A DNA stretch of 64,000 bases from Prevotella sp. (GTDB taxonomy: Bacteria; Bacteroidota; Bacteroidia; Bacteroidales; Bacteroidaceae), in NCBI GenBank assembly GCA_017548275.1, contig JAFZAH010000040.1, positions 1 through 64,000 of the forward strand, in the 5' to 3' direction. The number at the start of each line of letters is the position of its first letter. The stretch's first letter is position 1. Both the position numbers and the translations under genes were made by a program. Shown piece after piece: positions 1 to 64,000 of this stretch. The notes under the pieces are model-generated. The model was not told the DNA's origin. It made no database searches and saw only the letters and a program-made list of their open reading frames with translations.

Positions 1-108
1 AAATTCCTCGTCCGGATCTAATATCTCTTCAGTTCCTGCCATCAGAGGTGACTCGTGCATCACAGAGAGGTATTTCATCTCCGGTTTGATATACTTTCTC
101 ATAATCAT
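1..108 (-). CDS. Small hypothetical protein, N-terminal part only (runs off the window)
   Basis: A reading frame starts at ATG 108 (alternative ATG 102) and stays open to base 1, giving 36 residues that begin MIMRKYIKPEMKYLSV and end in an acidic stretch. An AAGG ribosome-binding site lies just upstream of the start, and the start is only nine bases after the stop of the giant fibronectin-III gene, so the two probably form one transcript. Short proteins starting with a K-Y-I-K-P-E-type motif are common in Bacteroidales, often next to surface protein genes. Their function is not known to me. The frame is too short to assign a role; the C-terminus lies outside the window. Confidence 0.6.
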   Translation of the reverse strand, partial: MIMRKYIKPEMKYLSVMHESPLMAGTEEILDPDEEF

Positions 109-117
109 TAGCCTTTC

Positions 118-3100
118 TTATTTTTTGATGAATTTCTTACCGTTCTGGATCACAACGCCCTTATAGGACTTCTGCACACGCTGACCAGCAGTGTTATACA
201 TCGGGGCATTCAGGTCAAGTTGGTCACCGCTGATAACGTCGATACCTGTGGTCTCGTCATCGCCGAATGTGATGCCAAGAGCAGCGGCGGCCTCAGCCAA
301 TGCTTCGGTCAGACGGAGATAAGCCTTACCGGCACCCACATTCTGACCCAGTTTGGTCACGAGTTGGAATCCGCACTTGCCACCAGCCTTACCATAACGA
401 TAGACTGTCTTGTCTGCCACATCGGCATCAGTAACAGTGTATCCATCGATAGCAGGCACAAGCAGGTTGTCTGCGAAGAAGGTGTTCTCAGCATTTTCGA
501 CAGCAGGAATCTGATAGGTTCCCGGCTCGCCCTTGACAAGGATACCTTCCTCGGCGGGAACGATGCCTTCAGTCATGGCCTCAGTGTCGATATATACGGT
601 CTTGGTGCCAATAGTACCGGTTGCCTTATATACTGTCAAACCAGAGTCTGTGAAATCGAGTGCATAGGGGCTTGCGACTGTCGTGCCGGCAAAGCCTTCC
701 TTGATGGTTACCGTGACCACGTTGAGCGTCTTGAACTTGTCAATTTCGGTGCCTGCGTTCTCTTCGCCATCCTTCACACCGATGATGTAGTACTCATATT
801 CGGTGTTCGGGTCAAGATCGGTCAGTTCCACAGACTGCTCTTCGGTTTCCTCAGTCAACCATTCACCAGCAGGTGTATCATCAGCAAAGAGACCGAAGTC
901 GTCAATAAGCAGGTAGTTCATGTCATTGCACACATGGTGGATGGCAATGTAACCTTGCTGACCGGCGTATTCGCTCAGATCAATGCTTACACGGTTCCAC
1001 TTACCCAGTCCTTCTGACGGAGCCAACTCGCGTAATGTTTCACGGAAGTCACTCTCATCAGTACCGTCAAGTGAAAGCAGCACTTCATAATCATCGGGGT
1101 AGCGACTATTGGTACGTTCCCAGAATCTGAGTACGCCGTTAAGGTCTAACTGCGGTGAAATCAGCCAGTTATCAGCATTATATGCAGAATTGTTCCAACT
1201 CCAAGCACTTGCTGCGTATTCTCCACTATGTGCATTAAAACTCAAACCATCTATAGGATTAATTGTGTACCACGCACCATTAGCGGGAGCCTCGCCATCT
1301 TGGTAAATGGTCCAGCCTTCAAGTCCGTTCTCGAAGTCTTCAAGATAAAGAGGATTCTCTATCAAAGCCGTTCTGTATTTCACGATATAACTGTCGCTGT
1401 ATCCTTCCCAACTGATGTCAGCGGTTGTAGCGCCTGGCACTACCTCCACATTGATGGGGATAGGGTTCTCTTTCGGTGTGGTGAAGTTTGTTGACACCCA
1501 ATCGGTGACAACACCCTCATCCTCGCAATTGCCGCGAACCTCAACAACGTATACTGTTTGAGGCTCCAGACCTTCTATCATGTAAGGACTCTCTGAACAA
1601 GAGGCCTGTTGCCATTCAACCTCATCAGGATCAACTTCCTCACCCAGCAATCCGCGAATCATCCAGCCAGTTCCGGCAAGGGATGATGAGAGTTCACTGA
1701 GATGTCCCCATGAGTCACCGCTCAAGACCCAGTCGCTGTTAGGCTCGTCTGAAGCATAACCGGCCATCACGTATGTGCCAGTTGTCGTAAGAGTAATCCA
1801 CAGATTCTCGCCTTTGACGACATCAACGGGACGGATTTCTACGACATGCCAGCCAGTGGTGCCTTCCGGTTCAATCTCTTCAGTACCGACGAGTTCACCC
1901 GGGGCATCATCACCGCCAGAGTAGATGTTGACAGTGACGTTGTTCGTTAGATTTTCTGAATTCTCGTAAATGGCAATCTTGCTCAGATAATCATAGTTCA
2001 CCATGCTACCGGGATACATCACGCCCCAAGTCCACTCCGCAGCGGTACTATTACCAATGTTTTTGGTGTTATCCGCACCGTTATCATACTGGAGCCATGC
2101 GCCGCTTGCTTCTGCCCAGCGCACATCATAGCCGCAGGTGTAACCTGTCCATCCGATGGATGCCGAGGTGGGAGCGATATGTGATGCTGTCACGTTGATG
2201 GGGCTGAGGTCGCTCGTAGTGAATGCCACCTCTTCACTCCATTTCAGTATGTCGCAGTCGGATGTCACCTTCACAATGTAGTTGGTCTCAGGTGAAAGTC
2301 CTTCCAATGTATAAGGATTCTCTTCTGTCCTGATTTCTGTGAACTCTTCTTCGTCAGCCTGTTTATAAGCGACAATCCACGCATCGGCTTCTCCGTTCTC
2401 AGTCCAACTCAGTTTCACTGATTTACCACCGATTTCTGAGACAGCCAGATCGGTAACCGTACGACAGGAAGTCTCAATGCAGTCCGGGGTATAAGTGAAG
2501 AATACACCAGAACTTAAAGAACCTCCTTCACCATAGAAGAGTTGTTCCTCATTGACATCGAAGATTGCAAAATAGCACTCAGAGTCATAAGTGCCTGATA
2601 CCCATTCGAAGTTGAGTTCGCGGTCTTTACAAACGTTAAGAACAGTGGTCTTAACGTCTGTGCCGTCAGCACTTGTAAGAGTGAAATTGGAAAGAACAGC
2701 CTCTGTCTCAGCGTCTATCACATTGATGGAAGCGCCATTCCACCCGTCGCCAAAACTGTCGATACCGAGGATGTAAATAGCACACTGATCCTCTGGCATA
2801 CAGATATCCGTCGAGAAACTGACCTCACTGGTCCAATCTGAGTAGTCACCGCTTCCGCAATTGGCGCGCACCTTGACTGCATACGGTGTTGCCAGTTCAA
2901 GGTCCTGAAGTGTATAAGGACTGGAAACGCCTTCTGTCACCTCGCCGTTCACATCAATGTCATAACTGTCGGCGTCGCCTTCCCATGTCACTTCGGCTGT
3001 TGTGCCACCAGTGTAATCCACGGCAAGTCCAGTGGGTTTGATACAGGTAGGCGGTTCGCCCATGAGTATGCGGATTTGGTTTTTCGCATCTTCAACCGCA

Positions 3101-4710
3101 CCTCCTGAAGGACTTGCCGGGTCAGGGTCAGTAGAGTCGCTCATTTGTCTTAATGCCTGACCTGTGGCAGTGAAGGTAAGGAATGGGGTGGTGCTTGCAT
3201 AGGCTCCAGTGTTGTCATCAATGATGAGGGCAACGTTGCTTGTTCCATTATAAATAAATGGTGTGTCAAACTCGATAGTAGTCCAAGCTTGCGGGGCGAA
3301 TGTCACACTGCCGCTGAACACCATATCGCCTTCAGTCACGCTGATCCAATCTGTGTTGGCAGAGAAAGTCTCTTTGTCGGTACTGACCATGTAAACATTC
3401 AATGTGCGATTCCGTTCCGAAGTGGCATTATTGAAGAAATCAATACTCAGGATAGCACCTGCTTCATCGCCAATCTCGGCAGCGGTATAAATCTGCTCTG
3501 ATAATGAATATTTGTACCAGCAGTTGGTGGGCAGGTTGGTGCTGGTTGCCGTTCCTGAACCGATGATAATCTTTTCTGTCGGCTCGAATGAAACCGCCTC
3601 ACTCCAACTGCTATGCTCATCACCGTCGATGGCTCTCACCTTGGCGGTGTAAACAGTCTCGGGCGTAAGTCCGGTCAACGTGAACGGATTTGTGTCAGCA
3701 TTGATAAGATTCTCTTCATCATCGTTGAGGCAAATCTGCCATTCTGTGGCTTCGCCGTTCTCCGTCCAACTCAACGTGGCTTGCGTTCCGTCGCCAGGAA
3801 CTGTCTCAGCAGTCAAGTCTGTAGGAATAGGACAAGCGATTCCTGTGGTGAAAGAAACGCTTTTCCATGCGCTGAACACATCCACGTCGCAAACAGACTG
3901 CACACGTGCCTGATACTCGGTGTTCTGCTCTAAGCCTTCCAAAGTAAGGGTATAAGCATCGATACTTGATGCGGCGGGGCTCCACTCTTCTTCTGCTTGT
4001 GTTTTGTATTCCACATTGTAAATTCCACTACCGTCTTCCCAAGTCAATGTCGCTTCATGAGTGGTGACTTCGCTTGCAGTAAGCGTTGAGGGACGCGCAC
4101 AATCACCAGCGGGAGGCTCGATGTCGAGGATAATCTGGTTTTTCACATTTAACACAGTGCCTTCGACACCTGGGGCAGAGACATTGTATGCGCTGGCATC
4201 TCTGTATGCACGGATAGCCTGCTTTGATGCGTCAAACACCAGACATGACATATGGGGCGAATTAGAGTAATTGCCAGAATTGTCTGCCACAGTAACCAAC
4301 AGGTTGGAACCGTCGTCGTACTCAAAAGGCGTGTCGAGTTGAATAACGGTCCACTCTCCTACAGTGAAGGTCAACTCGCCCGTGAAGACCAAGTTGGCAT
4401 CGCTAACGGCCACCCAGTCATTACCATCTGCGAAACCATCCTTGTCGGTTTGGCTCATGTAGATGGCATAGGTACGGGTCTTTTCGGCACCGGTGTTTTT
4501 GAAGGCGATGCTGTTGATTGTACCAGGTGTGCCAATCTCCGCAGCGGTGTAGATCTGCTGCGTGAGACTGTAATTGTAGAAATTGTAGCCCGGCAGGTAG
4601 TTGTTGCCCATCGTACTACTCTCGTCTCCAATTAACACTTCATCTGCCCTTGCCCCTATGCATACCATGAATAGGGAGAGCAATAAGAATAGTAATCTGT
4701 TCTTTTTCAT
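118..4710 (-). CDS. Large secreted fibronectin-III repeat protein with T9SS-like C-terminal tail
   Basis: This 1530-residue protein begins with a signal peptide (MKKNRLLFLLLSLFMVCIG then ARA). It contains about six fibronectin-III-like modules, each recognisable by an A-x-L/V-x-W core followed by an aromatic-x-V strand and a later L-x-P-x-T-x-Y segment. Two jelly-roll-like segments near residues 25-190 and 380-550 share a T-I-E/Q-L/F-D-T-P-F motif and look like a duplicated carbohydrate- or ligand-binding unit. A choice-of-anchor-J-like module follows near residue 1130 (D-F-E-N-G-L-E-G-W). The C-terminus carries the Bacteroidales pattern Y-N-x-x-G-Q-R-V ... K-G-V-V-I-x-N-G-K-K, which resembles type IX sorting signals. 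I infer a surface-exposed or released adhesin or ligand-binding protein. The start was set at ATG 4710; a TTG lies six bases upstream. Confidence 0.8.
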   Translation of the reverse strand: MKKNRLLFLLLSLFMVCIGARADEVLIGDESSTMGNNYLPGYNFYNYSLTQQIYTAAEIGTPGTINSIAFKNTGAEKTRTYAIYMSQTDKDGFADGNDWVAVSDANLVFTGELTFTVGEWTVIQLDTPFEYDDGSNLLVTVADNSGNYSNSPHMSCLVFDASKQAIRAYRDASAYNVSAPGVEGTVLNVKNQIILDIEPPAGDCARPSTLTASEVTTHEATLTWEDGSGIYNVEYKTQAEEEWSPAASSIDAYTLTLEGLEQNTEYQARVQSVCDVDVFSAWKSVSFTTGIACPIPTDLTAETVPGDGTQATLSWTENGEATEWQICLNDDEENLINADTNPFTLTGLTPETVYTAKVRAIDGDEHSSWSEAVSFEPTEKIIIGSGTATSTNLPTNCWYKYSLSEQIYTAAEIGDEAGAILSIDFFNNATSERNRTLNVYMVSTDKETFSANTDWISVTEGDMVFSGSVTFAPQAWTTIEFDTPFIYNGTSNVALIIDDNTGAYASTTPFLTFTATGQALRQMSDSTDPDPASPSGGAVEDAKNQIRILMGEPPTCIKPTGLAVDYTGGTTAEVTWEGDADSYDIDVNGEVTEGVSSPYTLQDLELATPYAVKVRANCGSGDYSDWTSEVSFSTDICMPEDQCAIYILGIDSFGDGWNGASINVIDAETEAVLSNFTLTSADGTDVKTTVLNVCKDRELNFEWVSGTYDSECYFAIFDVNEEQLFYGEGGSLSSGVFFTYTPDCIETSCRTVTDLAVSEIGGKSVKLSWTENGEADAWIVAYKQADEEEFTEIRTEENPYTLEGLSPETNYIVKVTSDCDILKWSEEVAFTTSDLSPINVTASHIAPTSASIGWTGYTCGYDVRWAEASGAWLQYDNGADNTKNIGNSTAAEWTWGVMYPGSMVNYDYLSKIAIYENSENLTNNVTVNIYSGGDDAPGELVGTEEIEPEGTTGWHVVEIRPVDVVKGENLWITLTTTGTYVMAGYASDEPNSDWVLSGDSWGHLSELSSSLAGTGWMIRGLLGEEVDPDEVEWQQASCSESPYMIEGLEPQTVYVVEVRGNCEDEGVVTDWVSTNFTTPKENPIPINVEVVPGATTADISWEGYSDSYIVKYRTALIENPLYLEDFENGLEGWTIYQDGEAPANGAWYTINPIDGLSFNAHSGEYAASAWSWNNSAYNADNWLISPQLDLNGVLRFWERTNSRYPDDYEVLLSLDGTDESDFRETLRELAPSEGLGKWNRVSIDLSEYAGQQGYIAIHHVCNDMNYLLIDDFGLFADDTPAGEWLTEETEEQSVELTDLDPNTEYEYYIIGVKDGEENAGTEIDKFKTLNVVTVTIKEGFAGTTVASPYALDFTDSGLTVYKATGTIGTKTVYIDTEAMTEGIVPAEEGILVKGEPGTYQIPAVENAENTFFADNLLVPAIDGYTVTDADVADKTVYRYGKAGGKCGFQLVTKLGQNVGAGKAYLRLTEALAEAAAALGITFGDDETTGIDVISGDQLDLNAPMYNTAGQRVQKSYKGVVIQNGKKFIKK

Positions 4711-4817
4711 AAGCAAACAGGTTTGTTAGTGAATAAATATGGTTAGTTCAAAATTGTTGTCAGTTAATTACTCACGACGCCCAAAGCCAATCGTTCATTC
4801 TACATTATAATATTTTG

Positions 4818-4848
4818 CAAAATTAGTATATTTTTTTAACAATTCAAA
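4818..4848 (-). promoter_or_regulatory. Bacteroidetes-type promoter for the fibronectin-III gene
   Basis: On the minus strand TTTG (4848-4845) is followed by exactly 19 bases and then TAATTTTG (4825-4818). This matches the Bacteroidetes primary sigma consensus TTTG-N19-TAnnTTTG. Transcription would start near 4812, giving a leader of about 100 bases before ATG 4710. The 390-base gap between the fibronectin-III gene and the GH2 gene is otherwise AT-rich and holds only this promoter and a hairpin at 5005-5031. Confidence 0.75.
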
Positions 4849-5004
4849 TACATTCGTTGTTTTTTATTCATTTTTTCCAAAAAAATGATGATTTTTGGTG
4901 CTTTTTGCCTACTTTTATTGCAAATAACAACAAAAAGTGCATAAATAGTGACAGTTTACAATTAACGTCGCCAAGTGTATAACTATTTGAAATGTCACCT
5001 TGTG

Positions 5005-5031
5005 CGGGCAGATTGAAAGCAAATCTGTCCG
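5005..5031. other. 10-bp hairpin in the gap downstream of the GH2 gene
   Basis: CGGGCAGATT (5005-5014) pairs with AATCTGTCCG (5022-5031) through ten base pairs including one G-U, with a seven-base loop. There is no T-run on either side, so it is not a textbook intrinsic terminator. It lies about 70 bases past the stop of the GH2 gene and may be the 3' end structure of that message. Confidence 0.4.
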
Positions 5032-5101
5032 TATAAGGTCATGGCATCGTTTATCATCAGTCGGGAGAGGGAAGACACCTTTTAACGAAGACTTGGGATG
5101 A

Positions 5102-7492
5102 TTATCGGCTGTTTATTTGAATGGAGTTCTGGATATTCCGCTGCTTATCGGTTACGTTCAGGGTAATAATGCCGGATTCTTTTATTGAGCGGACCACCAC
5201 AACCAATTGTCCGTTAAAAAGTCGCATGGAGGGAGCGGTAAAAGACTCCGTGGAGGTTGCGTCGCCATTGCATGCTGCAACAAACGCACCGGCCCCACTG
5301 ACCTTAAATGACAATTTGTCTGAAGCATACGGAACCAATGTGCCGTCAACATCTGTCATACTGACCGTTATGAAAGCCAAATCATTGCCGTCGGCATCGA
5401 TTTCAATACGGTCGGCGTCTATACGCAGGCGCGCAGGCGTTTTGGCAGTTTTCACAATTTCTGTGCCAGCCTCCTTACCTTTCTCGTCATACACGACAAC
5501 TTTGATTTCCCCGGGTTCATACTTCACGTCATTCCATCTCAGACGGTAGCGGTCAAGTCGCTCTTCCCGGTTTTTACGGATGCGTCCCTGGCTCTTGCCA
5601 TTGACAAACAACTCTGCCTCGGGATAATCGGTGTAACAATAGACGGGTGTGACCTCGCCCTCGCGTCCAGGCCACGTCCAGTGAGGCAACAGATGGATGG
5701 TGTGGTCGTCCGTACGCCAACGGCTACGATACAAATAGTAACGATCTTTGGGTAGTCCGGCAAGATCGCAGATGCCGAAATAACTGCTGCGCGACGGCCA
5801 ATACTCATCGTAGGGTGTCGGTTCGCCCAGATAATCAAACCCTGTCCACACAAACTCGCCAATAACCCAATCCTTGTCGTCCTGCCAAGGCCAGTCGTCA
5901 TCGGGCAAGTTGCTCCAAGAACAATACTCTGTATCATACGAGGAACATTGTCCGTCGGGATAGGTGGCGTGGTCGGACACGACAACAGGAAAACGGTATT
6001 CACCCCTGCTGCTGACAGTGGAAGCCGTCTCACTGCCCAAAAGGAATCCTTGGGGCAACTGGCGGATGTTATTATCGTATTTGTGAACGCGATAATTGAA
6101 ACCGGGCACATCCATCACTTGCGCAAAACCAGACTTCAACGCGTCCTCAGCACGGTCCATGCCCTGTGTGACGGGACGTGAGGGATCCAAACGATGACAG
6201 ATATCCTGTAAATGGCGGGATATTTCCCTACCCTCTTCACTCCATTGCTCGGGTATCTCATTGCCGATGCTCCACATAACGATTGACGGGTGGTTGCGGT
6301 GGTTGAGCACAAGATTCTCGATATCGCGGTCACTCCAGTCCTTGAAAAAACGTGCATAACCATTTTGGCATTTAGGGTATATCCACATATCAAACGATTC
6401 GGCCATAACCATCATGCCGAGCGAATCGCAAATATCCATCTGCCATGTGGATGGCATGTTGTGAGCCGTGCGGATGGCATCACACCCCATCTCTTTCATG
6501 ATTTTTATCTGCCGAATGAGCGCAGCCTTATTGACTGCCGCACCGAGAGGCCCCAAATCGTGGTGGAGACAAACGCCCTTGATTTTACGCGTCACACCAT
6601 TCAATTGGAAACCGTGTTCCTTGCTGACCTTGATGGTTCTGATGCCAACGCGGCGTGTAATTTTGTCGAGCAAGTACGTATTGTTTTTAGCCTCCAATTC
6701 CACACGATATAAGAAAGGGTTTTCAGGTGACCATAAACGAGGATTATCCACAGTCATGTCTGCATGATACGACTCTTTACCAGTCGGTTTCATCACTTCT
6801 GTAGCGATGACTTTATTGCCATTATAAATGGTGGCAGTTACCTGGCTTCTTTTAGCGGCATGAACCAGTTTAGCATCAATGCTGACCTTTGCCGCATGGC
6901 TGTCGGCCGATATGGTTCGGAAGTAAAACGCCCAATCATCAAAATGTTGGTGTTGTCCTTGTTTACCATATGTGATGAGTTGAACGGGTCTGTACAACCC
7001 ACCGCCAGGATACCACCTGCTGCTCTCCTCCACATTGTTCAGCGACACGTCTATCCTATTGTCTCCCTGATGTAAATATGGGGTGATATCCACTCGGAAG
7101 GCGTTATAACCATACGCCCAATATCCGGCAAAACTGCCGTTGACATATACATGTGGTTCGCTCATGGCTCCGTCAAAGAGCAGTTCAACTTCGGAAAAAC
7201 TTTGGTCAATATGGATGGTAGTATGATAATATCCCTTCCCTATCCACGGCAAGGCTCCTGACCGGCCTGATTTCTCCGTTTTCTCTGTCTCCCCGTTCTG
7301 TTCGATGGCGACATTTTGCAAGTCCCATTTTTTATCAAACGGTCCTGCTATTGCCCAGTCATGAGGGATACAGACCGTCTCCCAATAAATGCTGTCGCGT
7401 GAGAACTCCCAGTTCACCAAACATTGTGTGTTGCGCTGTGCGAAACACACAATATGACACAGCCAAAAGAGGAAAAGTAATAGTTTTCTCAT
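5102..7492 (-). CDS. Secreted glycoside hydrolase family 2 (beta-galactosidase-type)
   Basis: The start is placed at ATG 7492, where a signal peptide (MRKLLLFLFWLCHIVCFAQ) begins; the frame continues 15 codons upstream, but a -7 box sits inside that extension. The 796-residue protein has the GH2 order: sugar-binding jelly roll (W-Y-P-G-G-G-L-Y-R-P near residue 160), immunoglobulin-like domain, then a TIM barrel. The predicted acid/base is Glu412 in S-I-G-N-E-I-P-E and the nucleophile Glu488 in L-L-G-S-E-T-A-S. C-terminal beta-sandwich domains follow, the last resembling an invasin/Big fold. It should hydrolyse beta-linked galactosides or related sugars in the periplasm or at the surface. No SusC/D pair is nearby, so the substrate cannot be inferred from context. 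Confidence 0.88.
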   Translation of the reverse strand: MRKLLLFLFWLCHIVCFAQRNTQCLVNWEFSRDSIYWETVCIPHDWAIAGPFDKKWDLQNVAIEQNGETEKTEKSGRSGALPWIGKGYYHTTIHIDQSFSEVELLFDGAMSEPHVYVNGSFAGYWAYGYNAFRVDITPYLHQGDNRIDVSLNNVEESSRWYPGGGLYRPVQLITYGKQGQHQHFDDWAFYFRTISADSHAAKVSIDAKLVHAAKRSQVTATIYNGNKVIATEVMKPTGKESYHADMTVDNPRLWSPENPFLYRVELEAKNNTYLLDKITRRVGIRTIKVSKEHGFQLNGVTRKIKGVCLHHDLGPLGAAVNKAALIRQIKIMKEMGCDAIRTAHNMPSTWQMDICDSLGMMVMAESFDMWIYPKCQNGYARFFKDWSDRDIENLVLNHRNHPSIVMWSIGNEIPEQWSEEGREISRHLQDICHRLDPSRPVTQGMDRAEDALKSGFAQVMDVPGFNYRVHKYDNNIRQLPQGFLLGSETASTVSSRGEYRFPVVVSDHATYPDGQCSSYDTEYCSWSNLPDDDWPWQDDKDWVIGEFVWTGFDYLGEPTPYDEYWPSRSSYFGICDLAGLPKDRYYLYRSRWRTDDHTIHLLPHWTWPGREGEVTPVYCYTDYPEAELFVNGKSQGRIRKNREERLDRYRLRWNDVKYEPGEIKVVVYDEKGKEAGTEIVKTAKTPARLRIDADRIEIDADGNDLAFITVSMTDVDGTLVPYASDKLSFKVSGAGAFVAACNGDATSTESFTAPSMRLFNGQLVVVVRSIKESGIITLNVTDKQRNIQNSIQINSR

Positions 7493-7515
7493 TGATATTT
7501 TCGTTAAATTATCCA

Positions 7516-7523
7516 CAAAGTTA
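7516..7523 (-). promoter_or_regulatory. -7 box upstream of the GH2 gene
   Basis: TAACTTTG on the minus strand matches the -7 consensus. A clean -33 TTTG is missing at the expected distance. Its position implies transcription from about 7510, which supports the inner start at 7492. Confidence 0.45.
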
Positions 7524-7626
7524 ACCATTTTTTCCAAATAACACAGCGATTTCGGTATAAAAAAAGCGTTTTTATGTATTTGTTTGGGAGCACAACAATT
7601 TTTTTAAAAAATAACACAATTTTTGT

Positions 7627-7657
7627 TTTGCTGTTAAAAAAAAAACATTTACCTTTG
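7627..7657 (+). promoter_or_regulatory. Consensus promoter for a candidate small RNA
   Basis: TTTG (7627-7630), a 19-base spacer and TACCTTTG (7650-7657) match the Bacteroidetes promoter consensus without a mismatch. The nearest plus-strand gene is almost 20 kb away. The only thing transcription from here meets is the hairpin terminator at 7718-7756. Confidence 0.75.
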
Positions 7658-7660
7658 CAT

Positions 7661-7756
7661 CGTTATCCTGAAAACAATCTTTTTACCTTAAAAAAACTAA
7701 TACCTATTGAAGATTCGAAGCGGTCGCCTGCGAAGGTCATCGCTTTTTTATTTTTG
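7661..7756 (+). ncRNA. Candidate independent small RNA, about 95 nt
   Basis: Transcription from the consensus promoter would begin near 7661-7664 and end in the strong intrinsic terminator at 7718-7756. No ATG occurs between the predicted start and the hairpin, so a leader peptide is unlikely. The first 55 bases are A/U-rich and mostly unstructured, as in sRNAs that act by base pairing. The RNA is convergent with the DUF2027/Smr gene, whose stop codon begins at 7757-7759, so it could also influence that message. I do not recognise a named family. Confidence 0.6.
7718..7756 (+). terminator. Intrinsic terminator of the candidate small RNA
   Basis: AAGCG (7718-7722) pairs with CGCTT (7741-7745). 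The stem continues through a G-U, a T-A, a C-C mismatch and four further pairs to a GCGA tetraloop (7730-7733, GNRA type). A run TTTTTTATTTTTG follows on the plus strand only. Confidence 0.8.
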
Positions 7757-8893
7757 TTATCTGATAGTGACCTGTGTGGCGCCATATCCATACTCCTGAA
7801 ATGATGCATCTTGATAGGGATATGACTTGTAACGGTATCGCAAATCACGGACTATAGCCTGTCGCAGTACGCCTTCGCCCTTTCCGTGAATGAACACGAT
7901 TTTTTGCCCTTTCTTTGATTTGTATTGTTCCAAAGTTTTGTGAAATACACCCAACTGATAATTGAGAATATCGGTCGGTGTCATGCCCGCAGTCGTTTCC
8001 AACAGTTCCGAAGCATGTAAATCCACAACTACGACATCAGTCTGCTGGTGGCGCGGCATGGGTTTTGATTTGCTTTGCGATGCTTCGTATCTACGGACCA
8101 TCCCCTGTCTTTCCGTTACATCGGCTGTATCGGTAGCACCGGGATTCGCATACATTTGTTGTTTGAGTTTTTTTGCGTCGATGACGAGCGGTTTGGGCTG
8201 TTGGTCATTCTCGATGAGCGTATGTATCAATGCGGGAGTCTCAAAGAAATCATTGTCAGCGAACGTATGCAACTTATAGAATTTAACCGGGTCGATACGG
8301 AACTGAATGTCCACAGCAGGCTTGAGCATGAACCCTTTGTCGCGTTTGTAAGGCAGAATCTGAACGCAGAAACGCTCCAACTGATTCAAATCTTCTCTGC
8401 CAAACTCGTTCAGAAATAACTTGGTATTAGGTTCCACCTCTCCTTTCTCATAAAGTGACCACGACGCTCCCTCAGCCATCATCATCGTGAAACTCATATA
8501 ATAATTGGAGTCGTTGATGAAATATGTCTCGAAACGTGTCTTAGTCATCTCCTTGATGTCAATAGGCACAAATGCGATATAGGCAGAGAGTGCGTCCCCA
8601 CCCTTCCGTTCTACAGCGGGTTTGCGGAATGTGACGGGGCGGTCGGCAGGGTCATCCTCAGTCTTTTGGGGAGTGTTCTGAGAACTCTGTGTATTCGGTT
8701 TCTTTTTCAATTCGCCGGTGTGCACTTTAGCGATGTTATAGTCATCGGTCTCAACAACGACGACTTCAGAAACAGGTGTCGGTATCTGAAAACCGTCCTC
8801 ATCTTCAACCAGCACGATGTTCTTGCCTTGATACCCGGCAACAACACCACCGCCAGTCTCGCTGAGGAATCTTACTTTATCTCCTATTTTCAT
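7757..8893 (-). CDS. DUF2027 / Smr-domain protein
   Basis: This is a 378-residue protein. The first 60 residues form a small beta domain of the DUF2027 type (M-K-I-G-D-K-V-R-F-L ... G-x-V-A-G-Y). A middle domain (about 90-250) is predicted beta-rich. The C-terminal Smr domain (about 290-378) has the D-L-H motif and the H-G-K-G-x-G-x-L-R signature found in MutS2-type nicking endonuclease domains. The architecture is standard in Bacteroidetes; the physiological role is unknown, and a role in nucleic acid cleavage or ribosome rescue is only inferred from the Smr domain. It lies 56 bases downstream of queA on the same strand. Confidence 0.8.
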   Translation of the reverse strand: MKIGDKVRFLSETGGGVVAGYQGKNIVLVEDEDGFQIPTPVSEVVVVETDDYNIAKVHTGELKKKPNTQSSQNTPQKTEDDPADRPVTFRKPAVERKGGDALSAYIAFVPIDIKEMTKTRFETYFINDSNYYMSFTMMMAEGASWSLYEKGEVEPNTKLFLNEFGREDLNQLERFCVQILPYKRDKGFMLKPAVDIQFRIDPVKFYKLHTFADNDFFETPALIHTLIENDQQPKPLVIDAKKLKQQMYANPGATDTADVTERQGMVRRYEASQSKSKPMPRHQQTDVVVVDLHASELLETTAGMTPTDILNYQLGVFHKTLEQYKSKKGQKIVFIHGKGEGVLRQAIVRDLRYRYKSYPYQDASFQEYGYGATQVTIR

Positions 8894-8949
8894 GTTGAAT
8901 GGTTTAAGTTGGTTAATGCCCTTGACGACTTTAATGTCTTTATAGATTA

Positions 8950-10164
8950 TTATGGAATTAGCAACGAACTGTCGCCATAACTGAGAAATCTGAAATCATG
9001 TGCCAGCGCGAAGTCATAGATTGTTCGCCAATCGCCATGGACGAATGCGCTCACCAGTAGGAGCAGTGTGCTCTGCGGTTGATGGAAATTGGTAACGAGC
9101 ATTTTCACTATTTTATAATCATATCCTGGTGCAATGATAATCTGTGTACTGGAGTGCAATACAGTCATCTGATGACGGCGCATATAAGAAAGTAACTCGC
9201 TCAAAGCCTCCATGGCGGTCAAATTGGTCTCGGTCTCGTAGGGTTCCCATTGCACCACATGTAATTCCTCCTCTTTAAGGTTTGGATTCTGACGCAATTT
9301 CACCCCCATGTAAAACAGACTTTCCAAAGTCCTGACACTGGTAGTTCCCACTGCTACCACTTGCGCCTGATGCTGAATGATACGCTCAATGACAGTTATC
9401 GGGACAGCGATATACTCTGTATGCATCGGGTGGTCACTTATCATTTCACTTTTCACCGGTTTGAAAGTACCTGCACCGACATGCAGAGTCAGTTCAGCCC
9501 TCTCAATCCCTTTCGCGTCAAGAGCAGCAAGCACATCCTTCGTAAAGTGGAGCCCGGCCGTCGGTGCCGCTACACTACCCTTGATTTTTGAATATACAGT
9601 CTGGTATGTCGTCTTGTCGCTTTCCTGTGTCTTTCTGTTGAGATATGGAGGTATTGGTAATTCTCCAGCCACGTCCAAAATCTCCGCAAAACTTACCGTA
9701 TTATCATCCCATGAAAATCGGATACGTTGACTGGTGCCATGCTCGCCCATTCTCTCGCACGATAGAGTCACTTGACGGTCAGCACACATAAACGATTCAG
9801 ACAAAACACCGTCTTTCCATTTTTTCATGTTTCCAACCAGACAAAGCCACTCACACTCCCCTCTGGCTTCAAACATGCGTTCATAGTCTGCGGGTGCATA
9901 AGGTTCCAAAAGAAAGACCTCAATGAGTGCACCTGTAGTTTTACGGAAGTGTAATCTCGCCTGAATGACTTTTGTGTTATTAAAAACCATCAACATGTCA
10001 GAAGACAGATAGTCTGGCAACCTGTAAAAGACATCCTCAAACACTTCGCCATGGCGATATACCAACAGTTTGGAATGGTCACGCTGCGCCAAAGGGAACT
10101 TTGCGATACGTTCGTCGGGCAACGGATAATTATAATCAGATATTCGTATTTGTTTGGTCTGCAT
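8950..10164 (-). CDS. queA: S-adenosylmethionine:tRNA ribosyltransferase-isomerase
   Basis: QueA transfers and isomerises the ribosyl group of AdoMet onto 7-aminomethyl-7-deazaguanine in tRNA, making epoxyqueuosine. The 404-residue sequence shows family landmarks: the start I-S-D-Y-N-Y-P-L-P-D-E-R-I-A, S-S-D-M-L-M-V-F-N-N-T-K-V-I, the A-A-P-T-A-G-L-H-F-T block, L-H-V-G-A-G-T-F-x-P-V and a C-terminal L-V-T-N-F-H-Q-P. It is longer than the roughly 340-350 residues of proteobacterial QueA, the extra length being an insertion in the middle. A second queuosine gene, queC, occurs at 37968-38624 but is not linked. The 57-base gap to the DUF2027/Smr gene allows cotranscription. Confidence 0.95.
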   Translation of the reverse strand: MQTKQIRISDYNYPLPDERIAKFPLAQRDHSKLLVYRHGEVFEDVFYRLPDYLSSDMLMVFNNTKVIQARLHFRKTTGALIEVFLLEPYAPADYERMFEARGECEWLCLVGNMKKWKDGVLSESFMCADRQVTLSCERMGEHGTSQRIRFSWDDNTVSFAEILDVAGELPIPPYLNRKTQESDKTTYQTVYSKIKGSVAAPTAGLHFTKDVLAALDAKGIERAELTLHVGAGTFKPVKSEMISDHPMHTEYIAVPITVIERIIQHQAQVVAVGTTSVRTLESLFYMGVKLRQNPNLKEEELHVVQWEPYETETNLTAMEALSELLSYMRRHQMTVLHSSTQIIIAPGYDYKIVKMLVTNFHQPQSTLLLLVSAFVHGDWRTIYDFALAHDFRFLSYGDSSLLIP

Positions 10165-10171
10165 TATTTTT

Positions 10172-10264
10172 AGAAGTTTAAGAAGTTAGGGAAGTTTAGG
10201 ACAATTGTGGAGTTCTTGAAGAAGTAAAGAACAATTATGGAGATATGTCATTACGCCCCCCCCC
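10172..10264. repeat. Short direct repeats and a C9 tract between queA and the PAP2 gene
   Basis: Three imperfect copies of a GAAGTTTA/GAAGTTAGG unit run from 10172 to 10200, and ACAATT(G/A)TGGAG occurs twice (10201-10212 and 10231-10242). A run of nine C residues follows at 10256-10264. Nothing here encodes a protein. It looks like a short intergenic repeat cassette, and the homopolymer may vary in length. Confidence 0.5.
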
Positions 10265-10287
10265 TCGGGATGGCTTGGGTGGGTTTC

Positions 10288-10983
10288 TTATATAATTCTT
10301 ACGAGCGCGATGATTATTCCTATAAAAACGCAAAGAAGAAGCAAAGTAATGGCTACGTCGATGTCTGCGAGACTATACCCGGTCTTCGTATATTGCGATG
10401 ATATGAAATTTTGTTTGGGTGAGATTCTTTTATAGACAAAGTGGTAGATAAAATAGACGGTAGAACCGACTATTGCCCCCCATGTCAACCCTGCAAGCAC
10501 ATCCGACGGGTAGTGCATGCCAAGGTAGAGACGGGTGAAGCAGTTAAACAATGACCATATCGTAACCAACCATGAAAAGATGCGGTGCCGGATAAGCAAC
10601 ATCATGAATACCGCCAAAGAAAACGTGTTGGAGGCATGAGCGGAAAAGAAACTGTAATCTGAAGCCGTCATTCCCGGAACAGTATCAATCAAATGGCCAT
10701 AAACAGGGTCATTGAGCGGCCGTATACGGGCAGCCATCGGTTTGACAATACCTTCAGCCATAATTTCCGACGCTAAGATGCAAACGACTGCAGCCCCGAC
10801 AGTCAATGCCACTTGCTGTGCCGTGTTATTTTTGACAACCACATATAAAAGTCCCGCATAGAATGGCAACCACATCCACCCGTTAGTGAGTGTGGAAATC
10901 AACCCGTCAAAAAATAGGGAATCACTGCCATTGAACAGCCCTAAAACCTGTCGGTCAATCTCATTAATGCTCTGCCAATCCAT
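10288..10983 (-). CDS. PAP2-family membrane phosphatase
   Basis: A 231-residue integral membrane protein with about six hydrophobic segments and the acid phosphatase/PAP2 triad: K-P-x-A-A-R-I-R-P (about 84-92), S-F-F-S-A-H (about 110-115) and R-L-Y-L-G-M-H-Y-P-S-D-V-L-A-G (about 151-165). The family removes phosphate from lipid phosphates such as phosphatidate, undecaprenyl pyrophosphate or lipid A precursors at the outer face of the inner membrane; the substrate cannot be told from the sequence. It begins ten bases after the batD/E stop and is probably the last gene of the Bat operon. Confidence 0.85.
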   Translation of the reverse strand: MDWQSINEIDRQVLGLFNGSDSLFFDGLISTLTNGWMWLPFYAGLLYVVVKNNTAQQVALTVGAAVVCILASEIMAEGIVKPMAARIRPLNDPVYGHLIDTVPGMTASDYSFFSAHASNTFSLAVFMMLLIRHRIFSWLVTIWSLFNCFTRLYLGMHYPSDVLAGLTWGAIVGSTVYFIYHFVYKRISPKQNFISSQYTKTGYSLADIDVAITLLLLCVFIGIIIALVRII

Positions 10984-10992
10984 CGGGTCAAC

Positions 10993-13566
10993 TTATATTT
11001 CCTCAATCTGACTGACTTGAATCCATCCTTCCCGACCGTCAGCCAAACTGACTGCCACCCAACCTTTAACAGATTTGTCAGTAATACCGACCTTCGTCCC
11101 TTCATGCAAGACAAAAGCAGATGCCCCGCTGTCGGCGGGAGTGCGTTTTACATTGACGGTCGGCGCTGTGATAATAGCAGCAGAGCGATTCTCGATGTTA
11201 TTCTTCTGATGATAAGCGAAGACATTTGCCAACACGAAGAAAATGACACATAGGGCACTGGCATAGAAACAGATTCTCCGTATCAGTGTCTTCGAATTGA
11301 ATAAGAAAATGAGAATCAGCACCAAGGCGGCAATCAAGGCTACAACTGCAGCGTATGCCCATCCGTCAACACTCGCCATATTGACAAGTGATTGATAGCC
11401 TGTGACAAAGAACATTTCCGAAGCAGGTGTTATCTTGTCGATGGTCTTAGACCTTGCAAACTGCAAGTTAAATCTGATGTCATCGTCTGCGGGTGACAAC
11501 ATAATGGCTCTCTCATAATTAAGGATGGCCTTCGTGATGTTCTCAGTACGGAAGTATGCATTGCCGAGATTATAATACAAGTCGGCGCTTACACCTTCTT
11601 TTAACAATTCCTCATAACCGATGATAGCCTGTTGGTAATTGCCTTTTTTGTACGCCTCGTCTGCCTGGTCTTTCGTCATGGCTGAAAGGGCTGAAGGTAA
11701 GATGAGAAGCATGAGGACAACGGAGAGAACCATAGTCCTCTTCGTTGATTTCTTTCCTGACTTTACATCATTTTCTATTTCGGTAATCGCGTTCATGGCC
11801 GTCTCAAATGTGGTGTTCATATTTCCGGCGGGATCGCCTGGAGCATACCGCTCAAACTCGCAGACGTCAAGTGATTCGATAAATTTAGACACAGTCTCAT
11901 CTTTCACGCCGACAGCCGACAGGCGTTCAGCGACATTATCACGTGACAGTTGCTCCACAGGTATGTTGAGTTTGTCGCCCACATATCCCCACAAGGCACG
12001 CAATACTTCGTCATAGAACAGGTCGTTCTTGCCTTCGTTCATCAGTTTTTCAGCCTGACGTAATCTGCGTTTAGCCACTTTGTTGGCCTGCTTTCCACGC
12101 ATTTTCACCTGATTGGCGTTCTCTATTGCTCTTCTGCGGAATGCCACCAACAAGATAATAAACAGCACAAGCGGTATAGCCAACCACAAGAAATATGACT
12201 TAGATAGGAAGAAGAAACCGTTGACCGGTGTAATGTTTGTGTTACCCGACTTGATAGTGCGAATATCGTTTTCCTTTGCTTCCTGATTGGCATCGCTGTC
12301 ATCCTCCCCGTCATTCTCTCCAGGCGTGACGGTGAGTGTCAATGGTTGTGACTTTACCGTTCTGTATTCATTTGCCGAGGTGTCATAATAGTTCAGTTCA
12401 ACCGGCGGAATGGTGTATTCGCCCTGATGATTAGGAATAATTAGGAAATCGTACACCATATTTCCTTCAACACCGTTGCTGGTAAGCCTCGTTTTGTCCG
12501 TCACCTTCGGGTCATATTTATCGAAATCTTTCGGTAAATCTAGCGTCGGTTGCTTTAACAGTTTCAGATTGCCCGTACCGCCTACGACCACGCGCACATT
12601 TACAGGCTCGCCGGCCTGTACTTCGGTTTTGTCGGGCTGTGCTGAAATATTGAATTTGCCTACGCCGCCAGAGAAATTTGCAGGTCTGTCAGGCAGCGGG
12701 TCAACATGAATCTTGATGCCTGGTGCCTCTATCTCCCGTTTCTCCTCGATGTATCCTGAACCACCATTGAGGAAAGCCTCGAAGGGGTCAACATTTCTGT
12801 TTTCATGAACGACCACCCCCTTAAAAGTGATGGGTGGTATTTCCAAATCACCGGTCATTTGCGGATACATAACGTATTGACACCAGGTGACACACTTATA
12901 ATTGCGTCCGTCAAGGCTTTCTACATGGAATGTCTTCTGTCGCGGCAATTCCACCTCCTGTGTGTGGAAACCGTTAAGTTCAGGCATCTTACCGTCAAGT
13001 TCGGTCAAATTGGCAAGAGTATATACTTTGTAAGTCAGCAGGATAGGTTCCTGCTCATGCACGCGGGTCTTGTTGGCACTGACTTTAATAAACAATTCTC
13101 TTCCTGAAGAAGCGGGCATGCTTTGTCTGGAACGCATTTCGTCTTCTTGATGGAATCGTGTCCCTTGATTGCTGGTATGTTGTTTCGAGCCGGTCACATT
13201 CACCCTGACAGACTCCGATGATAATTTCTTACCTCCCACATTGATATGTGCCGGGGGAATGGTAAATGTCCCGTTCTTCTCGGCCTGCAACATATAGGTG
13301 TAGGTGATGAACGCCGTGCTGTTGGCATGCCCATTGACAATGGTGTAACTCTGCTGCTGGGAAACGCTGGGGCCATATACTACCTCGAAAGCGTCAGGGA
13401 TATTGCCCAACTGCAGATTACCGTTCACATCGACGGTGTTGAGCGTGTATTCCAAACGGAACGTTTCTCCGACGGACACGTTTGAAGGCGCATGCACAGT
13501 CAGTTGTTGGGCATACGTCAATGTCCATCCTATGAGAAACAGCCATGTGTAAATATATCGTTTCAT
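10993..13566 (-). CDS. batD: BatD-BatE fusion protein (aerotolerance operon)
   Basis: The 857-residue protein begins with a signal peptide ending T-Y-A-Q. Residues about 20-430 form the BatD region of repeated beta domains (V-S-V-G-E-T-F-R-L-E-Y; V-Q-A-G-E-P-V-N-V-R-V). A membrane helix lies near 455-472, followed by a helical cytoplasmic segment. A second hydrophobic stretch (about 610-632) is followed by TPR repeats (A-D-L-Y-Y-N-L-G-N-A-Y-F-R), another helix near 750 and a C-terminal SH3-like domain (G-W-V-A-V-x-L-A-D-G-R-E-G-W-I). The second half matches BatE, so batD and batE are one gene here. The Bat proteins form a membrane-associated system linked to oxygen tolerance and stress in Bacteroides; the biochemical function is unsettled. 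Confidence 0.85.
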   Translation of the reverse strand: MKRYIYTWLFLIGWTLTYAQQLTVHAPSNVSVGETFRLEYTLNTVDVNGNLQLGNIPDAFEVVYGPSVSQQQSYTIVNGHANSTAFITYTYMLQAEKNGTFTIPPAHINVGGKKLSSESVRVNVTGSKQHTSNQGTRFHQEDEMRSRQSMPASSGRELFIKVSANKTRVHEQEPILLTYKVYTLANLTELDGKMPELNGFHTQEVELPRQKTFHVESLDGRNYKCVTWCQYVMYPQMTGDLEIPPITFKGVVVHENRNVDPFEAFLNGGSGYIEEKREIEAPGIKIHVDPLPDRPANFSGGVGKFNISAQPDKTEVQAGEPVNVRVVVGGTGNLKLLKQPTLDLPKDFDKYDPKVTDKTRLTSNGVEGNMVYDFLIIPNHQGEYTIPPVELNYYDTSANEYRTVKSQPLTLTVTPGENDGEDDSDANQEAKENDIRTIKSGNTNITPVNGFFFLSKSYFLWLAIPLVLFIILLVAFRRRAIENANQVKMRGKQANKVAKRRLRQAEKLMNEGKNDLFYDEVLRALWGYVGDKLNIPVEQLSRDNVAERLSAVGVKDETVSKFIESLDVCEFERYAPGDPAGNMNTTFETAMNAITEIENDVKSGKKSTKRTMVLSVVLMLLILPSALSAMTKDQADEAYKKGNYQQAIIGYEELLKEGVSADLYYNLGNAYFRTENITKAILNYERAIMLSPADDDIRFNLQFARSKTIDKITPASEMFFVTGYQSLVNMASVDGWAYAAVVALIAALVLILIFLFNSKTLIRRICFYASALCVIFFVLANVFAYHQKNNIENRSAAIITAPTVNVKRTPADSGASAFVLHEGTKVGITDKSVKGWVAVSLADGREGWIQVSQIEEI

Positions 13567-13587
13567 AATCTCTAAAGATTTTCTCCT

Positions 13588-15426
13588 TTACCAGTTCTTT
13601 TGCAGCCGTTTGCCAGAATTCATGCGAGCACCCTGTTGCAACTTTTGCTGAGTGTTTTTCTCAGCCTGTTCGGCCGCATTGAGCAACTGTGCCGCATTCT
13701 CCTTGCTCATCTGTCCCTCTTTGTTCTGGGGAGATTGTTGGTTGTCTTTCTTATCTTGGTTTTGCCGATTCTGGTCTTGTTTATCTTTATCTTGATTTTG
13801 TTGCTGCTGATTCTGCTTATCTTGGTCCTGCTTGTCCTTGTCTTGATTTTGGTTATCCTTATCTTGATTCCGCTTGTCTTGGTCTTGTTTATCTTGATTT
13901 TGTTTGTTCTGGTCTTGGTTCTTGTTGTCTTGCTGATTTTGATTCTGTTTGTTTTGCTGTTGCTGTTGTTGCTGTTTTTTGAGCAACTCCTGACATAGGG
14001 CGAGGTTATACCTTACCTCATCATCGTTGGGGTCATTTCTCAACGACTCTTTATAGGCCTCAATGGCAGGCTCATACTGCTCGCACGCCTGATATATCCA
14101 TCCGACATTCCGATAGGAACGTGCTTTTCTGTATGGGTTATCTTGAAATTCTGCAGACTGCACAAAGGTTTTTACAGTCGAGTCAACCATCTCCTTCTGA
14201 TTATCCATTGACTTGTCTGCTATCAAGTCCTGCATGAGTGTACAGGCGAAATTGTGCTTGGACACAGCGTTTGTATCAGAGGCGGAAAGGGCTTTTTGGT
14301 AATTGAGTTTCGCATCTGCGAATTGCTCGTTACGATACGCTTTGTTGCCCTTCCGAATATATGGTCTGTCAGGTTGAATGCCATCGCATGAACATAACAC
14401 GACAGTAAAGATGACAGACAGATGCAGCCATTTGAGTGATTTCCCTTTTCTTTCGAGAATACAAACATCAAGTATAAGCAGGAGCAAAACGATGATGGCA
14501 AATGCCTGGAACTGCTCATTATACTGGTTGTAATTTCTGACAGTCACCTCTCCTTTCTGCAGTTTACCGATTTCCTCATCGAGCATATCCATTGCAGCAG
14601 AGGTGTTATCCACATGGATATACTTACCGCCACCTGCGCTGGCTATTTCTTTGCACATGTCCTCATTGAGTTTGGTGATGACTGTCTCACCGGCATTATC
14701 TTTGAGATAACCTCCGCCAGCCACGGGTATGGGCGAACCTTTGGGAGAGCCAATACCCATTACATAAACCATGATGTTTTTCTCAAGTGCCTCTTTAGCA
14801 GCCTGCACGGCATCTGCCTCATGGTTTTCACCATCGGTAATGACGAAAATGGCCTTACCCACTTGTTCCTCCGGTGAGAAACTGTTTGATGCCACCCTGA
14901 TGGCCGATGCGATGTCGGTGCCTTGAGACATCATCATAGATGGAGAAATGCCCTGCATATACATTTTCGCAGAGACATAATCACTCGTAATAGGCAATTG
15001 CACATAAACATCGCCAGCAAAGACAATCAATCCAACTTTGTCGTCTTCAAAGTGATTAATCATGTTCTCCACAAGCAATTTGCTCTTGTCCAAACGCGAA
15101 GGTGCCACATCTTGGGCTAACATGGAGTTGCTGATGTCCATGGCAACGATGGCCTCTATGCCCTGCCTTTTCTCTGTACTTGACTTCTCGCCCATTTGTG
15201 GACGTGCCAACATGATGATGAGCAGAGCAAGAGCACCGTTCAGAATCCAAAATTTCACAGATGGTCTGATTGCCGACACGTTCTCCATCATATCTTTCAA
15301 CAGTGATGGTTCGCCAAACTTTTTCAGTTGACGCATTTTACGTGTAACAGCCACTTTTCTTATCAACCACATCAGCGGGATGATAAGTAAAAACCACAGA
15401 TATATAGGATCTTGAAATCTAATCAT
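13588..15426 (-). CDS. batB: BatB-BatC fusion protein with Q/N/D/K-rich tail
   Basis: The start is ATG 15426; a TTG lies two codons upstream. The N-terminal half has two membrane helices followed by a von Willebrand A domain with an intact MIDAS (D-I-S-N-S near residue 93) and a third helix near 310. After a lipobox-like V-L-C-S-C segment comes a TPR domain of the BatC type (K-A-Y-R-N-E-Q-F-A-D-A-K-L-N-Y-Q-K-A-L). A roughly 110-residue low-complexity stretch built from Q, N, D and K follows. BatB and BatC are therefore joined in one chain. The VWA domain probably faces the periplasm and binds a partner through a metal ion. It follows batA by 28 bases. Confidence 0.85.
   Translation of the reverse strand: MIRFQDPIYLWFLLIIPLMWLIRKVAVTRKMRQLKKFGEPSLLKDMMENVSAIRPSVKFWILNGALALLIIMLARPQMGEKSSTEKRQGIEAIVAMDISNSMLAQDVAPSRLDKSKLLVENMINHFEDDKVGLIVFAGDVYVQLPITSDYVSAKMYMQGISPSMMMSQGTDIASAIRVASNSFSPEEQVGKAIFVITDGENHEADAVQAAKEALEKNIMVYVMGIGSPKGSPIPVAGGGYLKDNAGETVITKLNEDMCKEIASAGGGKYIHVDNTSAAMDMLDEEIGKLQKGEVTVRNYNQYNEQFQAFAIIVLLLLILDVCILERKGKSLKWLHLSVIFTVVLCSCDGIQPDRPYIRKGNKAYRNEQFADAKLNYQKALSASDTNAVSKHNFACTLMQDLIADKSMDNQKEMVDSTVKTFVQSAEFQDNPYRKARSYRNVGWIYQACEQYEPAIEAYKESLRNDPNDDEVRYNLALCQELLKKQQQQQQQNKQNQNQQDNKNQDQNKQNQDKQDQDKRNQDKDNQNQDKDKQDQDKQNQQQQNQDKDKQDQNRQNQDKKDNQQSPQNKEGQMSKENAAQLLNAAEQAEKNTQQKLQQGARMNSGKRLQKNW
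13735..13978 (-). repeat. Low-complexity repeat tract encoding the Q/N/D/K-rich tail of BatB-BatC
   Basis: The DNA is a degenerate tandem array of short units (CTTGTC, TTGATT, TTTATC and similar on the plus strand) encoding Q-N-Q-D-K-x-type repeats. The translation stays in frame, so the tract belongs to the gene. Such arrays tend to expand and contract between strains. Confidence 0.7.
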
Positions 15427-15454
15427 TTCCAATCACATTTAAGTCATCGTCCAA

Positions 15455-16462
15455 TTATGGCACTCTGCGCAAAACGGTATTGCGCAAAAGTATCTCCAAC
15501 AATAAAGAGATAATAGCCACCCACACAAACGGCTGGTAATCATCATACCACACCGTAAATTTCGTTTCTTTGAATTTTGTCTTTTCTAACTGGTCAATGT
15601 CTTTATATATTTGTTTGAGTTCCGCATTGTTTGTCGCCCGATAGAAATTACCGTCAGTGGTCTTGGCGATCTCTTTCAAGGTCTTCTCATCCATCGTGCT
15701 CGACACAGGCTGATTATAGGTCTGTACCATTCCGCCGACGACCACTTGATTGGTAAAGAACTTCATGTCAGTGCCAACGCAAATGGTATAGACCCTGACA
15801 CCCATCTTCTTGGCTATCTCGGCGGCGGTGAGCGGCGATATCTCTCCACGGTTATTGCTGCCGTCGGTCAAGAGAATGACAATTTTACTTTTGGCTTTGC
15901 TGTCTTTCAAGCGGTTCACTGCATTCGCCAAACCCATTCCAATGGCTGTTCCGTCTTCAATGACACCCCTGGCCGCTATGTCGGTGTGGAGGTCGTTGAG
16001 TTGATTCAGCAGTGTGGCATGGTCTGTTGTCATGGGACATTTGGTAAACGACTCACCGGCGAAGACCGTCAGTCCTATATTATCGTCAGGACGGCCTGTA
16101 ACAAATTCCGCCGCCACACTTTTCGCAGCCTCAAGCCTGTTAGGACGCAAATCGGGCAGTTCCATACTTGTAGAAACGTCCATCGCCATCATAATATCTA
16201 TACCCTCTACAGTCCTCGTTCCTCTTGCATTATGTGTCTGTGGGCGGGCCAGTACCAATACGACCATTGTGAAAGTAAGTATGCGTAAAAGCATGGGCAG
16301 ATGCACAAGCCTGACCCTCCAACTTTTGGGCGCAAATTGGTATGCGTAAGTATCGCTCATACGCATAGTCGGCTCAGCCCTCCTTCTCTTGAGGAAATAC
16401 CATAACACGTATGGTATGATGAGCAGCAGCAGAAACAGATATCCTTTATTTGCGAATTCCAT
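15455..16462 (-). CDS. batA: BatA, von Willebrand A domain membrane protein
   Basis: The 335-residue protein starts at ATG 16462; a TTG nine bases upstream is less likely. It has an N-terminal membrane helix (Y-L-F-L-L-L-L-I-I-P-Y-V-L-W-Y-F), a second helix near 60-75, a VWA domain with MIDAS residues D-V-S-T-S and later T-D-G-S-N-N, and a C-terminal helix near 312-328. The topology with a large extracytoplasmic VWA domain is that of Bacteroides BatA. It is thought to act with BatB and the MoxR ATPase in an envelope complex. The gap to the upstream gene is 12 bases. Confidence 0.9.
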   Translation of the reverse strand: MEFANKGYLFLLLLIIPYVLWYFLKRRRAEPTMRMSDTYAYQFAPKSWRVRLVHLPMLLRILTFTMVVLVLARPQTHNARGTRTVEGIDIMMAMDVSTSMELPDLRPNRLEAAKSVAAEFVTGRPDDNIGLTVFAGESFTKCPMTTDHATLLNQLNDLHTDIAARGVIEDGTAIGMGLANAVNRLKDSKAKSKIVILLTDGSNNRGEISPLTAAEIAKKMGVRVYTICVGTDMKFFTNQVVVGGMVQTYNQPVSSTMDEKTLKEIAKTTDGNFYRATNNAELKQIYKDIDQLEKTKFKETKFTVWYDDYQPFVWVAIISLLLEILLRNTVLRRVP

Positions 16463-16474
16463 TGTCTTCAATCT

Positions 16475-17542
16475 TTAACCGAACAATTCAACAAGTTGCC
16501 ACACGATATATGCCAAAATGGCTACCGTGATAATCGACGCGACCCATATCACGGTGAGCAATATGTTGCGCGCCTTTTGTGAGCGTTTTTGTGTATCGCT
16601 GAGTTGTGATTGTACTTTTTCCACTTTTTCCACTTCGTCGTTTTTCGTCTCATTGATAAAGGCGACAGCATTAGCCAGATTGCGGTCATTCTCGTCAATC
16701 AGCGCAGAGAATTTCGCGAACTTCACCAAGTCGGCTGTTTCAAACAACTCTTTTAACTCCTCAACCTTTGTCTTGTCCTCTTCTTGCTGGAGTCTGTAGA
16801 TAATGTCTGAGGTGGTCATCTCCATGGCATTGATGCCGAAACGGTCAGAAAGATACGTACGCAAGGTGTCAGTGAGACGGGTATAATATTCCTTTTGGTT
16901 TTCAGCACCCGACATGCCTTCCGATTTAATCCGTTCTATTTCCTTCAATGCTTTCTGGTGAGGTGGTGTCCGCTTGATAAACATAATGCGCGAAAACACG
17001 GGTTTGTTATCATGCAACCTGACAATCAGATAGAAAAGTAACGGAGTCATAAGCAGCAACAACAACCCCATCCACACCATGTTTCTATAATCACTCCACT
17101 GGTAAGGGTTGTCTTGCACGTCTGCAGGTCCGGCAAATTTCTCGGGATGGGCAGTATCAACTGGCACGGTCAGCACTTTAAGAGCCAACTCCCTCGTCTT
17201 AAATTCATTGTTATCCACCAACACGGTCAATTCCGGGATGCGATATATACTGTCTTCAAAAGCAGTCAGCGTATATTGCCGCGTCAGTTCCAAACGGTCA
17301 TTGACGAAAGAGGTGTCCGTGTCTGACATTTTCAGGACCTCGACGCCAGGAGTTATCATTTGTCTGGGCTGAAAATCAGGCAAAATAGCGTTTTGCCCCT
17401 TGTTCATCGACACTTTTAGCGTCAGGTCTATCTGTTGGCCGATATACATCTCCATGGCTGATATCTCCGCTCTGACTGTCACATGAGCCATAGCAGACAA
17501 GTATATGCCACAAAGTAATGATATAAGCAACAATCGTTTCAT
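16475..17542 (-). CDS. Membrane protein of the Bat operon (BatD-like N-terminal domain)
   Basis: The start was placed at ATG 17542, where a signal peptide (MKRLLLISLLCGIYLSAMA) begins; an upstream start at 17572 would overlap the DUF58 gene. The 355-residue protein has an N-terminal beta domain resembling one BatD repeat (M-Y-I-G-Q-Q-I-D-L-T-L-K-V), a membrane helix near 160-180, a charged helical cytoplasmic segment containing Y-Y-T-R-L-T-D-T-L-R-x-Y-L-S-x-R-F and a second helix near 330-350. A protein of this layout regularly sits between the DUF58 gene and batA in Bacteroidetes. Function is unknown; an assembly or scaffold role is inferred from position. Confidence 0.75.
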   Translation of the reverse strand: MKRLLLISLLCGIYLSAMAHVTVRAEISAMEMYIGQQIDLTLKVSMNKGQNAILPDFQPRQMITPGVEVLKMSDTDTSFVNDRLELTRQYTLTAFEDSIYRIPELTVLVDNNEFKTRELALKVLTVPVDTAHPEKFAGPADVQDNPYQWSDYRNMVWMGLLLLLMTPLLFYLIVRLHDNKPVFSRIMFIKRTPPHQKALKEIERIKSEGMSGAENQKEYYTRLTDTLRTYLSDRFGINAMEMTTSDIIYRLQQEEDKTKVEELKELFETADLVKFAKFSALIDENDRNLANAVAFINETKNDEVEKVEKVQSQLSDTQKRSQKARNILLTVIWVASIITVAILAYIVWQLVELFG

Positions 17543-17555
17543 TTCCAATTCGTTT

Positions 17556-18425
17556 TCACGCCCTTTTATCAAAGAGCATCATCAGTTTTTTTACGTAATC
17601 CTCAGATGTGGCGACAGAGACGAAATCTACATTGCACCTGCTAAAGGTGTGTTTTAGTTCATTCTGACGCTGCATCCAATATGCGGTATGTGCCATCCGT
17701 AATTTTTTACTCGACGTGTCAATCAGCATTTCATGCCCGGTTTCTGCATCACGCACCTGCAGCAGCCCCACATTTGGCAACTCTTTGGCACGTTGGTCAT
17801 AAATCTGGATGGCGACGATATCATGCTTACGGTTGGAGATGTTCAATACATCGTAAAATGAAGAACGGACATAGAAATCGCTCAAGATAAATGCCGTGCA
17901 CTTGCGTTTCATCACTCTGGTGAGAAATTCAATGGCCATACCCACATCCGTCTTCAGACTTTGCGGATGGAAATCAAGCATTTCACGAATGATATGCAGA
18001 ATGTGTTTCCTTCCTTTTTTCGGCGGAATATATTTCTCTATTTTATCCGAAAAGAACACCACGCCGATTTTGTCATTATTCTGAATGGCACTGAATGCCA
18101 ATGTCGCTGCAATCTCAGTAGCCATGTCGCTTTTAGTCTGTTTGACCGTACCGAAATTCAACGAACCGCTGACATCCACCAGCAGCATAACGGTTAGTTC
18201 GCGCTCCTCCTCAAAGACTTTGACATATGGGTGATTAAATCGGGCTGTCACATTCCAGTCAATATCTCTGACGTCATCACCAAACTGGTATTCCCTGACC
18301 TCCGAAAACGCCATGCCACGTCCCTTGAATGCCGAATGATATTGTCCGGCAAAGATATTCCGACTAAGACCGCGCGTCTTAATCTCTATCTTTCTTACTT
18401 TCTTCAAGATATCGGAAGTATCCAT
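17556..18425 (-). CDS. DUF58 family protein of the Bat operon
   Basis: The 289-residue cytoplasmic protein has the DUF58 core R-G-M-A-F-S-E-V-R-E-Y-Q-F-G-D-D-V-R-D-I-D-W near residues 35-56. A degenerate VWA-like domain follows (L-L-V-D-V-S-G-S near 80-87, which keeps a D-x-S-x-S MIDAS). DUF58 proteins are almost always paired with MoxR ATPases, and here moxR is the gene directly upstream (47-base gap). They are inferred to be adaptors or substrates of the MoxR chaperone. Confidence 0.88.
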   Translation of the reverse strand: MDTSDILKKVRKIEIKTRGLSRNIFAGQYHSAFKGRGMAFSEVREYQFGDDVRDIDWNVTARFNHPYVKVFEEERELTVMLLVDVSGSLNFGTVKQTKSDMATEIAATLAFSAIQNNDKIGVVFFSDKIEKYIPPKKGRKHILHIIREMLDFHPQSLKTDVGMAIEFLTRVMKRKCTAFILSDFYVRSSFYDVLNISNRKHDIVAIQIYDQRAKELPNVGLLQVRDAETGHEMLIDTSSKKLRMAHTAYWMQRQNELKHTFSRCNVDFVSVATSEDYVKKLMMLFDKRA

Positions 18426-18472
18426 TATGTATCACTTAAATGAAACGGGATAAATATATGATGGACAATTGA

Positions 18473-19468
18473 TTAAGGAACCTCAACCTTATTGACAATT
18501 TGACTTACAATCTGTTCAGCAGTGACATTACCTGCCTCGGCTTCGTAGGAAAGACCGATTCGGTGGCGCATCACATCGTGAGCCACGGCACGAACATCCT
18601 CGGGCACAACATATCCGCGGTGTTTAACAAATGCATAGGCTCGCGCAGCCTTAGCCAAATTGATACTGGCACGTGGTGAACCGCCAAAGGTGATCATATC
18701 TTTCAGTTCATTGAGACCGTATCGCTCGGGGTAACGTGTGGCAAACACAAGGTCAGCAATATACTGTTCGATTTTCTCGTCGATATAGACTTGTCTGACG
18801 ACTACTCGGGCATCCATGATTTCCTTGGCGGTAATGACAGGTGCTACGGTGGGCAGACTGCCATGAAGGTTTTCACGGATAATGAGTTTCTCCTCCTGTA
18901 TGGACGGATAATCGATGAGCACTTTAAGCATGAAACGGTCCACCTGTGCCTCGGGCAGAGGATAGGTGCCTTCTTGTTCCACGGGGTTTTGTGTAGCCAT
19001 CACCAAGAATGGTTCAGGGAGGTCGAATGTGGCGTCGCCGATGGTCACCTGATGCTCTTGCATGGCCTCGAGCAGTGCGCTCTGGACTTTAGCGGGTGCG
19101 CGGTTGATTTCATCTGCCAAAACGAAATTAGCAAATACCGGACCTTTTTTCACTTGGAACTTCTCCTCTTTCTGCGAATAAATCATCGTGCCGATGACAT
19201 CAGCAGGAAGCAGGTCAGGGGTGAACTGTATTCTGCTGTATTTAGAGTCGATGAGTTGCGAAAGGGTTTTAATGGCCAGTGTCTTTGCGAGGCCCGGAAC
19301 ACCTTCCAGCAAAATATGCCCATCACTGAGCAAACCGATTAACAAAGAGTCAATTAAATGTTTTTGTCCGACAATGACACGGTCCATGCCCATGGTCAGA
19401 TTTGTCAGAAATGCACTCTGCTCCTCAATTTTCAGATTCAACTCCCGAATGTCAATTGCTTCAGCCAT
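18473..19468 (-). CDS. MoxR-family AAA+ ATPase
   Basis: The 331-residue protein has Walker A G-V-P-G-L-A-K-T near residue 57, Walker B F-V-L-A-D-E-I-N-R-A-P near 114, sensor 1 M-A-T-Q-N-P-V-E-Q-E-G-T-Y-P-L-P-E-A-Q-x-D-R-F and a C-terminal lid with G-x-S-P-R-A. It is the first gene of the Bat operon and has its own -7 box. MoxR ATPases are chaperone-like and often work with VWA proteins on metal or complex maturation; here the partners would be DUF58, BatA and BatB. Confidence 0.92.
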   Translation of the reverse strand: MAEAIDIRELNLKIEEQSAFLTNLTMGMDRVIVGQKHLIDSLLIGLLSDGHILLEGVPGLAKTLAIKTLSQLIDSKYSRIQFTPDLLPADVIGTMIYSQKEEKFQVKKGPVFANFVLADEINRAPAKVQSALLEAMQEHQVTIGDATFDLPEPFLVMATQNPVEQEGTYPLPEAQVDRFMLKVLIDYPSIQEEKLIIRENLHGSLPTVAPVITAKEIMDARVVVRQVYIDEKIEQYIADLVFATRYPERYGLNELKDMITFGGSPRASINLAKAARAYAFVKHRGYVVPEDVRAVAHDVMRHRIGLSYEAEAGNVTAEQIVSQIVNKVEVP

Positions 19469-19516
19469 AAGATTATTGTTTTATGATTATATTGTTCCTT
19501 TTGCTTAATTTGAACG

Positions 19517-19524
19517 CAAAAGTA
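19517..19524 (-). promoter_or_regulatory. -7 box of the Bat operon
   Basis: TACTTTTG on the minus strand matches TAnnTTTG and lies about 50 bases before the moxR start. A weak -33 (TTCG) is present. The terminator of the upstream cinA transcript lies just beyond it, so the Bat operon is an independent unit. Confidence 0.5.
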
Positions 19525-19566
19525 CTATTTTCAAAGGATGTATGCGAAAAAATGTGACTAAATAAT

Positions 19567-19612
19567 ATTAAAAAAGATTCCTAAAATTAAAGTTTTAAGA
19601 ATCTTTTATCAA
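19567..19612 (-). terminator. Intrinsic terminator downstream of cinA
   Basis: AAAAGATTC (19572-19580) pairs with GAATCTTTT (19599-19607), and an inner TAAAA/TTTTA pair extends the stem past a mismatch. On the minus strand it is followed by a run of T residues. It closes the long minus-strand transcript that starts near 27030. Confidence 0.75.
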
Positions 19613-19666
19613 ATAAGGCCAAAAGTTGAGATTTTTTGACACCGAAATATCTTATGACAGATGTCA

Positions 19667-20191
19667 TCAGATGAAATCTTCGTCTTTTTCTGCAGGTTTC
19701 GGATTATACTCCGTCAGGAATTCCAACAACAATTGCAGCACTTTGGTGGTGGCTGCCATGAGGTTGATGTCACGGCCCTGGTCTTCGGTGAGAAGACCGG
19801 TGACAACATTGTCAGCAGAGCCGCATGCGACCCATATCGTTCCGACAGGTATGTCTTTTGTCCCTCCCCCAGGACCGGCTATACCCGTCACTGCCACAGC
19901 ATAATCAGTATTAAGTGCTTTTACTGCACCTTTTACCATTTCGATGGCTACTTCTTCGCATACTGCGGTTTTTGACTCTATCAAGTCAGCGGGTACGCCG
20001 AGAAGACGTTCTTTTATTTCGTTGGTATAGCAGATAATGCCTCCCTTGAAATAATCCGACGCGCCGGGTACGGCAATAATAGCCTGCGCCACATGACCAC
20101 CCGTACAACTTTCTGCCGTGGCGAGCGATTTGCCCGTAGCATAGAGATTTTCTTGGATTTCACGGCTTAAAATCTTATTTTCCAGTTCCAT
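19667..20191 (-). CDS. CinA C-terminal domain protein, nicotinamide-nucleotide amidase
   Basis: A 174-residue single-domain protein with the CinA C-terminal signature: T-A-E-S-C-T-G-G (about 24-31), G-A-S-D-Y-F-K-G-G-I-I-C-Y-T-N-E-I-K, and A-V-T-G-I-A-G-P-G-G-G-T-K-D-I-P-V-G-T. In other bacteria this domain (PncC) deamidates NMN to NaMN in pyridine nucleotide recycling. The N-terminal MoCF-like domain of full-length CinA is absent, as is common in this phylum. It follows tsaD by 14 bases and ends the operon. Confidence 0.9.
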   Translation of the reverse strand: MELENKILSREIQENLYATGKSLATAESCTGGHVAQAIIAVPGASDYFKGGIICYTNEIKERLLGVPADLIESKTAVCEEVAIEMVKGAVKALNTDYAVAVTGIAGPGGGTKDIPVGTIWVACGSADNVVTGLLTEDQGRDINLMAATTKVLQLLLEFLTEYNPKPAEKDEDFI

Positions 20192-20205
20192 AATTATTTA
20201 GTTAG

Positions 20206-21225
20206 TTATCGAAACGTCACCTTAGAGAATGCCGGGGCATCAATGGTGCAATATTCCTTGTTCAAAAATTTATAATAGCCGGTGATGGCAATCATCGCCG
20301 CATTGTCTGTCGTATAACTGAATTTCGGGATGTATATCGTCCATCCAAACCGTTTGGCATCTTCATGGAATGCATTTCTCAGACCATTGTTTGCTGATAC
20401 GCCACCTGCGACAGCCACATGTTTAATGCCGGTTTGCTTGACTGCCTTTCGCAGTTTTTTCATCAAGATATCGACAACGGTAAACTCCAGACTTGCCGCC
20501 AAGTCTTCCTTATGATGTTCCACGAAATCAGGGTCTTCCTTTTCCCAATCTCGTAAATTATAGAGAAATGATGTTTTCAAACCGCTGAAACTATAGTTCA
20601 GTCCGGGAATGCTCGGCTCTGCGAAATGAAAAGCATGAGGATTACCCTGACGTGCCAACTTATCGATAATAGGTCCGCCAGGATAGCCAAGTCCCATTAC
20701 TTTGGAACACTTGTCAATGGCTTCGCCTGCGGCGTCGTCGATAGTTTGTCCGAGCACTTCCATGTCATTGTATGCGTTTACTTTCACTATTTGAGAGTTA
20801 CCTCCGCTGACCAACAAACAGAGAAACGGCAATGGCGGTGCGGAATGGTCATCATCGCTTTCTTTGATGAAATGGGCCATGACATGACCTTGAAGATGAT
20901 TCACGTCTATCAGAGGTATGCCTAATGCTCTGGCAAAACCTTTCGCGAAACTGATTCCAACGAGCAACGAACCCATCAATCCGGGACCACGCGTGAAAGC
21001 CACTGCGGAGAGCATATCCTTGGTAATTCCCGCGCGTTTAATGGCTTGGTCAACAACTGGCACAACATTTTGTTGATGAGCACGCGACGCCAACTCTGGC
21101 ACGACACCACCGTATGCACGATGTACCTCTTGCGAGGCGGTCACATTGCTCAACAGAACACCGTCGCGCAGAACAGCGGCCGACGTGTCATCACAACTAC
21201 TTTCTATTCCTAAAATATAGGTCAT
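20206..21225 (-). CDS. tsaD: tRNA N6-adenosine threonylcarbamoyltransferase
   Basis: TsaD transfers the threonylcarbamoyl group to A37 of ANN-decoding tRNAs. The 339-residue sequence shows the ASKHA-fold landmarks: I-L-G-I-E-S-S-C-D-D-T-S, the metal-binding N-H-L-Q-G-H-V-M-A-H near residues 110-120, L-L-V-S-G-G-N-S-Q, the D-D-A-A-G-E-A-x-D-K segment, Y-S-F-S-G-L-K-T and V-A-G-G-V-S-A-N. Length and motifs are normal. It lies between map and cinA with short gaps. Confidence 0.97.
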   Translation of the reverse strand: MTYILGIESSCDDTSAAVLRDGVLLSNVTASQEVHRAYGGVVPELASRAHQQNVVPVVDQAIKRAGITKDMLSAVAFTRGPGLMGSLLVGISFAKGFARALGIPLIDVNHLQGHVMAHFIKESDDDHSAPPLPFLCLLVSGGNSQIVKVNAYNDMEVLGQTIDDAAGEAIDKCSKVMGLGYPGGPIIDKLARQGNPHAFHFAEPSIPGLNYSFSGLKTSFLYNLRDWEKEDPDFVEHHKEDLAASLEFTVVDILMKKLRKAVKQTGIKHVAVAGGVSANNGLRNAFHEDAKRFGWTIYIPKFSYTTDNAAMIAITGYYKFLNKEYCTIDAPAFSKVTFR

Positions 21226-21282
21226 TTATAAGGATGTTAAAGGGACAATAGCGGGTATATTGGAAAAAATAATGAGGAGAGT

Positions 21283-22149
21283 TCAATAGGTGAGAATCTC
21301 AACGCCATGTTCGTTCATCAAGAACGTATGTTCCCACTGTGCACTAGGCAATTCATCCTCGGAGATAACCTCCCATCCGTATGGGTCTTCAGCATCAATA
21401 AACACTCTCCAAGAACCCATGTTAATCATCGGCTCTATGGTAAACACCATACCGGGCACAAGGAGCATCCCCTGCCCTTTCCTGCCATAATGAGGCACAT
21501 CTGGTTGTTCATGGAATTTCAACCCCACCCCATGACCACACAGGTCACGCACCACGCCATAATGGTATTTTTTGGCGTGTTTCTCAATAGCATATCCAAT
21601 ATCTCCCACAAAACAATATGGTTTTGCGGCTTCAGCACCGATTTTAAGGCACTCTTTTGCCACACGTACCAATTGCTCTTTTTCAGGTGATGTTTTACCT
21701 ATGATATACATCCTGGAGGCATCAGCATAAAAACCGTCAAGTATGGTTGTGAAATCCACATTGATAATGTCACCCTCTTCGAGGATGTCTTCCGCTTTTG
21801 GTATGCCGTGACATACCACCTCATTAATGCTGGTACATACACTTTTCGGGAATCCCTCGTAATTGAGACAAGCAGGAATCGCACCGTGTTTGTTACAGTA
21901 GTCCATGCAAATCTCATCAATCTCAAGGGTGCTCATACCTGCACGAATATGTTTTCCGACCTCATCCAGTACGCCAGTGTTGACAACACCGGCACGCCGG
22001 ATACCTTCAATTTCCTCTGGTGTACGGATCAGGTCTCTTGTAGGCACCAATTTGCCTTTATTTTGCCATGACAGAATTTTTTTGTCCATCTCTGTCAGGG
22101 GTTGTCCAGGCAGGGTGCGCCATCTGTTTTTCTTTCTTAATGCCATCAT
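21283..22149 (-). CDS. map: Type I methionine aminopeptidase
   Basis: It removes the initiator methionine from nascent proteins. The 288-residue protein has the pita-bread fold metal ligands: Asp in V-D-F-T-T-I-L-D-G-F-Y-A-D-A-S, His in G-H-G-V-G-L-K-F-H-E-Q-P and Glu in F-T-I-E-P-M-I-N. It carries an N-terminal extension of about 40 residues (basic, R-K-K-N-R-W-R) compared with the E. coli enzyme; such extensions are found in Bacteroidetes and may contact the ribosome. ATG 22146, one codon in, is an equally good start. Confidence 0.95.
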   Translation of the reverse strand: MMALRKKNRWRTLPGQPLTEMDKKILSWQNKGKLVPTRDLIRTPEEIEGIRRAGVVNTGVLDEVGKHIRAGMSTLEIDEICMDYCNKHGAIPACLNYEGFPKSVCTSINEVVCHGIPKAEDILEEGDIINVDFTTILDGFYADASRMYIIGKTSPEKEQLVRVAKECLKIGAEAAKPYCFVGDIGYAIEKHAKKYHYGVVRDLCGHGVGLKFHEQPDVPHYGRKGQGMLLVPGMVFTIEPMINMGSWRVFIDAEDPYGWEVISEDELPSAQWEHTFLMNEHGVEILTY

Positions 22150-22227
22150 TTCTTCTAATTCAAGAAAACAATGTTGAGTGTATCAGACAATTTGTCTTTT
22201 CATATAACCCTTTTGATGAATCAAGGA

Positions 22228-22629
22228 TTATTTCCCGGAGTCTGTGATATAATATGTCCAATCGTATGGATTATTGGCATTGAAAACAACCACTTGGTAT
22301 TTGAGTTCTTCCGGATAGGAATACTCCTCATTGAAACAAATGATGTGCTCCACACCCTGTTCATCTGAAGTGGTATATTGAACTGATTTCATCTTTTCGG
22401 TTACCTCATCACGGTCTTTTGTTATTACTTTATAGCGTTTGCCGTTCAAAGTCACTGCTGTATCACCATCTTTGACGATGATGCCTTCCGCATAACCTAA
22501 CCGTCGGATATATTCATATTTCTGCATGTCATATTCGTATGAATATTTCACTTGAAATGTTACTTTTTGCGCTGAAAGAGTGCATACACTCATCAGCATC
22601 AACATGAATAAAATTATCTTTTTTTGCAT
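22228..22629 (-). CDS. Small secreted hypothetical protein
   Basis: The start is ATG 22629, four bases after the stop of the HAD gene; longer frames upstream lie inside that gene. The 133-residue protein has a signal peptide (MQKKIILFMLMLMSVCTLSAQ) and a mature part rich in Tyr and Lys with alternating hydrophobic positions, suggesting a small beta-rich periplasmic domain. No motif or family is recognised. Its place between a HAD phosphatase and map gives no clear functional clue. Confidence 0.7.
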   Translation of the reverse strand: MQKKIILFMLMLMSVCTLSAQKVTFQVKYSYEYDMQKYEYIRRLGYAEGIIVKDGDTAVTLNGKRYKVITKDRDEVTEKMKSVQYTTSDEQGVEHIICFNEEYSYPEELKYQVVVFNANNPYDWTYYITDSGK

Positions 22630-22633
22630 AATA

Positions 22634-23257
22634 TTATGACAACATTCTAATGATTTCTTTTGTCCAATCCGCACCTTCCATAGGACAGAATGTGTGCATA
22701 CCCAACTGACTTGCAGCAGCCACATTTCTGGGACCATCGTCTATAAAGAGGACTTCACCGGAAACCAAATTCTCTTGTGCCAGCACTTTTCTGAAAAACA
22801 TCGCGTCGGGTTTCATCATGTGATGCTGATAACTCAGATAGATGCTGTCGAAATAGTGACTGATGGGGTGACCATTGCCGTCAAACCTGTCGCTCATTGC
22901 CCATTCCATCATGTAGGGATTGGTATTGGAGAGCAAAATGAGACGGTATCCTTGATTTCTTAGTGAAACCAATGTATCCAGATTACACTTCGGCACTTCC
23001 GACGCATATCCCTGCCATGCGTAGCAACACTCTTCGTAGGTATGTTCTTTTCCTGTCAATTTACCTAATTCCTCACGAAAAATTTCAGGTGTGATTTTCC
23101 CTTCTTCCAAATCACCGAAAATACCTGTTTGGTGATATTTGTCTAATCTTTTCCGCGCATCCTTAAGTCCTATCTCTTGGAATCGCTTAATGGCGGTTTC
23201 GGGAGTAAGTTCAACCACAACACCTCCCATGTCAAATATAATAGTGCTAATTTTCAT
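22634..23257 (-). CDS. HAD-superfamily phosphatase (subfamily IA, YihX-like)
   Basis: The start is ATG 23257, preceded by a good GAGGAAG ribosome-binding site inside the metH tail, so the two genes overlap by 11 bases. The 207-residue protein has HAD motif I F-D-M-G-G-V-V-V, motif II L-L-S-N-T-N and motif IV F-I-D-D-G-P-R-N, with an alpha-helical cap after motif I. YihX-type enzymes dephosphorylate sugar phosphates such as alpha-glucose-1-phosphate; the substrate is not known here. Confidence 0.88.
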   Translation of the reverse strand: MKISTIIFDMGGVVVELTPETAIKRFQEIGLKDARKRLDKYHQTGIFGDLEEGKITPEIFREELGKLTGKEHTYEECCYAWQGYASEVPKCNLDTLVSLRNQGYRLILLSNTNPYMMEWAMSDRFDGNGHPISHYFDSIYLSYQHHMMKPDAMFFRKVLAQENLVSGEVLFIDDGPRNVAAASQLGMHTFCPMEGADWTKEIIRMLS

Positions 23258-26024
23258 TATCTTCCTCAAATAGGTTTAATTTGTTTTTGCGGGCATCTTG
23301 CAATGACATGATTTCCTGCTGCTGATGCTCATAATCACGGCGCATCTTGTCATATTTCTCGGTCAATTCGTTCTGCATCTGCCTCTCCTCCTCCTTGTTC
23401 ATCAGTCTGGCTGCGACCAATGCGTTTTGCGACGCATCTTTCATCCACACTACAGGGCCTTTATAAACGGGCGCTATTTTCAGTGCCACATGCAGTTGGC
23501 TGGTAGTGGCTCCGCCAATCATGATCGGGATGTCAAGACCAGCCTTGGACATTTCCGTGGCCACTCCTACCATCTCTTCCAAACTTGGAGTAATCAAACC
23601 GCTCAGACCAATCATGTCGGCTCTGACTTCAATGGCCTTTTTGACGATTTGTGAAGCAGGTACCATCACGCCCATGTCGATAACCTCATAATTATTGCAT
23701 GACATAACCACGGCAACTATGTTTTTCCCTATGTCATGTACGTCGCCTTTGACGGTTGCCAAAACGATTGTGCCGTTTTTCTTCTTATTGTCCGATTGCT
23801 GTGCTTCTATATGGGGTTGCAGTATCGATACGGCCTGTTTCATTGTGCGGGCAGATTTGACCACTTGAGGGAGGAACATCTTCCCTTGACCGAATAAATC
23901 GCCTACCTCGTTCATAGCGTCCATCAGTGCACCTTCAATAATGTCGACGGCTTGCATATTTTGACGCAGCGCTTCATTCAGGTCTTCTTCCAAATAATCG
24001 CCAACGCCCTTACGTAAAGCATATTTCAATCTCTCCTTTAAAGACAGTCGTCGCCATTGCTCAACTTCTTTGGGCTGAAGGTCCGCTTGAGCACCCTCCA
24101 TGGCAGCCTTTTGCTTTTCTTTCTCAGCCTTAATGCTCTCCGCCAATTCTATGAGTTTTTCTGCGGCGGCATCGTTACGGTTGAGAATAACGTCTTCTAT
24201 GATGCTTAACTGTTCTTCAGGTATATCTGCGTAAGTGATTTTTGTGGCTGGATTGACTATGCCGAAATCCATACCTGCGAGAATGGCATGGTATAAAAAT
24301 ACGGCATGCATGCATTCGCGTATATAGTTATTTCCTCTGAAAGAGAAAGACAGGTTGCTGACACCTCCGCTGACATGTGCGCCAGGCAGGTTTGTGCGAA
24401 TCCATTTGGTTGCACGGATAAAGTCTGCCGCATAGGCATTATGTTCGGACATGCCTGTAGCCACTGCAAGGATGTTGGGGTCGAAAATGATGTCGAGCGG
24501 ATTCATTCCCGCTTTTTCCGTCAACAAATGATACGCTCTATTCGCAATTTTTATACGCCTCTCATAGGTAGTGGCTTGTCCCTCCTCGTCGAAACACATG
24601 ACGACCACAGCGGCTCCGTAGCGCATCACATCCCGCGCATGGTTGAGAAAAACCTCCTCACCTTCTTTCAAAGATATGGAATTGACAATGCCTTTTCCTT
24701 GCAAGCACTTCAATCCTGCCTTGATGACCTCCCAATCGGAAGAGTCAATCATGACAGGTACCGAGGCTATATCGGGTTCTGAAGCAATGACATTCAGGAA
24801 TGTGGTCATGGCTGCTTTCGCGTCAAGCAAAGCGGCATCCATGTTTACGTCAATGACCATGGCTCCATCAGCCACCTGTTGCCGAGCCACCGACACAGCC
24901 TCATCATATTTCTTCTCTTCAATCAAGCGGAGAAATTTCTTTGAACCGGCAACGTTGCACCTTTCACCGACATTGACAAAATGCACCTCGGGGGTAACGT
25001 CAAGTACGTCTAACCCGCTCAACCGCATCGTTTGGGGAGAAGGCACCACGACATGGGGCTTCTTGCCGGGTATGATATGCGAAAACGCAGAGATAAACTC
25101 GTCTGTAGTACCACAACAACCGCCGATAATATTAACCAGCCCTTCATCGACAAATTCCGTCATCAGAGGCGTCATGGTTTGCGGCGTCTCATCGTATAGA
25201 CCAAGAGAGTTTGGCAGTCCGGCATTAGGATAGGCTGAAATATAATATGGCGCTTTCTTGGCTAATTCCCCCAAATAGGTCTTCATCTGTTTGGCGCCAA
25301 AAGAGCAGTTCAAACCGACAGAGAATATGGGATAAGCGCTGACAGAAGCAAGGAATGCGTCAAGTGTTTGTCCACTTAATGTACGTCCCGCCAAATCGCT
25401 GACAGTAAGTGACAGCATCAAGGGAAGTTTCACTTGCATGTCATCCATGACAGTCGTGGCTGCGTCGATGGCGACTTTGGCGTTTAGCGTGTCAAATATT
25501 GTTTCGATGAGTATCGCATCAACGCCTCCCTTCACTAACGCTTCCATCTGTTCATAAAATGCCCTGAAAAGCGTGTCGTAATCCATGTCGCGTGCAGCGG
25601 GATTTGTCACTTCAGGACTCATAGAGCAGGCTTTGTTGGTAGGACCTACCGAACCGCATACAAACCGTGGTTTTGAAGGCGTGGAGAACGCGTCGGCTGT
25701 CTTTCTGGCTATCCTTGCTCCTTCGTAAGCAATTTCCGCAGCCACATGCTCCAATTGATAATCTGCCTGAGATACAAATTGTGAACTGAACGTATTGGTA
25801 GAGATGAGGTCTGCACCAGCCGCCAGATACCTGCGGTGAATATCCTCAATGACATCAGGACGAGTGATATTGAGAACATCGTTGTCGCCGGCAAGTTGGC
25901 CCTGAATACCGATGAAACGGTCACCCCTGAAATCCTCTTCAGTGAGACCGTATGTTTGAATCATGGTACCCATGGCGCCATCCAGCAACAAAATACGCTG
26001 TTTGATGATTTCCTCGATGGTCAT
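23247..26024 (-). CDS. metH: Cobalamin-dependent methionine synthase lacking the reactivation domain
   Basis: The 925-residue enzyme methylates homocysteine using methyltetrahydrofolate via cobalamin. Domains in order: homocysteine-binding barrel (about 1-325, with the zinc ligands G-x-N-C near 245 and G-G-C-C near 310), pterin-binding barrel (about 345-610), cap helices, then the B12 domain with D-V-H-D-I-G (His763 as lower axial ligand) and S-G-L-I-T. It stops at the point where the E. coli enzyme (1227 residues) begins its AdoMet-binding reactivation domain; the last 45 residues are a charged helix. Reactivation must come from another protein or another route. The gap to smpB is five bases, and no cobalamin riboswitch precedes it. 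Confidence 0.95.
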   Translation of the reverse strand: MTIEEIIKQRILLLDGAMGTMIQTYGLTEEDFRGDRFIGIQGQLAGDNDVLNITRPDVIEDIHRRYLAAGADLISTNTFSSQFVSQADYQLEHVAAEIAYEGARIARKTADAFSTPSKPRFVCGSVGPTNKACSMSPEVTNPAARDMDYDTLFRAFYEQMEALVKGGVDAILIETIFDTLNAKVAIDAATTVMDDMQVKLPLMLSLTVSDLAGRTLSGQTLDAFLASVSAYPIFSVGLNCSFGAKQMKTYLGELAKKAPYYISAYPNAGLPNSLGLYDETPQTMTPLMTEFVDEGLVNIIGGCCGTTDEFISAFSHIIPGKKPHVVVPSPQTMRLSGLDVLDVTPEVHFVNVGERCNVAGSKKFLRLIEEKKYDEAVSVARQQVADGAMVIDVNMDAALLDAKAAMTTFLNVIASEPDIASVPVMIDSSDWEVIKAGLKCLQGKGIVNSISLKEGEEVFLNHARDVMRYGAAVVVMCFDEEGQATTYERRIKIANRAYHLLTEKAGMNPLDIIFDPNILAVATGMSEHNAYAADFIRATKWIRTNLPGAHVSGGVSNLSFSFRGNNYIRECMHAVFLYHAILAGMDFGIVNPATKITYADIPEEQLSIIEDVILNRNDAAAEKLIELAESIKAEKEKQKAAMEGAQADLQPKEVEQWRRLSLKERLKYALRKGVGDYLEEDLNEALRQNMQAVDIIEGALMDAMNEVGDLFGQGKMFLPQVVKSARTMKQAVSILQPHIEAQQSDNKKKNGTIVLATVKGDVHDIGKNIVAVVMSCNNYEVIDMGVMVPASQIVKKAIEVRADMIGLSGLITPSLEEMVGVATEMSKAGLDIPIMIGGATTSQLHVALKIAPVYKGPVVWMKDASQNALVAARLMNKEEERQMQNELTEKYDKMRRDYEHQQQEIMSLQDARKNKLNLFEEDNEN

Positions 26025-26029
26025 CGCAA

Positions 26030-26512
26030 TTATTTATAAATCTTCATAGCCCTGTCCATTTCACGGCGGTCTTCCTTTTCCTTCATCGTCTGCCGTTTGT
26101 CGTATTGCGTCTTACCTTTTGCCAAGGCGATATCCATCTTTGCACGACCGTTTTGGTCGATGAAAACCAGTGTGGGAACAATGGTGAATCCCACCTGTTT
26201 GGTCATTTCTCTCAAATGGGCAATCTCACGTTTGGTGAGCAGCAGTTTCCTGTCGCGCTTCGCCTCATGATTGGAATAAGAACCATAAAAATAGGGCGAC
26301 ACATTCATGCCTTTGACCCACATCTCCCCATTGATGATGACACAATATGTATCAACCAATGAGGCTTTGCCCAAACGGATGGATTTGATTTCCGTTCCGG
26401 TAAGCACAATGCCAGCGGTATAAGTCTCCACGAAGAAATATTCGAACGAGGCTTTTTTGTTTTTTATCTGTACAGGACTCTTTTTCCTGAGTTCTAATTG
26501 CTCTTTGTTCAT
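26030..26512 (-). CDS. smpB: SsrA-binding protein SmpB
   Basis: SmpB carries tmRNA to stalled ribosomes. The start is ATG 26512, giving 160 residues; the upstream extension has no family similarity. Landmarks are [22 protein letters not shown], the Y[18 protein letters not shown] block and the basic tail K-G-K-x-x-Y-D-K-R-x-x-x-K-E-K. The start is two bases from the stop of the DMP19 gene, implying translational coupling. No tmRNA gene is visible in the window. Confidence 0.96.
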
Positions 26513-26514
26513 CG

Positions 26515-27021
26515 TTACTCCTCTATCGTGGCAAAACGGTCGATGTGTTCGTCGATGTAACATGCCACCTGACCCATCCATTGCTCCTCGTTCTCCACAA
26601 AATCGTCGTCAAGATCATCAAATTCAGGCATACGTTCAAACAGCGCCATGAACTCTTCATCGGAATATTCACGTTCGATCTCTTCGTGATATTTGTCATA
26701 GAGTTTACGAGCCTTGTTGATTAGTTTGGCCAATTCATCGATACCCCATAAACGCATCATCTTGCCAAAAGGGTTTCTAAAGATAAATCCGCCATATCCA
26801 TTGTGAATCAATTGAACAAAGCCGCCATCCATTACTTCCTCATGGAGCGCATTCCATGCCAACAAAGTGATTTGTTCGGCATTGATTTGCGACATGGTTT
26901 CTGCCGTCAGTTGACCGTCTATGGCCTCGTTGATTGCGTCGACAAAAACGCCAACGAAGGCGTCCATCCCTTCTTCGGCTTTCTGTCTGAGAACAATATC
27001 TTTTACCTTAACTGTTATCAT
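26515..27021 (-). CDS. DMP19 / DUF4375-type hypothetical protein
   Basis: Starting at ATG 27021 this is a 168-residue acidic, mainly helical protein. The segment [22 protein letters not shown] (about 55-78) is the typical core of the DMP19 C-terminal (DUF4375) family. The family is widespread in Bacteroidetes and lacks a clear function; DMP19-like proteins have been described as DNA mimics elsewhere, and the acidity here fits that only loosely. It is the first gene of the smpB-metH-map-tsaD-cinA transcript. Confidence 0.7.
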
Positions 27022-27030
27022 AATCGGGTG

Positions 27031-27038
27031 CAAAAGTA
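27031..27038 (-). promoter_or_regulatory. -7 box directly before the DMP19 gene
   Basis: TACTTTTG ends nine bases before ATG 27021, so the message from it would have almost no leader. No clear -33 element is visible. Confidence 0.4.
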
Positions 27039-27154
27039 ATGTTTTTTTTTAATATATGTACATGTATATGCGATTATTTATTATTAGAAAGACTTTGCAT
27101 GGCAATATTCGGACAGAAAAATCGTTATAGAAATATCAACATCGACCTAATTGC

Positions 27155-28390
27155 ATGAGAAAAGCATTACTCATATTACTACTGATGGCTGTATGCCATT
27201 CACTCAGTGCTCAACGCAATGAAATCATCAGCGACCGCATCGCATCCCTACAAGTCGTGGCCGGGACTGACTGGTTGTCTCCGCCTGTGACGATGCTGCA
27301 CGGTAAACCCATAATCATCAGTTTTGATGACTTGACTCACGAATATCATCGTTACACTTATACCATCACCCATTGTGAGGCCGATTGGAGCGAGTCGAAA
27401 GAACTGTTTGAAAGTGATTATATTGACGGATTCACCAAAGGTAACACGATTGATGACACAGGAGAATCATTTAACACCAATGTGTTATATACGCATTACC
27501 GTCTTACAATTCCCAATGAGCGTTGCCGATTGAAAATGAGCGGCAATTACCGGGTGACTGTATATGATGAGAACAATGATGATGAACCGATGTTTACTGC
27601 ATGTTTCATGGTGGTTGATCCGAAGATGGACGTGATGCTGGAAGTAAGCACGAACACCGATATCGACTTCAACAACGCTCACCAACAATTGAGCATGCAA
27701 TTGAATTATGGTAACTTAAAAGTGACAGCCCCACGGGAACAGATAAAGACTGTGGTCATGCAAAACGGCCGTTGCGATAATGCACGTGTCAACGCTGATT
27801 ATCAATATGTCACACCCAACGGATTGAAATGGGAGCACAACAAAGACCTGATTTTTACCGCCGGGAACGAATATCATAAATTTGAAATCTTGGACAATGA
27901 CCACCCCACCATGGGGATAGATCTGGTACGTTGGGATGGCGAGATGTATCATGCGTTTGTTTTTCCCGATGTGGTCCGTCCTAATTATCTTTACGATGAA
28001 GATGCGAATGGAGCATTCTATATCCGCAACAGCGACAACATCGAGAATGACACCATGTCAGACTATGTGTATGTGCATTTCAATAAACCATCAGAACGAT
28101 ATGATAACGATATTTATTTGAACGGAAATTGGACCAATGATCGTTTCCTGCCCGAATACAAAATGGAATATGATGAGGCCACGAAAAGTTATCAGGCCAC
28201 TGTATTGCTGAAGCAAGGGTATTATTCATATCAATATTTGATGCTTGACCAAGAAGGATATACCCATCACGTGGAAAATGAAGGCAGTTTCTATCAAACA
28301 GAGAACCAATATCAGGCATTGGTGTATTATCGCGAGAATGGAGGACGCACCGATCAACTTGTCGGATATCTGCATATTTCTACCCGCTGA
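27155..28390 (+). CDS. Type IX secretion system plug protein (DUF5103)
   Basis: The 411-residue protein has a signal peptide (MRKALLILLLMAVCHSLSAQ) followed by two beta domains. The first contains F-D-D-L-T-H-E-Y-H-R-Y-T-Y-T-I-T-H-C-E-A-D-W, which is characteristic of the DUF5103/T9SS plug family. The C-terminal part (about 290-411) is an immunoglobulin-like E-set domain with N-G-N-W-T-N-D-R and G-Y-Y-S-Y-Q-Y. In Flavobacterium the plug protein binds the periplasmic side of the SprA translocon and closes the pore. Its presence fits the T9SS-like C-terminal tail of the giant protein at 118-4710. It is monocistronic, divergent from the smpB operon. Confidence 0.85.
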   Translation: MRKALLILLLMAVCHSLSAQRNEIISDRIASLQVVAGTDWLSPPVTMLHGKPIIISFDDLTHEYHRYTYTITHCEADWSESKELFESDYIDGFTKGNTIDDTGESFNTNVLYTHYRLTIPNERCRLKMSGNYRVTVYDENNDDEPMFTACFMVVDPKMDVMLEVSTNTDIDFNNAHQQLSMQLNYGNLKVTAPREQIKTVVMQNGRCDNARVNADYQYVTPNGLKWEHNKDLIFTAGNEYHKFEILDNDHPTMGIDLVRWDGEMYHAFVFPDVVRPNYLYDEDANGAFYIRNSDNIENDTMSDYVYVHFNKPSERYDNDIYLNGNWTNDRFLPEYKMEYDEATKSYQATVLLKQGYYSYQYLMLDQEGYTHHVENEGSFYQTENQYQALVYYRENGGRTDQLVGYLHISTR

Positions 28391-28485
28391 AATCCGTTAA
28401 CAACCGTTAAAACCACAAAAAAGTCATCTTATTTCTCTTTATTTCTCACAAAATGCAGTAATTTTGCATCCGCTAATAAAAAAGA

Positions 28486-28573
28486 GGAAGGTTGGCAGAG
28501 TGAACGATCGCGCTGGACTCGAAATCCGGTATACCCTTTTCGGGTATCGGGGGTTTGAATCCCTCACCTTCCG
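28486..28573 (+). tRNA. tRNA-Ser (anticodon CGA)
   Basis: The acceptor stem GGAAGGT pairs with ACCTTCC, with discriminator G73. The anticodon loop is CTCGAAA on a CTGGA/TCCGG stem, giving anticodon CGA for the UCG serine codon. A long variable arm (TACCC/GGGTA) is as expected for serine, and the T-loop region reads GGTTTGAATCC. CCA is not encoded. A TAATTTTG -7 box lies at 28459-28466, about 20 bases upstream. Confidence 0.95.
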
Positions 28574-28577
28574 CAAC

Positions 28578-28612
28578 AAAAAAGAGAAGTCACATGGACT
28601 TCTCTTTTTTAT
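28578..28612. terminator. Intrinsic terminator shared by tRNA-Ser and rho
   Basis: A perfect 14-bp stem (28578-28591 with 28597-28610) encloses the loop ACATG and has A and T runs on its two sides. It can work in both directions: for the tRNA on the plus strand and for rho, which ends at 28636, on the minus strand. Confidence 0.88.
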
Positions 28613-28635
28613 TGTATATCAAGATAGATTTGATT

Positions 28636-30618
28636 CTATGAATTCATTGTTAGGAGGAATTCGTCATTGTCACGTGTATTTTGCATTCTTCCATGAATGG
28701 TATTCATGGCCTCGATGGCATTCATGTCTGAAATGTGTTTGCGAAGTATCCACATCCTATCGAGTGTGGTCTTATCCTGCAAGAGGTCATCACGGCGCGT
28801 GCTGGATGCCACCAGATTAACTGACGGGAAGATACGTTTGTTGGAGAGTGTACGGTCGAGTTGTAATTCCATGTTACCCGTACCCTTAAACTCCTCAAAG
28901 ATAACCTCGTCCATCTTCGAACCGGTATCGATGAGTGCCGTGGCAATGATAGTGAGCGAACCGCCTCCCTCAATATTACGTGCTGCTCCAAAGAACCGTT
29001 TGGGTTTCTGCAAAGCATTGGCATCGACACCACCGGTAAGCACCTTACCGCTGGCGGGAGACACCGTGTTATAAGCACGGGCAAGGCGAGTGATGGAATC
29101 AAGGAAAATAACCACATCGTGTCCGCATTCTACCATTCGTTTGGCTTTCTCCAGAACGATACCTGCTATCTTGACATGACGCTCTGCAGGCTCATCGAAG
29201 GTTGATGCGATGACCTCAGCATTGACGGTGCGTGCCATGTCGGTCACCTCCTCAGGACGTTCATCGATGAGCAGCATCATAAGGTAAGCCTCGGGATGGT
29301 TGGCTGCAATAGCGTTTGCGATGTCTTTCATCAAAATGGTCTTACCCGTTTTAGGTTGTGCCACGATGAGTGCACGCTGTCCTTTTCCTATCGGTGAGAA
29401 AAGGTCAACTATACGGGTTGACATGTTGGTGGTTTTCGGGTCACCGCAAAGGGTAAACTTTTCATCCGGGAAAAGCGGCGTGAGATGCTCGAACGATATT
29501 CTGTCGCGCACATCCTGTGCGGCCTTGCCGTTAATCATATCGACACTGGTCAACGGGAAATACTTTTCTCCCTCATGTGGCGGACGCACACGGCAAGCGA
29601 CTACATCACCTGTTTTCAAGCCATATTGTTTGATTTGAGCCCCTGATACATATACATCGTCAGGTGATGAAAGGTAGTTGTAATCACTGGAGCGAAGGAA
29701 ACCGTACCCGTCAGGCATAATTTCCAACACGCCGTTAGCCGTGATGAGATCATCAAAGTCATACACTGGTTTCACAACACCGCCCTGCTGTTGAGGGATG
29801 GCAACTTGAGGTTGTGAGATGGGAGTTGTAGGATTGTCAAAGATGTCATAATCGGGCAGTGCGCCATGGTCTTCGATGGGCAGGTCAACGACGGTAATAT
29901 AGTCCGTTCCGTCGCCCGGGTCATCAATCCAAACGGCATCCTCGATGGGTTGGCGTTCCTCTTCCACGTTTTCATCCTCCACCTCGTTGCGCGAGTTAAC
30001 TTTAGCCTGCAACTGTGCAAGAAGCTCCGATTGGTCTTCATCTTTTGAAGACTCAGCGGCGAACTGCTGTTCGGGAACAGTGAATTGTTGTTCTTCTGCC
30101 TGAGGTTCTATAGTTTCTTGCTCTTTTGCTTCTGTTTCGGACTGTTCCTCTTGGGCAGCCATTTCCATCAAAAGCGTTTGTTCTTTCAATTGCCTCTCTT
30201 TTTCCTCGGCAATAGCCTGCAATTCGGCTTTCGACTTCCTGCCCCTTTTCTTCGGAGCGGGTTTCTTTTCCTCTTCTGCTGGCTGTTCTGGCTCAACAGG
30301 CTGCTCAGGTTGCTTTGGCAGTTCGTCTTTGAACAACGGCAGAGGTTCCTGCTGACCCTTGTTCTTCTTCACATCGAAATTTTCCCCGTCCTTTCCGTTG
30401 ACGGAATATACTTTGTCCGTCTCCTTCTTCACGATACGGGTCCTTTTCCTTTTGGCTGCAGCCGGAGCCTTACTGCTCTCTACTTCAGCCTGTTTGTCCA
30501 AAATGGCATATATAATTGTCTCGTTGCTGTCGGATGATTTGTACGACGCACCAAGATTTTCTGCGATGCCAATTAACTCATTGACATCTTTCGATAACAA
30601 GTCGTCTTTACTATACAT
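28636..30618 (-). CDS. rho: Transcription termination factor Rho with long disordered insertion
   Basis: Rho is the hexameric RNA helicase that ends transcription of untranslated messages. In this 660-residue version the N-terminal Rho_N helices (about 1-55) are followed by about 220 residues rich in E, Q, K and P with no predicted fold. Then come the OSB RNA-binding domain ([12 protein letters not shown] near 295) and the ATPase core with Walker A Q-P-K-T-G-K-T near 435 and Walker [10 protein letters not shown]. coli Rho has 419 residues. A comparable insertion in Bacteroides thetaiotaomicron Rho is reported to drive phase separation that matters in the gut; the same role is inferred here. 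Confidence 0.96.
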
Positions 30619-30710
30619 ATAAAGTATATATGAAAAATTATTATAAAATATTGATTTTGATAGTCAGACTTTCAAAAGTTGAAAATCTATGTATTCGAAA
30701 AATTCGACTG

Positions 30711-30718
30711 CAAAAGTA
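30711..30718 (-). promoter_or_regulatory. -7 box upstream of rho
   Basis: TACTTTTG on the minus strand, giving a leader of roughly 85-90 bases before the rho start at 30618. The leader could host autoregulation, but I see no strong hairpin in it. Confidence 0.4.
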
Positions 30719-30800
30719 GTGTATTTATATTAAAAACTACTCTTAACAGTCGAATATTTTCTTGGTATTAACCGAATTTAACGAAAATGACGTGTTTTGA

Positions 30801-32990
30801 TTATTCCTCAGCGGGTCTATTCAGCAAATCTGCCATCATAATGATTTGATTGACGGTGATGCCGTATGTGCTGAGCAATTCTTTTTCCTTAAGCAAATCG
30901 GCGAGAATAGACTTGTTTGAAGTCAGATGTTCCATATACTTTTTTAACTTGACCGTTGCCCCTAAAATGTCACCAACAACCCAGTCGCACAGTCCTGCAT
31001 TGAAATAGTCTTCAGATGATGGCGTACCACCGTCGATGAGACGCCGGTATTCGTTTTGCGCTTGTTCTTTTTTCCCGGCAACGAGTAATGCCCAGGCCAG
31101 AATACGCACAACTGACCAATCACCGGGCTGGTCGAAATCCATCTGATACAAAAATTTAATAGCCTGCTCGGTTTGACCGGTATGGATAAGACAAATGCAA
31201 TATTTCTTTTTGGTAGGCAAATGTCCGGGTGCCAATTCAGATAATTGGCGATATGCCTCCAATGCACGTTGGAAATTTTCTGAATAGTAACACGCCTTGG
31301 CATACCCTTGCAGAGCCGTCTTGTTGTCTGCCTCTAATTCCAATGCTTTGGCATAACTGTCAGCCGCTTGGAAGAAATCTCGTTTACCCATAGCAACCAA
31401 TCCTTGATAAAGGGAAGAATTGATATCGTGACTGTCAAGGCTTTGCAATAAAATATCTAATGCATTGTATTTCTTACGTTTCACAAGAAAAGCGCAAAGG
31501 GTTGGTATTTGTCCGACGATTGATGTGTTCTTAAACAGTTTATTAGACAGGAACAATTCTTGTGCCTCTTTTGGCTCTTCATTATCTCCCTCGGCAAAGG
31601 GATTACGGAACTCGTGACGGGCATCAGCCAATTTGAAGAATCGATACAAATCCTGCAAATACATTCTGCGTTTATATGCGGGTGTGTTGATTTCCTCTGG
31701 CGCCATGACAGGACCTAATGCGTCGGAATTGTCAAGCATCTCGCGCATGTTTTCAGGTATTTTGTCGATAACGCTTTTCATTGCCAATGTGAAAGAATAC
31801 TTGTCGGAGTCGCAAAAAGGACCAGAGTCAAAGAGATGGCTTAACAAAGAATTGTTGCTTAGTTTCGTCACGCTCGATTGAATCTCAGGGTGATGGAGGT
31901 CGAATGGGGCAAACCAGTTAGATACACGATAGAAGAACGGAAAGCGTTTCATTTGAGAGAAGCCACCGAAATAGATATCTGCTCCGGACTTCTGCATATC
32001 GAGCATTTTTTGAAAACTCTGCTCCACTTCTTCCATCGCCTTCTCTTGTGAGTCAGGGTGTAAAATATCATCCAGTTCGTCATCCTCTTTCTCCTCAATG
32101 CCAAAACGGGTGATTTTCAGATTGGAGTTTTTCATGAGATTGGGCATGATGTCACGCTGTATCTCAATATGGTCGTTCTCAGCATTCATGCAGAAATAAA
32201 TCTGCATCTGGAGTTCCGCCAACTGCTTACAATTGTCCTCATCTTCACAAAAAACCTTAACGACAGGAGCCAAGCCATCGTAAAGGTGTGTAAATTCGGG
32301 CAAAGTCAGAGCCCACCCTACCAATGCACGCTGCTTCAGTACTATATCTGTCGCATCGGTATAAACCTTACGCAATGTCTCCGATTTCATCATGTCAAAA
32401 TGAAACAGCAAGGAGAGGGTCAGAGCACTGGTCATAAGTAATGCGTCATTTGAATCAATCGTGGGTGACAGTATCAATTGGGAGCAGAAAGCGAAATCAT
32501 CCTCACACCAGAGGTCAGACACCCAAATGGCATCAAAAACCATATCCACAAACTCCTGATGCTCTTTGTAAATGTTTTCAGCCAGTATCTTCTGCTTCTC
32601 CTCCGGTTCCAGTTCAATCATTGCCACGTCGGCAACAAACTGCTCTAGCGTTGACTTAATTTGCGGAAAATCAACATGGGCACGGTTTACCTTAGAAAAC
32701 GCATCGGAAAATGCTCTTACATCCCTGTCTGCAATCGCATTTTCGAGGTTATAAAGCAATGCGTCGGCTTTTTTTAGCAACCGTCTATAAACATCTTCGC
32801 GCTGCGGGTCGTCAACCCCTTTCGCCATATATTCGATTACGAGTTGGTAATCTTGGTTGATTTTCTCAAAACGCTCATAAAGACGCGGTGAACGTACCGT
32901 CTCCAATAGCGGCTGTATATGTTTCATCGCCACAGACAATTCTCCACGGTTCAGGTGGCGACGGATTTTCTTAAACAGTTGTTGTTCCAT
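30801..32990 (-). CDS. Large TPR-repeat protein, function unknown
   Basis: A 729-residue, almost entirely helical cytoplasmic protein without signal peptide. The last 200 residues contain clear TPR units (A-A-D-S-Y-A-K-A-L-E-L-E-A-D-N-K-T-A-L-Q followed by Y-S-E-N-F-Q-R-A-L-E-A-Y-R). The first 500 are acidic helices without a recognised motif. It starts 15 bases after the stop of the substrate-binding lipoprotein and probably shares its transcript. A scaffolding role is the only thing TPRs suggest. Confidence 0.75.
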   Translation of the reverse strand: MEQQLFKKIRRHLNRGELSVAMKHIQPLLETVRSPRLYERFEKINQDYQLVIEYMAKGVDDPQREDVYRRLLKKADALLYNLENAIADRDVRAFSDAFSKVNRAHVDFPQIKSTLEQFVADVAMIELEPEEKQKILAENIYKEHQEFVDMVFDAIWVSDLWCEDDFAFCSQLILSPTIDSNDALLMTSALTLSLLFHFDMMKSETLRKVYTDATDIVLKQRALVGWALTLPEFTHLYDGLAPVVKVFCEDEDNCKQLAELQMQIYFCMNAENDHIEIQRDIMPNLMKNSNLKITRFGIEEKEDDELDDILHPDSQEKAMEEVEQSFQKMLDMQKSGADIYFGGFSQMKRFPFFYRVSNWFAPFDLHHPEIQSSVTKLSNNSLLSHLFDSGPFCDSDKYSFTLAMKSVIDKIPENMREMLDNSDALGPVMAPEEINTPAYKRRMYLQDLYRFFKLADARHEFRNPFAEGDNEEPKEAQELFLSNKLFKNTSIVGQIPTLCAFLVKRKKYNALDILLQSLDSHDINSSLYQGLVAMGKRDFFQAADSYAKALELEADNKTALQGYAKACYYSENFQRALEAYRQLSELAPGHLPTKKKYCICLIHTGQTEQAIKFLYQMDFDQPGDWSVVRILAWALLVAGKKEQAQNEYRRLIDGGTPSSEDYFNAGLCDWVVGDILGATVKLKKYMEHLTSNKSILADLLKEKELLSTYGITVNQIIMMADLLNRPAEE

Positions 32991-33005
32991 GGTTTTCCCC
33001 TTTCA

Positions 33006-33923
33006 TTAATCTTTCCATTTCACATTTTTAGCAGTCTGAATATCTTTCTCGCGAGGCGGTGCGGCATGCTCATACTTCATTTTAGGCAATGCTTTGAGTA
33101 TCTTTTTGTCAATGAGGCAATTGCGCATCACGATATCACTATAATGTTTAAAACCGTTGATATTGAGCGAGTCACATGCCTGATTGTATGCCGTGATAAA
33201 TTTGTCGAGCGTCTGGCGTTTGGTATTATCTCTAAGAGCACCTGTACGGAAGGCGAATACCCCTAAATGGAGATCTTTGTCGCGTGAATCCATCAACACC
33301 GGGTGTTTTGCGTTTCTGGCTTGCGTGGCTTGTGGTTCAGTAAGCAGCAGAGCGTCCATGGAATTGGTCTCAAGCATCTTCAGGCGTATCATCACATCAT
33401 TGACTTGTATGCGATAAACATTGTTCTTGGGTTTGGCGCTGTCAACGGCCAGATTGCCCAAATAATCGGTTGCGGAATACCTAGTGATGGCCAACATTTT
33501 GTCACCCAACTGGTTGAGTTGCGTAATACGTGCCAAGCGATTGGTGATAAGTTGCCAATAAGTGTTTGTCGCAATGGAATATTCTAATGCCAACCCTTTT
33601 GCCTTCAAGCGTTCAGCACGTATCAGGTCAGAGATAGTGCCGTCTATGGATTTATTTAGCAACCGTTCATCGCCATCCATGTGGGCATTGAAGCGTACAA
33701 GACGTACATCAGCCTGCAAACGGTCGAAGATTCCCAACTCATCGGCAAGAAACACAGGCAGGCAGTCGAGCGTAGGCGTCACTCCCACCTTCAGCGTTGT
33801 CGAGTCATTCTCGACACGGTTGCGGTCTTTGTCGACATCATTTCCTGTTTTAGAAGAACAAGCCGACACGACAACAAGTGTGAGAAGGATTACACCTATA
33901 AAGCAGCATAAACGTTTAATCAT
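33006..33923 (-). CDS. Orphan substrate-binding lipoprotein (NMT1/SsuA-like fold)
   Basis: The 305-residue protein has a lipoprotein signal (lipobox V-V-S-A-C near residue 22). A type II periplasmic binding fold follows: L-K-V-G-V-T-P-T-L-D-C-L-P-V-F-L-A-D-E-L-G-I-F near 44-66, a D-G-T-I-S-D segment and M-D-A-L-L-L-T-E-P-Q-A near 195. This is the pattern of ABC importers for thiamine precursors, sulfonates or nitrate. No permease or ATPase gene is nearby, so it may serve a distant transporter or act as a sensor. The -7 box ends only five bases before the start codon. Confidence 0.75.
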   Translation of the reverse strand: MIKRLCCFIGVILLTLVVVSACSSKTGNDVDKDRNRVENDSTTLKVGVTPTLDCLPVFLADELGIFDRLQADVRLVRFNAHMDGDERLLNKSIDGTISDLIRAERLKAKGLALEYSIATNTYWQLITNRLARITQLNQLGDKMLAITRYSATDYLGNLAVDSAKPKNNVYRIQVNDVMIRLKMLETNSMDALLLTEPQATQARNAKHPVLMDSRDKDLHLGVFAFRTGALRDNTKRQTLDKFITAYNQACDSLNINGFKHYSDIVMRNCLIDKKILKALPKMKYEHAAPPREKDIQTAKNVKWKD

Positions 33924-33927
33924 GCCG

Positions 33928-33935
33928 CAAAAGTA
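33928..33935 (-). promoter_or_regulatory. -7 box abutting the lipoprotein start codon
   Basis: TACTTTTG ends at 33928 and the ATG begins at 33923. Transcription starting 4-7 bases downstream of the box would give an essentially leaderless message. Confidence 0.4.
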
Positions 33936-33966
33936 CGAAATAATCTTGTATTTCGATATAATATGA

Positions 33967-34377
33967 CTAAAAATTTGGTGACACAGAGGATATCCACCCG
34001 TCTATGCCTTCAGGTCGCCCCTTCCAGCCTGGACGTGCCACAATACTGGCATTATGCAGATGCAAGCGTTTGTAAACCTCATTGACAAAAGGAGGTGTGA
34101 CTATTCCTGCTCCGTCAATAGGCTCGGCAAAAACAGCAAAAGTCTTACCTGTGAGATCGTGCTGTGTTAGTTTGTCTAAAGCACATTTCCATTCGTCTGA
34201 TAACATACCGCCGTTACATGGATACAAACAAAGCACAAAGTTGTCAACACTTTCGAGGATGGATTTTTCTATATGATGTGTGCAGGTGGTCTGTGCCCCT
34301 AAGTAATAGGCAATGCGCTTTGCAGCAGCCTTGCTTGTCACTTGTTCATGTTCGTAGATAACAATTGTTGATTTCAT
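33967..34377 (-). CDS. Flavodoxin-like hypothetical protein
   Basis: The 136-residue protein starts with a predicted beta strand (M-K-S-T-I-V-I-Y-E-H-E) and a helix beginning T-S-K-A-A-A-K-R-I-A-Y-Y-L-G-A, then F-V-L-C-L-Y-P-C-N-G-G and F-A-V-F-A-E-P. This alternation and the order of strands resemble a flavodoxin fold, but the phosphate-binding T-x-T-G-x-T loop is absent, so FMN binding is doubtful. It is short and cytoplasmic. It lies upstream of the lipoprotein and downstream of the riboswitch-controlled transporter, separated from the latter by a hairpin at 34400-34428. Confidence 0.55.
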   Translation of the reverse strand: MKSTIVIYEHEQVTSKAAAKRIAYYLGAQTTCTHHIEKSILESVDNFVLCLYPCNGGMLSDEWKCALDKLTQHDLTGKTFAVFAEPIDGAGIVTPPFVNEVYKRLHLHNASIVARPGWKGRPEGIDGWISSVSPNF

Positions 34378-34399
34378 TTGTATGACGTTTTGTTAAAAT

Positions 34400-34428
34400 G
34401 GGAGATGCTGTCTCACGACAGGTCTCCC
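34400..34428 (-). terminator. Hairpin downstream of the DASS transporter gene
   Basis: GGGAGA (34400-34405) pairs with TCTCCC (34423-34428), and CTGTC (34408-34412) with GACAG (34417-34421) around a TCAC loop. On the minus strand it is followed by ATTTTAAC, a weak U-tract. It probably ends most of the riboswitch-controlled transcript. Confidence 0.5.
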
Positions 34429-34483
34429 TGCGAACTTATATAATAATACATCCAATTATAATAACACAAGATTATTACAATTT

Positions 34484-35986
34484 TTATAATATGTGCAACA
34501 TTCCTATTAAGTAAAGAAGTGCATAGCCGAGAATCATCGAAATGACGCCTATAATAATGCCGATTTTTGCCATATCACGCTGTTCCACCAAATCGGTAGC
34601 GTATGCCAACGCATTGGGTGGCGTTGAAATAGGTAACACCATGGCACTACTGGACGCTATGGCAACGCCAATAAGTAAAGTCGCCGTACCCCCGACGCCA
34701 GACAATTTGTCGCCCATGGCCGAACATACCACTACGAGTATCGGCATAAGCAATGCGGCTGTGGCTGAATTGGAGATAAAATTGGAGAGCATATAGCAAA
34801 TGGAACCCGACAAGACAAGAATCAGCAATGGCGAGTAATCACCGAAAGGTATATTCTCTACGACGAGCGAGGCCAAACCAGACTGATTGAGACCATACCC
34901 CAATGCAAAACCACCGGCCACCATCCAAATAACACTCCAGTTTATCTCTTCCAAATCACGTCTGTTGATGACGCCTGTCATAGAGAATATGACGACGGGG
35001 ATGAGCGCCACGGTGTTGCTGTTGATACCGGTAACAGTATCTAGTAACCACAGGGCCACAGTGATGATGAATGTGACAACGACAATCTTGTATTTTACAC
35101 CTGACTCTTCCCCGCCTTCGATAGCCAATTCTATTCGTTTTTGCTTAAAGGGGAACAACCACCGCAAAATTAGCCATGCTATAATCAATAATACGATGAC
35201 AAGTGGCACCATGAACAGCATCCACTGTCCAAAACCCATACCGAGGTCAAGTCCTTCCGGGTCATTTAGATATTTCAGGGCGATAGTGTTAGGCGGTGTG
35301 CCGATAGGTGTACCCATGCCTCCGAGATTGGCTGCGACGGGTATCGAGAGAGCCAATGCGATACGTCCTTTTCCTTCTGGCGGTAACTGTTTGAATACCG
35401 GAGTGAGAAAAGTGAGCATCATGGCAGCCGTGGCTGTGTTGCTGACAAACATTGAGAAGAGTCCGGTGATGAGAAGAAACCCAAGAAGCACCATCTCACT
35501 TTTTGTGCCAAAGGGTTTCAGCAACACCTTAGCCAATTTTGCATCTAACCCAGTTTTCGTCGCCGCAATAGCGAGAACGAAGCCACCGATAAACAACATG
35601 ATGACTGGGTCGGCAAAACATGCCATCACACCTTTGTGTGAAAGAACCGGTCCCACTTCATCGGGATTACACATCCACTTTACTCCCGAGTCGCTGCAAA
35701 ACAACAACATGAGAACGATGATGGCAACGCTTGTGGCCCATGAGGGAACGACCTCGAGCACCCACATAAGTGTGGCAAAGGCGAAGATGGCGATGATGCG
35801 TTGTTGCACCACATTAAGGCCTTCTATGCCGAAGGAACTACTTGGCAGATTCCATAACAAAAGGGTCACAAAAATGATGACCAATGCCTCTACCGACTTC
35901 TTAAACACCCTTCCCGGTTGATACACCTCATGGCGCATCCTATGATACGCATCCACGAGGTGGAACCCGTTGAAACTTTTGAACAT
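34484..35986 (-). CDS. DASS (SLC13)-family sodium:dicarboxylate/sulfate transporter
   Basis: The start is ATG 35986, where the sequence M-F-K-S-F-N-G-F-H begins, giving 500 residues and about 11-12 membrane helices. Two S-N-T/S-A-T-A-A motifs (V-S-N-T-A-T-A-A-M-M and I-S-N-S-A-T-A-A-L-L), one in each half, are the substrate- and sodium-binding signatures of the DASS family. G-T-P-I-G-T-P-P-N-T-I-A follows the first. Family members move succinate, fumarate, malate, citrate or sulfate, usually with sodium. The gene is preceded by a cobalamin riboswitch, so its expression should rise when B12 is scarce. That links it to dicarboxylate metabolism through methylmalonyl-CoA mutase, by inference. Confidence 0.92.
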   Translation of the reverse strand: MFKSFNGFHLVDAYHRMRHEVYQPGRVFKKSVEALVIIFVTLLLWNLPSSSFGIEGLNVVQQRIIAIFAFATLMWVLEVVPSWATSVAIIVLMLLFCSDSGVKWMCNPDEVGPVLSHKGVMACFADPVIMLFIGGFVLAIAATKTGLDAKLAKVLLKPFGTKSEMVLLGFLLITGLFSMFVSNTATAAMMLTFLTPVFKQLPPEGKGRIALALSIPVAANLGGMGTPIGTPPNTIALKYLNDPEGLDLGMGFGQWMLFMVPLVIVLLIIAWLILRWLFPFKQKRIELAIEGGEESGVKYKIVVVTFIITVALWLLDTVTGINSNTVALIPVVIFSMTGVINRRDLEEINWSVIWMVAGGFALGYGLNQSGLASLVVENIPFGDYSPLLILVLSGSICYMLSNFISNSATAALLMPILVVVCSAMGDKLSGVGGTATLLIGVAIASSSAMVLPISTPPNALAYATDLVEQRDMAKIGIIIGVISMILGYALLYLIGMLHIL

Positions 35987-36065
35987 AATTGTCCTACTGT
36001 TTGTTAGTCCACAAAATAACTGATCGCACACACAGCATCATACATCGTGATGCGGCGGCATATTC

Positions 36066-36235
36066 CGAAAAAGGCTGGTCTTCTGACTTTACTCCACCAA
36101 GAAGCGCCTTCTCGCCCAATTAGGCAATGGCATTTATTGCTTCAAGGCCATAAAGGAGTTCACAGCTGCGGGACAGTCGGAGATTTTCACTCACATTCCC
36201 AATTAAGCACTGTTAAATGCACCTTCACGGGCGAC
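36066..36235 (-). promoter_or_regulatory. Cobalamin riboswitch controlling the DASS transporter
   Basis: Reading the minus strand, the conserved blocks of the cobalamin aptamer occur in order: AAGGTGC, GGGAATGTGAGTGAAAATC, CCGACTGTCCCGCAGCTGTG, and finally the B12-box region AGTCAGAAGACCAGCC. Spacing is normal. The aptamer ends about 80 bases before ATG 35986. The stretch between contains GCATCA/TGATGC and ATGCCGCCGCAT elements that could form an expression platform. Cobalamin binding normally lowers expression. Riboswitch edges are approximate. Confidence 0.9.
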
Positions 36236-36254
36236 ATATTTCTATATCACAATG

Positions 36255-36285
36255 CAAAGGTAATCATTTTCTACGAATAAACGAA
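36255..36285 (-). promoter_or_regulatory. Promoter of the riboswitch-DASS transcript
   Basis: TTCG (one mismatch to TTTG), 19 bases, then TACCTTTG at 36262-36255. Transcription would start near 36250, just before the riboswitch. The rest of this 500-base gap holds the radA promoter and AT-rich sequence. Confidence 0.65.
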
Positions 36286-36398
36286 TAAACAATTAAAAAA
36301 AAAGAAAAAATATAACACGGGCTATGGCAATGAAGATTCAGGGTTAAAAACAGATATGATTTATTCTCAATATTTCTGCTCAATTCATTTTTTCTTTA

Positions 36399-36406
36399 TA
36401 CCTTTG
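36399..36406 (+). promoter_or_regulatory. -7 box of radA
   Basis: TACCTTTG lies about 80 bases upstream of the radA start. The -33 region is poor. Confidence 0.45.
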
Positions 36407-36485
36407 CACAAATGAAGAGCCATTTTCACGGCTGATGGTTCTTCGTCAAAATACGCATGACTAATAACAGCCCGTCGCAACAATT

Positions 36486-37874
36486 ATGGCAAAGGATAAG
36501 ATTGCATACGTATGCAGCAACTGCGGCCAAGAATCCTCTAAATGGATAGGCAAATGCCCTTCCTGTGGTCAGTGGAACACGTTTAAAGAAATCCGCATCA
36601 GCAATGACACGGGTACTCAGGCTGCGCGCTCGGCTGGCACTGCTCTGCGGGCACAAGCCCAACAGAAGAACCGCCCGATGAGATTGAAAGAGATTTCTTC
36701 TAAAGATGAGCCCCGCATCGACACCAACGATGCTGAACTGAACCGCGTATTGGGTGGTGGTCTGGTGCCCGGCAGTATCGTGCTGTTAGGCGGTGAACCA
36801 GGTATCGGAAAGAGCACACTGACGTTACAAACAGTACTGCGTATGCAGGGGAGAAAAATCCTCTATGTCAGTGGAGAGGAGAGCGCCCATCAACTGAAAA
36901 TGCGCTCAGAGCGTATTGAGCACACCGAAAGTGATGATGTGATGATTCTTTGCGAAACATCACTTGAGAGTATTTTTTCCCACATCAAAGACGTGCAACC
37001 AGACATCGTCATTATTGACTCCATTCAGACTATTTCGACGGAAGACGTGGACAGCAGTCCCGGTAGTGTGTCGCAGGTCAGAGAGTGTGCCTCTGCCCTA
37101 CTCCGCTTTGCCAAGACGAGCACTATCCCGGTTATTCTAATTGGCCATATCAATAAAGAAGGGACATTGGCTGGACCGAAAATTTTAGAGCATATCGTCG
37201 ATACGGTTATCCAGTTCGAGGGCGACCAGCACTATATGTACCGCATACTCCGCTCCATCAAGAACCGTTTCGGCAGCACCAGCGAATTGGGCATCTATGA
37301 GATGCAACAGAATGGTTTACGTCAAGTGAGTAATCCCTCCGAATTGTTGCTAACTCAAGACCATGAGGGACTTTCCGGGGTTGCCATATCATCTGCCATT
37401 GAAGGTGTCAGACCATTTTTGGTGGAGACACAAGCACTTGTCTCCTCTGCGGCATACGGCACGCCACAACGCTCTGCAACGGGTTTTGAGCAAAGAAGGC
37501 TGAACATGCTGTTGGCAGTGTTGGAGAAGCGTGTGGGCTTTAAGTTGATGCAAAAAGATGTGTTTCTCAATATTGCAGGCGGATTACGTGTTACCGACTT
37601 GGCTATGGACTTGAGCGTCATTGCCGCAGTACTGTCAAGCAATGTCGATACACCGATTGAGGCAGGTTGGTGTATGGCCGGTGAAGTGGGCTTGAGTGGT
37701 GAAGTGCGCCCTGTAAGCCGTATTGAGCAGCGTATCGCCGAGGCTGAAAAACTCGGATTTTCACACATCATCATACCTCGTTACAACCTTCAGGGTGTAA
37801 CATCTAAAAAATACAAGATACTATTGCACCCAGTGCGCAAGGTCGAGGAGGCACTGCGAGAGTTATTTGGATGA
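36486..37874 (+). CDS. radA: DNA repair protein RadA
   Basis: RadA is a RecA-like branch-migration helicase used in recombination. The 462-residue protein has the N-terminal zinc finger C-S-N-C ... C-P-S-C, Walker A G-G-E-P-G-I-G-K-S-T near residue 97, the RadA-specific K-N-R-F-G motif near 258 and a C-terminal Lon-type domain (D-V-F-L-N-I-A-G-G-L-R). Length and motifs are standard. It is divergent from the riboswitch-controlled transporter. Confidence 0.97.
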   Translation: MAKDKIAYVCSNCGQESSKWIGKCPSCGQWNTFKEIRISNDTGTQAARSAGTALRAQAQQKNRPMRLKEISSKDEPRIDTNDAELNRVLGGGLVPGSIVLLGGEPGIGKSTLTLQTVLRMQGRKILYVSGEESAHQLKMRSERIEHTESDDVMILCETSLESIFSHIKDVQPDIVIIDSIQTISTEDVDSSPGSVSQVRECASALLRFAKTSTIPVILIGHINKEGTLAGPKILEHIVDTVIQFEGDQHYMYRILRSIKNRFGSTSELGIYEMQQNGLRQVSNPSELLLTQDHEGLSGVAISSAIEGVRPFLVETQALVSSAAYGTPQRSATGFEQRRLNMLLAVLEKRVGFKLMQKDVFLNIAGGLRVTDLAMDLSVIAAVLSSNVDTPIEAGWCMAGEVGLSGEVRPVSRIEQRIAEAEKLGFSHIIIPRYNLQGVTSKKYKILLHPVRKVEEALRELFG

Positions 37875-37895
37875 GGGGCGAATATAGAATGACGT

Positions 37896-37940
37896 ATTCG
37901 GCATTTATCACGCTGAGATAAAGAATGACAAATGCCGAAT
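37896..37940. other. Hairpin between convergent radA and queC
   Basis: ATTCGGCATTT (37896-37906) is the exact reverse complement of AAATGCCGAAT (37930-37940); a TCA/TGA pair extends the stem past a one-base mismatch. No T-run follows on either strand. It sits 20-30 bases beyond both stop codons and likely protects or defines both 3' ends. Confidence 0.55.
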
Positions 37941-37967
37941 TGTGATTGATGATAAGAGGATGGTTAA

Positions 37968-38624
37968 CTAACTGTCGGCGTATTCTGTGGAATCTTGAAT
38001 ACCAGCCTCTCGAAGCGCCTCACGTCGTTCTGTGCACGTGCCGCATTTTCCGCAATGCACATCACCACCTTTATAGCAAGACCATGTTTCGTCGTAGTCA
38101 ATACCCAACTCGGCACCACGTCGGGCTATATCTGTCTTGGTCCATTTCGTATAAGGTGTGAGCAAACGTACGCCTATATAAGTACCCGCCTGGACGGCTT
38201 TGTCAAATGCATCCACGAACTCCGACCTGCAATCGGGGTAAATGGCGTGGTCGCCGCCATGATTGGCCATCATGATGTATTTCAAGCCGTTGCTTTCTGC
38301 TATGCCTGCTGCTATGGAAAGCATGATGCCGTTTCGGAACGGGACAACAGTCGAAACCATATTGTCATCATCGTAGTTGCCTTCTGGTATGGCATCGGCA
38401 CCCTCCAACAGCGAACTCTTAAAATACTCTTTGAAAAACGCCAAACTGATGACGATGTGCTTAATACCGAGCCGCTCGCAATGCATTCTTGCAAACGGTA
38501 TTTCACGGCTATTGTGATTGCTGCCGTAATCAAAAGAAATGGCCAACGCAATTCGGTCTTTATAATCATAAAGCATTGTGGTGCTGTCCATCCCACCACT
38601 GGCTATCAATACGGAATCTTTCAT
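37968..38624 (-). CDS. queC: 7-cyano-7-deazaguanine synthase
   Basis: QueC converts 7-carboxy-7-deazaguanine to preQ0, a precursor of queuosine. I place the start at ATG 38624 (M-K-D-S-V-L-I-A-S-G-G-M-D-S-T-T), giving 218 residues; the longer frame upstream is not conserved-looking and crosses the promoter box. The P-loop S-G-G-M-D-S-T-T and the C-terminal zinc motif C-Y-K-G-G-D-V-H-C-G-K-C-G-T-C are intact. QueA is encoded at 8950-10164, so at least two steps of the pathway lie in the window though unlinked. Confidence 0.96.
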   Translation of the reverse strand: MKDSVLIASGGMDSTTMLYDYKDRIALAISFDYGSNHNSREIPFARMHCERLGIKHIVISLAFFKEYFKSSLLEGADAIPEGNYDDDNMVSTVVPFRNGIMLSIAAGIAESNGLKYIMMANHGGDHAIYPDCRSEFVDAFDKAVQAGTYIGVRLLTPYTKWTKTDIARRGAELGIDYDETWSCYKGGDVHCGKCGTCTERREALREAGIQDSTEYADS

Positions 38625-38645
38625 GTGGTTTGTATTTGTATGATG

Positions 38646-38653
38646 CAAAATTA
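38646..38653 (-). promoter_or_regulatory. -7 box of queC
   Basis: TAATTTTG on the minus strand, about 20 bases before the chosen queC start at 38624. It supports the inner start. No preQ1 riboswitch-like structure can fit in the short leader. Confidence 0.45.
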
Positions 38654-38799
38654 CAAATAATTGGTGATATGATGAAAAAACTCTACATAAAAAAGTATTT
38701 GTAAAGGTTATTTGTAAAGCGGACTTGCCAAATAGTCGTGCAGACCGTAAAAAAAAGTAAAAAATGAATAGGCATTGGTGTATTGTCAACAATAATTTG

Positions 38800-38807
38800 T
38801 AATTTTG
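38800..38807 (+). promoter_or_regulatory. -7 box of pgk
   Basis: TAATTTTG lies about 50 bases upstream of pgk ATG 38856. The -33 region has only a weak match. Confidence 0.45.
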
Positions 38808-38855
38808 CAAAAAATATTGAGTATTATTTTTTATTCTATTAAATATCTTACAATT

Positions 38856-40103
38856 ATGAAGATTGACCAATTCAATTTTGCTGGCAAAAAGGCCATTGTA
38901 CGTGTTGATTTCAATGTGCCCTTAGATGAAAACGGAAAAATCACTGACGACACCCGTATCCGCGGTGCTCTGCCCACACTGAAGAAGATTCTCGCTGATG
39001 GCGGCGCACTGATTATCATGTCGCACATGGGCAAGCCCAAAGGCAAGGTGAACCTGAAGTTCTCTCTCGGTCAGATTGTTGACGCAGTATCTGCCGCTCT
39101 TGGTGTGGCTGTGAAGTTCGCTCCCGATTGTGCAAAGGCACAGGAAGCAGCCGCTGCTCTGCAACCCGGTGAGGTGCTGCTGCTAGAGAACCTCCGTTTC
39201 TATCCCGAGGAAGAGGGCAAACCCGTAGGTATTGACAAGGAAGATCCTGCTTATGACGATGCTAAGAAAGCGATGAAAGCCAGTCAGAAGGAATTTGCAA
39301 AGACTTTGGCAAGTTATGCTGACTGCTACGTGATGGATGCCTTTGGCACCGCACACCGCAAACACGCATCAACTGCCGTGATTGACGAGTTCTTTGATGG
39401 TGACCACAAGATGTTGGGTTATCTGATGGAGAAAGAGGTGACTGCCGTTGACAACGTGTTGAGCAATATCAAACGCCCCTTCACCGCTATTATGGGTGGT
39501 TCGAAAGTATCCACAAAGATTGGTATCATAGAGAACCTGCTTGGCAAGGTGGACAACCTGATTCTCTGCGGCGGTATGACTTATACTTTCGCAAAGGCTC
39601 AAGGCGGCGAGATTGGTAACTCTATCTGCGAGGATGACAAACTGGATGTGGCTCTCGACGTGATTAAGAAGGCGAAAGAGAATGGCGTGAACCTGGTGCT
39701 GGGTACAGACTGCATCGCTGCAGACGCTTTCTCTAACGATGCCAACACTCAAGTATGTCCCTCAAACGCCATTCCCGAGGGTTGGGAAGGTCTTGATGCC
39801 GGTCCTGAGACCCGTAAGGCCTTTGCTGATGCCATTAAAGACGCTAAGACCATCCTGTGGAACGGTCCTGCCGGAGTGTTTGAGTTCGACAACTTCATCG
39901 GTGGTTCAAAAGCCATTGCCGACGCGATCGCAGAGGCAACAGCAAAAGGAGCCTTCTCGTTGATTGGCGGTGGTGATTCCGTGGCCTGCATCAACAAGTT
40001 CGGCATGGCTGACCAAGTGTCTTACATCTCTACTGGTGGGGGCGCTCTGCTCGAAGCAATCGAGGGTAAAGTTCTCCCCGGTGTGGCTGCTATCGAGGCA
40101 TAA
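38856..40103 (+). CDS. pgk: Phosphoglycerate kinase
   Basis: This glycolytic enzyme transfers phosphate from 1,3-bisphosphoglycerate to ADP. The start at ATG 38856 gives 415 residues. Landmarks are V-R-V-D-F-N-V-P-L, the substrate loop [26 protein letters not shown] and the nucleotide site G-G-G-D-S-V-A. Codon use is strongly biased toward a few codons (AAG, GGT, GCT, CTG), unlike most genes around it, as expected for a highly expressed gene. It stands alone between its own promoter box and a strong terminator. Confidence 0.98.
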
Positions 40104-40161
40104 AACCGACAGTTTATAGTAGATAGGTAGTTATGGCTGCAGACCTACTTGACGTATGTAT

Positions 40162-40200
40162 AAAATTGGGGCGACCTCAAAAAGGCCGCCCCAATTTTTT
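40162..40200. terminator. Bidirectional terminator between pgk and rubrerythrin
   Basis: AAAATTGGGGCG (40162-40173) pairs with CGCCCCAATTTT (40187-40198) over twelve base pairs; an inner CCT/AGG extends the hairpin. It has A residues before and T residues after, so it can end transcripts from both convergent genes. Confidence 0.88.
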
Positions 40201-40214
40201 GTGATAATAGAGAG

Positions 40215-40772
40215 TTACTTCTTGAAATAGCGCTGATAGAGGCCATTGAAACCTGCACAGTGGCGGGCTTCGTCCTTAGCCATCTCATGCACAGTGTCGT
40301 GAGTAGCATCCATGCCGGCAGCCTTGGCATTCTTGGCGATGCGGAACTTATCCTCGCAAGCGCCTTGTTCAGCGGCGATACGAGCCTCAAGATTAGCCTT
40401 GGTGTCTCCCAGCACATCACCGAGCAGTTCGGCAAACTTTGCGGCATGTTCTGCCTCCTCAAAGGCGTAACGTTTGAAAGCCTCTGCGATTTCAGGATAG
40501 CCTTCTCGGTCGGCCTGACGGCTCATTGCTAGATACATACCTACTTCGCCACACTCTCCATTGAAGTGGTTGACCAGGTCTTTAATCATCTCCTCATCAG
40601 CGCCCTCTTTGCGGGCTGCGCCCAACTGATGCACTGTGGCAAAAGTCAACTCGCCTGTATCTTCCATCTCAGAGAACTTCGATGTGGGAGCCTTACATAC
40701 GGGGCATTTCTCGGGAGCCTCGGTACCCTCATAGATGTAGCCACAAACGCTACAGATAAATTTTTTCTTCAT
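40215..40772 (-). CDS. Reverse rubrerythrin
   Basis: The 185-residue protein has the rubredoxin iron site first (C-S-V-C-G-Y-I-Y ... C-P-V-C, residues 7-26). A four-helix ferritin-like diiron domain follows with [16 protein letters not shown] and D-E-A-R-H-C-A-G-F. This order is inverted compared with classical rubrerythrin. These enzymes reduce hydrogen peroxide with electrons from NADH through partner proteins and protect anaerobes from oxygen. The codons are strongly biased as in pgk, suggesting high expression. Together with the Bat operon it is part of the oxygen-defence set. Confidence 0.93.
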
Positions 40773-40805
40773 AATGCTTTGTTCATTAAAGGTTAGAAAA
40801 TAGGA

Positions 40806-41804
40806 TTATTTAAAACTTGCTTGACTATCTAAAACGTATTTAATCTTTTTTCCCTTGGGTATGACAGGTTTTGACCATTCGCCGTTGAGGATAAGAATCT
40901 TGGTCTTCTTTCCCATGGGCGCACCATTCACTGCTTCTTGCAGGTCGATGTAATTGCCTGTGCCGTCAGCAGCCACGATGTATTCGTAGTGACGAACGTA
41001 TTTCCGCAATGATGGCACCTCATTGACAATGGCGTCTGCGAGTAATCCGGCCACAACATGGGCACCATATATAGAATAATGTGTATTATCCTGTCTGCCC
41101 TCTGGCACAGCGGGATTTTCACCTGGGAGAAACCACATGTGCAGTCGCTTTGACCGCTCAGTCCCTAACCCCTGTTCTAAATCATGGGTGATGCTGTTGG
41201 CATCAACAAATGGCACATTCATCTCTTGAGCCACATTCTTTGGGGCGAAACGATAATCGCCATGCGTGTCAATCAGGATATTACCTTCTTGAACAGGTTG
41301 CTCATATTTAGAGTCACGAAGTGACTCATCTTCTGCACTTCCATCTGTTGGGGCGATGAAATTGCGTCTTGCCACAGCGTTCATCAAGATGGGTTTACCA
41401 CCTTTCTCTCGTGTCTCACGAACGAATTTTCGCAAATTTTCATCAAATGAGCCCCCAACGTCTGTATGCCGTTTTGGGTCGGGTTTCTCGTCGTTGTGCC
41501 CGAACTGTATCACCACATAATCGCCAGCAGTGATACGTTCTTTAACAACATCCCATCTGCCTTCGTCGATGAAACTCTTTGAACTTCGTCCATTGACCGC
41601 ATGATTGTCGATTCTGACACCCTCTTTGAAGAAACCTTGCAACGCCATGCCCCACCCTCTCTCTGGATTGCCGTTGGTGATGGGCTTATTGGCCATAGTT
41701 GAGTCACCAATCATGAAAATGGTAATGACATGCCTCGACGACGATGTCATTAACACCATCAACATGGCGAGCATGGTGAGATGTGTCAGTCTCGCTTTCC
41801 TCAT
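40806..41804 (-). CDS. CE12 rhamnogalacturonan acetylesterase with a clipped pectinesterase-like tail
   Basis: After an N-terminal hydrophobic segment (signal peptide, about 1-23), residues 28-270 form an SGNH hydrolase of the carbohydrate esterase 12 type. Ser35 is in I-G-D-S-T, with G-R-S-S-K-S, Q-F-G-H-N-D and the H-Y-S-I-Y-G-A-H block at the catalytic Asp/His position. It should remove acetyl groups from pectin backbones. Residues 273-332 ([19 protein letters not shown]) look like the first strands of a CE8 pectinesterase, but the chain stops there, leaving no pectinesterase active site. The start overlaps the hisS stop by four bases. Other pectin genes are absent nearby. Confidence 0.8.
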
Positions 41805-43162
41805 GTAATTGTCTGTATCAATTCTTCGATGGTGACTAGGCGTTGTTCACCCGTTTCCATATTTTTTAACATCATCTTCCCCTCTTGCATCTCGTTTTCT
41901 CCCACAATGACGACAAAGGGAATGTTCTTGGCATTGGCATACGACATCTGTTTCTTCATCTTTGACTTATCAGGATAGATTTCTGCCCTGATTCCCGCCT
42001 CCCGACATTGACGGATTAACGGCAAACAATATACCTGCTCGTTCTCGCCAAAGTTGACGAATAACAATTGTGTGCTGTTGACCGCCTCTTTCGGATAGAG
42101 ATCCAACGTATTGAGCACATCATAGATGCGGTCAGCGCCGAAGGAAATACCTACACCGCTAATGCCAGGCAACCCGAATATACCTGTGAGATTATCGTAT
42201 CGGCCACCGCCTGTGATACTACCCATCGGTGTGTCAAGTGCTTTCACCTCAAAGATAGCGCCTGTGTAATAATTCAATCCTCGTGCAAGGGTCAAATCGA
42301 GCTGCATCTCATTGTTGAGATGACACTGTTCTAATACATCAAGGATGTAGCGAGTCTCCTCCACTCCTTTCAATCCAGTCTCAGAGTCTTTTAACACATC
42401 GGCTATAACTTGTAATTTTTCTTGGTTGGTACCAGAAAGGGCGATAATGGGCTGTAACTTCTCGATTTGCTCATCCGTCAAGCCGTCAGCCGCCAATTCT
42501 TCATTGACTTTCTCAATGCCTATCTTGTCGAGTTTGTCAATAGCTACCGTAATGTCAACTATCTTGTCGGCAGCGCCGATATATTCTACAATACCAGAGA
42601 GTATCTTACGGTTATTGATTTTAATTTGGACGCGTATGCCGAATCGAGTGAAAACCGTATCGACGATTTGCATCAGTTCCACCTCATTGAGCAACGAGTC
42701 ACTGCCCACAACATCAGCATCGCATTGATAGAATTCGCGATAGCGTCCCTTTTGTGGACGGTCGGCACGCCATACAGGTTGTATCTGAAAACGTTTGAAC
42801 GGTAATTGCAATTCATCGCGATGCATAACCACGTAACGTGCAAACGGTACCGTGAGGTCATAGCGCAGCCCTTTCTCGCAGAGACGTGATGCCAAGTGTA
42901 GGGCGTTTCTTTCCTGCAATTCCTCATCTGTTACTTTGTTGAGGAAATCGCCTGAGTTTAATATCTTGAACAAGAGTTTATCACCCTCTTCTCCATATTT
43001 CCCCATCAAGGTAGAGAGATTCTCCATGGCAGGCGTCTCAATCTGCTGGAAGCCATATAGCGCATACACCTCACGAATGGTATCGAAGATGTAATTACGT
43101 TTAGCCATCTCTTCAGGAGAGAAGTCCCGGGTACCTTTGGGTATGCTTGATTTTTGAGCCAT
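41801..43162 (-). CDS. hisS: Histidyl-tRNA synthetase
   Basis: The 453-residue class II synthetase charges tRNA-His. Motifs: P-K-G-T-R-D-F-S-P near the start, motif 2 [22 protein letters not shown], the histidine A-loop block [14 protein letters not shown] and motif 3 [10 protein letters not shown]-terminal anticodon-binding domain follows. It lies 61 bases downstream of purA, with a 9-bp hairpin in that gap. Confidence 0.97.
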
Positions 43163-43179
43163 ATCTTTTTGACTTTATG

Positions 43180-43208
43180 GTCTTTAAGCCATACATGTTC
43201 TTAAAGAC
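43180..43208 (-). other. 9-bp hairpin in front of hisS
   Basis: GTCTTTAAG (43180-43188) is an exact reverse complement of CTTAAAGAC (43200-43208), with an 11-base loop. On the minus strand it lies 17 bases before the hisS start. There is no U-tract, so it is not an intrinsic terminator. It may modulate hisS translation or mark an RNA processing site between purA and hisS. Confidence 0.5.
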
Positions 43209-43223
43209 GCTTATATCATGATT

Positions 43224-44498
43224 CTATTTTCGTACAATGGTTTGTTCACGGTCTGGGCCTATGGAGATGATACGGATAGGTGTATCCAACTCCTTCTCCA
43301 GGAACTGAATATAATCCGAAAACTCTTTCGGGAATTGTTCCTCAGACGTAAAAGCGGTCATGTCAGTCTTCCATCCGGGCAGTTCGACATACACCGGCTC
43401 GATATCATGCTCAATATCGTATGGGAAATCGCGCGTTTCTTTTCCGTTTTGTTTATATGCCACACATGCCTTAATGGTGTCGAAACCGTCGAGCACATCA
43501 CTTTTCATCATAATGAGTTCGGTTACACCATTGACCATGATGGAATAGCGTAGTGCCACGAGGTCAATCCATCCACAACGGCGCTCACGACCAGTGACTG
43601 CGCCATATTCATGTCCGAGTTGACGAATTAGTGCACCGGTCTCATCGAACAGTTCTGTTGGGAACGGACCGGCACCGACACGTGTGCAATATGCCTTCAT
43701 GATGCCAAACACATGTCCGATTTTATTGGGACCGATACCCAAACCTGTACATGCCCCCGCACAAATCGTGTTTGATGATGTGACAAAAGGATAACTGCCG
43801 AAATCGATATCAAGCATGGTGCCTTGCGCACCTTCACAAAGAATGCTTTTACCCTCTTTAAGTACTTTGTTGATTTCATGTTCACTGTCAACGACATGGA
43901 ACTGTTTGATATACTCGATGCCTTCCATCCACTTTTTCTCTACCTCAGTGATATCAAAGTCAGTGTAGTGCAGGTTATTGAGCATCGCTATGTGGCGTGC
44001 TTTATGTGCCGCATATTTCTCATCAAAATGGTCGAAAATGTCACCTACGCGAAGGCCATTGCGAGACACCTTGTCGGTATAAGTCGGTCCGATTCCTTTG
44101 CCGGTTGTCCCCACCTTGCTCTTTCCTTTAGCCACCTCAAGCGCAGCGTCAAGCAGACGATGGGTAGGCATGATGAGGTGTGCTTTTTTGGAAATATGCA
44201 AACGGTCCTTAAGATTATGTCCTGATTTTTCAAGATCTTTTGCCTCATCCATAAAGAGGTCAGGGGCGAGCACGACGCCATTACCAATGATATTGATTTT
44301 ACCGCCTTGGAATATTCCCGAAGGAATACTTCTGAGCACATATTTTTGTCCCTCAAACTCAAGCGTATGCCCTGCATTCGGTCCACCCTGGAATCTTGCT
44401 ATCACATCGTATTCCGGTGTGAGGACATCTACCACTTTACCTTTCCCCTCATCGCCCCACTGTAATCCCAGCAGGACATCAACTTTACCTTTACTCAT
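43224..44498 (-). CDS. purA: Adenylosuccinate synthetase
   Basis: PurA makes adenylosuccinate from IMP, aspartate and GTP in AMP synthesis. The 424-residue protein has the P-loop Q-W-G-D-E-G-K-G-K near the start, G-G-P-N-A-G-H-T, G-T-T-G-K-G-I-G-P-x-Y, E-G-A-Q-G-T-M-L-D-I-D-F-G-S-Y-P and V-G-A-G-P-F-P-T-E. It starts 11 bases after the stop of the Fur-family gene, so a metal or peroxide regulator and a purine enzyme appear to share a transcript. Confidence 0.97.
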   Translation of the reverse strand: MSKGKVDVLLGLQWGDEGKGKVVDVLTPEYDVIARFQGGPNAGHTLEFEGQKYVLRSIPSGIFQGGKINIIGNGVVLAPDLFMDEAKDLEKSGHNLKDRLHISKKAHLIMPTHRLLDAALEVAKGKSKVGTTGKGIGPTYTDKVSRNGLRVGDIFDHFDEKYAAHKARHIAMLNNLHYTDFDITEVEKKWMEGIEYIKQFHVVDSEHEINKVLKEGKSILCEGAQGTMLDIDFGSYPFVTSSNTICAGACTGLGIGPNKIGHVFGIMKAYCTRVGAGPFPTELFDETGALIRQLGHEYGAVTGRERRCGWIDLVALRYSIMVNGVTELIMMKSDVLDGFDTIKACVAYKQNGKETRDFPYDIEHDIEPVYVELPGWKTDMTAFTSEEQFPKEFSDYIQFLEKELDTPIRIISIGPDREQTIVRK

Positions 44499-44509
44499 TT
44501 TTAATAATA

Positions 44510-44983
44510 TTACTTCTTTTTACTTTTTGCCTTCTGTCTTGTGATTTTCGCATGGCAAGTGCTGCAAACTCCATAGATATACACGGAAAAACTGTCTCTC
44601 TGGAACCGCTTGAGCCTTGCCTTGTTGACCGCATCCACGATGATAGGAGAATTGACCTCTCTCATTTTCCCGCACATAGTACAAATCTGATGGCAATGAT
44701 TCAGGTTTCTCAGACTGGCCTCATATTTGGTGCCGTCTTTGAGATTATGTCTGACGATAACCCTGATAGCCTGCAAAAGATTGATTGTGTTATAAAGGGT
44801 CGCCTTACTGACGAGAAAATTATTCTCTTCAAGTTTATCTTTCAACTGCTCTAAGGAAAAATGACCGGAGAGACTATACGCAGATTCAAGAATAGCATAT
44901 CGCTCCGGAGTTTTCCTCATGTGGTTTTGCTCCAGATACTCCGTCAAGATTTTTTTTACTTTGGCAGTAACGACGTCATCCAT
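44510..44983 (-). CDS. Fur/PerR-family metalloregulator
   Basis: Starting at ATG 44983 (M-D-D-V-V-T-A-K-V-K) it has 157 residues. The winged-helix domain shows R-K-T-P-E-R-Y-A-I-L-E-S-A-Y and S-K-A-T-L-Y-N-T-I-N-L-L. The dimerisation domain has N-L-N-H-C-H-Q-I-C-T-M-C-G-K and the second zinc pair in V-C-S-T-C. These two C-x-x-C pairs form the structural zinc site. Whether the second site senses iron (Fur) or peroxide (PerR) cannot be decided from the sequence. It is the first gene of the purA-hisS transcript. Confidence 0.88.
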   Translation of the reverse strand: MDDVVTAKVKKILTEYLEQNHMRKTPERYAILESAYSLSGHFSLEQLKDKLEENNFLVSKATLYNTINLLQAIRVIVRHNLKDGTKYEASLRNLNHCHQICTMCGKMREVNSPIIVDAVNKARLKRFQRDSFSVYIYGVCSTCHAKITRQKAKSKKK

Positions 44984-45006
44984 TTCTCTATGGCGAAATA
45001 ACCGCA

Positions 45007-45014
45007 CAAAAATA
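45007..45014 (-). promoter_or_regulatory. -7 box of the Fur-family gene
   Basis: TATTTTTG on the minus strand, 23 bases before the chosen start at 44983. A longer frame would begin upstream of this box, which supports the inner start. Confidence 0.4.
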
Positions 45015-45080
45015 CAACATTTCTCCGAATTCGGGAAATGTAGGTTTATAAAAAACATTAAAAAAGGAAATGTGATTGAC

Positions 45081-45701
45081 TCACATCACATCTACAGGCG
45101 CATTTTTCAAGGCGCTCTTGGCCATAAATTTGTATTCTTCACCCAGTTCGGCAAACCAGTGAACACTTTTAGCGGCATTATTCCTGACTGCAGCAGACGG
45201 GTCGGACAAAGCCGTTTGGACTTGGTCTAAAAATTCATTGATGCCTCGCTCGTCAGGCGTCATTTTATTGGCAAACAAACGTGAGATAAGCAAATAGCCA
45301 CAAAGGCGGAGAAACGTCCGGTCTGCTGCCATCCATTGATACGCGAGTACCGCTGCATAATCGAGATGCTGCAAAAGGTAGAAAGATAAAACCTCTGCCA
45401 TTTCTTGCGTCAAATCATGCTCAAGCCACACATCAACAATTTCAGGCAGCATTTTCTCTGGCGGCATCACCATGGCAGCCAGTATCTTACATTCGCGGAT
45501 GTTCTCCTTCCATAATTCTATCGCCAATTTGTCGTCTTTACCTATATTATCAGCCATGCACTGCAAATCCATCACGGACACGCCCCAATTCAAATGATAA
45601 TCGACCCCTTTGTTTCGCATCGATGCAGCCGTCGTCCCGTTCATATACAGGCGAAATGACCGCTTGATTTCTTTGAGTTTGTCCTGTGTCTGTTGCTCCA
45701 T
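45081..45701 (-). CDS. HEAT-repeat protein, DNA alkylation repair (AlkD)-like
   Basis: The start is ATG 45701 (M-E-Q-Q-T-Q-D-K-L-K), giving 206 residues; a start at 45746 would overlap the DPP III gene. The protein is all-helical, with paired helices typical of HEAT repeats. The segment G-V-D-Y-H-L-N-W-G-V-S-V-M-D-L-Q-C-M-A resembles the AlkD family (Y-x-x-x-G-V-x-x-x-x-L). AlkD proteins are glycosylases for bulky or cationic alkylated bases; several members lack activity, so function is unproven here. Confidence 0.65.
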   Translation of the reverse strand: MEQQTQDKLKEIKRSFRLYMNGTTAASMRNKGVDYHLNWGVSVMDLQCMADNIGKDDKLAIELWKENIRECKILAAMVMPPEKMLPEIVDVWLEHDLTQEMAEVLSFYLLQHLDYAAVLAYQWMAADRTFLRLCGYLLISRLFANKMTPDERGINEFLDQVQTALSDPSAAVRNNAAKSVHWFAELGEEYKFMAKSALKNAPVDVM

Positions 45702-45729
45702 GGGCTGTGAATAATAGAAATGAAGAAAG

Positions 45730-47688
45730 TTAAATGAGTGTGGCATATTCTGACGAATAGCGCAACATTTGGTCAGTATATGATTCCGTATAGTTCACTT
45801 TTACATCGCACATCACTCCGTTTTGGTCATAAACGGGAGTCATGACTGGGTTAATAAAACCTTTATAAGGTGCGAGGTTGAGTTGGTGGTATCGTTCAAG
45901 AACTTCCTCATGCATGACAGGGTCTACATTGACGGCATATTGTTCAACCAATGCTCTTGCCGCTTCAAAATCGCCTTCACTCTTAATCCGTTGTATCTCG
46001 GCAAGCAACTGTGCAAAGACTGGCCGCAGAGCAGCATAATCCCGAATTCTGACAAATGATTTCCCGTTGATAATCTCAAAAGACACATTACCGTTCGAAT
46101 GCTCCATGACCCACCGTGCAATAAGCGCTCTGTTTCGCATATGTGCCTCTTCTATTTGATGTCCTGGAGAAATCCTTGACAACTGTGTCATCAAACCATT
46201 CATCATGTATGTGTAATAACTAGACTGATAAGCATATTTGTCAGGTAAGACACCCATTTCGACCAGTTTTTCGTCGGCCATGAAATATAGTCCGAAAAGG
46301 TCTGCTCTTGCTTCCTCTATGGTGTTACCATATGCTTTAAGAGCGTCAGGATCAGTATTTGGAAGAAGTCTCCCGCTCCCATGCCCGAGACATTCATGCA
46401 AATCAGTATGTACATCGTCGCATACATCAGCGTAAGTGTCAATCAGAGAAAGTGTTTTCTCATCTATGACAAACTCCTGTCGAAAACCATTACCTTTAGC
46501 AGCCTGATTATAAGCGTCAGTCAGATTGCTGATGGTCACACTTTTACTACCGTATTTCACCCTAATCCAATCTGAATTAGGAAGATTGATGCCGATGGCC
46601 GTAGAGGGATACTCGTCACCGCCAAGCATGGCAGCGCACACCACACTGGCCGAGACACCTTTCACCGTTTTTTTCTTAAAACGCTCATCCACAGGCGAGT
46701 GATCCTCAAACCATTGTGCCTGGTCGCTGATTTTCTTGGCACGAATGGTCGATACCATGTCTTTATATTCAACAATGCCCTCCCATGACGCTTTTAACGC
46801 GAGGGGGTCTCCATACACTTCGATAAAACCGTTGACAAAATCTATGTCACTCTGTTGTTCTTTGACCCACTCTATTGAATATTGGTCAAACAACTTCAAA
46901 TCACCTGTAGTATAATAGTCAATCAGTAGCGAGATGACTTGTTCTTGTTGTTCATTGTCGGCAACTTTTTTAGCCTTATTGAGCCAGAATACAATATGAC
47001 GGATAGCGTTGTCGTATTTTCCTCCAATCTTCCATACATCTTCCGTAATGACGCCGTCTTTTTTCACCAAAGTGGAGTTCAACCCGAATGATGGAGGCTC
47101 GTCTCCGCCATCACATTTAAGTGCATTATAATAATCTTCAACCTCCTGCTGAGTGAGTCCGTCATAATAATTGCATGCTGACGTTGCTACGAGATCCATA
47201 CCATCGGCCTTATTGACACGCTTTGGTAGCACATCAGGGTCGAAAACAACCGGAATCAAGGGTTGAAGGTATTTGTCAATTGTCATTTCACCAAGAAACG
47301 AAAGACTATCTGCAGGCAATTCTTGAACACATCGCCGAAGATAGTCTTCAGAGAATCCAGGTGTAAATTTCTCACATCCGTAATGATGATATATGCCGTT
47401 GGAAAACCAAATGCGTTTCAAGTAAATCTCTAAGGTGCGGAAATCGTTGGAGGTGTCATTGTCACGTCTGTCAAGATAGATAATCTCCAATAATTTACGT
47501 ATTCGGAGATTGTATTTCCCGAACTGGTCGAAAGTGATGTCGCGTCCATATAACGTTGCTTGCGACAAATAATAAATCAATTCCTTTTGTTTTGCTGTCA
47601 GATGCTCAAAACCAGACAGCCTGTATCGTAGCATCTGAATGTCAGCAAACCGTTCGTCATTGTAAGAAAATTGCGCGTCCGTCACCAT
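45730..47688 (-). CDS. Dipeptidyl peptidase III (M49 zinc metallopeptidase)
   Basis: The 652-residue protein has the M49 zinc motif H-E-C-L-G-H near residue 423 and the second ligand motif E-E-A-R-A-D near 450, where family members usually have E-E-C-R-A-D. It removes dipeptides from the N-terminus of short peptides. No signal peptide is visible, so it is cytoplasmic, unlike some Bacteroides homologues. It follows the AraC-type regulator gene by five bases, suggesting coregulation. Confidence 0.93.
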   Translation of the reverse strand: MVTDAQFSYNDERFADIQMLRYRLSGFEHLTAKQKELIYYLSQATLYGRDITFDQFGKYNLRIRKLLEIIYLDRRDNDTSNDFRTLEIYLKRIWFSNGIYHHYGCEKFTPGFSEDYLRRCVQELPADSLSFLGEMTIDKYLQPLIPVVFDPDVLPKRVNKADGMDLVATSACNYYDGLTQQEVEDYYNALKCDGGDEPPSFGLNSTLVKKDGVITEDVWKIGGKYDNAIRHIVFWLNKAKKVADNEQQEQVISLLIDYYTTGDLKLFDQYSIEWVKEQQSDIDFVNGFIEVYGDPLALKASWEGIVEYKDMVSTIRAKKISDQAQWFEDHSPVDERFKKKTVKGVSASVVCAAMLGGDEYPSTAIGINLPNSDWIRVKYGSKSVTISNLTDAYNQAAKGNGFRQEFVIDEKTLSLIDTYADVCDDVHTDLHECLGHGSGRLLPNTDPDALKAYGNTIEEARADLFGLYFMADEKLVEMGVLPDKYAYQSSYYTYMMNGLMTQLSRISPGHQIEEAHMRNRALIARWVMEHSNGNVSFEIINGKSFVRIRDYAALRPVFAQLLAEIQRIKSEGDFEAARALVEQYAVNVDPVMHEEVLERYHQLNLAPYKGFINPVMTPVYDQNGVMCDVKVNYTESYTDQMLRYSSEYATLI

Positions 47689-47693
47689 TCGAG

Positions 47694-48155
47694 TTAGTCG
47701 TTTTTCTTCTTTCTTTTCTTTGGTTCTTTCAATGAAGGATGTTGCGCCAAATGTTTGGTCTTATATTCTCTTGGAGTGATACCGTTGAATTTGAAAAAAG
47801 ACGCATAGAATGATTGTCTGTTGGAAAAACCGACCATATCACTGATTTCCTCCATGTTCAGATGTTGATAACGTTTGTCTATCAGGAGCGCCATGGCTTC
47901 TTCTACCCTGAATTTGTTGACAAAGGATGTGTAATTCATGTGGAATCTTACATTCACTACAGCTGAGATGTATCGGGTGTTGGTACCGAGATCTTCAGCA
48001 AGTTTTTTGGCCGAGTATTCTTTGTCTTTGAATTTCTTTTGTACGAGAATGATGTTGATGATTTTTTCTTTCAGTTCATCCATCAATTTCGGACTGACAA
48101 GACTTCTGTAAGCCGCTTCTTTTTCCTTTTTTTCTGTAATGTTGTATTTAGCCAT
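47694..48155 (-). CDS. AraC-type DNA-binding protein without sensor domain
   Basis: A 153-residue protein. The two helix-turn-helix motifs of the AraC/XylS domain occupy about 45-140: S-A-K-K-L-A-E-D-L-G-T-N-T-R-Y-I-S-A-V-V-N for the first and M-E-E-I-S-D-M-V-G-F-S-N-R-Q-S-F-Y-A-S-F-F-K-F-N-G-I-T-P for the second. There is a short N-terminal helix but no ligand-binding or TPR domain. The tail is strongly basic (K-K-R-K-K-K). It probably regulates DPP III, whose gene follows at once, and itself. Confidence 0.88.
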   Translation of the reverse strand: MAKYNITEKKEKEAAYRSLVSPKLMDELKEKIINIILVQKKFKDKEYSAKKLAEDLGTNTRYISAVVNVRFHMNYTSFVNKFRVEEAMALLIDKRYQHLNMEEISDMVGFSNRQSFYASFFKFNGITPREYKTKHLAQHPSLKEPKKRKKKND

Positions 48156-48189
48156 ATTACTAAAGTTAGTTTGTCTGTTGTATGTTTTG

Positions 48190-48197
48190 CAAATATA
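48190..48197 (-). promoter_or_regulatory. -7 box of the AraC-type gene
   Basis: TATATTTG on the minus strand with a partial -33 (GTTG, 20-base spacing). The 380-base divergent gap to purU also contains a small CTCCTT/AAGGAG inverted repeat at 48269-48283 and AT-rich sequence. Confidence 0.45.
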
Positions 48198-48486
48198 CGG
48201 ACATTTTTTATTATTTACAACATATTTTATGTTTTTTCACAAAAAAAAGACTAATTTTATCGACGAGTCTCCTTTAGAAGGAGTATTTCTTTACATTTTT
48301 CTATTAAGAATGTTGCACATAAAACGGATAAAATGCCCCAAAAAGCCATTTGACATATGATATTATTATCTATTTCGAATTATACGTGTGTCTATTTTTT
48401 GTGTATTTTCTTTCAAGAAATATATAAATATGTGTATAAATAACGTTTTTTGCGTTTTTTTATCATCAAAAGCCAATAAAAAACCG

Positions 48487-48494
48487 TACCTTTG
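48487..48494 (+). promoter_or_regulatory. -7 box of the purU-his operon
   Basis: TACCTTTG lies about 40 bases before purU ATG 48536. No attenuator or histidine leader peptide is visible between it and the gene. Confidence 0.5.
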
Positions 48495-48535
48495 CAGACA
48501 ATTTGAAGATAAACCCAATATTCATAAAGAATAGG

Positions 48536-49399
48536 ATGACACCTACAGCCATATTATTGCTCCATTGCCCTGACCGGCAAGGCATTATCTCTGAAGTGAC
48601 AAAGTTTATCACGGACAACAAAGGCAACATCGTCTATTTGGACCAATATGTTGACCGTCAGGATGGCCGTTTCTTCATGCGTATAGAATGGGAACTGAAT
48701 GATTTTCTGATTCCTCGCGAGAAGATAGAAGAATATATCCAAACCTTGTATGCCCAGCGCTATGAGATGCAATTCAGTTTGTATTTCAATGATGTTCGCC
48801 CTCGCATGGCCATTTTCGTAAGTAAAATGAGCCATTGTCTGTATGACCTTCTTGCCCGCTATAAGGCTGGTGAATGGGCGGTGGACATTCCCTGCATCAT
48901 CAGCAATCATGAGGACTTGCGTTTTGTCGGCGAACAATTTGACATTCCCTTCTATGTGTGGCCCATCAAGAAAGACCACTCAAACAAAGCAGTGGTCGAA
49001 GCGGCAGAGATGGCACTTTTGCGTGAGCATCGTGTTACATTTATCGTTTTAGCCCGTTACATGCAGATTATCAGTGATGACATGATAGCGCACTATCCTC
49101 ATCACATCATCAATATCCACCACTCTTTCCTTCCTGCATTTATCGGCGCCCGCCCCTATCATCAGGCATGGGAACGCGGTGTGAAAATTATAGGTGCCAC
49201 AAGCCATTACGTGACTGCCGACCTTGATGCCGGACCGATTATTGAGCAGGACGTGGTGCGTATAACACATAAGGATACGCCAGAAAGCCTGGTGCTTAAA
49301 GGGCGTGATTTGGAGAAGATCGTCCTTTCACGTGCTGTAACAAAACATATCGAGCGCAAGATCCTCACTTACCACAACAAGACCATCATCTTCAGTTAA
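48536..49399 (+). CDS. purU: Formyltetrahydrofolate deformylase
   Basis: PurU hydrolyses 10-formyl-THF to THF and formate. The start at ATG 48536 gives 287 residues: an N-terminal ACT-like domain (L-L-H-C-P-D-R-Q-G-I-I-S-E-V) and a formyltransferase domain with the catalytic block I-N-I-H-H-S-F-L-P-A-F-I-G-A-R-P-Y-H-Q-A and the Asp in T-A-D-L-D-A-G-P-I-I. It is the first gene of the plus-strand run and lies six bases from hisH, an unusual neighbour; AICAR from the HisHF reaction consumes 10-formyl-THF, which may explain the link. Confidence 0.95.
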   Translation: MTPTAILLLHCPDRQGIISEVTKFITDNKGNIVYLDQYVDRQDGRFFMRIEWELNDFLIPREKIEEYIQTLYAQRYEMQFSLYFNDVRPRMAIFVSKMSHCLYDLLARYKAGEWAVDIPCIISNHEDLRFVGEQFDIPFYVWPIKKDHSNKAVVEAAEMALLREHRVTFIVLARYMQIISDDMIAHYPHHIINIHHSFLPAFIGARPYHQAWERGVKIIGATSHYVTADLDAGPIIEQDVVRITHKDTPESLVLKGRDLEKIVLSRAVTKHIERKILTYHNKTIIFS

Positions 49400-49405
49400 C
49401 AAGAC

Positions 49406-50026
49406 ATGGAAGTAGCCATCATCAAATATAATGCCGGCAACATATATTCTGTGATTACCGCGCTTGTACGTCTGGGCGTACACCCGTTGTTGACAGATGA
49501 CAGCGAGGCGATTCGCAAGGCCGACTGTGTGCTGTTTCCTGGTCAGGGTGAAGCATGTGGCGCGATGGACTATCTGCGTGAGCATCGGTTGGATGAAGTG
49601 ATACGTAGTTCGCGTCAACCCGTTTTGGGGATTTGTGTCGGTCAGCAGTTGCTGTGCCGCCATTCTGAGGAAGGAGATACCGATTGTATTGGTGTTTTTG
49701 ACACTGATGTGAAACGCTTTATTCCTCAGTCACACGAAGACAAAGTACCCGCCATGGGCTGGAATGAGTTGTACGATTTGCGCTCACCACTCTTTGCCCA
49801 CTTGAATGAGAAAGATTTTGTCTATTTCGTGCACAGTTACTATGTGCCTGTTTGTGATTGGACTGCCGCCAAGGCTGATTTCATACACCCATTCAGTGCC
49901 GCTCTGCATCGAGATAATTTCTACGCCACACAGTTTCACCCAGAGAAAAGCGGAAGAGTAGGTGTTCAGATATTAGAAAATTTCTTGTCATTGACAAAAG
50001 AATTTACGAGTAAAAAACAGTTATGA
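49406..50026 (+). CDS. hisH: Imidazole glycerol phosphate synthase, glutaminase subunit
   Basis: HisH supplies ammonia to HisF. The 206-residue class I amidotransferase has the nucleophile Cys in G-I-C-V-G-Q-Q and the His/Glu pair in A-T-Q-F-H-P-E-K-S. The stop overlaps the hisA start (ATGA), consistent with coupled translation. Confidence 0.96.
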   Translation: MEVAIIKYNAGNIYSVITALVRLGVHPLLTDDSEAIRKADCVLFPGQGEACGAMDYLREHRLDEVIRSSRQPVLGICVGQQLLCRHSEEGDTDCIGVFDTDVKRFIPQSHEDKVPAMGWNELYDLRSPLFAHLNEKDFVYFVHSYYVPVCDWTAAKADFIHPFSAALHRDNFYATQFHPEKSGRVGVQILENFLSLTKEFTSKKQL

Positions 50027-50736
50027 TAGAACTGATTCCTGCCATTGACATCATCGACGGAAAATGTGTGCGTTTGACGAAAGGTGATTATAACCGGAAG
50101 AATATCTACCGCGACTCTCCCGTTGACGTGGCCAAAGAATTTGAAGCAAAAGGATTCCGTCGTCTGCATATCGTGGATTTGGACGGGGCGAAATCGCGCC
50201 ATATCGTGAATGGTCGCATTTTGGAGGAAATCAAGAGCATGACCAATCTCGTAGTTGATTTCGGTGGCGGCATCAAAACCGACGAAGATATATCCACTGC
50301 TTTTTCTTGTGGCGCAGACATGGTAACCATAGGGTCTGTGGCAGTGAAAGAAAAGAAATTGTTTCTCCGTTGGTTGGAGACATACGGTCCTGACCGCATC
50401 ATCTTGGGCGCAGATGTCCGCGACGGATTTGTGAGTGTAAGCGGGTGGTTGGAAGACACGTCCTTGGAACTGTTGCCATTCCTGGAAGACTATATCCGTC
50501 ATGAAGTGAAGAATGTGCTATGCACAGACATCTCAAAAGATGGTACACTTAGCGGTCCTGCCACTATGTTATATCAACAGGTCATGCAGCACTTCCCCAC
50601 CCTGCATCTGATTGCCAGCGGAGGAGTATCTTGTACGGAAGACATATTTGCTTTAGACGAAGCGGGCATCCCCGCTGTCGTATTCGGGAAAGCCTATTAT
50701 GAAGGGAAGATTGAGGTTGACAGATTGGGAATTTAG
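50023..50736 (+). CDS. hisA: Phosphoribosylformimino-5-aminoimidazole carboxamide ribotide isomerase
   Basis: The 237-residue beta/alpha barrel opens the ProFAR ring (Amadori rearrangement) before HisHF. The catalytic Asp sits in L-I-P-A-I-D-I-I-D-G-K-C-V-R-L, and the phosphate sites G-G-G-I-K-T and A-S-G-G-V-S are intact. The second catalytic Asp is in C-T-D-I-S-K-D-G. A 71-base gap rich in GTAGT-like repeats separates it from hisF. Confidence 0.95.
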   Translation: MIELIPAIDIIDGKCVRLTKGDYNRKNIYRDSPVDVAKEFEAKGFRRLHIVDLDGAKSRHIVNGRILEEIKSMTNLVVDFGGGIKTDEDISTAFSCGADMVTIGSVAVKEKKLFLRWLETYGPDRIILGADVRDGFVSVSGWLEDTSLELLPFLEDYIRHEVKNVLCTDISKDGTLSGPATMLYQQVMQHFPTLHLIASGGVSCTEDIFALDEAGIPAVVFGKAYYEGKIEVDRLGI

Positions 50737-50807
50737 TAGTTAATTGAGTAGTAAAAGTTAAGACAGATAGTATTGATAAGTAGTCAGTCCTACAGACACT
50801 TTTCGCA

Positions 50808-51566
50808 ATGAGTGTAGCAAAAAGAATCATACCCTGTTTGGATGTCAAAGACGGCGAGACCGTTAAGGGCACCAATTTCGTCAACCTTCGCAGCGCTGGC
50901 GACCCTGTGGAGTTGGCGGCATATTATAGCGAAGCGGGAGCCGACGAATTGGTGTTTCTTGACATCACTGCCAGCCATGAGGGACGTAAGACATTTACCG
51001 ACATGGTTACTCGCGTTGCCTCTACCATCAACATTCCTTTCACCGTAGGTGGAGGAATACACGAATTGTCCGACGTGGAGCGTCTGTTATACGCCGGTGC
51101 CGATAAAGTTAGTGTGAATAGCGCTGCCCTTCGTCGCCCCGAACTGATCAATGAGATTGCCAATCGATTCGGTTCACAGGTTTGCGTATGTGCTATTGAT
51201 GCCCGTGAGACCACTTCGGGTTGGAAATGCTATTTGAACGGCGGACGCATAGAGACAGAACGTGGTTTATTTGAATGGGCGCGTGAGGCTGCCGACCGCG
51301 GAGCAGGAGAAATTCTTTTCACCAGTATGAATCATGATGGGGTTAAACAGGGCTATGCCAATGATGCATTGTCACGCCTAAGCGACGAGTTAAGTATTCC
51401 CATTATTGCCAGCGGAGGCGCGGGCGCGCCAGAGCATTTCCGCGACGCTTTCCTCATTGGCAAGTCGGATGCGGCTTTAGCAGCCAGCGTCTTCCATTAT
51501 GGTGAAATCAAAATACAAGAATTAAAAGCATACCTGAAATCTTCAGGCATAAGAATTAGAATTTAA
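50808..51566 (+). CDS. hisF: Imidazole glycerol phosphate synthase, cyclase subunit
   Basis: HisF condenses ammonia with PRFAR, releasing imidazole glycerol phosphate and AICAR. The 252-residue barrel has Asp11 in [13 protein letters not shown] and the second catalytic Asp in V-C-A-I-D-A-R. Phosphate-binding G-G-G-I and A-S-G-G-A-G are present. Normal length. It follows hisA and precedes hisIE by 11 bases. Confidence 0.96.
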
Positions 51567-51577
51567 CAATAAGAAAT

Positions 51578-52192
51578 ATGAGCATCGATTTTGACAAAAA
51601 CAACGGTTTGGTGCCTGCCATCATTCAGGACGCGACCACAAAGACTGTACTGATGTTGGGGTATATGAACCGTGATGCATACGAAACGACACGTAGTTCA
51701 GGCAAGGTGACTTTTTTCAGCCGCAGCCGTCAATGCCTGTGGACCAAAGGAGAAACATCAGGGAATTATCTGCATCTAGTAAGCATCCAAGAGGATTGTG
51801 ACCATGACACACTCTTGGTTAAGGTCCACCCAGAGGGTCCTACATGTCACACCGGTACCGATACGTGCTGGGGGGAGACAAACAACCGCAATCCGCTTTT
51901 GTTCCTTACAGAGTTGCAAGATTTCATTGAAAAACGACATGAAGAAATGCCAGAAGGCAGTTACACTACAAGCCTGTTCCGCGATGGTCTGAACCGAATG
52001 GCTCAAAAGGTAGGTGAAGAGGCATTGGAGGCTGTCATTGAGGCAACTAACGGAACCAACGAGCGTCTGGTATATGAGGGTTCAGACATGCTATACCATC
52101 TGATCGTATTGCTGACAAGCAAAGGGCTGCGCATTGAAGATTTGGCCCGCGAATTGATGGAACGTCATCAACCTGATTGGAAGAAACACTGA
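51578..52192 (+). CDS. hisI: Bifunctional phosphoribosyl-AMP cyclohydrolase / phosphoribosyl-ATP pyrophosphatase
   Basis: The 204-residue fusion carries the HisI cyclohydrolase at about 1-110 (zinc ligands in D-C-D-H-D and C-H-T-G-x-x-x-C-W) and HisE at about 115-204 (G-L-N-R-M-A-Q-K-V-G-E-E-A-L-E and L-V-Y-E-G-S-D-M-L-Y-H). It catalyses steps 2 and 3 of histidine synthesis. The remaining his genes are not in the window. Confidence 0.95.
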   Translation: MSIDFDKNNGLVPAIIQDATTKTVLMLGYMNRDAYETTRSSGKVTFFSRSRQCLWTKGETSGNYLHLVSIQEDCDHDTLLVKVHPEGPTCHTGTDTCWGETNNRNPLLFLTELQDFIEKRHEEMPEGSYTTSLFRDGLNRMAQKVGEEALEAVIEATNGTNERLVYEGSDMLYHLIVLLTSKGLRIEDLARELMERHQPDWKKH

Positions 52193-52262
52193 TTTGCCAG
52201 AACGAAAAGGGTTTTACTTGGGGATTTAGAAGTATTTTGAAACAAGATAAAAGATATACATT

Positions 52263-52955
52263 ATGAGTTTGATTCATTATAACCATGCAAACATCTACCA
52301 GGACAATTATCATGTCTTGGAGAATGTTGACTTCCATGTGGAAGAGGGAGAATTTGTCTATATCATCGGAAAAGTCGGTTCGGGCAAAAGTTCGCTGTTG
52401 AAAACTCTTTACTGTGAATTGGACTTAGAAGATACAGAAGAGGCTGAAGTGCTCGGCAGGGATTTGAAAACCCTCCGTCGTAAGGACATCCCTTCCCTTC
52501 GAAAAGAGATGGGCATCATTTTCCAAGACTTCCAGTTGCTTCACGACCGCACTGTTCACAAAAACATGCAATTCGTATTGCGCGCAACAGGATGGGATGA
52601 GAAATCAGCCCGAGAGGCCCGTATCGATGAGGTGCTTAACGCAGTTGGGATGGCTGACAAGAAAGACAAAATGCCGCATGAGTTGTCTGGAGGAGAACAA
52701 CAACGTGTCGCTATTGCCAGAGCCATACTCAACCATCCCAAAATCATTATCGCTGACGAGCCCACCGGTAATCTTGACCCTGATACAGCCCGTAACATCA
52801 TCCGTTTACTGAAAGATATCAGCAAACAGGGAACCGCAGTGGTCATGTCCACCCATAATATCCCCCTGTTGGATGAGTTCCCCGGAACAGTTTACCGTTG
52901 CCACAACGGCCAGTTCTGTGAAGTGACAAGCAAGAATTTGAACGAAGAAGAATAA
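52263..52955 (+). CDS. ftsE: Cell division ABC ATPase FtsE
   Basis: FtsE pairs with FtsX to control peptidoglycan hydrolases at the septum. The 230-residue ATPase has Walker A I-G-K-V-G-S-G-K-S-S, the Q-loop I-F-Q-D-F-Q-L-L, signature L-S-G-G-E-Q-Q, Walker B I-I-I-A-D-E-P-T-G-N-L-D-P-D-T and the H-loop S-T-H-N. The F-Q-D-F-Q-L-L-x-D-R-T-V segment is typical for FtsE. FtsX is not adjacent, so the pair is split here. Confidence 0.88.
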   Translation: MSLIHYNHANIYQDNYHVLENVDFHVEEGEFVYIIGKVGSGKSSLLKTLYCELDLEDTEEAEVLGRDLKTLRRKDIPSLRKEMGIIFQDFQLLHDRTVHKNMQFVLRATGWDEKSAREARIDEVLNAVGMADKKDKMPHELSGGEQQRVAIARAILNHPKIIIADEPTGNLDPDTARNIIRLLKDISKQGTAVVMSTHNIPLLDEFPGTVYRCHNGQFCEVTSKNLNEEE

Positions 52956-52968
52956 CAAAGATAATATT

Positions 52969-54300
52969 ATGATAGTAATGAAATTTGGAGGCACATCCGT
53001 TGGCACACCAGAGCGGATGAAACATGTAGCCTCATTGATAACTCGTTCTGGCGAACCTACGTGTGTGGTACTTTCAGCCATGTCGGGGACGACCAACTCT
53101 TTGGTTGAAATCTCTGATTATCTTTATAAAAAGAATCCCGAAGGAGCCAATGATGTGATTAACGCGTTGGAGAAAAAGTATCTGGGTCATGTTGAAGAAC
53201 TATACTCTTCTAAAGAATGGAAGGAAAAGACCCGTGCTTTTTTATCCGAGGAGTTTGAGTACCTGCGTTCATTCACCAAAGATTTGTTCACCAGTTTTGA
53301 GGAAAAGAGCATTGTCGCGCAAGGAGAAATCATCAGTACTAACATGATGGTGAACTACCTTCAGGAGTCTGGCGTCAATGCCATTCTGCTTAATGCGCTT
53401 GACTTCATGCGCACAGACAAAAACGGTGAGCCTGATCCTCAATACATCAAAGAGAAATTGCAGGCGACATTGTCTAAGAACGAAGGTTATCAGATTTATC
53501 TGACCCAGGGTTTCATCTGCCGCAACGCTTATGGTGAAGTTGATAACCTTCTCCGTGGCGGCAGCGACTACACCGCCTCGCTGATAGGTGCTGCTATCGA
53601 CGCAGAGGAAATTCAAATTTGGACCGACATTGACGGCATGCACAACAATGACCCACGTATAGTGGAACAGACCGAGGCTGTCAGGCAACTCAATTTCGAA
53701 GAGGCTGCCGAGTTGGCTTATTTTGGAGCCAAGATACTTCACCCGACATGCGTACAACCAGCCAAATACGCTGGAATACCTGTTCGCCTGCTCAACACGA
53801 TGGAGCCAGATGCAGAAGGAACCATCATCGACAACGTCGTAATGCGAGGCAAAATAAAAGCCGTGGCTGCAAAAGACAATATCGTGGCCATCAAGATTAA
53901 AAGTTCGCGCATGTTGCTTGCTACCGGTTTCCTGCGTAAGGTATTTGAAATTTTCGAAAGTTACCAGACGCCGATTGATATGGTGTGCACTTCTGAAGTA
54001 GGTGTTTCAGTGAGTATCGACAATGATACGCACCTGGGTGATATCGTGAACGAGTTAAAAAAATACGGCACGGTCACTGTGGACACCAACATGTGTATCA
54101 TCTGTGTAGTAGGCGACTTGGATTGGAGCAATCTGGGCTTTGAAACCATCGCTACCGACGCGATGAAAGACATCCCCGTCAGAATGATATCCTACGGAGG
54201 ATCAAATTACAACATCTCGTTCTTAATCAAAGAGCAAGACAAGAAACGCGCGCTTCAGAATCTAAGTGCAGAACTGTTTAACAGACAATCATCACGATGA
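52969..54300 (+). CDS. lysC: Aspartate kinase
   Basis: The 443-residue protein begins with the kinase motif V-M-K-F-G-G-T-S-V-G and has L-R-G-G-S-D-Y-T-A-S and W-T-D-I-D-G at the active site. Two ACT domains in the last 140 residues (S-R-M-L-L-A-T-G-F-L, V-C-T-S-E-V-G-V-S-V-S) are the feedback site for lysine or threonine. It is a monofunctional kinase without homoserine dehydrogenase. It overlaps lysA by four bases, so it probably feeds diaminopimelate and lysine synthesis. Confidence 0.95.
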   Translation: MIVMKFGGTSVGTPERMKHVASLITRSGEPTCVVLSAMSGTTNSLVEISDYLYKKNPEGANDVINALEKKYLGHVEELYSSKEWKEKTRAFLSEEFEYLRSFTKDLFTSFEEKSIVAQGEIISTNMMVNYLQESGVNAILLNALDFMRTDKNGEPDPQYIKEKLQATLSKNEGYQIYLTQGFICRNAYGEVDNLLRGGSDYTASLIGAAIDAEEIQIWTDIDGMHNNDPRIVEQTEAVRQLNFEEAAELAYFGAKILHPTCVQPAKYAGIPVRLLNTMEPDAEGTIIDNVVMRGKIKAVAAKDNIVAIKIKSSRMLLATGFLRKVFEIFESYQTPIDMVCTSEVGVSVSIDNDTHLGDIVNELKKYGTVTVDTNMCIICVVGDLDWSNLGFETIATDAMKDIPVRMISYGGSNYNISFLIKEQDKKRALQNLSAELFNRQSSR

Positions 54301-55454
54301 AAGGACAATTTCCCGTACAGCGGTTCAAAGCAATTGAGACACCCTTTTATTATTACGATACCGATTTACTTCGCGAGACGCTTCGTGCAGTCCATCAAGA
54401 GGTAAACCGCCATCCAGGATTCCATGTGCATTATGCCATTAAGGCCAATGCCAACCCGAAAGTGCTCAATGTGATATGTCAATCAGGACTGGGGGCAGAC
54501 TGTGTGAGCGGGGGTGAGATAAAAGCAGCATTAAGCGCAGGTTTCCCCGCCTCGAAAATCGTATATGCTGGAGTGGGAAAAAGTGACTGGGAAATTGATT
54601 TGGGATTAAGCAAGGACATCAGTTGCTTCAACGTGGAGAGTCTGGCAGAATTGGAAGTGATTGAAGAGCGGGCCGCAATAATGGGCAAAACGGCTAATAT
54701 TGCTTTCCGAATCAATCCCGATGTGGGCGCTCATACCCACAGCAACATCACGACCGGTCTGGCAGAGAACAAATTCGGTATAGCCATGCGCGATATGGAA
54801 GAAGCGATAGAACATGCACTGCGGTTACCGCACATCCATTTGAAAGGTCTTCATTTCCATATAGGATCACAGATACTCGACATGGGTGATTTCGCAGCCC
54901 TGTGCAACCGTATCAATGACTTGCAGAATCGTATAGACCGTATGCATTATCGCATCGAGAGCATCAATGTGGGTGGCGGTCTTGGGGTCGATTACGTTCA
55001 CCCCAACCGTGTGTCGATACCCGATTTCAAGTCATATTTCTCCACCTACGCACGCAATTTGAAATTACGGAGTCATCAGACTCTTCATTTCGAGTTAGGC
55101 AGGGCAATTGTCGCTCAATGCGGTTCGCTTATAACGCGTACATTATATATAAAGAAAGGCACAGCCAAGCAATTCCTCATAGTTGACGCTGGTATGACGG
55201 ACCTGATTCGTCCGGCGCTTTATCAGGCTTATCACAAGATAGAGAACATCTCAAGCGACGAACCGAGAGAGACGTATGATGTGGTTGGTCCCATCTGCGA
55301 ATCGAGTGATGTCTTCGCCAAAGCCGTCGATGTGAACCAAGCACGACGTGGAGATTTGATAGCAATACGTTCGGCTGGAGCATATGGTGAAATCATGGCG
55401 TCGCAATATAATTGCCGCAAACTGCCGAAAGGTTATATCACCGAAGATTTATGA
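54297..55454 (+). CDS. lysA: Diaminopimelate decarboxylase
   Basis: LysA makes lysine from meso-diaminopimelate. The 385-residue PLP enzyme has the Schiff-base lysine in H-Y-A-I-K-A-N-A-N, H-F-H-I-G-S-Q, the phosphate-binding V-G-G-G-L-G-V-D-Y and C-E-S-S-D-V-F. Its ATG overlaps the lysC stop, and its own stop overlaps the next start. Confidence 0.96.
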   Translation: MKGQFPVQRFKAIETPFYYYDTDLLRETLRAVHQEVNRHPGFHVHYAIKANANPKVLNVICQSGLGADCVSGGEIKAALSAGFPASKIVYAGVGKSDWEIDLGLSKDISCFNVESLAELEVIEERAAIMGKTANIAFRINPDVGAHTHSNITTGLAENKFGIAMRDMEEAIEHALRLPHIHLKGLHFHIGSQILDMGDFAALCNRINDLQNRIDRMHYRIESINVGGGLGVDYVHPNRVSIPDFKSYFSTYARNLKLRSHQTLHFELGRAIVAQCGSLITRTLYIKKGTAKQFLIVDAGMTDLIRPALYQAYHKIENISSDEPRETYDVVGPICESSDVFAKAVDVNQARRGDLIAIRSAGAYGEIMASQYNCRKLPKGYITEDL

Positions 55455-56584
55455 TATTCTCCCCTGTCACATTGATTGCAAGCGGCGTAACGTTAATCTC
55501 ATCGTTGCTGACACCCTTCCTCAACACGTTATACCGACGTCCCAAAAAGGAAGATGTGACAGACCCGCCATCAGAATCTCCCATCACGCTCATCATCACT
55601 TCGCACGGCAACGCGCGGCAGTTGGACGAGCATCTTCCTCTTTACCTCACCCAAGACCATCCGGCGGGTTATGAGGTAATTGTGGTAGGCGAGAAAAACG
55701 ACTCGGAAACGGAAGATATACTGAAACGATACAGCGGTCACCCTCATCTATATACTACATTCATCCCCGAGACGTCGAGGTATATGAGCCACAAAAAACT
55801 GGCCATCACTCTTGGGATGAAGGCAGCAAGAAATGAGTGGGTGGTTATTACCGACCCTTCATGCAAACCCAATACGAAACATTGGTTGCAAAGTATGTCC
55901 GCATATTTCACGCCCTCGACCAATCTTGTCTTAGGATACACCAATTATGGTTCGTCGGCACCTGATTACTATCGTTTCGAGCATCTCTACACCGCGCTCT
56001 ATATCTTCCGTGAGGCGCATAAAAGAAAAGCATATCGCACCAACTGTTACAATGTGGCCATCAGGAAGAGCGTTTTCCTTGACGGTAATGGTTTTCAGGG
56101 CAACCTGAAATACACCATCAGCGAATATGACTATCTGGTCAACAAATTCTCAGACCGTCACACGGCATTGTGCCTTGATGAAGAGGGGTGGATGACGGAG
56201 GACACGCCATCGATAAAACAATGGCAAAACAAACATATCTACCTGAAAGAGACCGTTAACCATTTGCGTCGTACCCGTTTGCATTTCCTGCGCTATCGTA
56301 TCGACCAGATTGCCATGTATGTGAATTACGCACTGATAGCAGGATTAGCAACATATGGTGTTATCACCCACCAATGGGTAACATGTGCCATAGCCGCCCT
56401 GTCAATGGTTGTCACACTTAGTCTTCGCGTGATGATAGGGAAACGTGCGATGCAGGCTTATCACCAACCCATCAGTTCTTGGAAGATCATCCCATTTGAA
56501 CTGAGCATGTTTTGGCGTAATGCCCGCAACAGAATCAGGTATGAGAACGCCGACAAATATGACTTTATTAGTCACAAAGTATGA
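55451..56584 (+). CDS. Membrane-associated family 2 glycosyltransferase
   Basis: The start at ATG 55451 overlaps the lysA stop. The 377-residue protein has an N-terminal membrane helix, a GT2 Rossmann domain (P-I-T-L-I-I-T-S-H-G-N-A near 45-56) and two hydrophobic segments near 285-330. At the expected D-x-D metal site the sequence reads T-D-P-S-C, so the second Asp is replaced. The general base region (E-E-G-W-M-T-E-D-T-P) is present. It may act on a lipid-linked sugar; the acceptor is unknown. Confidence 0.82.
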   Translation: MIFSPVTLIASGVTLISSLLTPFLNTLYRRPKKEDVTDPPSESPITLIITSHGNARQLDEHLPLYLTQDHPAGYEVIVVGEKNDSETEDILKRYSGHPHLYTTFIPETSRYMSHKKLAITLGMKAARNEWVVITDPSCKPNTKHWLQSMSAYFTPSTNLVLGYTNYGSSAPDYYRFEHLYTALYIFREAHKRKAYRTNCYNVAIRKSVFLDGNGFQGNLKYTISEYDYLVNKFSDRHTALCLDEEGWMTEDTPSIKQWQNKHIYLKETVNHLRRTRLHFLRYRIDQIAMYVNYALIAGLATYGVITHQWVTCAIAALSMVVTLSLRVMIGKRAMQAYHQPISSWKIIPFELSMFWRNARNRIRYENADKYDFISHKV

Positions 56585-56593
56585 CAAATATCC

Positions 56594-57853
56594 ATGTATG
56601 CCATGAAAGTGCTACACTATATACCATCACTGAACAGCACAGACCCTACCGTCGTCGCACTGTTGAATACTGTCATGGAACAGGCCAAGTCGAATAGGGT
56701 TTATGTCGCCACTTTGACCGCAGCGAAACTGTCTAATCCATTGCGCGGTGTGGTGATATACCGACTTCGCAAACGTGAAAACCGGTTTGTCAATCTCGTT
56801 TCCTTGCAAAGTAGATTTTTGCAGGTTCTTTATTCTGTGATGCCTGACATAGTACATGTACATGGCTGCTGGAGTTATGTCGGTTCGAAAATATGCATTT
56901 GGTCGAAAAACAGGAATTTTGATGTTATCATCTCTCCACATGAACAACTCAACCAAGATGTTATTAACGACAAATTTTGGAGTAAACGGTTACCTGCTAT
57001 CCTCTTTTATCAGCGCAAGCAAATAAAACGTGCCTCGGCCCTCTTTTCCAACTCAAATAAAGAGACAAAATCATTAAAAAAACTGGGATGGAACCGTCGT
57101 ATTGAAATGCCTCTCATCACTGAAGAAATAGCTATGGATGCGATTCCTGCCTCTGAACGAGAGTCGGAAGGTCTATATACGTTGTATCAGAAGGTGACAG
57201 ACAGCACCTATTATCAAAAGATGCATGAACACGAGAAGGCCGCTTTTAGCGCTTTACTCCATACAGGTCTTGCTGAAGACGATGAGACACGATTACTCAA
57301 TGCCCAATCGATACTGAACTTACGCAATTTGAACTTGGCATCATGGAGAAGAATCTTTCTGTTGGCAACAGACCAGGATGTGTTGCAGATCGTAGAGACG
57401 GGTATCACACGAATGCAATTGAGTGTACCTAACATTCATACAGCATCCATCGCCCGTTATGGTTCAAAAAATGACACCGCCACCACGCCATTGTCGAGCC
57501 GCCAACTTTTCACATCGAGTAAGAAATCACAGAAACAATTATCAACCATCAACAATAAGGACTTCAGGGCTATCTACGTTATGTTGGAAAATATAAAAGC
57601 CTTGATTCGTTCAGGTCGTCTTCGCGTACGTCATCTATGCGACTATTATTCGTTAATCCGACATATTGACATTGACGAGGATACATTGTTGAAATCGATG
57701 AAATCAGTCGGCGATGACCGTTTCATGGGTCGCATACATCAAGTATTGCAAGAAATGCTGTATTTAGAACCTGGTTTTATGCCCGTAGCCGCTATTGACG
57801 ACCGTGGCACAGAAAAAATCCGTAAAAAAATAACACATTTTCTATCACTATGA
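56594..57853 (+). CDS. GT4-like N-terminal domain protein with unusual C-terminal half
   Basis: The 419-residue protein starts like a family 4 glycosyltransferase (M-K-V-L-H-Y-I-P-S-L, D-I-V-H-V-H-G-C-W, I-I-S-P-H-E-Q-L). The frame allows ATG 56594 or 56603. The donor-binding C-terminal Rossmann domain (with its E-x-F-x-x-x-x-x-E motif) is missing; instead the last 230 residues are helical, charged and rich in Ser/Thr. Activity as a glycosyltransferase is therefore doubtful. Its stop overlaps the fbp start by four bases, and it may work with the upstream GT2. Confidence 0.6.
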   Translation: MYAMKVLHYIPSLNSTDPTVVALLNTVMEQAKSNRVYVATLTAAKLSNPLRGVVIYRLRKRENRFVNLVSLQSRFLQVLYSVMPDIVHVHGCWSYVGSKICIWSKNRNFDVIISPHEQLNQDVINDKFWSKRLPAILFYQRKQIKRASALFSNSNKETKSLKKLGWNRRIEMPLITEEIAMDAIPASERESEGLYTLYQKVTDSTYYQKMHEHEKAAFSALLHTGLAEDDETRLLNAQSILNLRNLNLASWRRIFLLATDQDVLQIVETGITRMQLSVPNIHTASIARYGSKNDTATTPLSSRQLFTSSKKSQKQLSTINNKDFRAIYVMLENIKALIRSGRLRVRHLCDYYSLIRHIDIDEDTLLKSMKSVGDDRFMGRIHQVLQEMLYLEPGFMPVAAIDDRGTEKIRKKITHFLSL

Positions 57854-59853
57854 AAAAACATTATAATTTAGAGAAAGACCTTCATTATCTGCAACTTCTG
57901 TCCCAAAGTTTCCCTAATGTGGCAGAAGCAAGCACTGAGATCATCAACCTGCAGGCTATCCTTAACCTTCCTAAAGGCACTGAGCATTTCCTGGCTGACC
58001 TGCATGGAGAGAATGAAGCCTTTCAACACGTAATTAAAAATGCGTCAGGCAACATCAAACGAAAGGTTAACGAACTGTTTGGCAACGAGATGCGCGAATC
58101 GGAAAAGCGCGAACTCTGTACTCTGATATACTATCCCGAACAAAAACTGGAACTGATAAAATCAAGCGAAGAAGACATTGATGACTGGTATCGAATCACC
58201 ATCCACCAATTGGTTCGTATATGTCGCGATGTGTCAAGTAAATATACCCGTTCGAAGGTGCGTAAATCTCTTCCTGATGATTTCAGTTATATTATTCAGG
58301 AACTACTTCATGAACGCACCGACGATGCCAATAAAACCGCCTACGTGAGTGCCATCATTGAGACCATCATCACTACAGGTCGAGCCGATGATTTCATCCA
58401 TGCCATTGCCAATGTGATACACCGTCTGGCCATCGACCAGTTGCATATTCTCGGCGACATCTTTGACCGTGGTCCAGGTGCCCATCTCATCATGGACACC
58501 ATGGAGAACTATCACAGTTGGGATATCCAATGGGGCAACCACGATATTTTATGGATGGGAGCATGCGCAGGCAATGAGGCATGTATCTGTAATGTGGTTC
58601 GTTTGTCGCTTCGCTATAACAACATGGCCACATTGGAAGAAGGATATGGTATCAACCTTATTCCATTGGCTACCTTTGCCATGGATGCTTATCAGGACGA
58701 CCCTTGTCAGGGGTTTATCCCTAAGGATTTAAGCGGTGAAACGATGGACGAGAAAACCCTTCGTCTGACTGCCCAAATGCACAAAGCCATCTCTATTCTG
58801 CAATTTAAGATTGAGTCAGCCATCATCAGCCGACACCCCGAATGGCAAATGGACGACCGTCTGTTGCTGAACCACATAGACTATGAAAAAGGAACCATCA
58901 CGATTGACGGAGAGACTTATACATTGACAAGTTGCTATTTCCCGACCATCGACCCTGCAAATCCTTTTGAGTTAACAGCCGAAGAAAAGTTACTTATCGG
59001 CAAATTACGACACAGTTTCAAAATCAGCGAAAAACTGAACCGCCATATCCGCACCTTGTTGGCTCACGGTTGTATGTATGCTGTAGTCAACAATAATCTG
59101 CTGTTTCACGCCTCTGTCCCATTGAATGCTGACGGAAGTCTGAAAGAAGTGGAACTGCCTGATGGCAAGAAATACAAGGGATTGGAACTGATGCACAACA
59201 CAGGTATGGTTATCCGTTCCGCTTTTCAGAGTGACACAGATCCCCTCTATCGGGAGAACGCACGTGATTATTTCCTTTACCTTTGGAGCGGCAAAAACTC
59301 TCCCTTGTTTGATAAATCAAAAATGGCCACATTCGAACGCTATTTCCTGACAGACAAGAAAACCCATAAAGAAGAGAAAGGCTATTACTATCAATTACGT
59401 GACAACGCAGAGGTGTGCGATGCCATCTTGGACGCTTTCCATGTGGAAGAACCCAACCGACATATCATCAACGGTCATGTGCCTGTGCACGTTAAAACAG
59501 GTGAGAACCCCATCAAGGCCAGTGGTAAATTGATGGTTATAGACGGCGGATTCTCACAGGCGTATCATCATGAGACTGGCATCGCAGGCTACACTCTAGT
59601 ATATCATAGCCGTGGTTTCCAACTTGTTCAGCATGAGCCGTTTACAAGTTCTAAAGACGCTATTCTCCGGGGAACAGACATCAAGAGCACAGAGCAAATC
59701 GTTGAGATGTCATCGCATCGTATGTTGGTGGCCGACACCGACAAGGGTAAAGAGATTCGGCGTCAAATAGCAGACCTGGAAGAACTGCTATATGCTTACC
59801 GTCACGGATTCATCAAAGAACAAGACAGAAAATTGATTATTGGGAAAGACTAA
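57850..59853 (+). CDS. fbp: Class III fructose-1,6-bisphosphatase
   Basis: This gluconeogenic enzyme belongs to the calcineurin-like metallophosphatase type used by Firmicutes and Bacteroidetes. The 667-residue protein has F-L-A-D-L-H-G-E near residue 42, L-G-D-I-F-D-R-G-P-G-A-H near 202, W-D-I-Q-W-G-N-H-D near 225 and N-G-H-V-P-V near 540, which are the metal-binding motifs. Normal length. It is the last gene of the plus-strand run. Confidence 0.96.
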   Translation: MKKHYNLEKDLHYLQLLSQSFPNVAEASTEIINLQAILNLPKGTEHFLADLHGENEAFQHVIKNASGNIKRKVNELFGNEMRESEKRELCTLIYYPEQKLELIKSSEEDIDDWYRITIHQLVRICRDVSSKYTRSKVRKSLPDDFSYIIQELLHERTDDANKTAYVSAIIETIITTGRADDFIHAIANVIHRLAIDQLHILGDIFDRGPGAHLIMDTMENYHSWDIQWGNHDILWMGACAGNEACICNVVRLSLRYNNMATLEEGYGINLIPLATFAMDAYQDDPCQGFIPKDLSGETMDEKTLRLTAQMHKAISILQFKIESAIISRHPEWQMDDRLLLNHIDYEKGTITIDGETYTLTSCYFPTIDPANPFELTAEEKLLIGKLRHSFKISEKLNRHIRTLLAHGCMYAVVNNNLLFHASVPLNADGSLKEVELPDGKKYKGLELMHNTGMVIRSAFQSDTDPLYRENARDYFLYLWSGKNSPLFDKSKMATFERYFLTDKKTHKEEKGYYYQLRDNAEVCDAILDAFHVEEPNRHIINGHVPVHVKTGENPIKASGKLMVIDGGFSQAYHHETGIAGYTLVYHSRGFQLVQHEPFTSSKDAILRGTDIKSTEQIVEMSSHRMLVADTDKGKEIRRQIADLEELLYAYRHGFIKEQDRKLIIGKD

Positions 59854-60012
59854 ATTATGTACATACAACAGTTAATACAATTTTCATTATAAAAGTAGTT
59901 ATTATCATCTACTGACTTGGATACTATTAACACTTATACTCAAATCAATATACTTTTTGACACCAAATAGTATTTTTTTTGTTTTTTTCTTCTTCATATA
60001 AAAGAAAAATTG

Positions 60013-60020
60013 TATATTTG
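60013..60020 (+). promoter_or_regulatory. -7 box before the candidate structured RNA
   Basis: TATATTTG matches TAnnTTTG. The -33 position falls in a T-rich stretch without an exact TTTG. Transcription is expected from about 60026. Confidence 0.5.
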
Positions 60021-60025
60021 CAGCG

Positions 60026-60250
60026 TACATTAGATTGTACATCTATTATATTTGCTCAAATCGTCTTCCGAATCAGCACCTCGCAAAACGAGTTAACCGG
60101 GCAAAGAAATCTCCATTGGAGCACGCGCATAAGCGTAGGCTTCAACCATAGGAGATTTGGGTCGTGCTGAACCTGGAAGACGTATGGCGACAGTCTGCGC
60201 TTCCTTTTGTGCCGAAGGTTAGTGCAAGACTACCAATAAGACTAACCTTT
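60026..60250 (+). ncRNA. Candidate structured RNA with pseudoknot, about 225 nt
   Basis: The sequence supports many long helices. TAGAT/ATCTA forms a 5' hairpin (60031-60045). CGTCTTCC (60062-60069) pairs with GGAAGACG (60175-60182), and TCAGCAC (60073-60079) with GTGCTGA (60164-60170). Inside are a CTCG/CGAG hairpin (60080-60092), AAATCTCC (60107-60114) with GGAGATTT (60151-60158), TTGGAGC with GCTTCAA and an ACGC/GCGT hairpin. TTTGCTC (60051-60057) can pair with GGGCAAA (60099-60105), crossing the outer helix as a pseudoknot. AAGGTTAGT (60215-60223) with ACTAACCTT (60241-60249) closes the 3' end. It does not match RNase P, tmRNA, SRP RNA or a riboswitch I know. A 6S-like or Bacteroidales-specific RNA, or a long leader of the downstream genes, remains possible. 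Confidence 0.65.
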
Positions 60251-60286
60251 ATATGCGAGCGAATATGGCCCAACAATTATTGTTTT

Positions 60287-60319
60287 AAATGAATAAATCC
60301 TCAATTCCCACCATTTGAG
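60287..60319 (+). other. Hairpin between the candidate RNA and the membrane protein gene
   Basis: ATCCTCAA and TTGAGGAT form an 8-bp stem with a ten-base loop, about 100 bases before the next ATG. No clean T-run follows. It may be a partial terminator or a leader element. The remaining part of this 560-base gap shows nothing else. Confidence 0.35.
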
Positions 60320-60413
60320 GATCATCCTTTGATTTGCCACGATTTATACATCAGCAAAGCATCGCACCACTTCATAATTATTTGATAATCAATAACTATT
60401 AAAAACATAAACA

Positions 60414-61463
60414 ATGAAAAATGTGAATTTAAAAACTTGGGGTTCTTTTATCGCCTTTCTAATCTTAGCAGGAATAAGTTGCTGGGCGACAGAACATTCT
60501 TTCCACCTTTTGATTAAGTGGATGCCTGAAGCATTTGTGTGGGGGCTTACCATTGCCTTTTTCATCCTTGCCTCTTATGGTACAAAATTGATCGTAGATG
60601 CGCTCAACAAAGATAACTGGATGGAGCATCGCAGGAGAACATTTTGGATTGGAGTGGTCTTGGTCACAATCTTTTGGTTCTTTATGAGTATGCCGACTAA
60701 TACTCATACGTTCTTTTATAACCACAATATTGGTAACAAAGTGCAAGAAGATTTAACCACAACCACAAATTATCTTAATCAAATCAAAGAGCGAACAGTT
60801 GTGGATTCCGCTTATTATACAGTTCATGCCAAAGTTCATGACAAGTTCAAAGATTTACGTGATGAATTTAACGGTATCGGTGGTAGTAGAAGAAAAGGTT
60901 ACGGTGAATATGTGAGTAAACTAATAGGTGAGATTAATGAGATTTTGGAGAGTGAACTACCCGGTAGTGGAATTAAATCCAATGATGCTGCTTGGTATTC
61001 CACCAGCCCAGTAGTATTGACCAATTATGAGAACCAAATGAACAGGGCACTTGAATCTATCAGAGACCAAAAATACAGAGTGTCACAAACGGCCTCAAAT
61101 GAAGCCAATGAAGATTTGCGTAAATTGCAAATTATGTCAGACACCATAAAGACCATGGTAGAGTTGGGCAGTATTCACGAAGATGTGATAACTCAGACCG
61201 ACGGTGTCATTTTAAGCGGTTATACTACCATCAAAGAGAATCAAAAATATGTAAAGTTTGACAATCTTACTGACAAGGATACTTACACTTCCGATAATTT
61301 GGAGACAAAGACGAAACGAATGCTTTCAGTAATTGATGTATGGGGCGATTTCTTTAAGGGGAAATATCCTATATCTTTCATTTTTTATATTTTACTATCC
61401 ATTTTGGTTGATGTTGCCGCATTTATGTTTTTTGATTTTACATTTAAAAGAAAAGATAATTAA
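60414..61463 (+). CDS. Four-helix membrane protein of unknown function
   Basis: The 349-residue protein has hydrophobic helices at about 8-26, 38-60, 76-92 and 322-341, with a 230-residue soluble region between the third and fourth. That region is helical and charged (N-Y-L-N-Q-I-K-E-R, N-E-A-N-E-D-L-R-K-L-Q-I-M) and by the likely topology faces the periplasm. No enzymatic motif is visible. It lies 14 bases upstream of the GTPase gene and is the first protein of a four-gene cluster. AT-rich codons (AAT, AAA, TTA) differ from the neighbouring metabolic genes. It could be a sensor or a membrane effector. Confidence 0.7.
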   Translation: MKNVNLKTWGSFIAFLILAGISCWATEHSFHLLIKWMPEAFVWGLTIAFFILASYGTKLIVDALNKDNWMEHRRRTFWIGVVLVTIFWFFMSMPTNTHTFFYNHNIGNKVQEDLTTTTNYLNQIKERTVVDSAYYTVHAKVHDKFKDLRDEFNGIGGSRRKGYGEYVSKLIGEINEILESELPGSGIKSNDAAWYSTSPVVLTNYENQMNRALESIRDQKYRVSQTASNEANEDLRKLQIMSDTIKTMVELGSIHEDVITQTDGVILSGYTTIKENQKYVKFDNLTDKDTYTSDNLETKTKRMLSVIDVWGDFFKGKYPISFIFYILLSILVDVAAFMFFDFTFKRKDN

Positions 61464-61477
61464 TAATAATTTGTATT

Positions 61478-62404
61478 ATGGAAATAAATCCTCAAATCAG
61501 CTCTTCCTTTAACAATAAAGAGGGCAACGAACAAAACGTGAATACCATCCCGGTCACCCCTAATATCCAATCAGACGAACAAGAATCAGCCACTCAGGGA
61601 CTTACACAAGAAGAGACTAAAGATCCGAATAAGATAGCAGTCACAATCGCAGACAACCAAAGCCCTATAGTGGTTTTGTTTGGTCCTCCTGCGTGTGGTA
61701 AGACGATGACCCTTATCCGCCTTACAAGATATTTGAAGAATAATGGGTATCTAGTCCTACCTGTTGAATCATTCAGACCTTCTACAGATATACATTATAA
61801 AAAAATGTGTAAGGGGTATAACGAAATGGTTAATAACAACGATGCAGCCAAAAGCACCGCCAATATTAGTTTTATGCTTGTTCGAGTTTTAGACGAGTAC
61901 GGCAAACCTATTTGCCAAATATTGGAGGCTCCCGGTGAATATTATTATAACCCATCTAAACCTCAAGAAAGTTTTCCTGTATATGTCAACAATATCAAGA
62001 ATGGTCCAAATAGGAAAATATGGTGTTACATGGTAGAACCAAACTGGAAGGATGCGTCGGACAGACTCGGTTATGTCGATAAGATTAATAACCTAAAGAC
62101 CAACATGCGCCCGTCAGACAAAGCCGTCTTTATCTTCAACAAAATAGACCTGACACCATATGTCATTTCCCCTGGTCAAATAAACGTAAAACAAGCCAGA
62201 AGAGAAATTGAGTCTTTATACCCAGGCATTTTTGCGAGATTCAGAGTAAGAGGTATATTTGGAACATCTGATAATTTTACATTTGTACCTTTCCATACTG
62301 GAGATTATTCTAAAACCATTGATGGGAATTACTCATTTCAACAAGGTCCAGATGAATATCCTAGAGCATTATGGAAGACCATTCTTAATTATGTGAGAGG
62401 TTAA
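61478..62404 (+). CDS. P-loop GTPase-like protein of a novel gene cluster
   Basis: The 308-residue soluble protein has a disordered polar N-terminus (about 1-60) and a G domain. G1/Walker A is G-P-P-A-C-G-K-T (69-76). A G3-like L-E-A-P-G-E occupies 149-154 in place of D-x-x-G, and G4 is N-K-I-D (221-224) after the strand K-A-V-F-I-F. S-F-R-P-S-T-D near 98-104 may be switch I. The N-K-x-D motif indicates GTP rather than ATP. It is close to no housekeeping GTPase I recognise, and resembles the GTPases placed at the centre of predicted conflict systems. It lies three bases before the coiled-coil gene. Confidence 0.75.
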   Translation: MEINPQISSSFNNKEGNEQNVNTIPVTPNIQSDEQESATQGLTQEETKDPNKIAVTIADNQSPIVVLFGPPACGKTMTLIRLTRYLKNNGYLVLPVESFRPSTDIHYKKMCKGYNEMVNNNDAAKSTANISFMLVRVLDEYGKPICQILEAPGEYYYNPSKPQESFPVYVNNIKNGPNRKIWCYMVEPNWKDASDRLGYVDKINNLKTNMRPSDKAVFIFNKIDLTPYVISPGQINVKQARREIESLYPGIFARFRVRGIFGTSDNFTFVPFHTGDYSKTIDGNYSFQQGPDEYPRALWKTILNYVRG

Positions 62405-62407
62405 ATT

Positions 62408-63634
62408 ATGAATATTGAATTTCTTATCCACGGAACATTGTCAGACGGACAGTCTTTTTGGAAAGAGACTGACTCTGACTATTGTTCGCTATTTTATGTT
62501 TCCAATCGACAAGAAAATGTTGTGATGGACATAGAGGTGTTAAAAAGGGGTGGTGGTGTTTGTACGTATTACAATTATCTTCGCTATAATAATATCTCCG
62601 CCTCTCATAGAGCCGGTTCTTACTTTGGTATGACTGTCAGAGTTGATGGTTCAATCTGCACTGATGTAAAAAGTATGTATGCTATTCTTGACACACTCTT
62701 TTACAAGATGGTTGTGGGGAGTTTGTTAGAACCTGATGGTAACGGGTTTGTCTACACCTTTGACAGTTTCAGCACCAAGAAGAACGTGCTTCTTAATATC
62801 CAGAATCAATTCATAAAAATGTTTGAAGCGACATTTATCTCAAATAATGATTTCAAAGATATTCCCAATTCATACAAAAAAGGAGATTCTGTCCGCCGGG
62901 TAAACATCAATGACATCAATAAAAGTATTGTTTCTGAGACTTTATCACAAGGGAATAAATTATGCGTGTCATCCGTCTATAAGACTGTTGCGGAAACAGA
63001 TGCAGATAAATGCGTTGAGAAAGCGAAAACAGATGCTAATGCACGAATCAAAGCCGCTGAGGAGAAGATGCAACGTGAAATAGAGAACACCAACAGGCGA
63101 GCACAATCTGAAATTGAAAAGCAGGTGTCCTCTATTCAAAAGCAAATGTCTGAAACAGAGAATTCTCGCAAAAACTTGAAGCAGAGAATCGAACGACTCA
63201 CTATTGAGTTGAAAGATGCAAAAGAATCGTTGAAGAAAAAAGAAGAAGAATGTAAACAATTAAGTCAAGATAAATTAAGTCGTGAAATCAGTGCACACAT
63301 TGTTGAAATCAAGCCATCACTTACCAAATGGTTAAGCCATGTGGAAGAACGCTCCACAAGCGGCCAAGCCCAGAAACCGGCTCTCAAAAGAAGCGGAAAT
63401 AAGACAGTTGAGATACCAAAATGGATTCATGTGCTTAACTGCGTTTTGCTTTTATTGATATTGGCTCTATTAATTTGGCCAACTCCAACCCAACAAATAC
63501 AACAGATAGATCCTCAACAATTAAAAGAAGTAATACAAGAAGTAAGAACCAATGAACAGCCCCAAGAAGGCATCGCCCCTATAGGGAAAGAAAAAAGGGG
63601 CATATTTAATAAATTTGCACATCCAAAACATTAA
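62408..63634 (+). CDS. Coiled-coil, tail-anchored partner of the GTPase
   Basis: In this 408-residue protein, residues 1-190 form a globular domain starting M-N-I-E-F-L-I-H-G-T-L-S-D-G-Q, with H-R-A-G-S-Y-F-G-M-T-V-R-V near 86-98. An H-G motif at the start and an R-x-G-x-Y-F strand later are reminiscent of the GAP1-N (GTPase-associated protein) domain, but this is a weak likeness. Residues about 195-295 are a coiled coil (heptads of E, K and Q), and one membrane helix lies at about 340-358. A 50-residue Q-rich tail follows. The protein could tether the GTPase to the inner membrane next to the four-helix protein. Confidence 0.65.
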   Translation: MNIEFLIHGTLSDGQSFWKETDSDYCSLFYVSNRQENVVMDIEVLKRGGGVCTYYNYLRYNNISASHRAGSYFGMTVRVDGSICTDVKSMYAILDTLFYKMVVGSLLEPDGNGFVYTFDSFSTKKNVLLNIQNQFIKMFEATFISNNDFKDIPNSYKKGDSVRRVNINDINKSIVSETLSQGNKLCVSSVYKTVAETDADKCVEKAKTDANARIKAAEEKMQREIENTNRRAQSEIEKQVSSIQKQMSETENSRKNLKQRIERLTIELKDAKESLKKKEEECKQLSQDKLSREISAHIVEIKPSLTKWLSHVEERSTSGQAQKPALKRSGNKTVEIPKWIHVLNCVLLLLILALLIWPTPTQQIQQIDPQQLKEVIQEVRTNEQPQEGIAPIGKEKRGIFNKFAHPKH

Positions 63635-63657
63635 CTAACCAAATAAAGTATAATAAT

Positions 63658-64000
63658 ATGAAGATATCAAAGACTTTATCTGTAGTGCTATTTTCAACGA
63701 TAGTGATTTTTTCAACTTGCACGAAAGACAAAAAGCCGCCTGTTGATTTATCTAAAGCAAAAGTCAGCATGAACAAAGATGTGGTGTTGCCGTATCAGGA
63801 AGTTGGAAACCTTAAGACTATTCCAGTGAGACTCAACGGAGTGAATCTTGATATGATTTTTGACACTGGCTGTTCGGGGATGAGCATGTCTTTGAATGAA
63901 CTCCAAACATTAGCCAAGAATGGAAAAATTACAGAGAGCGATGTTTTAGGTACGACTTACTCCACAATCGCCGACGGGTCTATTGTTGAACAAGGCCTAA
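63658..64000 (+). CDS. Retropepsin-like aspartic protease lipoprotein, N-terminal part
   Basis: The frame starts at ATG 63658 and stays open to the end of the window (114 codons). A lipoprotein-like signal peptide ends I-F-S-T-C (Cys21). Residues 49-78 carry V-G-N-L-K-T-I-P-V-R-L-N-G-V followed by M-I-F-D-T-G-C-S-G-M-S-M-S. The D-T-G-C-S with the preceding hydrophobic strand is the active-site loop of single-domain, retropepsin-like bacterial aspartic proteases. A flap-like I-A-D-G-S-I-V follows. It is 23 bases downstream of the coiled-coil gene and likely the fourth cluster member. The C-terminus is outside the window. Confidence 0.75.
   Translation, partial: MKISKTLSVVLFSTIVIFSTCTKDKKPPVDLSKAKVSMNKDVVLPYQEVGNLKTIPVRLNGVNLDMIFDTGCSGMSMSLNELQTLAKNGKITESDVLGTTYSTIADGSIVEQGL

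Follow-up and report, generated by a model that had tools for sequence, protein, structure and literature searches.

A mobile six-gene operon of gut Bacteroidales that may encode a transmembrane GTPase switch

Introduction

At the end of the window (the whole 64,000-nucleotide stretch of Prevotella sp. DNA that was analysed) there is a run of closely spaced genes in which a GTPase is encoded beside membrane proteins and an aspartic protease. This raises the question of what these genes do together, and what the GTPase might control.

In the membrane biology of archaea and eukaryotes, a longin or roadblock dimer is recurrently paired with a small GTPase. Longin heterodimers that act on Rab or Rag GTPases include Mon1-Ccz1, FLCN-FNIP, NPRL2-NPRL3 and TRAPP, and Asgard longin proteins also exist. 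The bacterial case usually cited is MglA-MglB. One published account states that longin/roadblock dimers regulate GTPases and that the roadblock protein MglB, a homodimer, regulates a bacterial GTPase (PMC10933270). The locus described here may be a mobile operon whose six genes encode a GTPase switch that spans the membrane, a reading to which we give a probability of about 0.5. This small mobile cluster from gut Bacteroidales would open a bacterial version of the longin-GTPase partnership to experiment.

Organization of the locus

ORF calling places genes A, B, C and D on the plus strand as originally predicted, with intergenic gaps of exactly 14, 3 and 23 bases. These four genes are real, but the contig carries six: the window edge truncates D, beyond which the contig continues with a second adaptor gene, E, and then F, whose product is secreted, each after a gap of 5 bases. 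The features are as follows.

60414-61463, plus strand: gene A, membrane protein of 349 amino acids (ORF)
61478-62404, plus strand: gene B, small-GTPase-fold protein of 308 amino acids
61682-61705, plus strand: Walker A (G1) motif GPPACGKT of B (sequence reading)
61922-61939, plus strand: G3 motif LEAPGE of B (sequence reading)
62138-62149, plus strand: G4 motif NKID of B
62408-63634, plus strand: gene C, 408 amino acids, with a predicted N-terminal longin-like domain, a long coiled coil, one transmembrane (TM) segment and a short tail (ORF and AF2 model)
62408-62848, plus strand: predicted longin-like domain of C, residues 1-147; the confident fold extends to about residue 190 (AF2 model)
62987-63331, plus strand: coiled-coil helix of C, residues 194-308 (DSSP on the AF2 model)
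63422-63478, plus strand: single TM segment of C, residues 339-357 (hydropathy)
63658-64000 within the window, ending at contig position 64176, plus strand: gene D, the first 114 of its 172 amino acids lying inside the window
63718-63720, plus strand: lipobox-like Cys of D (sequence reading)
63862-63870, plus strand: catalytic-type DTG of D (sequence reading)
64182-65294 of the contig: gene E, 370 amino acids, C paralogue with a MORN-like C-terminus
65300-66403 of the contig: gene F, 367 amino acids, with a signal peptide and a BACON domain

The cluster is AT-rich, as had been claimed, with a GC content of 0.31-0.40 compared with 0.44-0.51 in 16 of the 19 intervals scored downstream (0.34-0.41 in the remaining three). 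An Rfam search of positions 50000-64000 gave no match at the gathering score.

Conservation and mobility

The order A-B-C-(D)-E was found at 38 loci whose neighbours varied. This count was reduced from 39 by excluding L063, which has a weak B match and lacks A, C and E; it contains near relatives (L048/L049 and L034/L040, judged from gene sizes) and does not include the weak A matches of G711 and G727. A simple ORF picker overlooked D at two loci (L038, L055) and A at one (L046), and tblastn recovered all three. Two more genomes were found via A alone, one with A-B-C-D-E (G744) and one with A-B-C-D (G624). Whether homologues are rarely adjacent in other genomes was checked, and they are adjacent. 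These data strongly support joint movement of A-B-C-(D)-E as a single unit. We found nothing in favour of the view that unrelated genes merely happen to lie together in AT-rich DNA; this view is rejected because the gene order is conserved amid varied neighbours, and we regard it as extremely improbable.

Distances correlate for every one of the ten gene pairs (r 0.57-0.87, values reached by none of 500 permutations), with A of L043 and L046 left out of the comparison. Common descent of a linked operon would also give correlated distances.

A and B occur in an identical 20 of 251 genomes, each search yielding one extra weak match that the other does not share. Only 2 of the 17 listed genomes of the same genus have B, the source genome included, and in one congener (G513) the site is empty, with fbp directly adjoining DUF5715. 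Thus, the predicted accessory island is borne out, and its insertion site rests on one genome, since fbp lies beside DUF5715 in only one of the 19 other congeneric loci read. Searches of plasmids and phages gave no B homologue at E<=1e-3.

The neighbour survey comprised 76 proteins (40 + 36), drawn from 64 that lie downstream and 32 that lie upstream, with a few additions, of which three sit inside the L056 operon. They match 45 and 58 families. Among the 25 families listed of each there are TPR/Sel1, BACON, enzymes and one HipA_C, with no neighbour common to the loci and no clear defence neighbourhood beyond the one HipA-like gene.

Gene B encodes a small-GTPase-fold protein

The predicted G-domain protein with an NKID motif is confirmed, and GPPACGKT, LEAPGE and NKID are all present. 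Among the 40 B-family proteins, all have the pattern G....GK[ST], a loose G3 pattern and [NTHSI]KxD, the last in the stricter form NKxD in 37. The glycine of G3 is followed by Glu in 39 and by Asp in one (L027_11). These motifs and the results on its fold strongly support a small-GTPase fold for B (29 of the 40 sequences were taken into the alignment). The possibility that B belongs to a known housekeeping GTPase family was dropped because curated profiles give no match above cut-off.

C and E are paralogous membrane proteins

It is strongly supported that C and E are ancient paralogues that share a homologous N-terminal domain, a coiled coil, usually one TM segment and a C-terminal part that varies. 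Their N-domains align with hhalign probabilities of 98.6 and 98.3; one of the two comparisons used sets that were split by a motif rule under which two C proteins (L045_3, L056_13) fell into the E set. The alignments took in 28 of the 76 C/E ORFs and 25 N-domains of each protein. In a tree where proteins were sorted by gene position, with L058 and the second proteins shorter than 200 amino acids (L047, L049) left out, none of 68 is misplaced between the C and E clades (local support 0.966).

C had been described as a coiled-coil, tail-anchored protein. The coiled coil and the TM segment are there, but C is not strictly tail-anchored, since 51 residues follow the TM segment and more than 100 do so in many homologues. 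Of the 76 ORFs, 68 remained for topology after exclusion of four shorter than 200 amino acids and four lacking a TM segment. The N-side flank is more positive in 50, the C-side flank in 9, and 9 are ties, which suggests an N-in orientation for both proteins.

The N-terminal domain of C is predicted to be longin-like. Its modelled structure has longin topology, wherein the N-terminal helix is absent and an extra C-terminal helix is present. The first two chains returned by Foldseek are longins (best E 6.3e-3, none below 1e-3), followed by PAS/LOV chains, and unrelated chains occupy ranks 6, 8 and 9. The 50 VIA rows listed for C contain no roadblock or MglB chain, which is uninformative. At E<=1, 25 N-domains matched 14 families, none of them a longin family, and a profile search of the PDB gave no longin at E<=10; profile searches found no known family of any kind for the N-domains by sequence.

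The E C-terminus is MORN-like (15.6 bits, below the cut-off of 22.5), and FGE-sulfatase domains form the C-terminal end of two E-type proteins. A diversity-generating retroelement next to the FGE-sulfatase genes was considered and dropped, as the two stretches read contain no RT-like motif.

Genes A, D and F

A is present at all 38 loci, as two split ORFs in L043. It has N-terminal TM segments, a large extramembrane region, a C-terminal TM segment and the motif PTNTHTFFY (24 of the 38 sequences were taken into the alignment). It had been called a four-helix protein; by a hydropathy threshold, four segments are seen in most relatives, but only two in A itself. A has no match above cut-off in Pfam or NCBIfam, and its proposed role as the output, like that of the protease, is so far an unsupported guess.

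D belongs to the clan AA aspartic proteases and carries a signal of the lipoprotein type, as the DTG motif, the lipobox-like Cys and a match to Pfam gag-asp_proteas (PF13975; 39.9 bits, cut-off 28.2) strongly support, in agreement with the lipoprotein and protease loop originally proposed. Most D proteins bear Cys-containing signal peptides. The string D[TS]G is present in all 28 D-assigned proteins, although its first occurrence in L039 and L051 is not in the expected sequence context, some residues are masked in L040, and the L038 protein is a different one, of 680 amino acids. D also weakly resembles TIGR02281, the protease family to which PerP belongs, with 27.1 bits (E 3.7e-6) and a curated cut-off of 57.95 bits that is not reached. 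D is found at 29 of 36 assessable loci but is missing or broken at 7, and therefore is not obligatory.

F has a signal peptide and a BACON domain (26.4 bits, cut-off 25), with a lesser resemblance to fn3_6 (19.2 bits, below the cut-off of 26.4). An F-like coding sequence adjoins all four MORN-type E genes, and in G744 lies inside the E ORF. Thus, it is strongly supported that F goes together with one class of E.

Comparison with known systems

The original prediction knew of no named system with this gene set, and none has emerged: A, B, C and E have no curated family, and PADLOC 2.0.0 gives no full-length match to any system protein and nothing for A, D, E or F. Its partial matches are confined to the B P-loop (best mad8, E 4e-5, residues 46-90) and the coiled coil of C. 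A named defence system was therefore dropped, and an anti-phage function is unsupported so far. A possible role in conflict, whether with phage or a competitor, fits the patchy distribution and the exchangeable outer domains better than housekeeping does.

The suggested kinship with GAP1 and double-GTPase systems is partly supported. DO-GTPase/GAP1 systems are described (Kaur et al. 2020, PMC7159879) as compact mobile neighbourhoods with a GTPase whose Walker B/G3 motif holds a conserved Glu, and with an adaptor encoded downstream; some forms are anchored by a TM segment and bear extracellular domains, and some, including some planctomycete GAP1-N2 systems, have FGE-sulfatase domains. The G3 Glu of the B family is the same as in most DO-GTPases fetched. 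One possibility is that the locus is a third, very divergent type of these systems, with B as the GTPase, C and E as membrane-anchored GAP1-like adaptors, and the variable C-termini and F as sensors or effectors. This is compatible with the operon reading, and the FGE-sulfatase ends of two E-type proteins agree with it. B aligns to DO-GTPase profiles with hhalign probabilities of 93.3 (193 columns, G3 Glu aligned) and 71.0 (182 columns). Among 46 non-self sequences with a Walker A pattern, the top ranks fall to a GAP1-N2-type GTPase (61.7), two DO-GTPase-a proteins (59.9, 58.3) and, over only 24-32 columns, two DO-GTPase-b proteins (44.9, 33.4); these controls include only one ordinary GTPase, YchF-like by look. 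However, most other DO-GTPases score like unrelated proteins, with six of nine DO-GTPase-a at 4 or less and the lowest single value at 0.3, and B matches no DO-GTPase family in Pfam at E<=1. The adaptor comparison is similarly divided. In local mode, the C N-domain and the merged C/E profile score above 12 of 12 column shuffles against GAP1-N1, but in global mode they are below or equal to the best shuffle; the E N-domain in local mode and GAP1-N2 give no signal. By hhalign, C reaches only 2.2 over 19 columns against GAP1-N1, and all GAP1-N comparisons are at 2.2 or less. (Of 30 GAP1-N1 matches on plasmids, 10 were fetched; L082 is unused for want of annotation, and L084 is excluded from the GAP1-N1 profile because the domain is absent from its annotated start.) The source genome has no Pfam match to GAP1-N1 (PF20012; 2 matches in 198 genomes), GAP1-N2 (PF20013; 1 in 60) or DO-GTPase2 (PF19993; 6 in 118). 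PF19976 (GAAD) is found in none of 118 genomes, with its controls silent too, and GAP1 loci of a kind named by the structure tool were sought on viral contigs and none was found. There is no GASH or FNIII-repeat Pfam match above cut-off among A-F, nor any match of GASH profiles to A-E. Unlike the described systems, this operon has two adaptor paralogues, an extra 4-TM protein and an aspartic-protease lipoprotein. Because most single DO-GTPases score low and the global comparison fails, we rate this alternative lower, as rather unlikely.

Two further alternatives are both improbable, to a like degree. Perhaps the locus acts in cell polarity or envelope organisation, as a switch comparable to MglA-MglB or PerP-PodJ: the GTPase would localise a membrane scaffold with a coiled coil, and cleavage by D would alter the state of that scaffold. 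C resembles a polarity scaffold in its coiled coil, TM segment and outer part, a DTG protease with an export signal beside a coiled-coil bitopic protein resembles the PerP-type clan AA periplasmic proteases with PodJ, and PerP-PodJ-MmpA has an entry in a review table. MglA-MglB likewise joins a bacterial GTPase to a regulator that is a small alpha/beta protein of roadblock/longin type. But neither the patchy distribution (20 of 251 genomes) nor the exchangeable outer domains resemble what is seen for core polarity genes; D, which is of lipoprotein type and below the TIGR02281 cut-off, can be done without, and MglB is a roadblock homodimer, whereas here there are two membrane proteins with a longin-like order of elements. 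Alternatively, the N-domains of C and E might be PAS/GAF-type ligand sensors, sharing only a broad profilin/longin/PAS architecture and not regulating B. The PAS/LOV chains that come next after the longins, and the lack of sequence matches to longins, are consistent with this.

A possible mechanism

If the operon does encode a transmembrane GTPase switch, C and E would lie N-in and pair via their N-domains, forming a membrane-anchored regulator of B (a GEF, a GAP or a platform), as longin pairs do for Rab and Rag GTPases. The extracytoplasmic parts, MORN-like with F here and beta-rich or FGE-sulfatase-like elsewhere, might sense a ligand or an envelope change. Such a change would alter the C/E pair and thereby the nucleotide state of B, which would then act on the 4-TM protein A. 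Perhaps D, on the periplasmic side, trims C/E or the loop of A as a trigger or reset, as PerP does to PodJ. The contacts B-C, B-E and C-E in this scheme are hypothetical, and the structural model covers C alone.

More tentatively, the operon could be a bacterial, membrane-spanning equivalent of the modules in archaea and eukaryotes that join a longin heterodimer to a small GTPase. Two obligately paired longin-like proteins with exchangeable extracytoplasmic sensors would then control, through the inner membrane, a GTPase of their own, with a periplasmic aspartic protease as the trigger; GAP1-N may prove another unrecognised longin-like domain. The predicted longin-like fold of C, the two paralogous subunits and the adjacent small-GTPase-fold gene resemble the longin regulators of Rab/Rag GTPases and the Asgard longin proteins. 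However, these proteins are bacterial and TM-anchored, with a coiled coil and an outer part, no sequence similarity was detected, and dimerisation and GTPase binding are hypothetical. If true, a compact mobile operon would be a tractable model of how longin-type regulators work and spread, and predicted GTPase-centred conflict systems would gain a testable architecture of outer sensor, longin pair, GTPase, membrane output and protease. Also counted among the closest known systems is TagF, a type VI secretion accessory protein.

Gene organization

The original prediction described four closely spaced plus-strand ORFs separated by 14, 3 and 23 bases, and a reading of the sequence matches both the ORFs and their spacings exactly. 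These genes encode a membrane protein (A), a protein with a small-GTPase fold (B), a protein with a predicted longin-like N-domain, coiled coil and transmembrane segment (C), and a lipoprotein-type aspartic protease (D). The window edge falls within D, which ends at position 64176 of the 381 kb contig (G000:C40), and the contig sequence continues with two genes in the same orientation:

64182-65294, plus strand: E, a paralogue of C, 5-base gap after D
65300-66403, plus strand: F, a BACON protein with a signal peptide, 5-base gap after E

There is no family match above cut-off for A. Pfam places D among the clan AA proteases. Most of its homologues have a signal peptide with a cysteine, and it matches TIGR02281, the protease type to which PerP belongs, below the cut-off of that family.

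Conservation of the cluster

The cluster behaves as one unit. Searched with B, genome_contigs (84,980 species) yielded 25 loci, and B is found in 21 of 251 family genomes. Our set of 39 loci consists of the cluster itself, these 25 and 13 more; L063, where the B match is weak and A, C and E are lacking, was left out to give 38. A is present in all 38 (split in L043, recovered by tblastn in L046) and C in 37; in the other locus, L054, the sequence stops after B. Another protein of the C/E type, split in L047, follows in 34/34 loci whose contig continues, a set that excludes L034, L040, L045 and L054. Of the 36 loci where the presence of D can be decided, which excludes L034 and L054, 29 have it: it was called in 27, and tblastn recovered it in L038 and L055. 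D is missing or a remnant in L029, L030, L041, L044, L053, L058 and L062. The second C/E-type protein of L058 (10896-11774) has no N-domain, and its sequence looks like the product of a deletion that joined the lipoprotein signal of D to the latter half of E, with loss of the E N-domain and D.

A reverse search with A also recovers 21 of 251 family genomes, 20 of them common to the B set; the unshared matches (G064, B only; G192, A only) are both weak. Among 295 order genomes, A has three strong matches besides its own genome, plus two weak ones. One strong match is the L026 locus and two are new genomes, one with A-B-C-D-E in order (G744) and the other with A-B-C-D and no recognised E (G624). 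Pairwise distances are correlated for all ten gene pairs (r 0.57-0.87, reached by 0/500 permutations), as expected from genes with a shared inheritance. Among the matches listed, the scanned flanking proteins are of varied kinds.

Probable insertion site

The best reading is that the cluster is an insert at a site between fbp and a DUF5715 gene, the empty site being known from one genome (G513). The DUF5715 gene lies downstream in convergent orientation; judging by their sequences, the upstream neighbour is fbp and the gene beyond DUF5715 is phoH. DUF5715 is present in 28 of 30 same-genus genomes, and in the 19 same-genus DUF5715 loci read (own excluded) it is beside phoH in 15 and beside fbp in one, L090 of G513. 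There, the fbp and DUF5715 stops meet head to head with a 14-base overlap, whereas 6592 bases separate them in our genome, and therefore the cluster is read as an insert. Its GC content is 0.31-0.40, compared with 0.44-0.51 in 16 of 19 downstream windows.

Relationship to known systems and possible function

The cluster may work like DO-GTPase/GAP1 systems, whose defining features in Kaur et al. (2020) are a GTPase carrying a Walker B glutamate and a GAP1 protein, accompanied by GASH or FNIII partners. B shares the Walker B glutamate; GAP1-N, GASH and FNIII were not found by family searches. Compared with GAP1-N1 in local mode, the C N-domain and a merged C/E profile beat 12/12 column shuffles, with hhalign probabilities of 1-2. 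They do not beat shuffles in global mode, and neither does the E N-domain in local mode nor any comparison with the single GAP1-N2 sequence. We therefore do not file the cluster under these systems. A GAP1-N1/GASH system on Aliivibrio salmonicida plasmid pVSAL840 (L078, 1093-7534) has on one side rdrB, annotated as an antiviral RADAR gene, and on the other an IS30 transposase.

In the proposed mechanism, sensing would fall to the outer parts of C, E and F, the C-E pair would pass the signal to B, B would act on A, and D would edit the outer side. This scheme has parallels in longin/roadblock-GTPase pairs and in PerP and PodJ. Longin and roadblock dimers bind GTPases and serve as GEFs, as platforms or, occasionally, as GAPs (PMC10933270), and PerP cuts PodJ (PMC10202637). 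Mon1-Ccz1 is described as a longin-type GEF. Because the cluster is patchily distributed and its outer domains are exchangeable, a defence role is plausible. The longin/roadblock class itself is not new to bacteria, since a table in a 2016 review lists Longin/Roadblock as present there (PMC4917890). No bacterial longin-GTPase operon is described among the open-access literature matches listed.

Variants and fusions

In G744, an F-like BACON part, which has a gene of its own in our genome, lies within an E-type ORF of 562 amino acids (L116, 4926-6614, minus strand), and this predicted fusion links E and F. E-type proteins with terminal FGE-sulfatase domains are found in L052 (G063, 150-2270, minus strand) and L062 (G186, 11487-13208, plus strand), with no reverse transcriptase motif in the stretches read near these genes. 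L052 also carries a tandem run of six C/E-assigned ORFs. Downstream of the operon, L027 (10454-11263) and L056 (6077-6853, minus strand) each encode an additional B-like GTPase that is divergent (26-28% identical), an arrangement reminiscent of double-GTPase systems.
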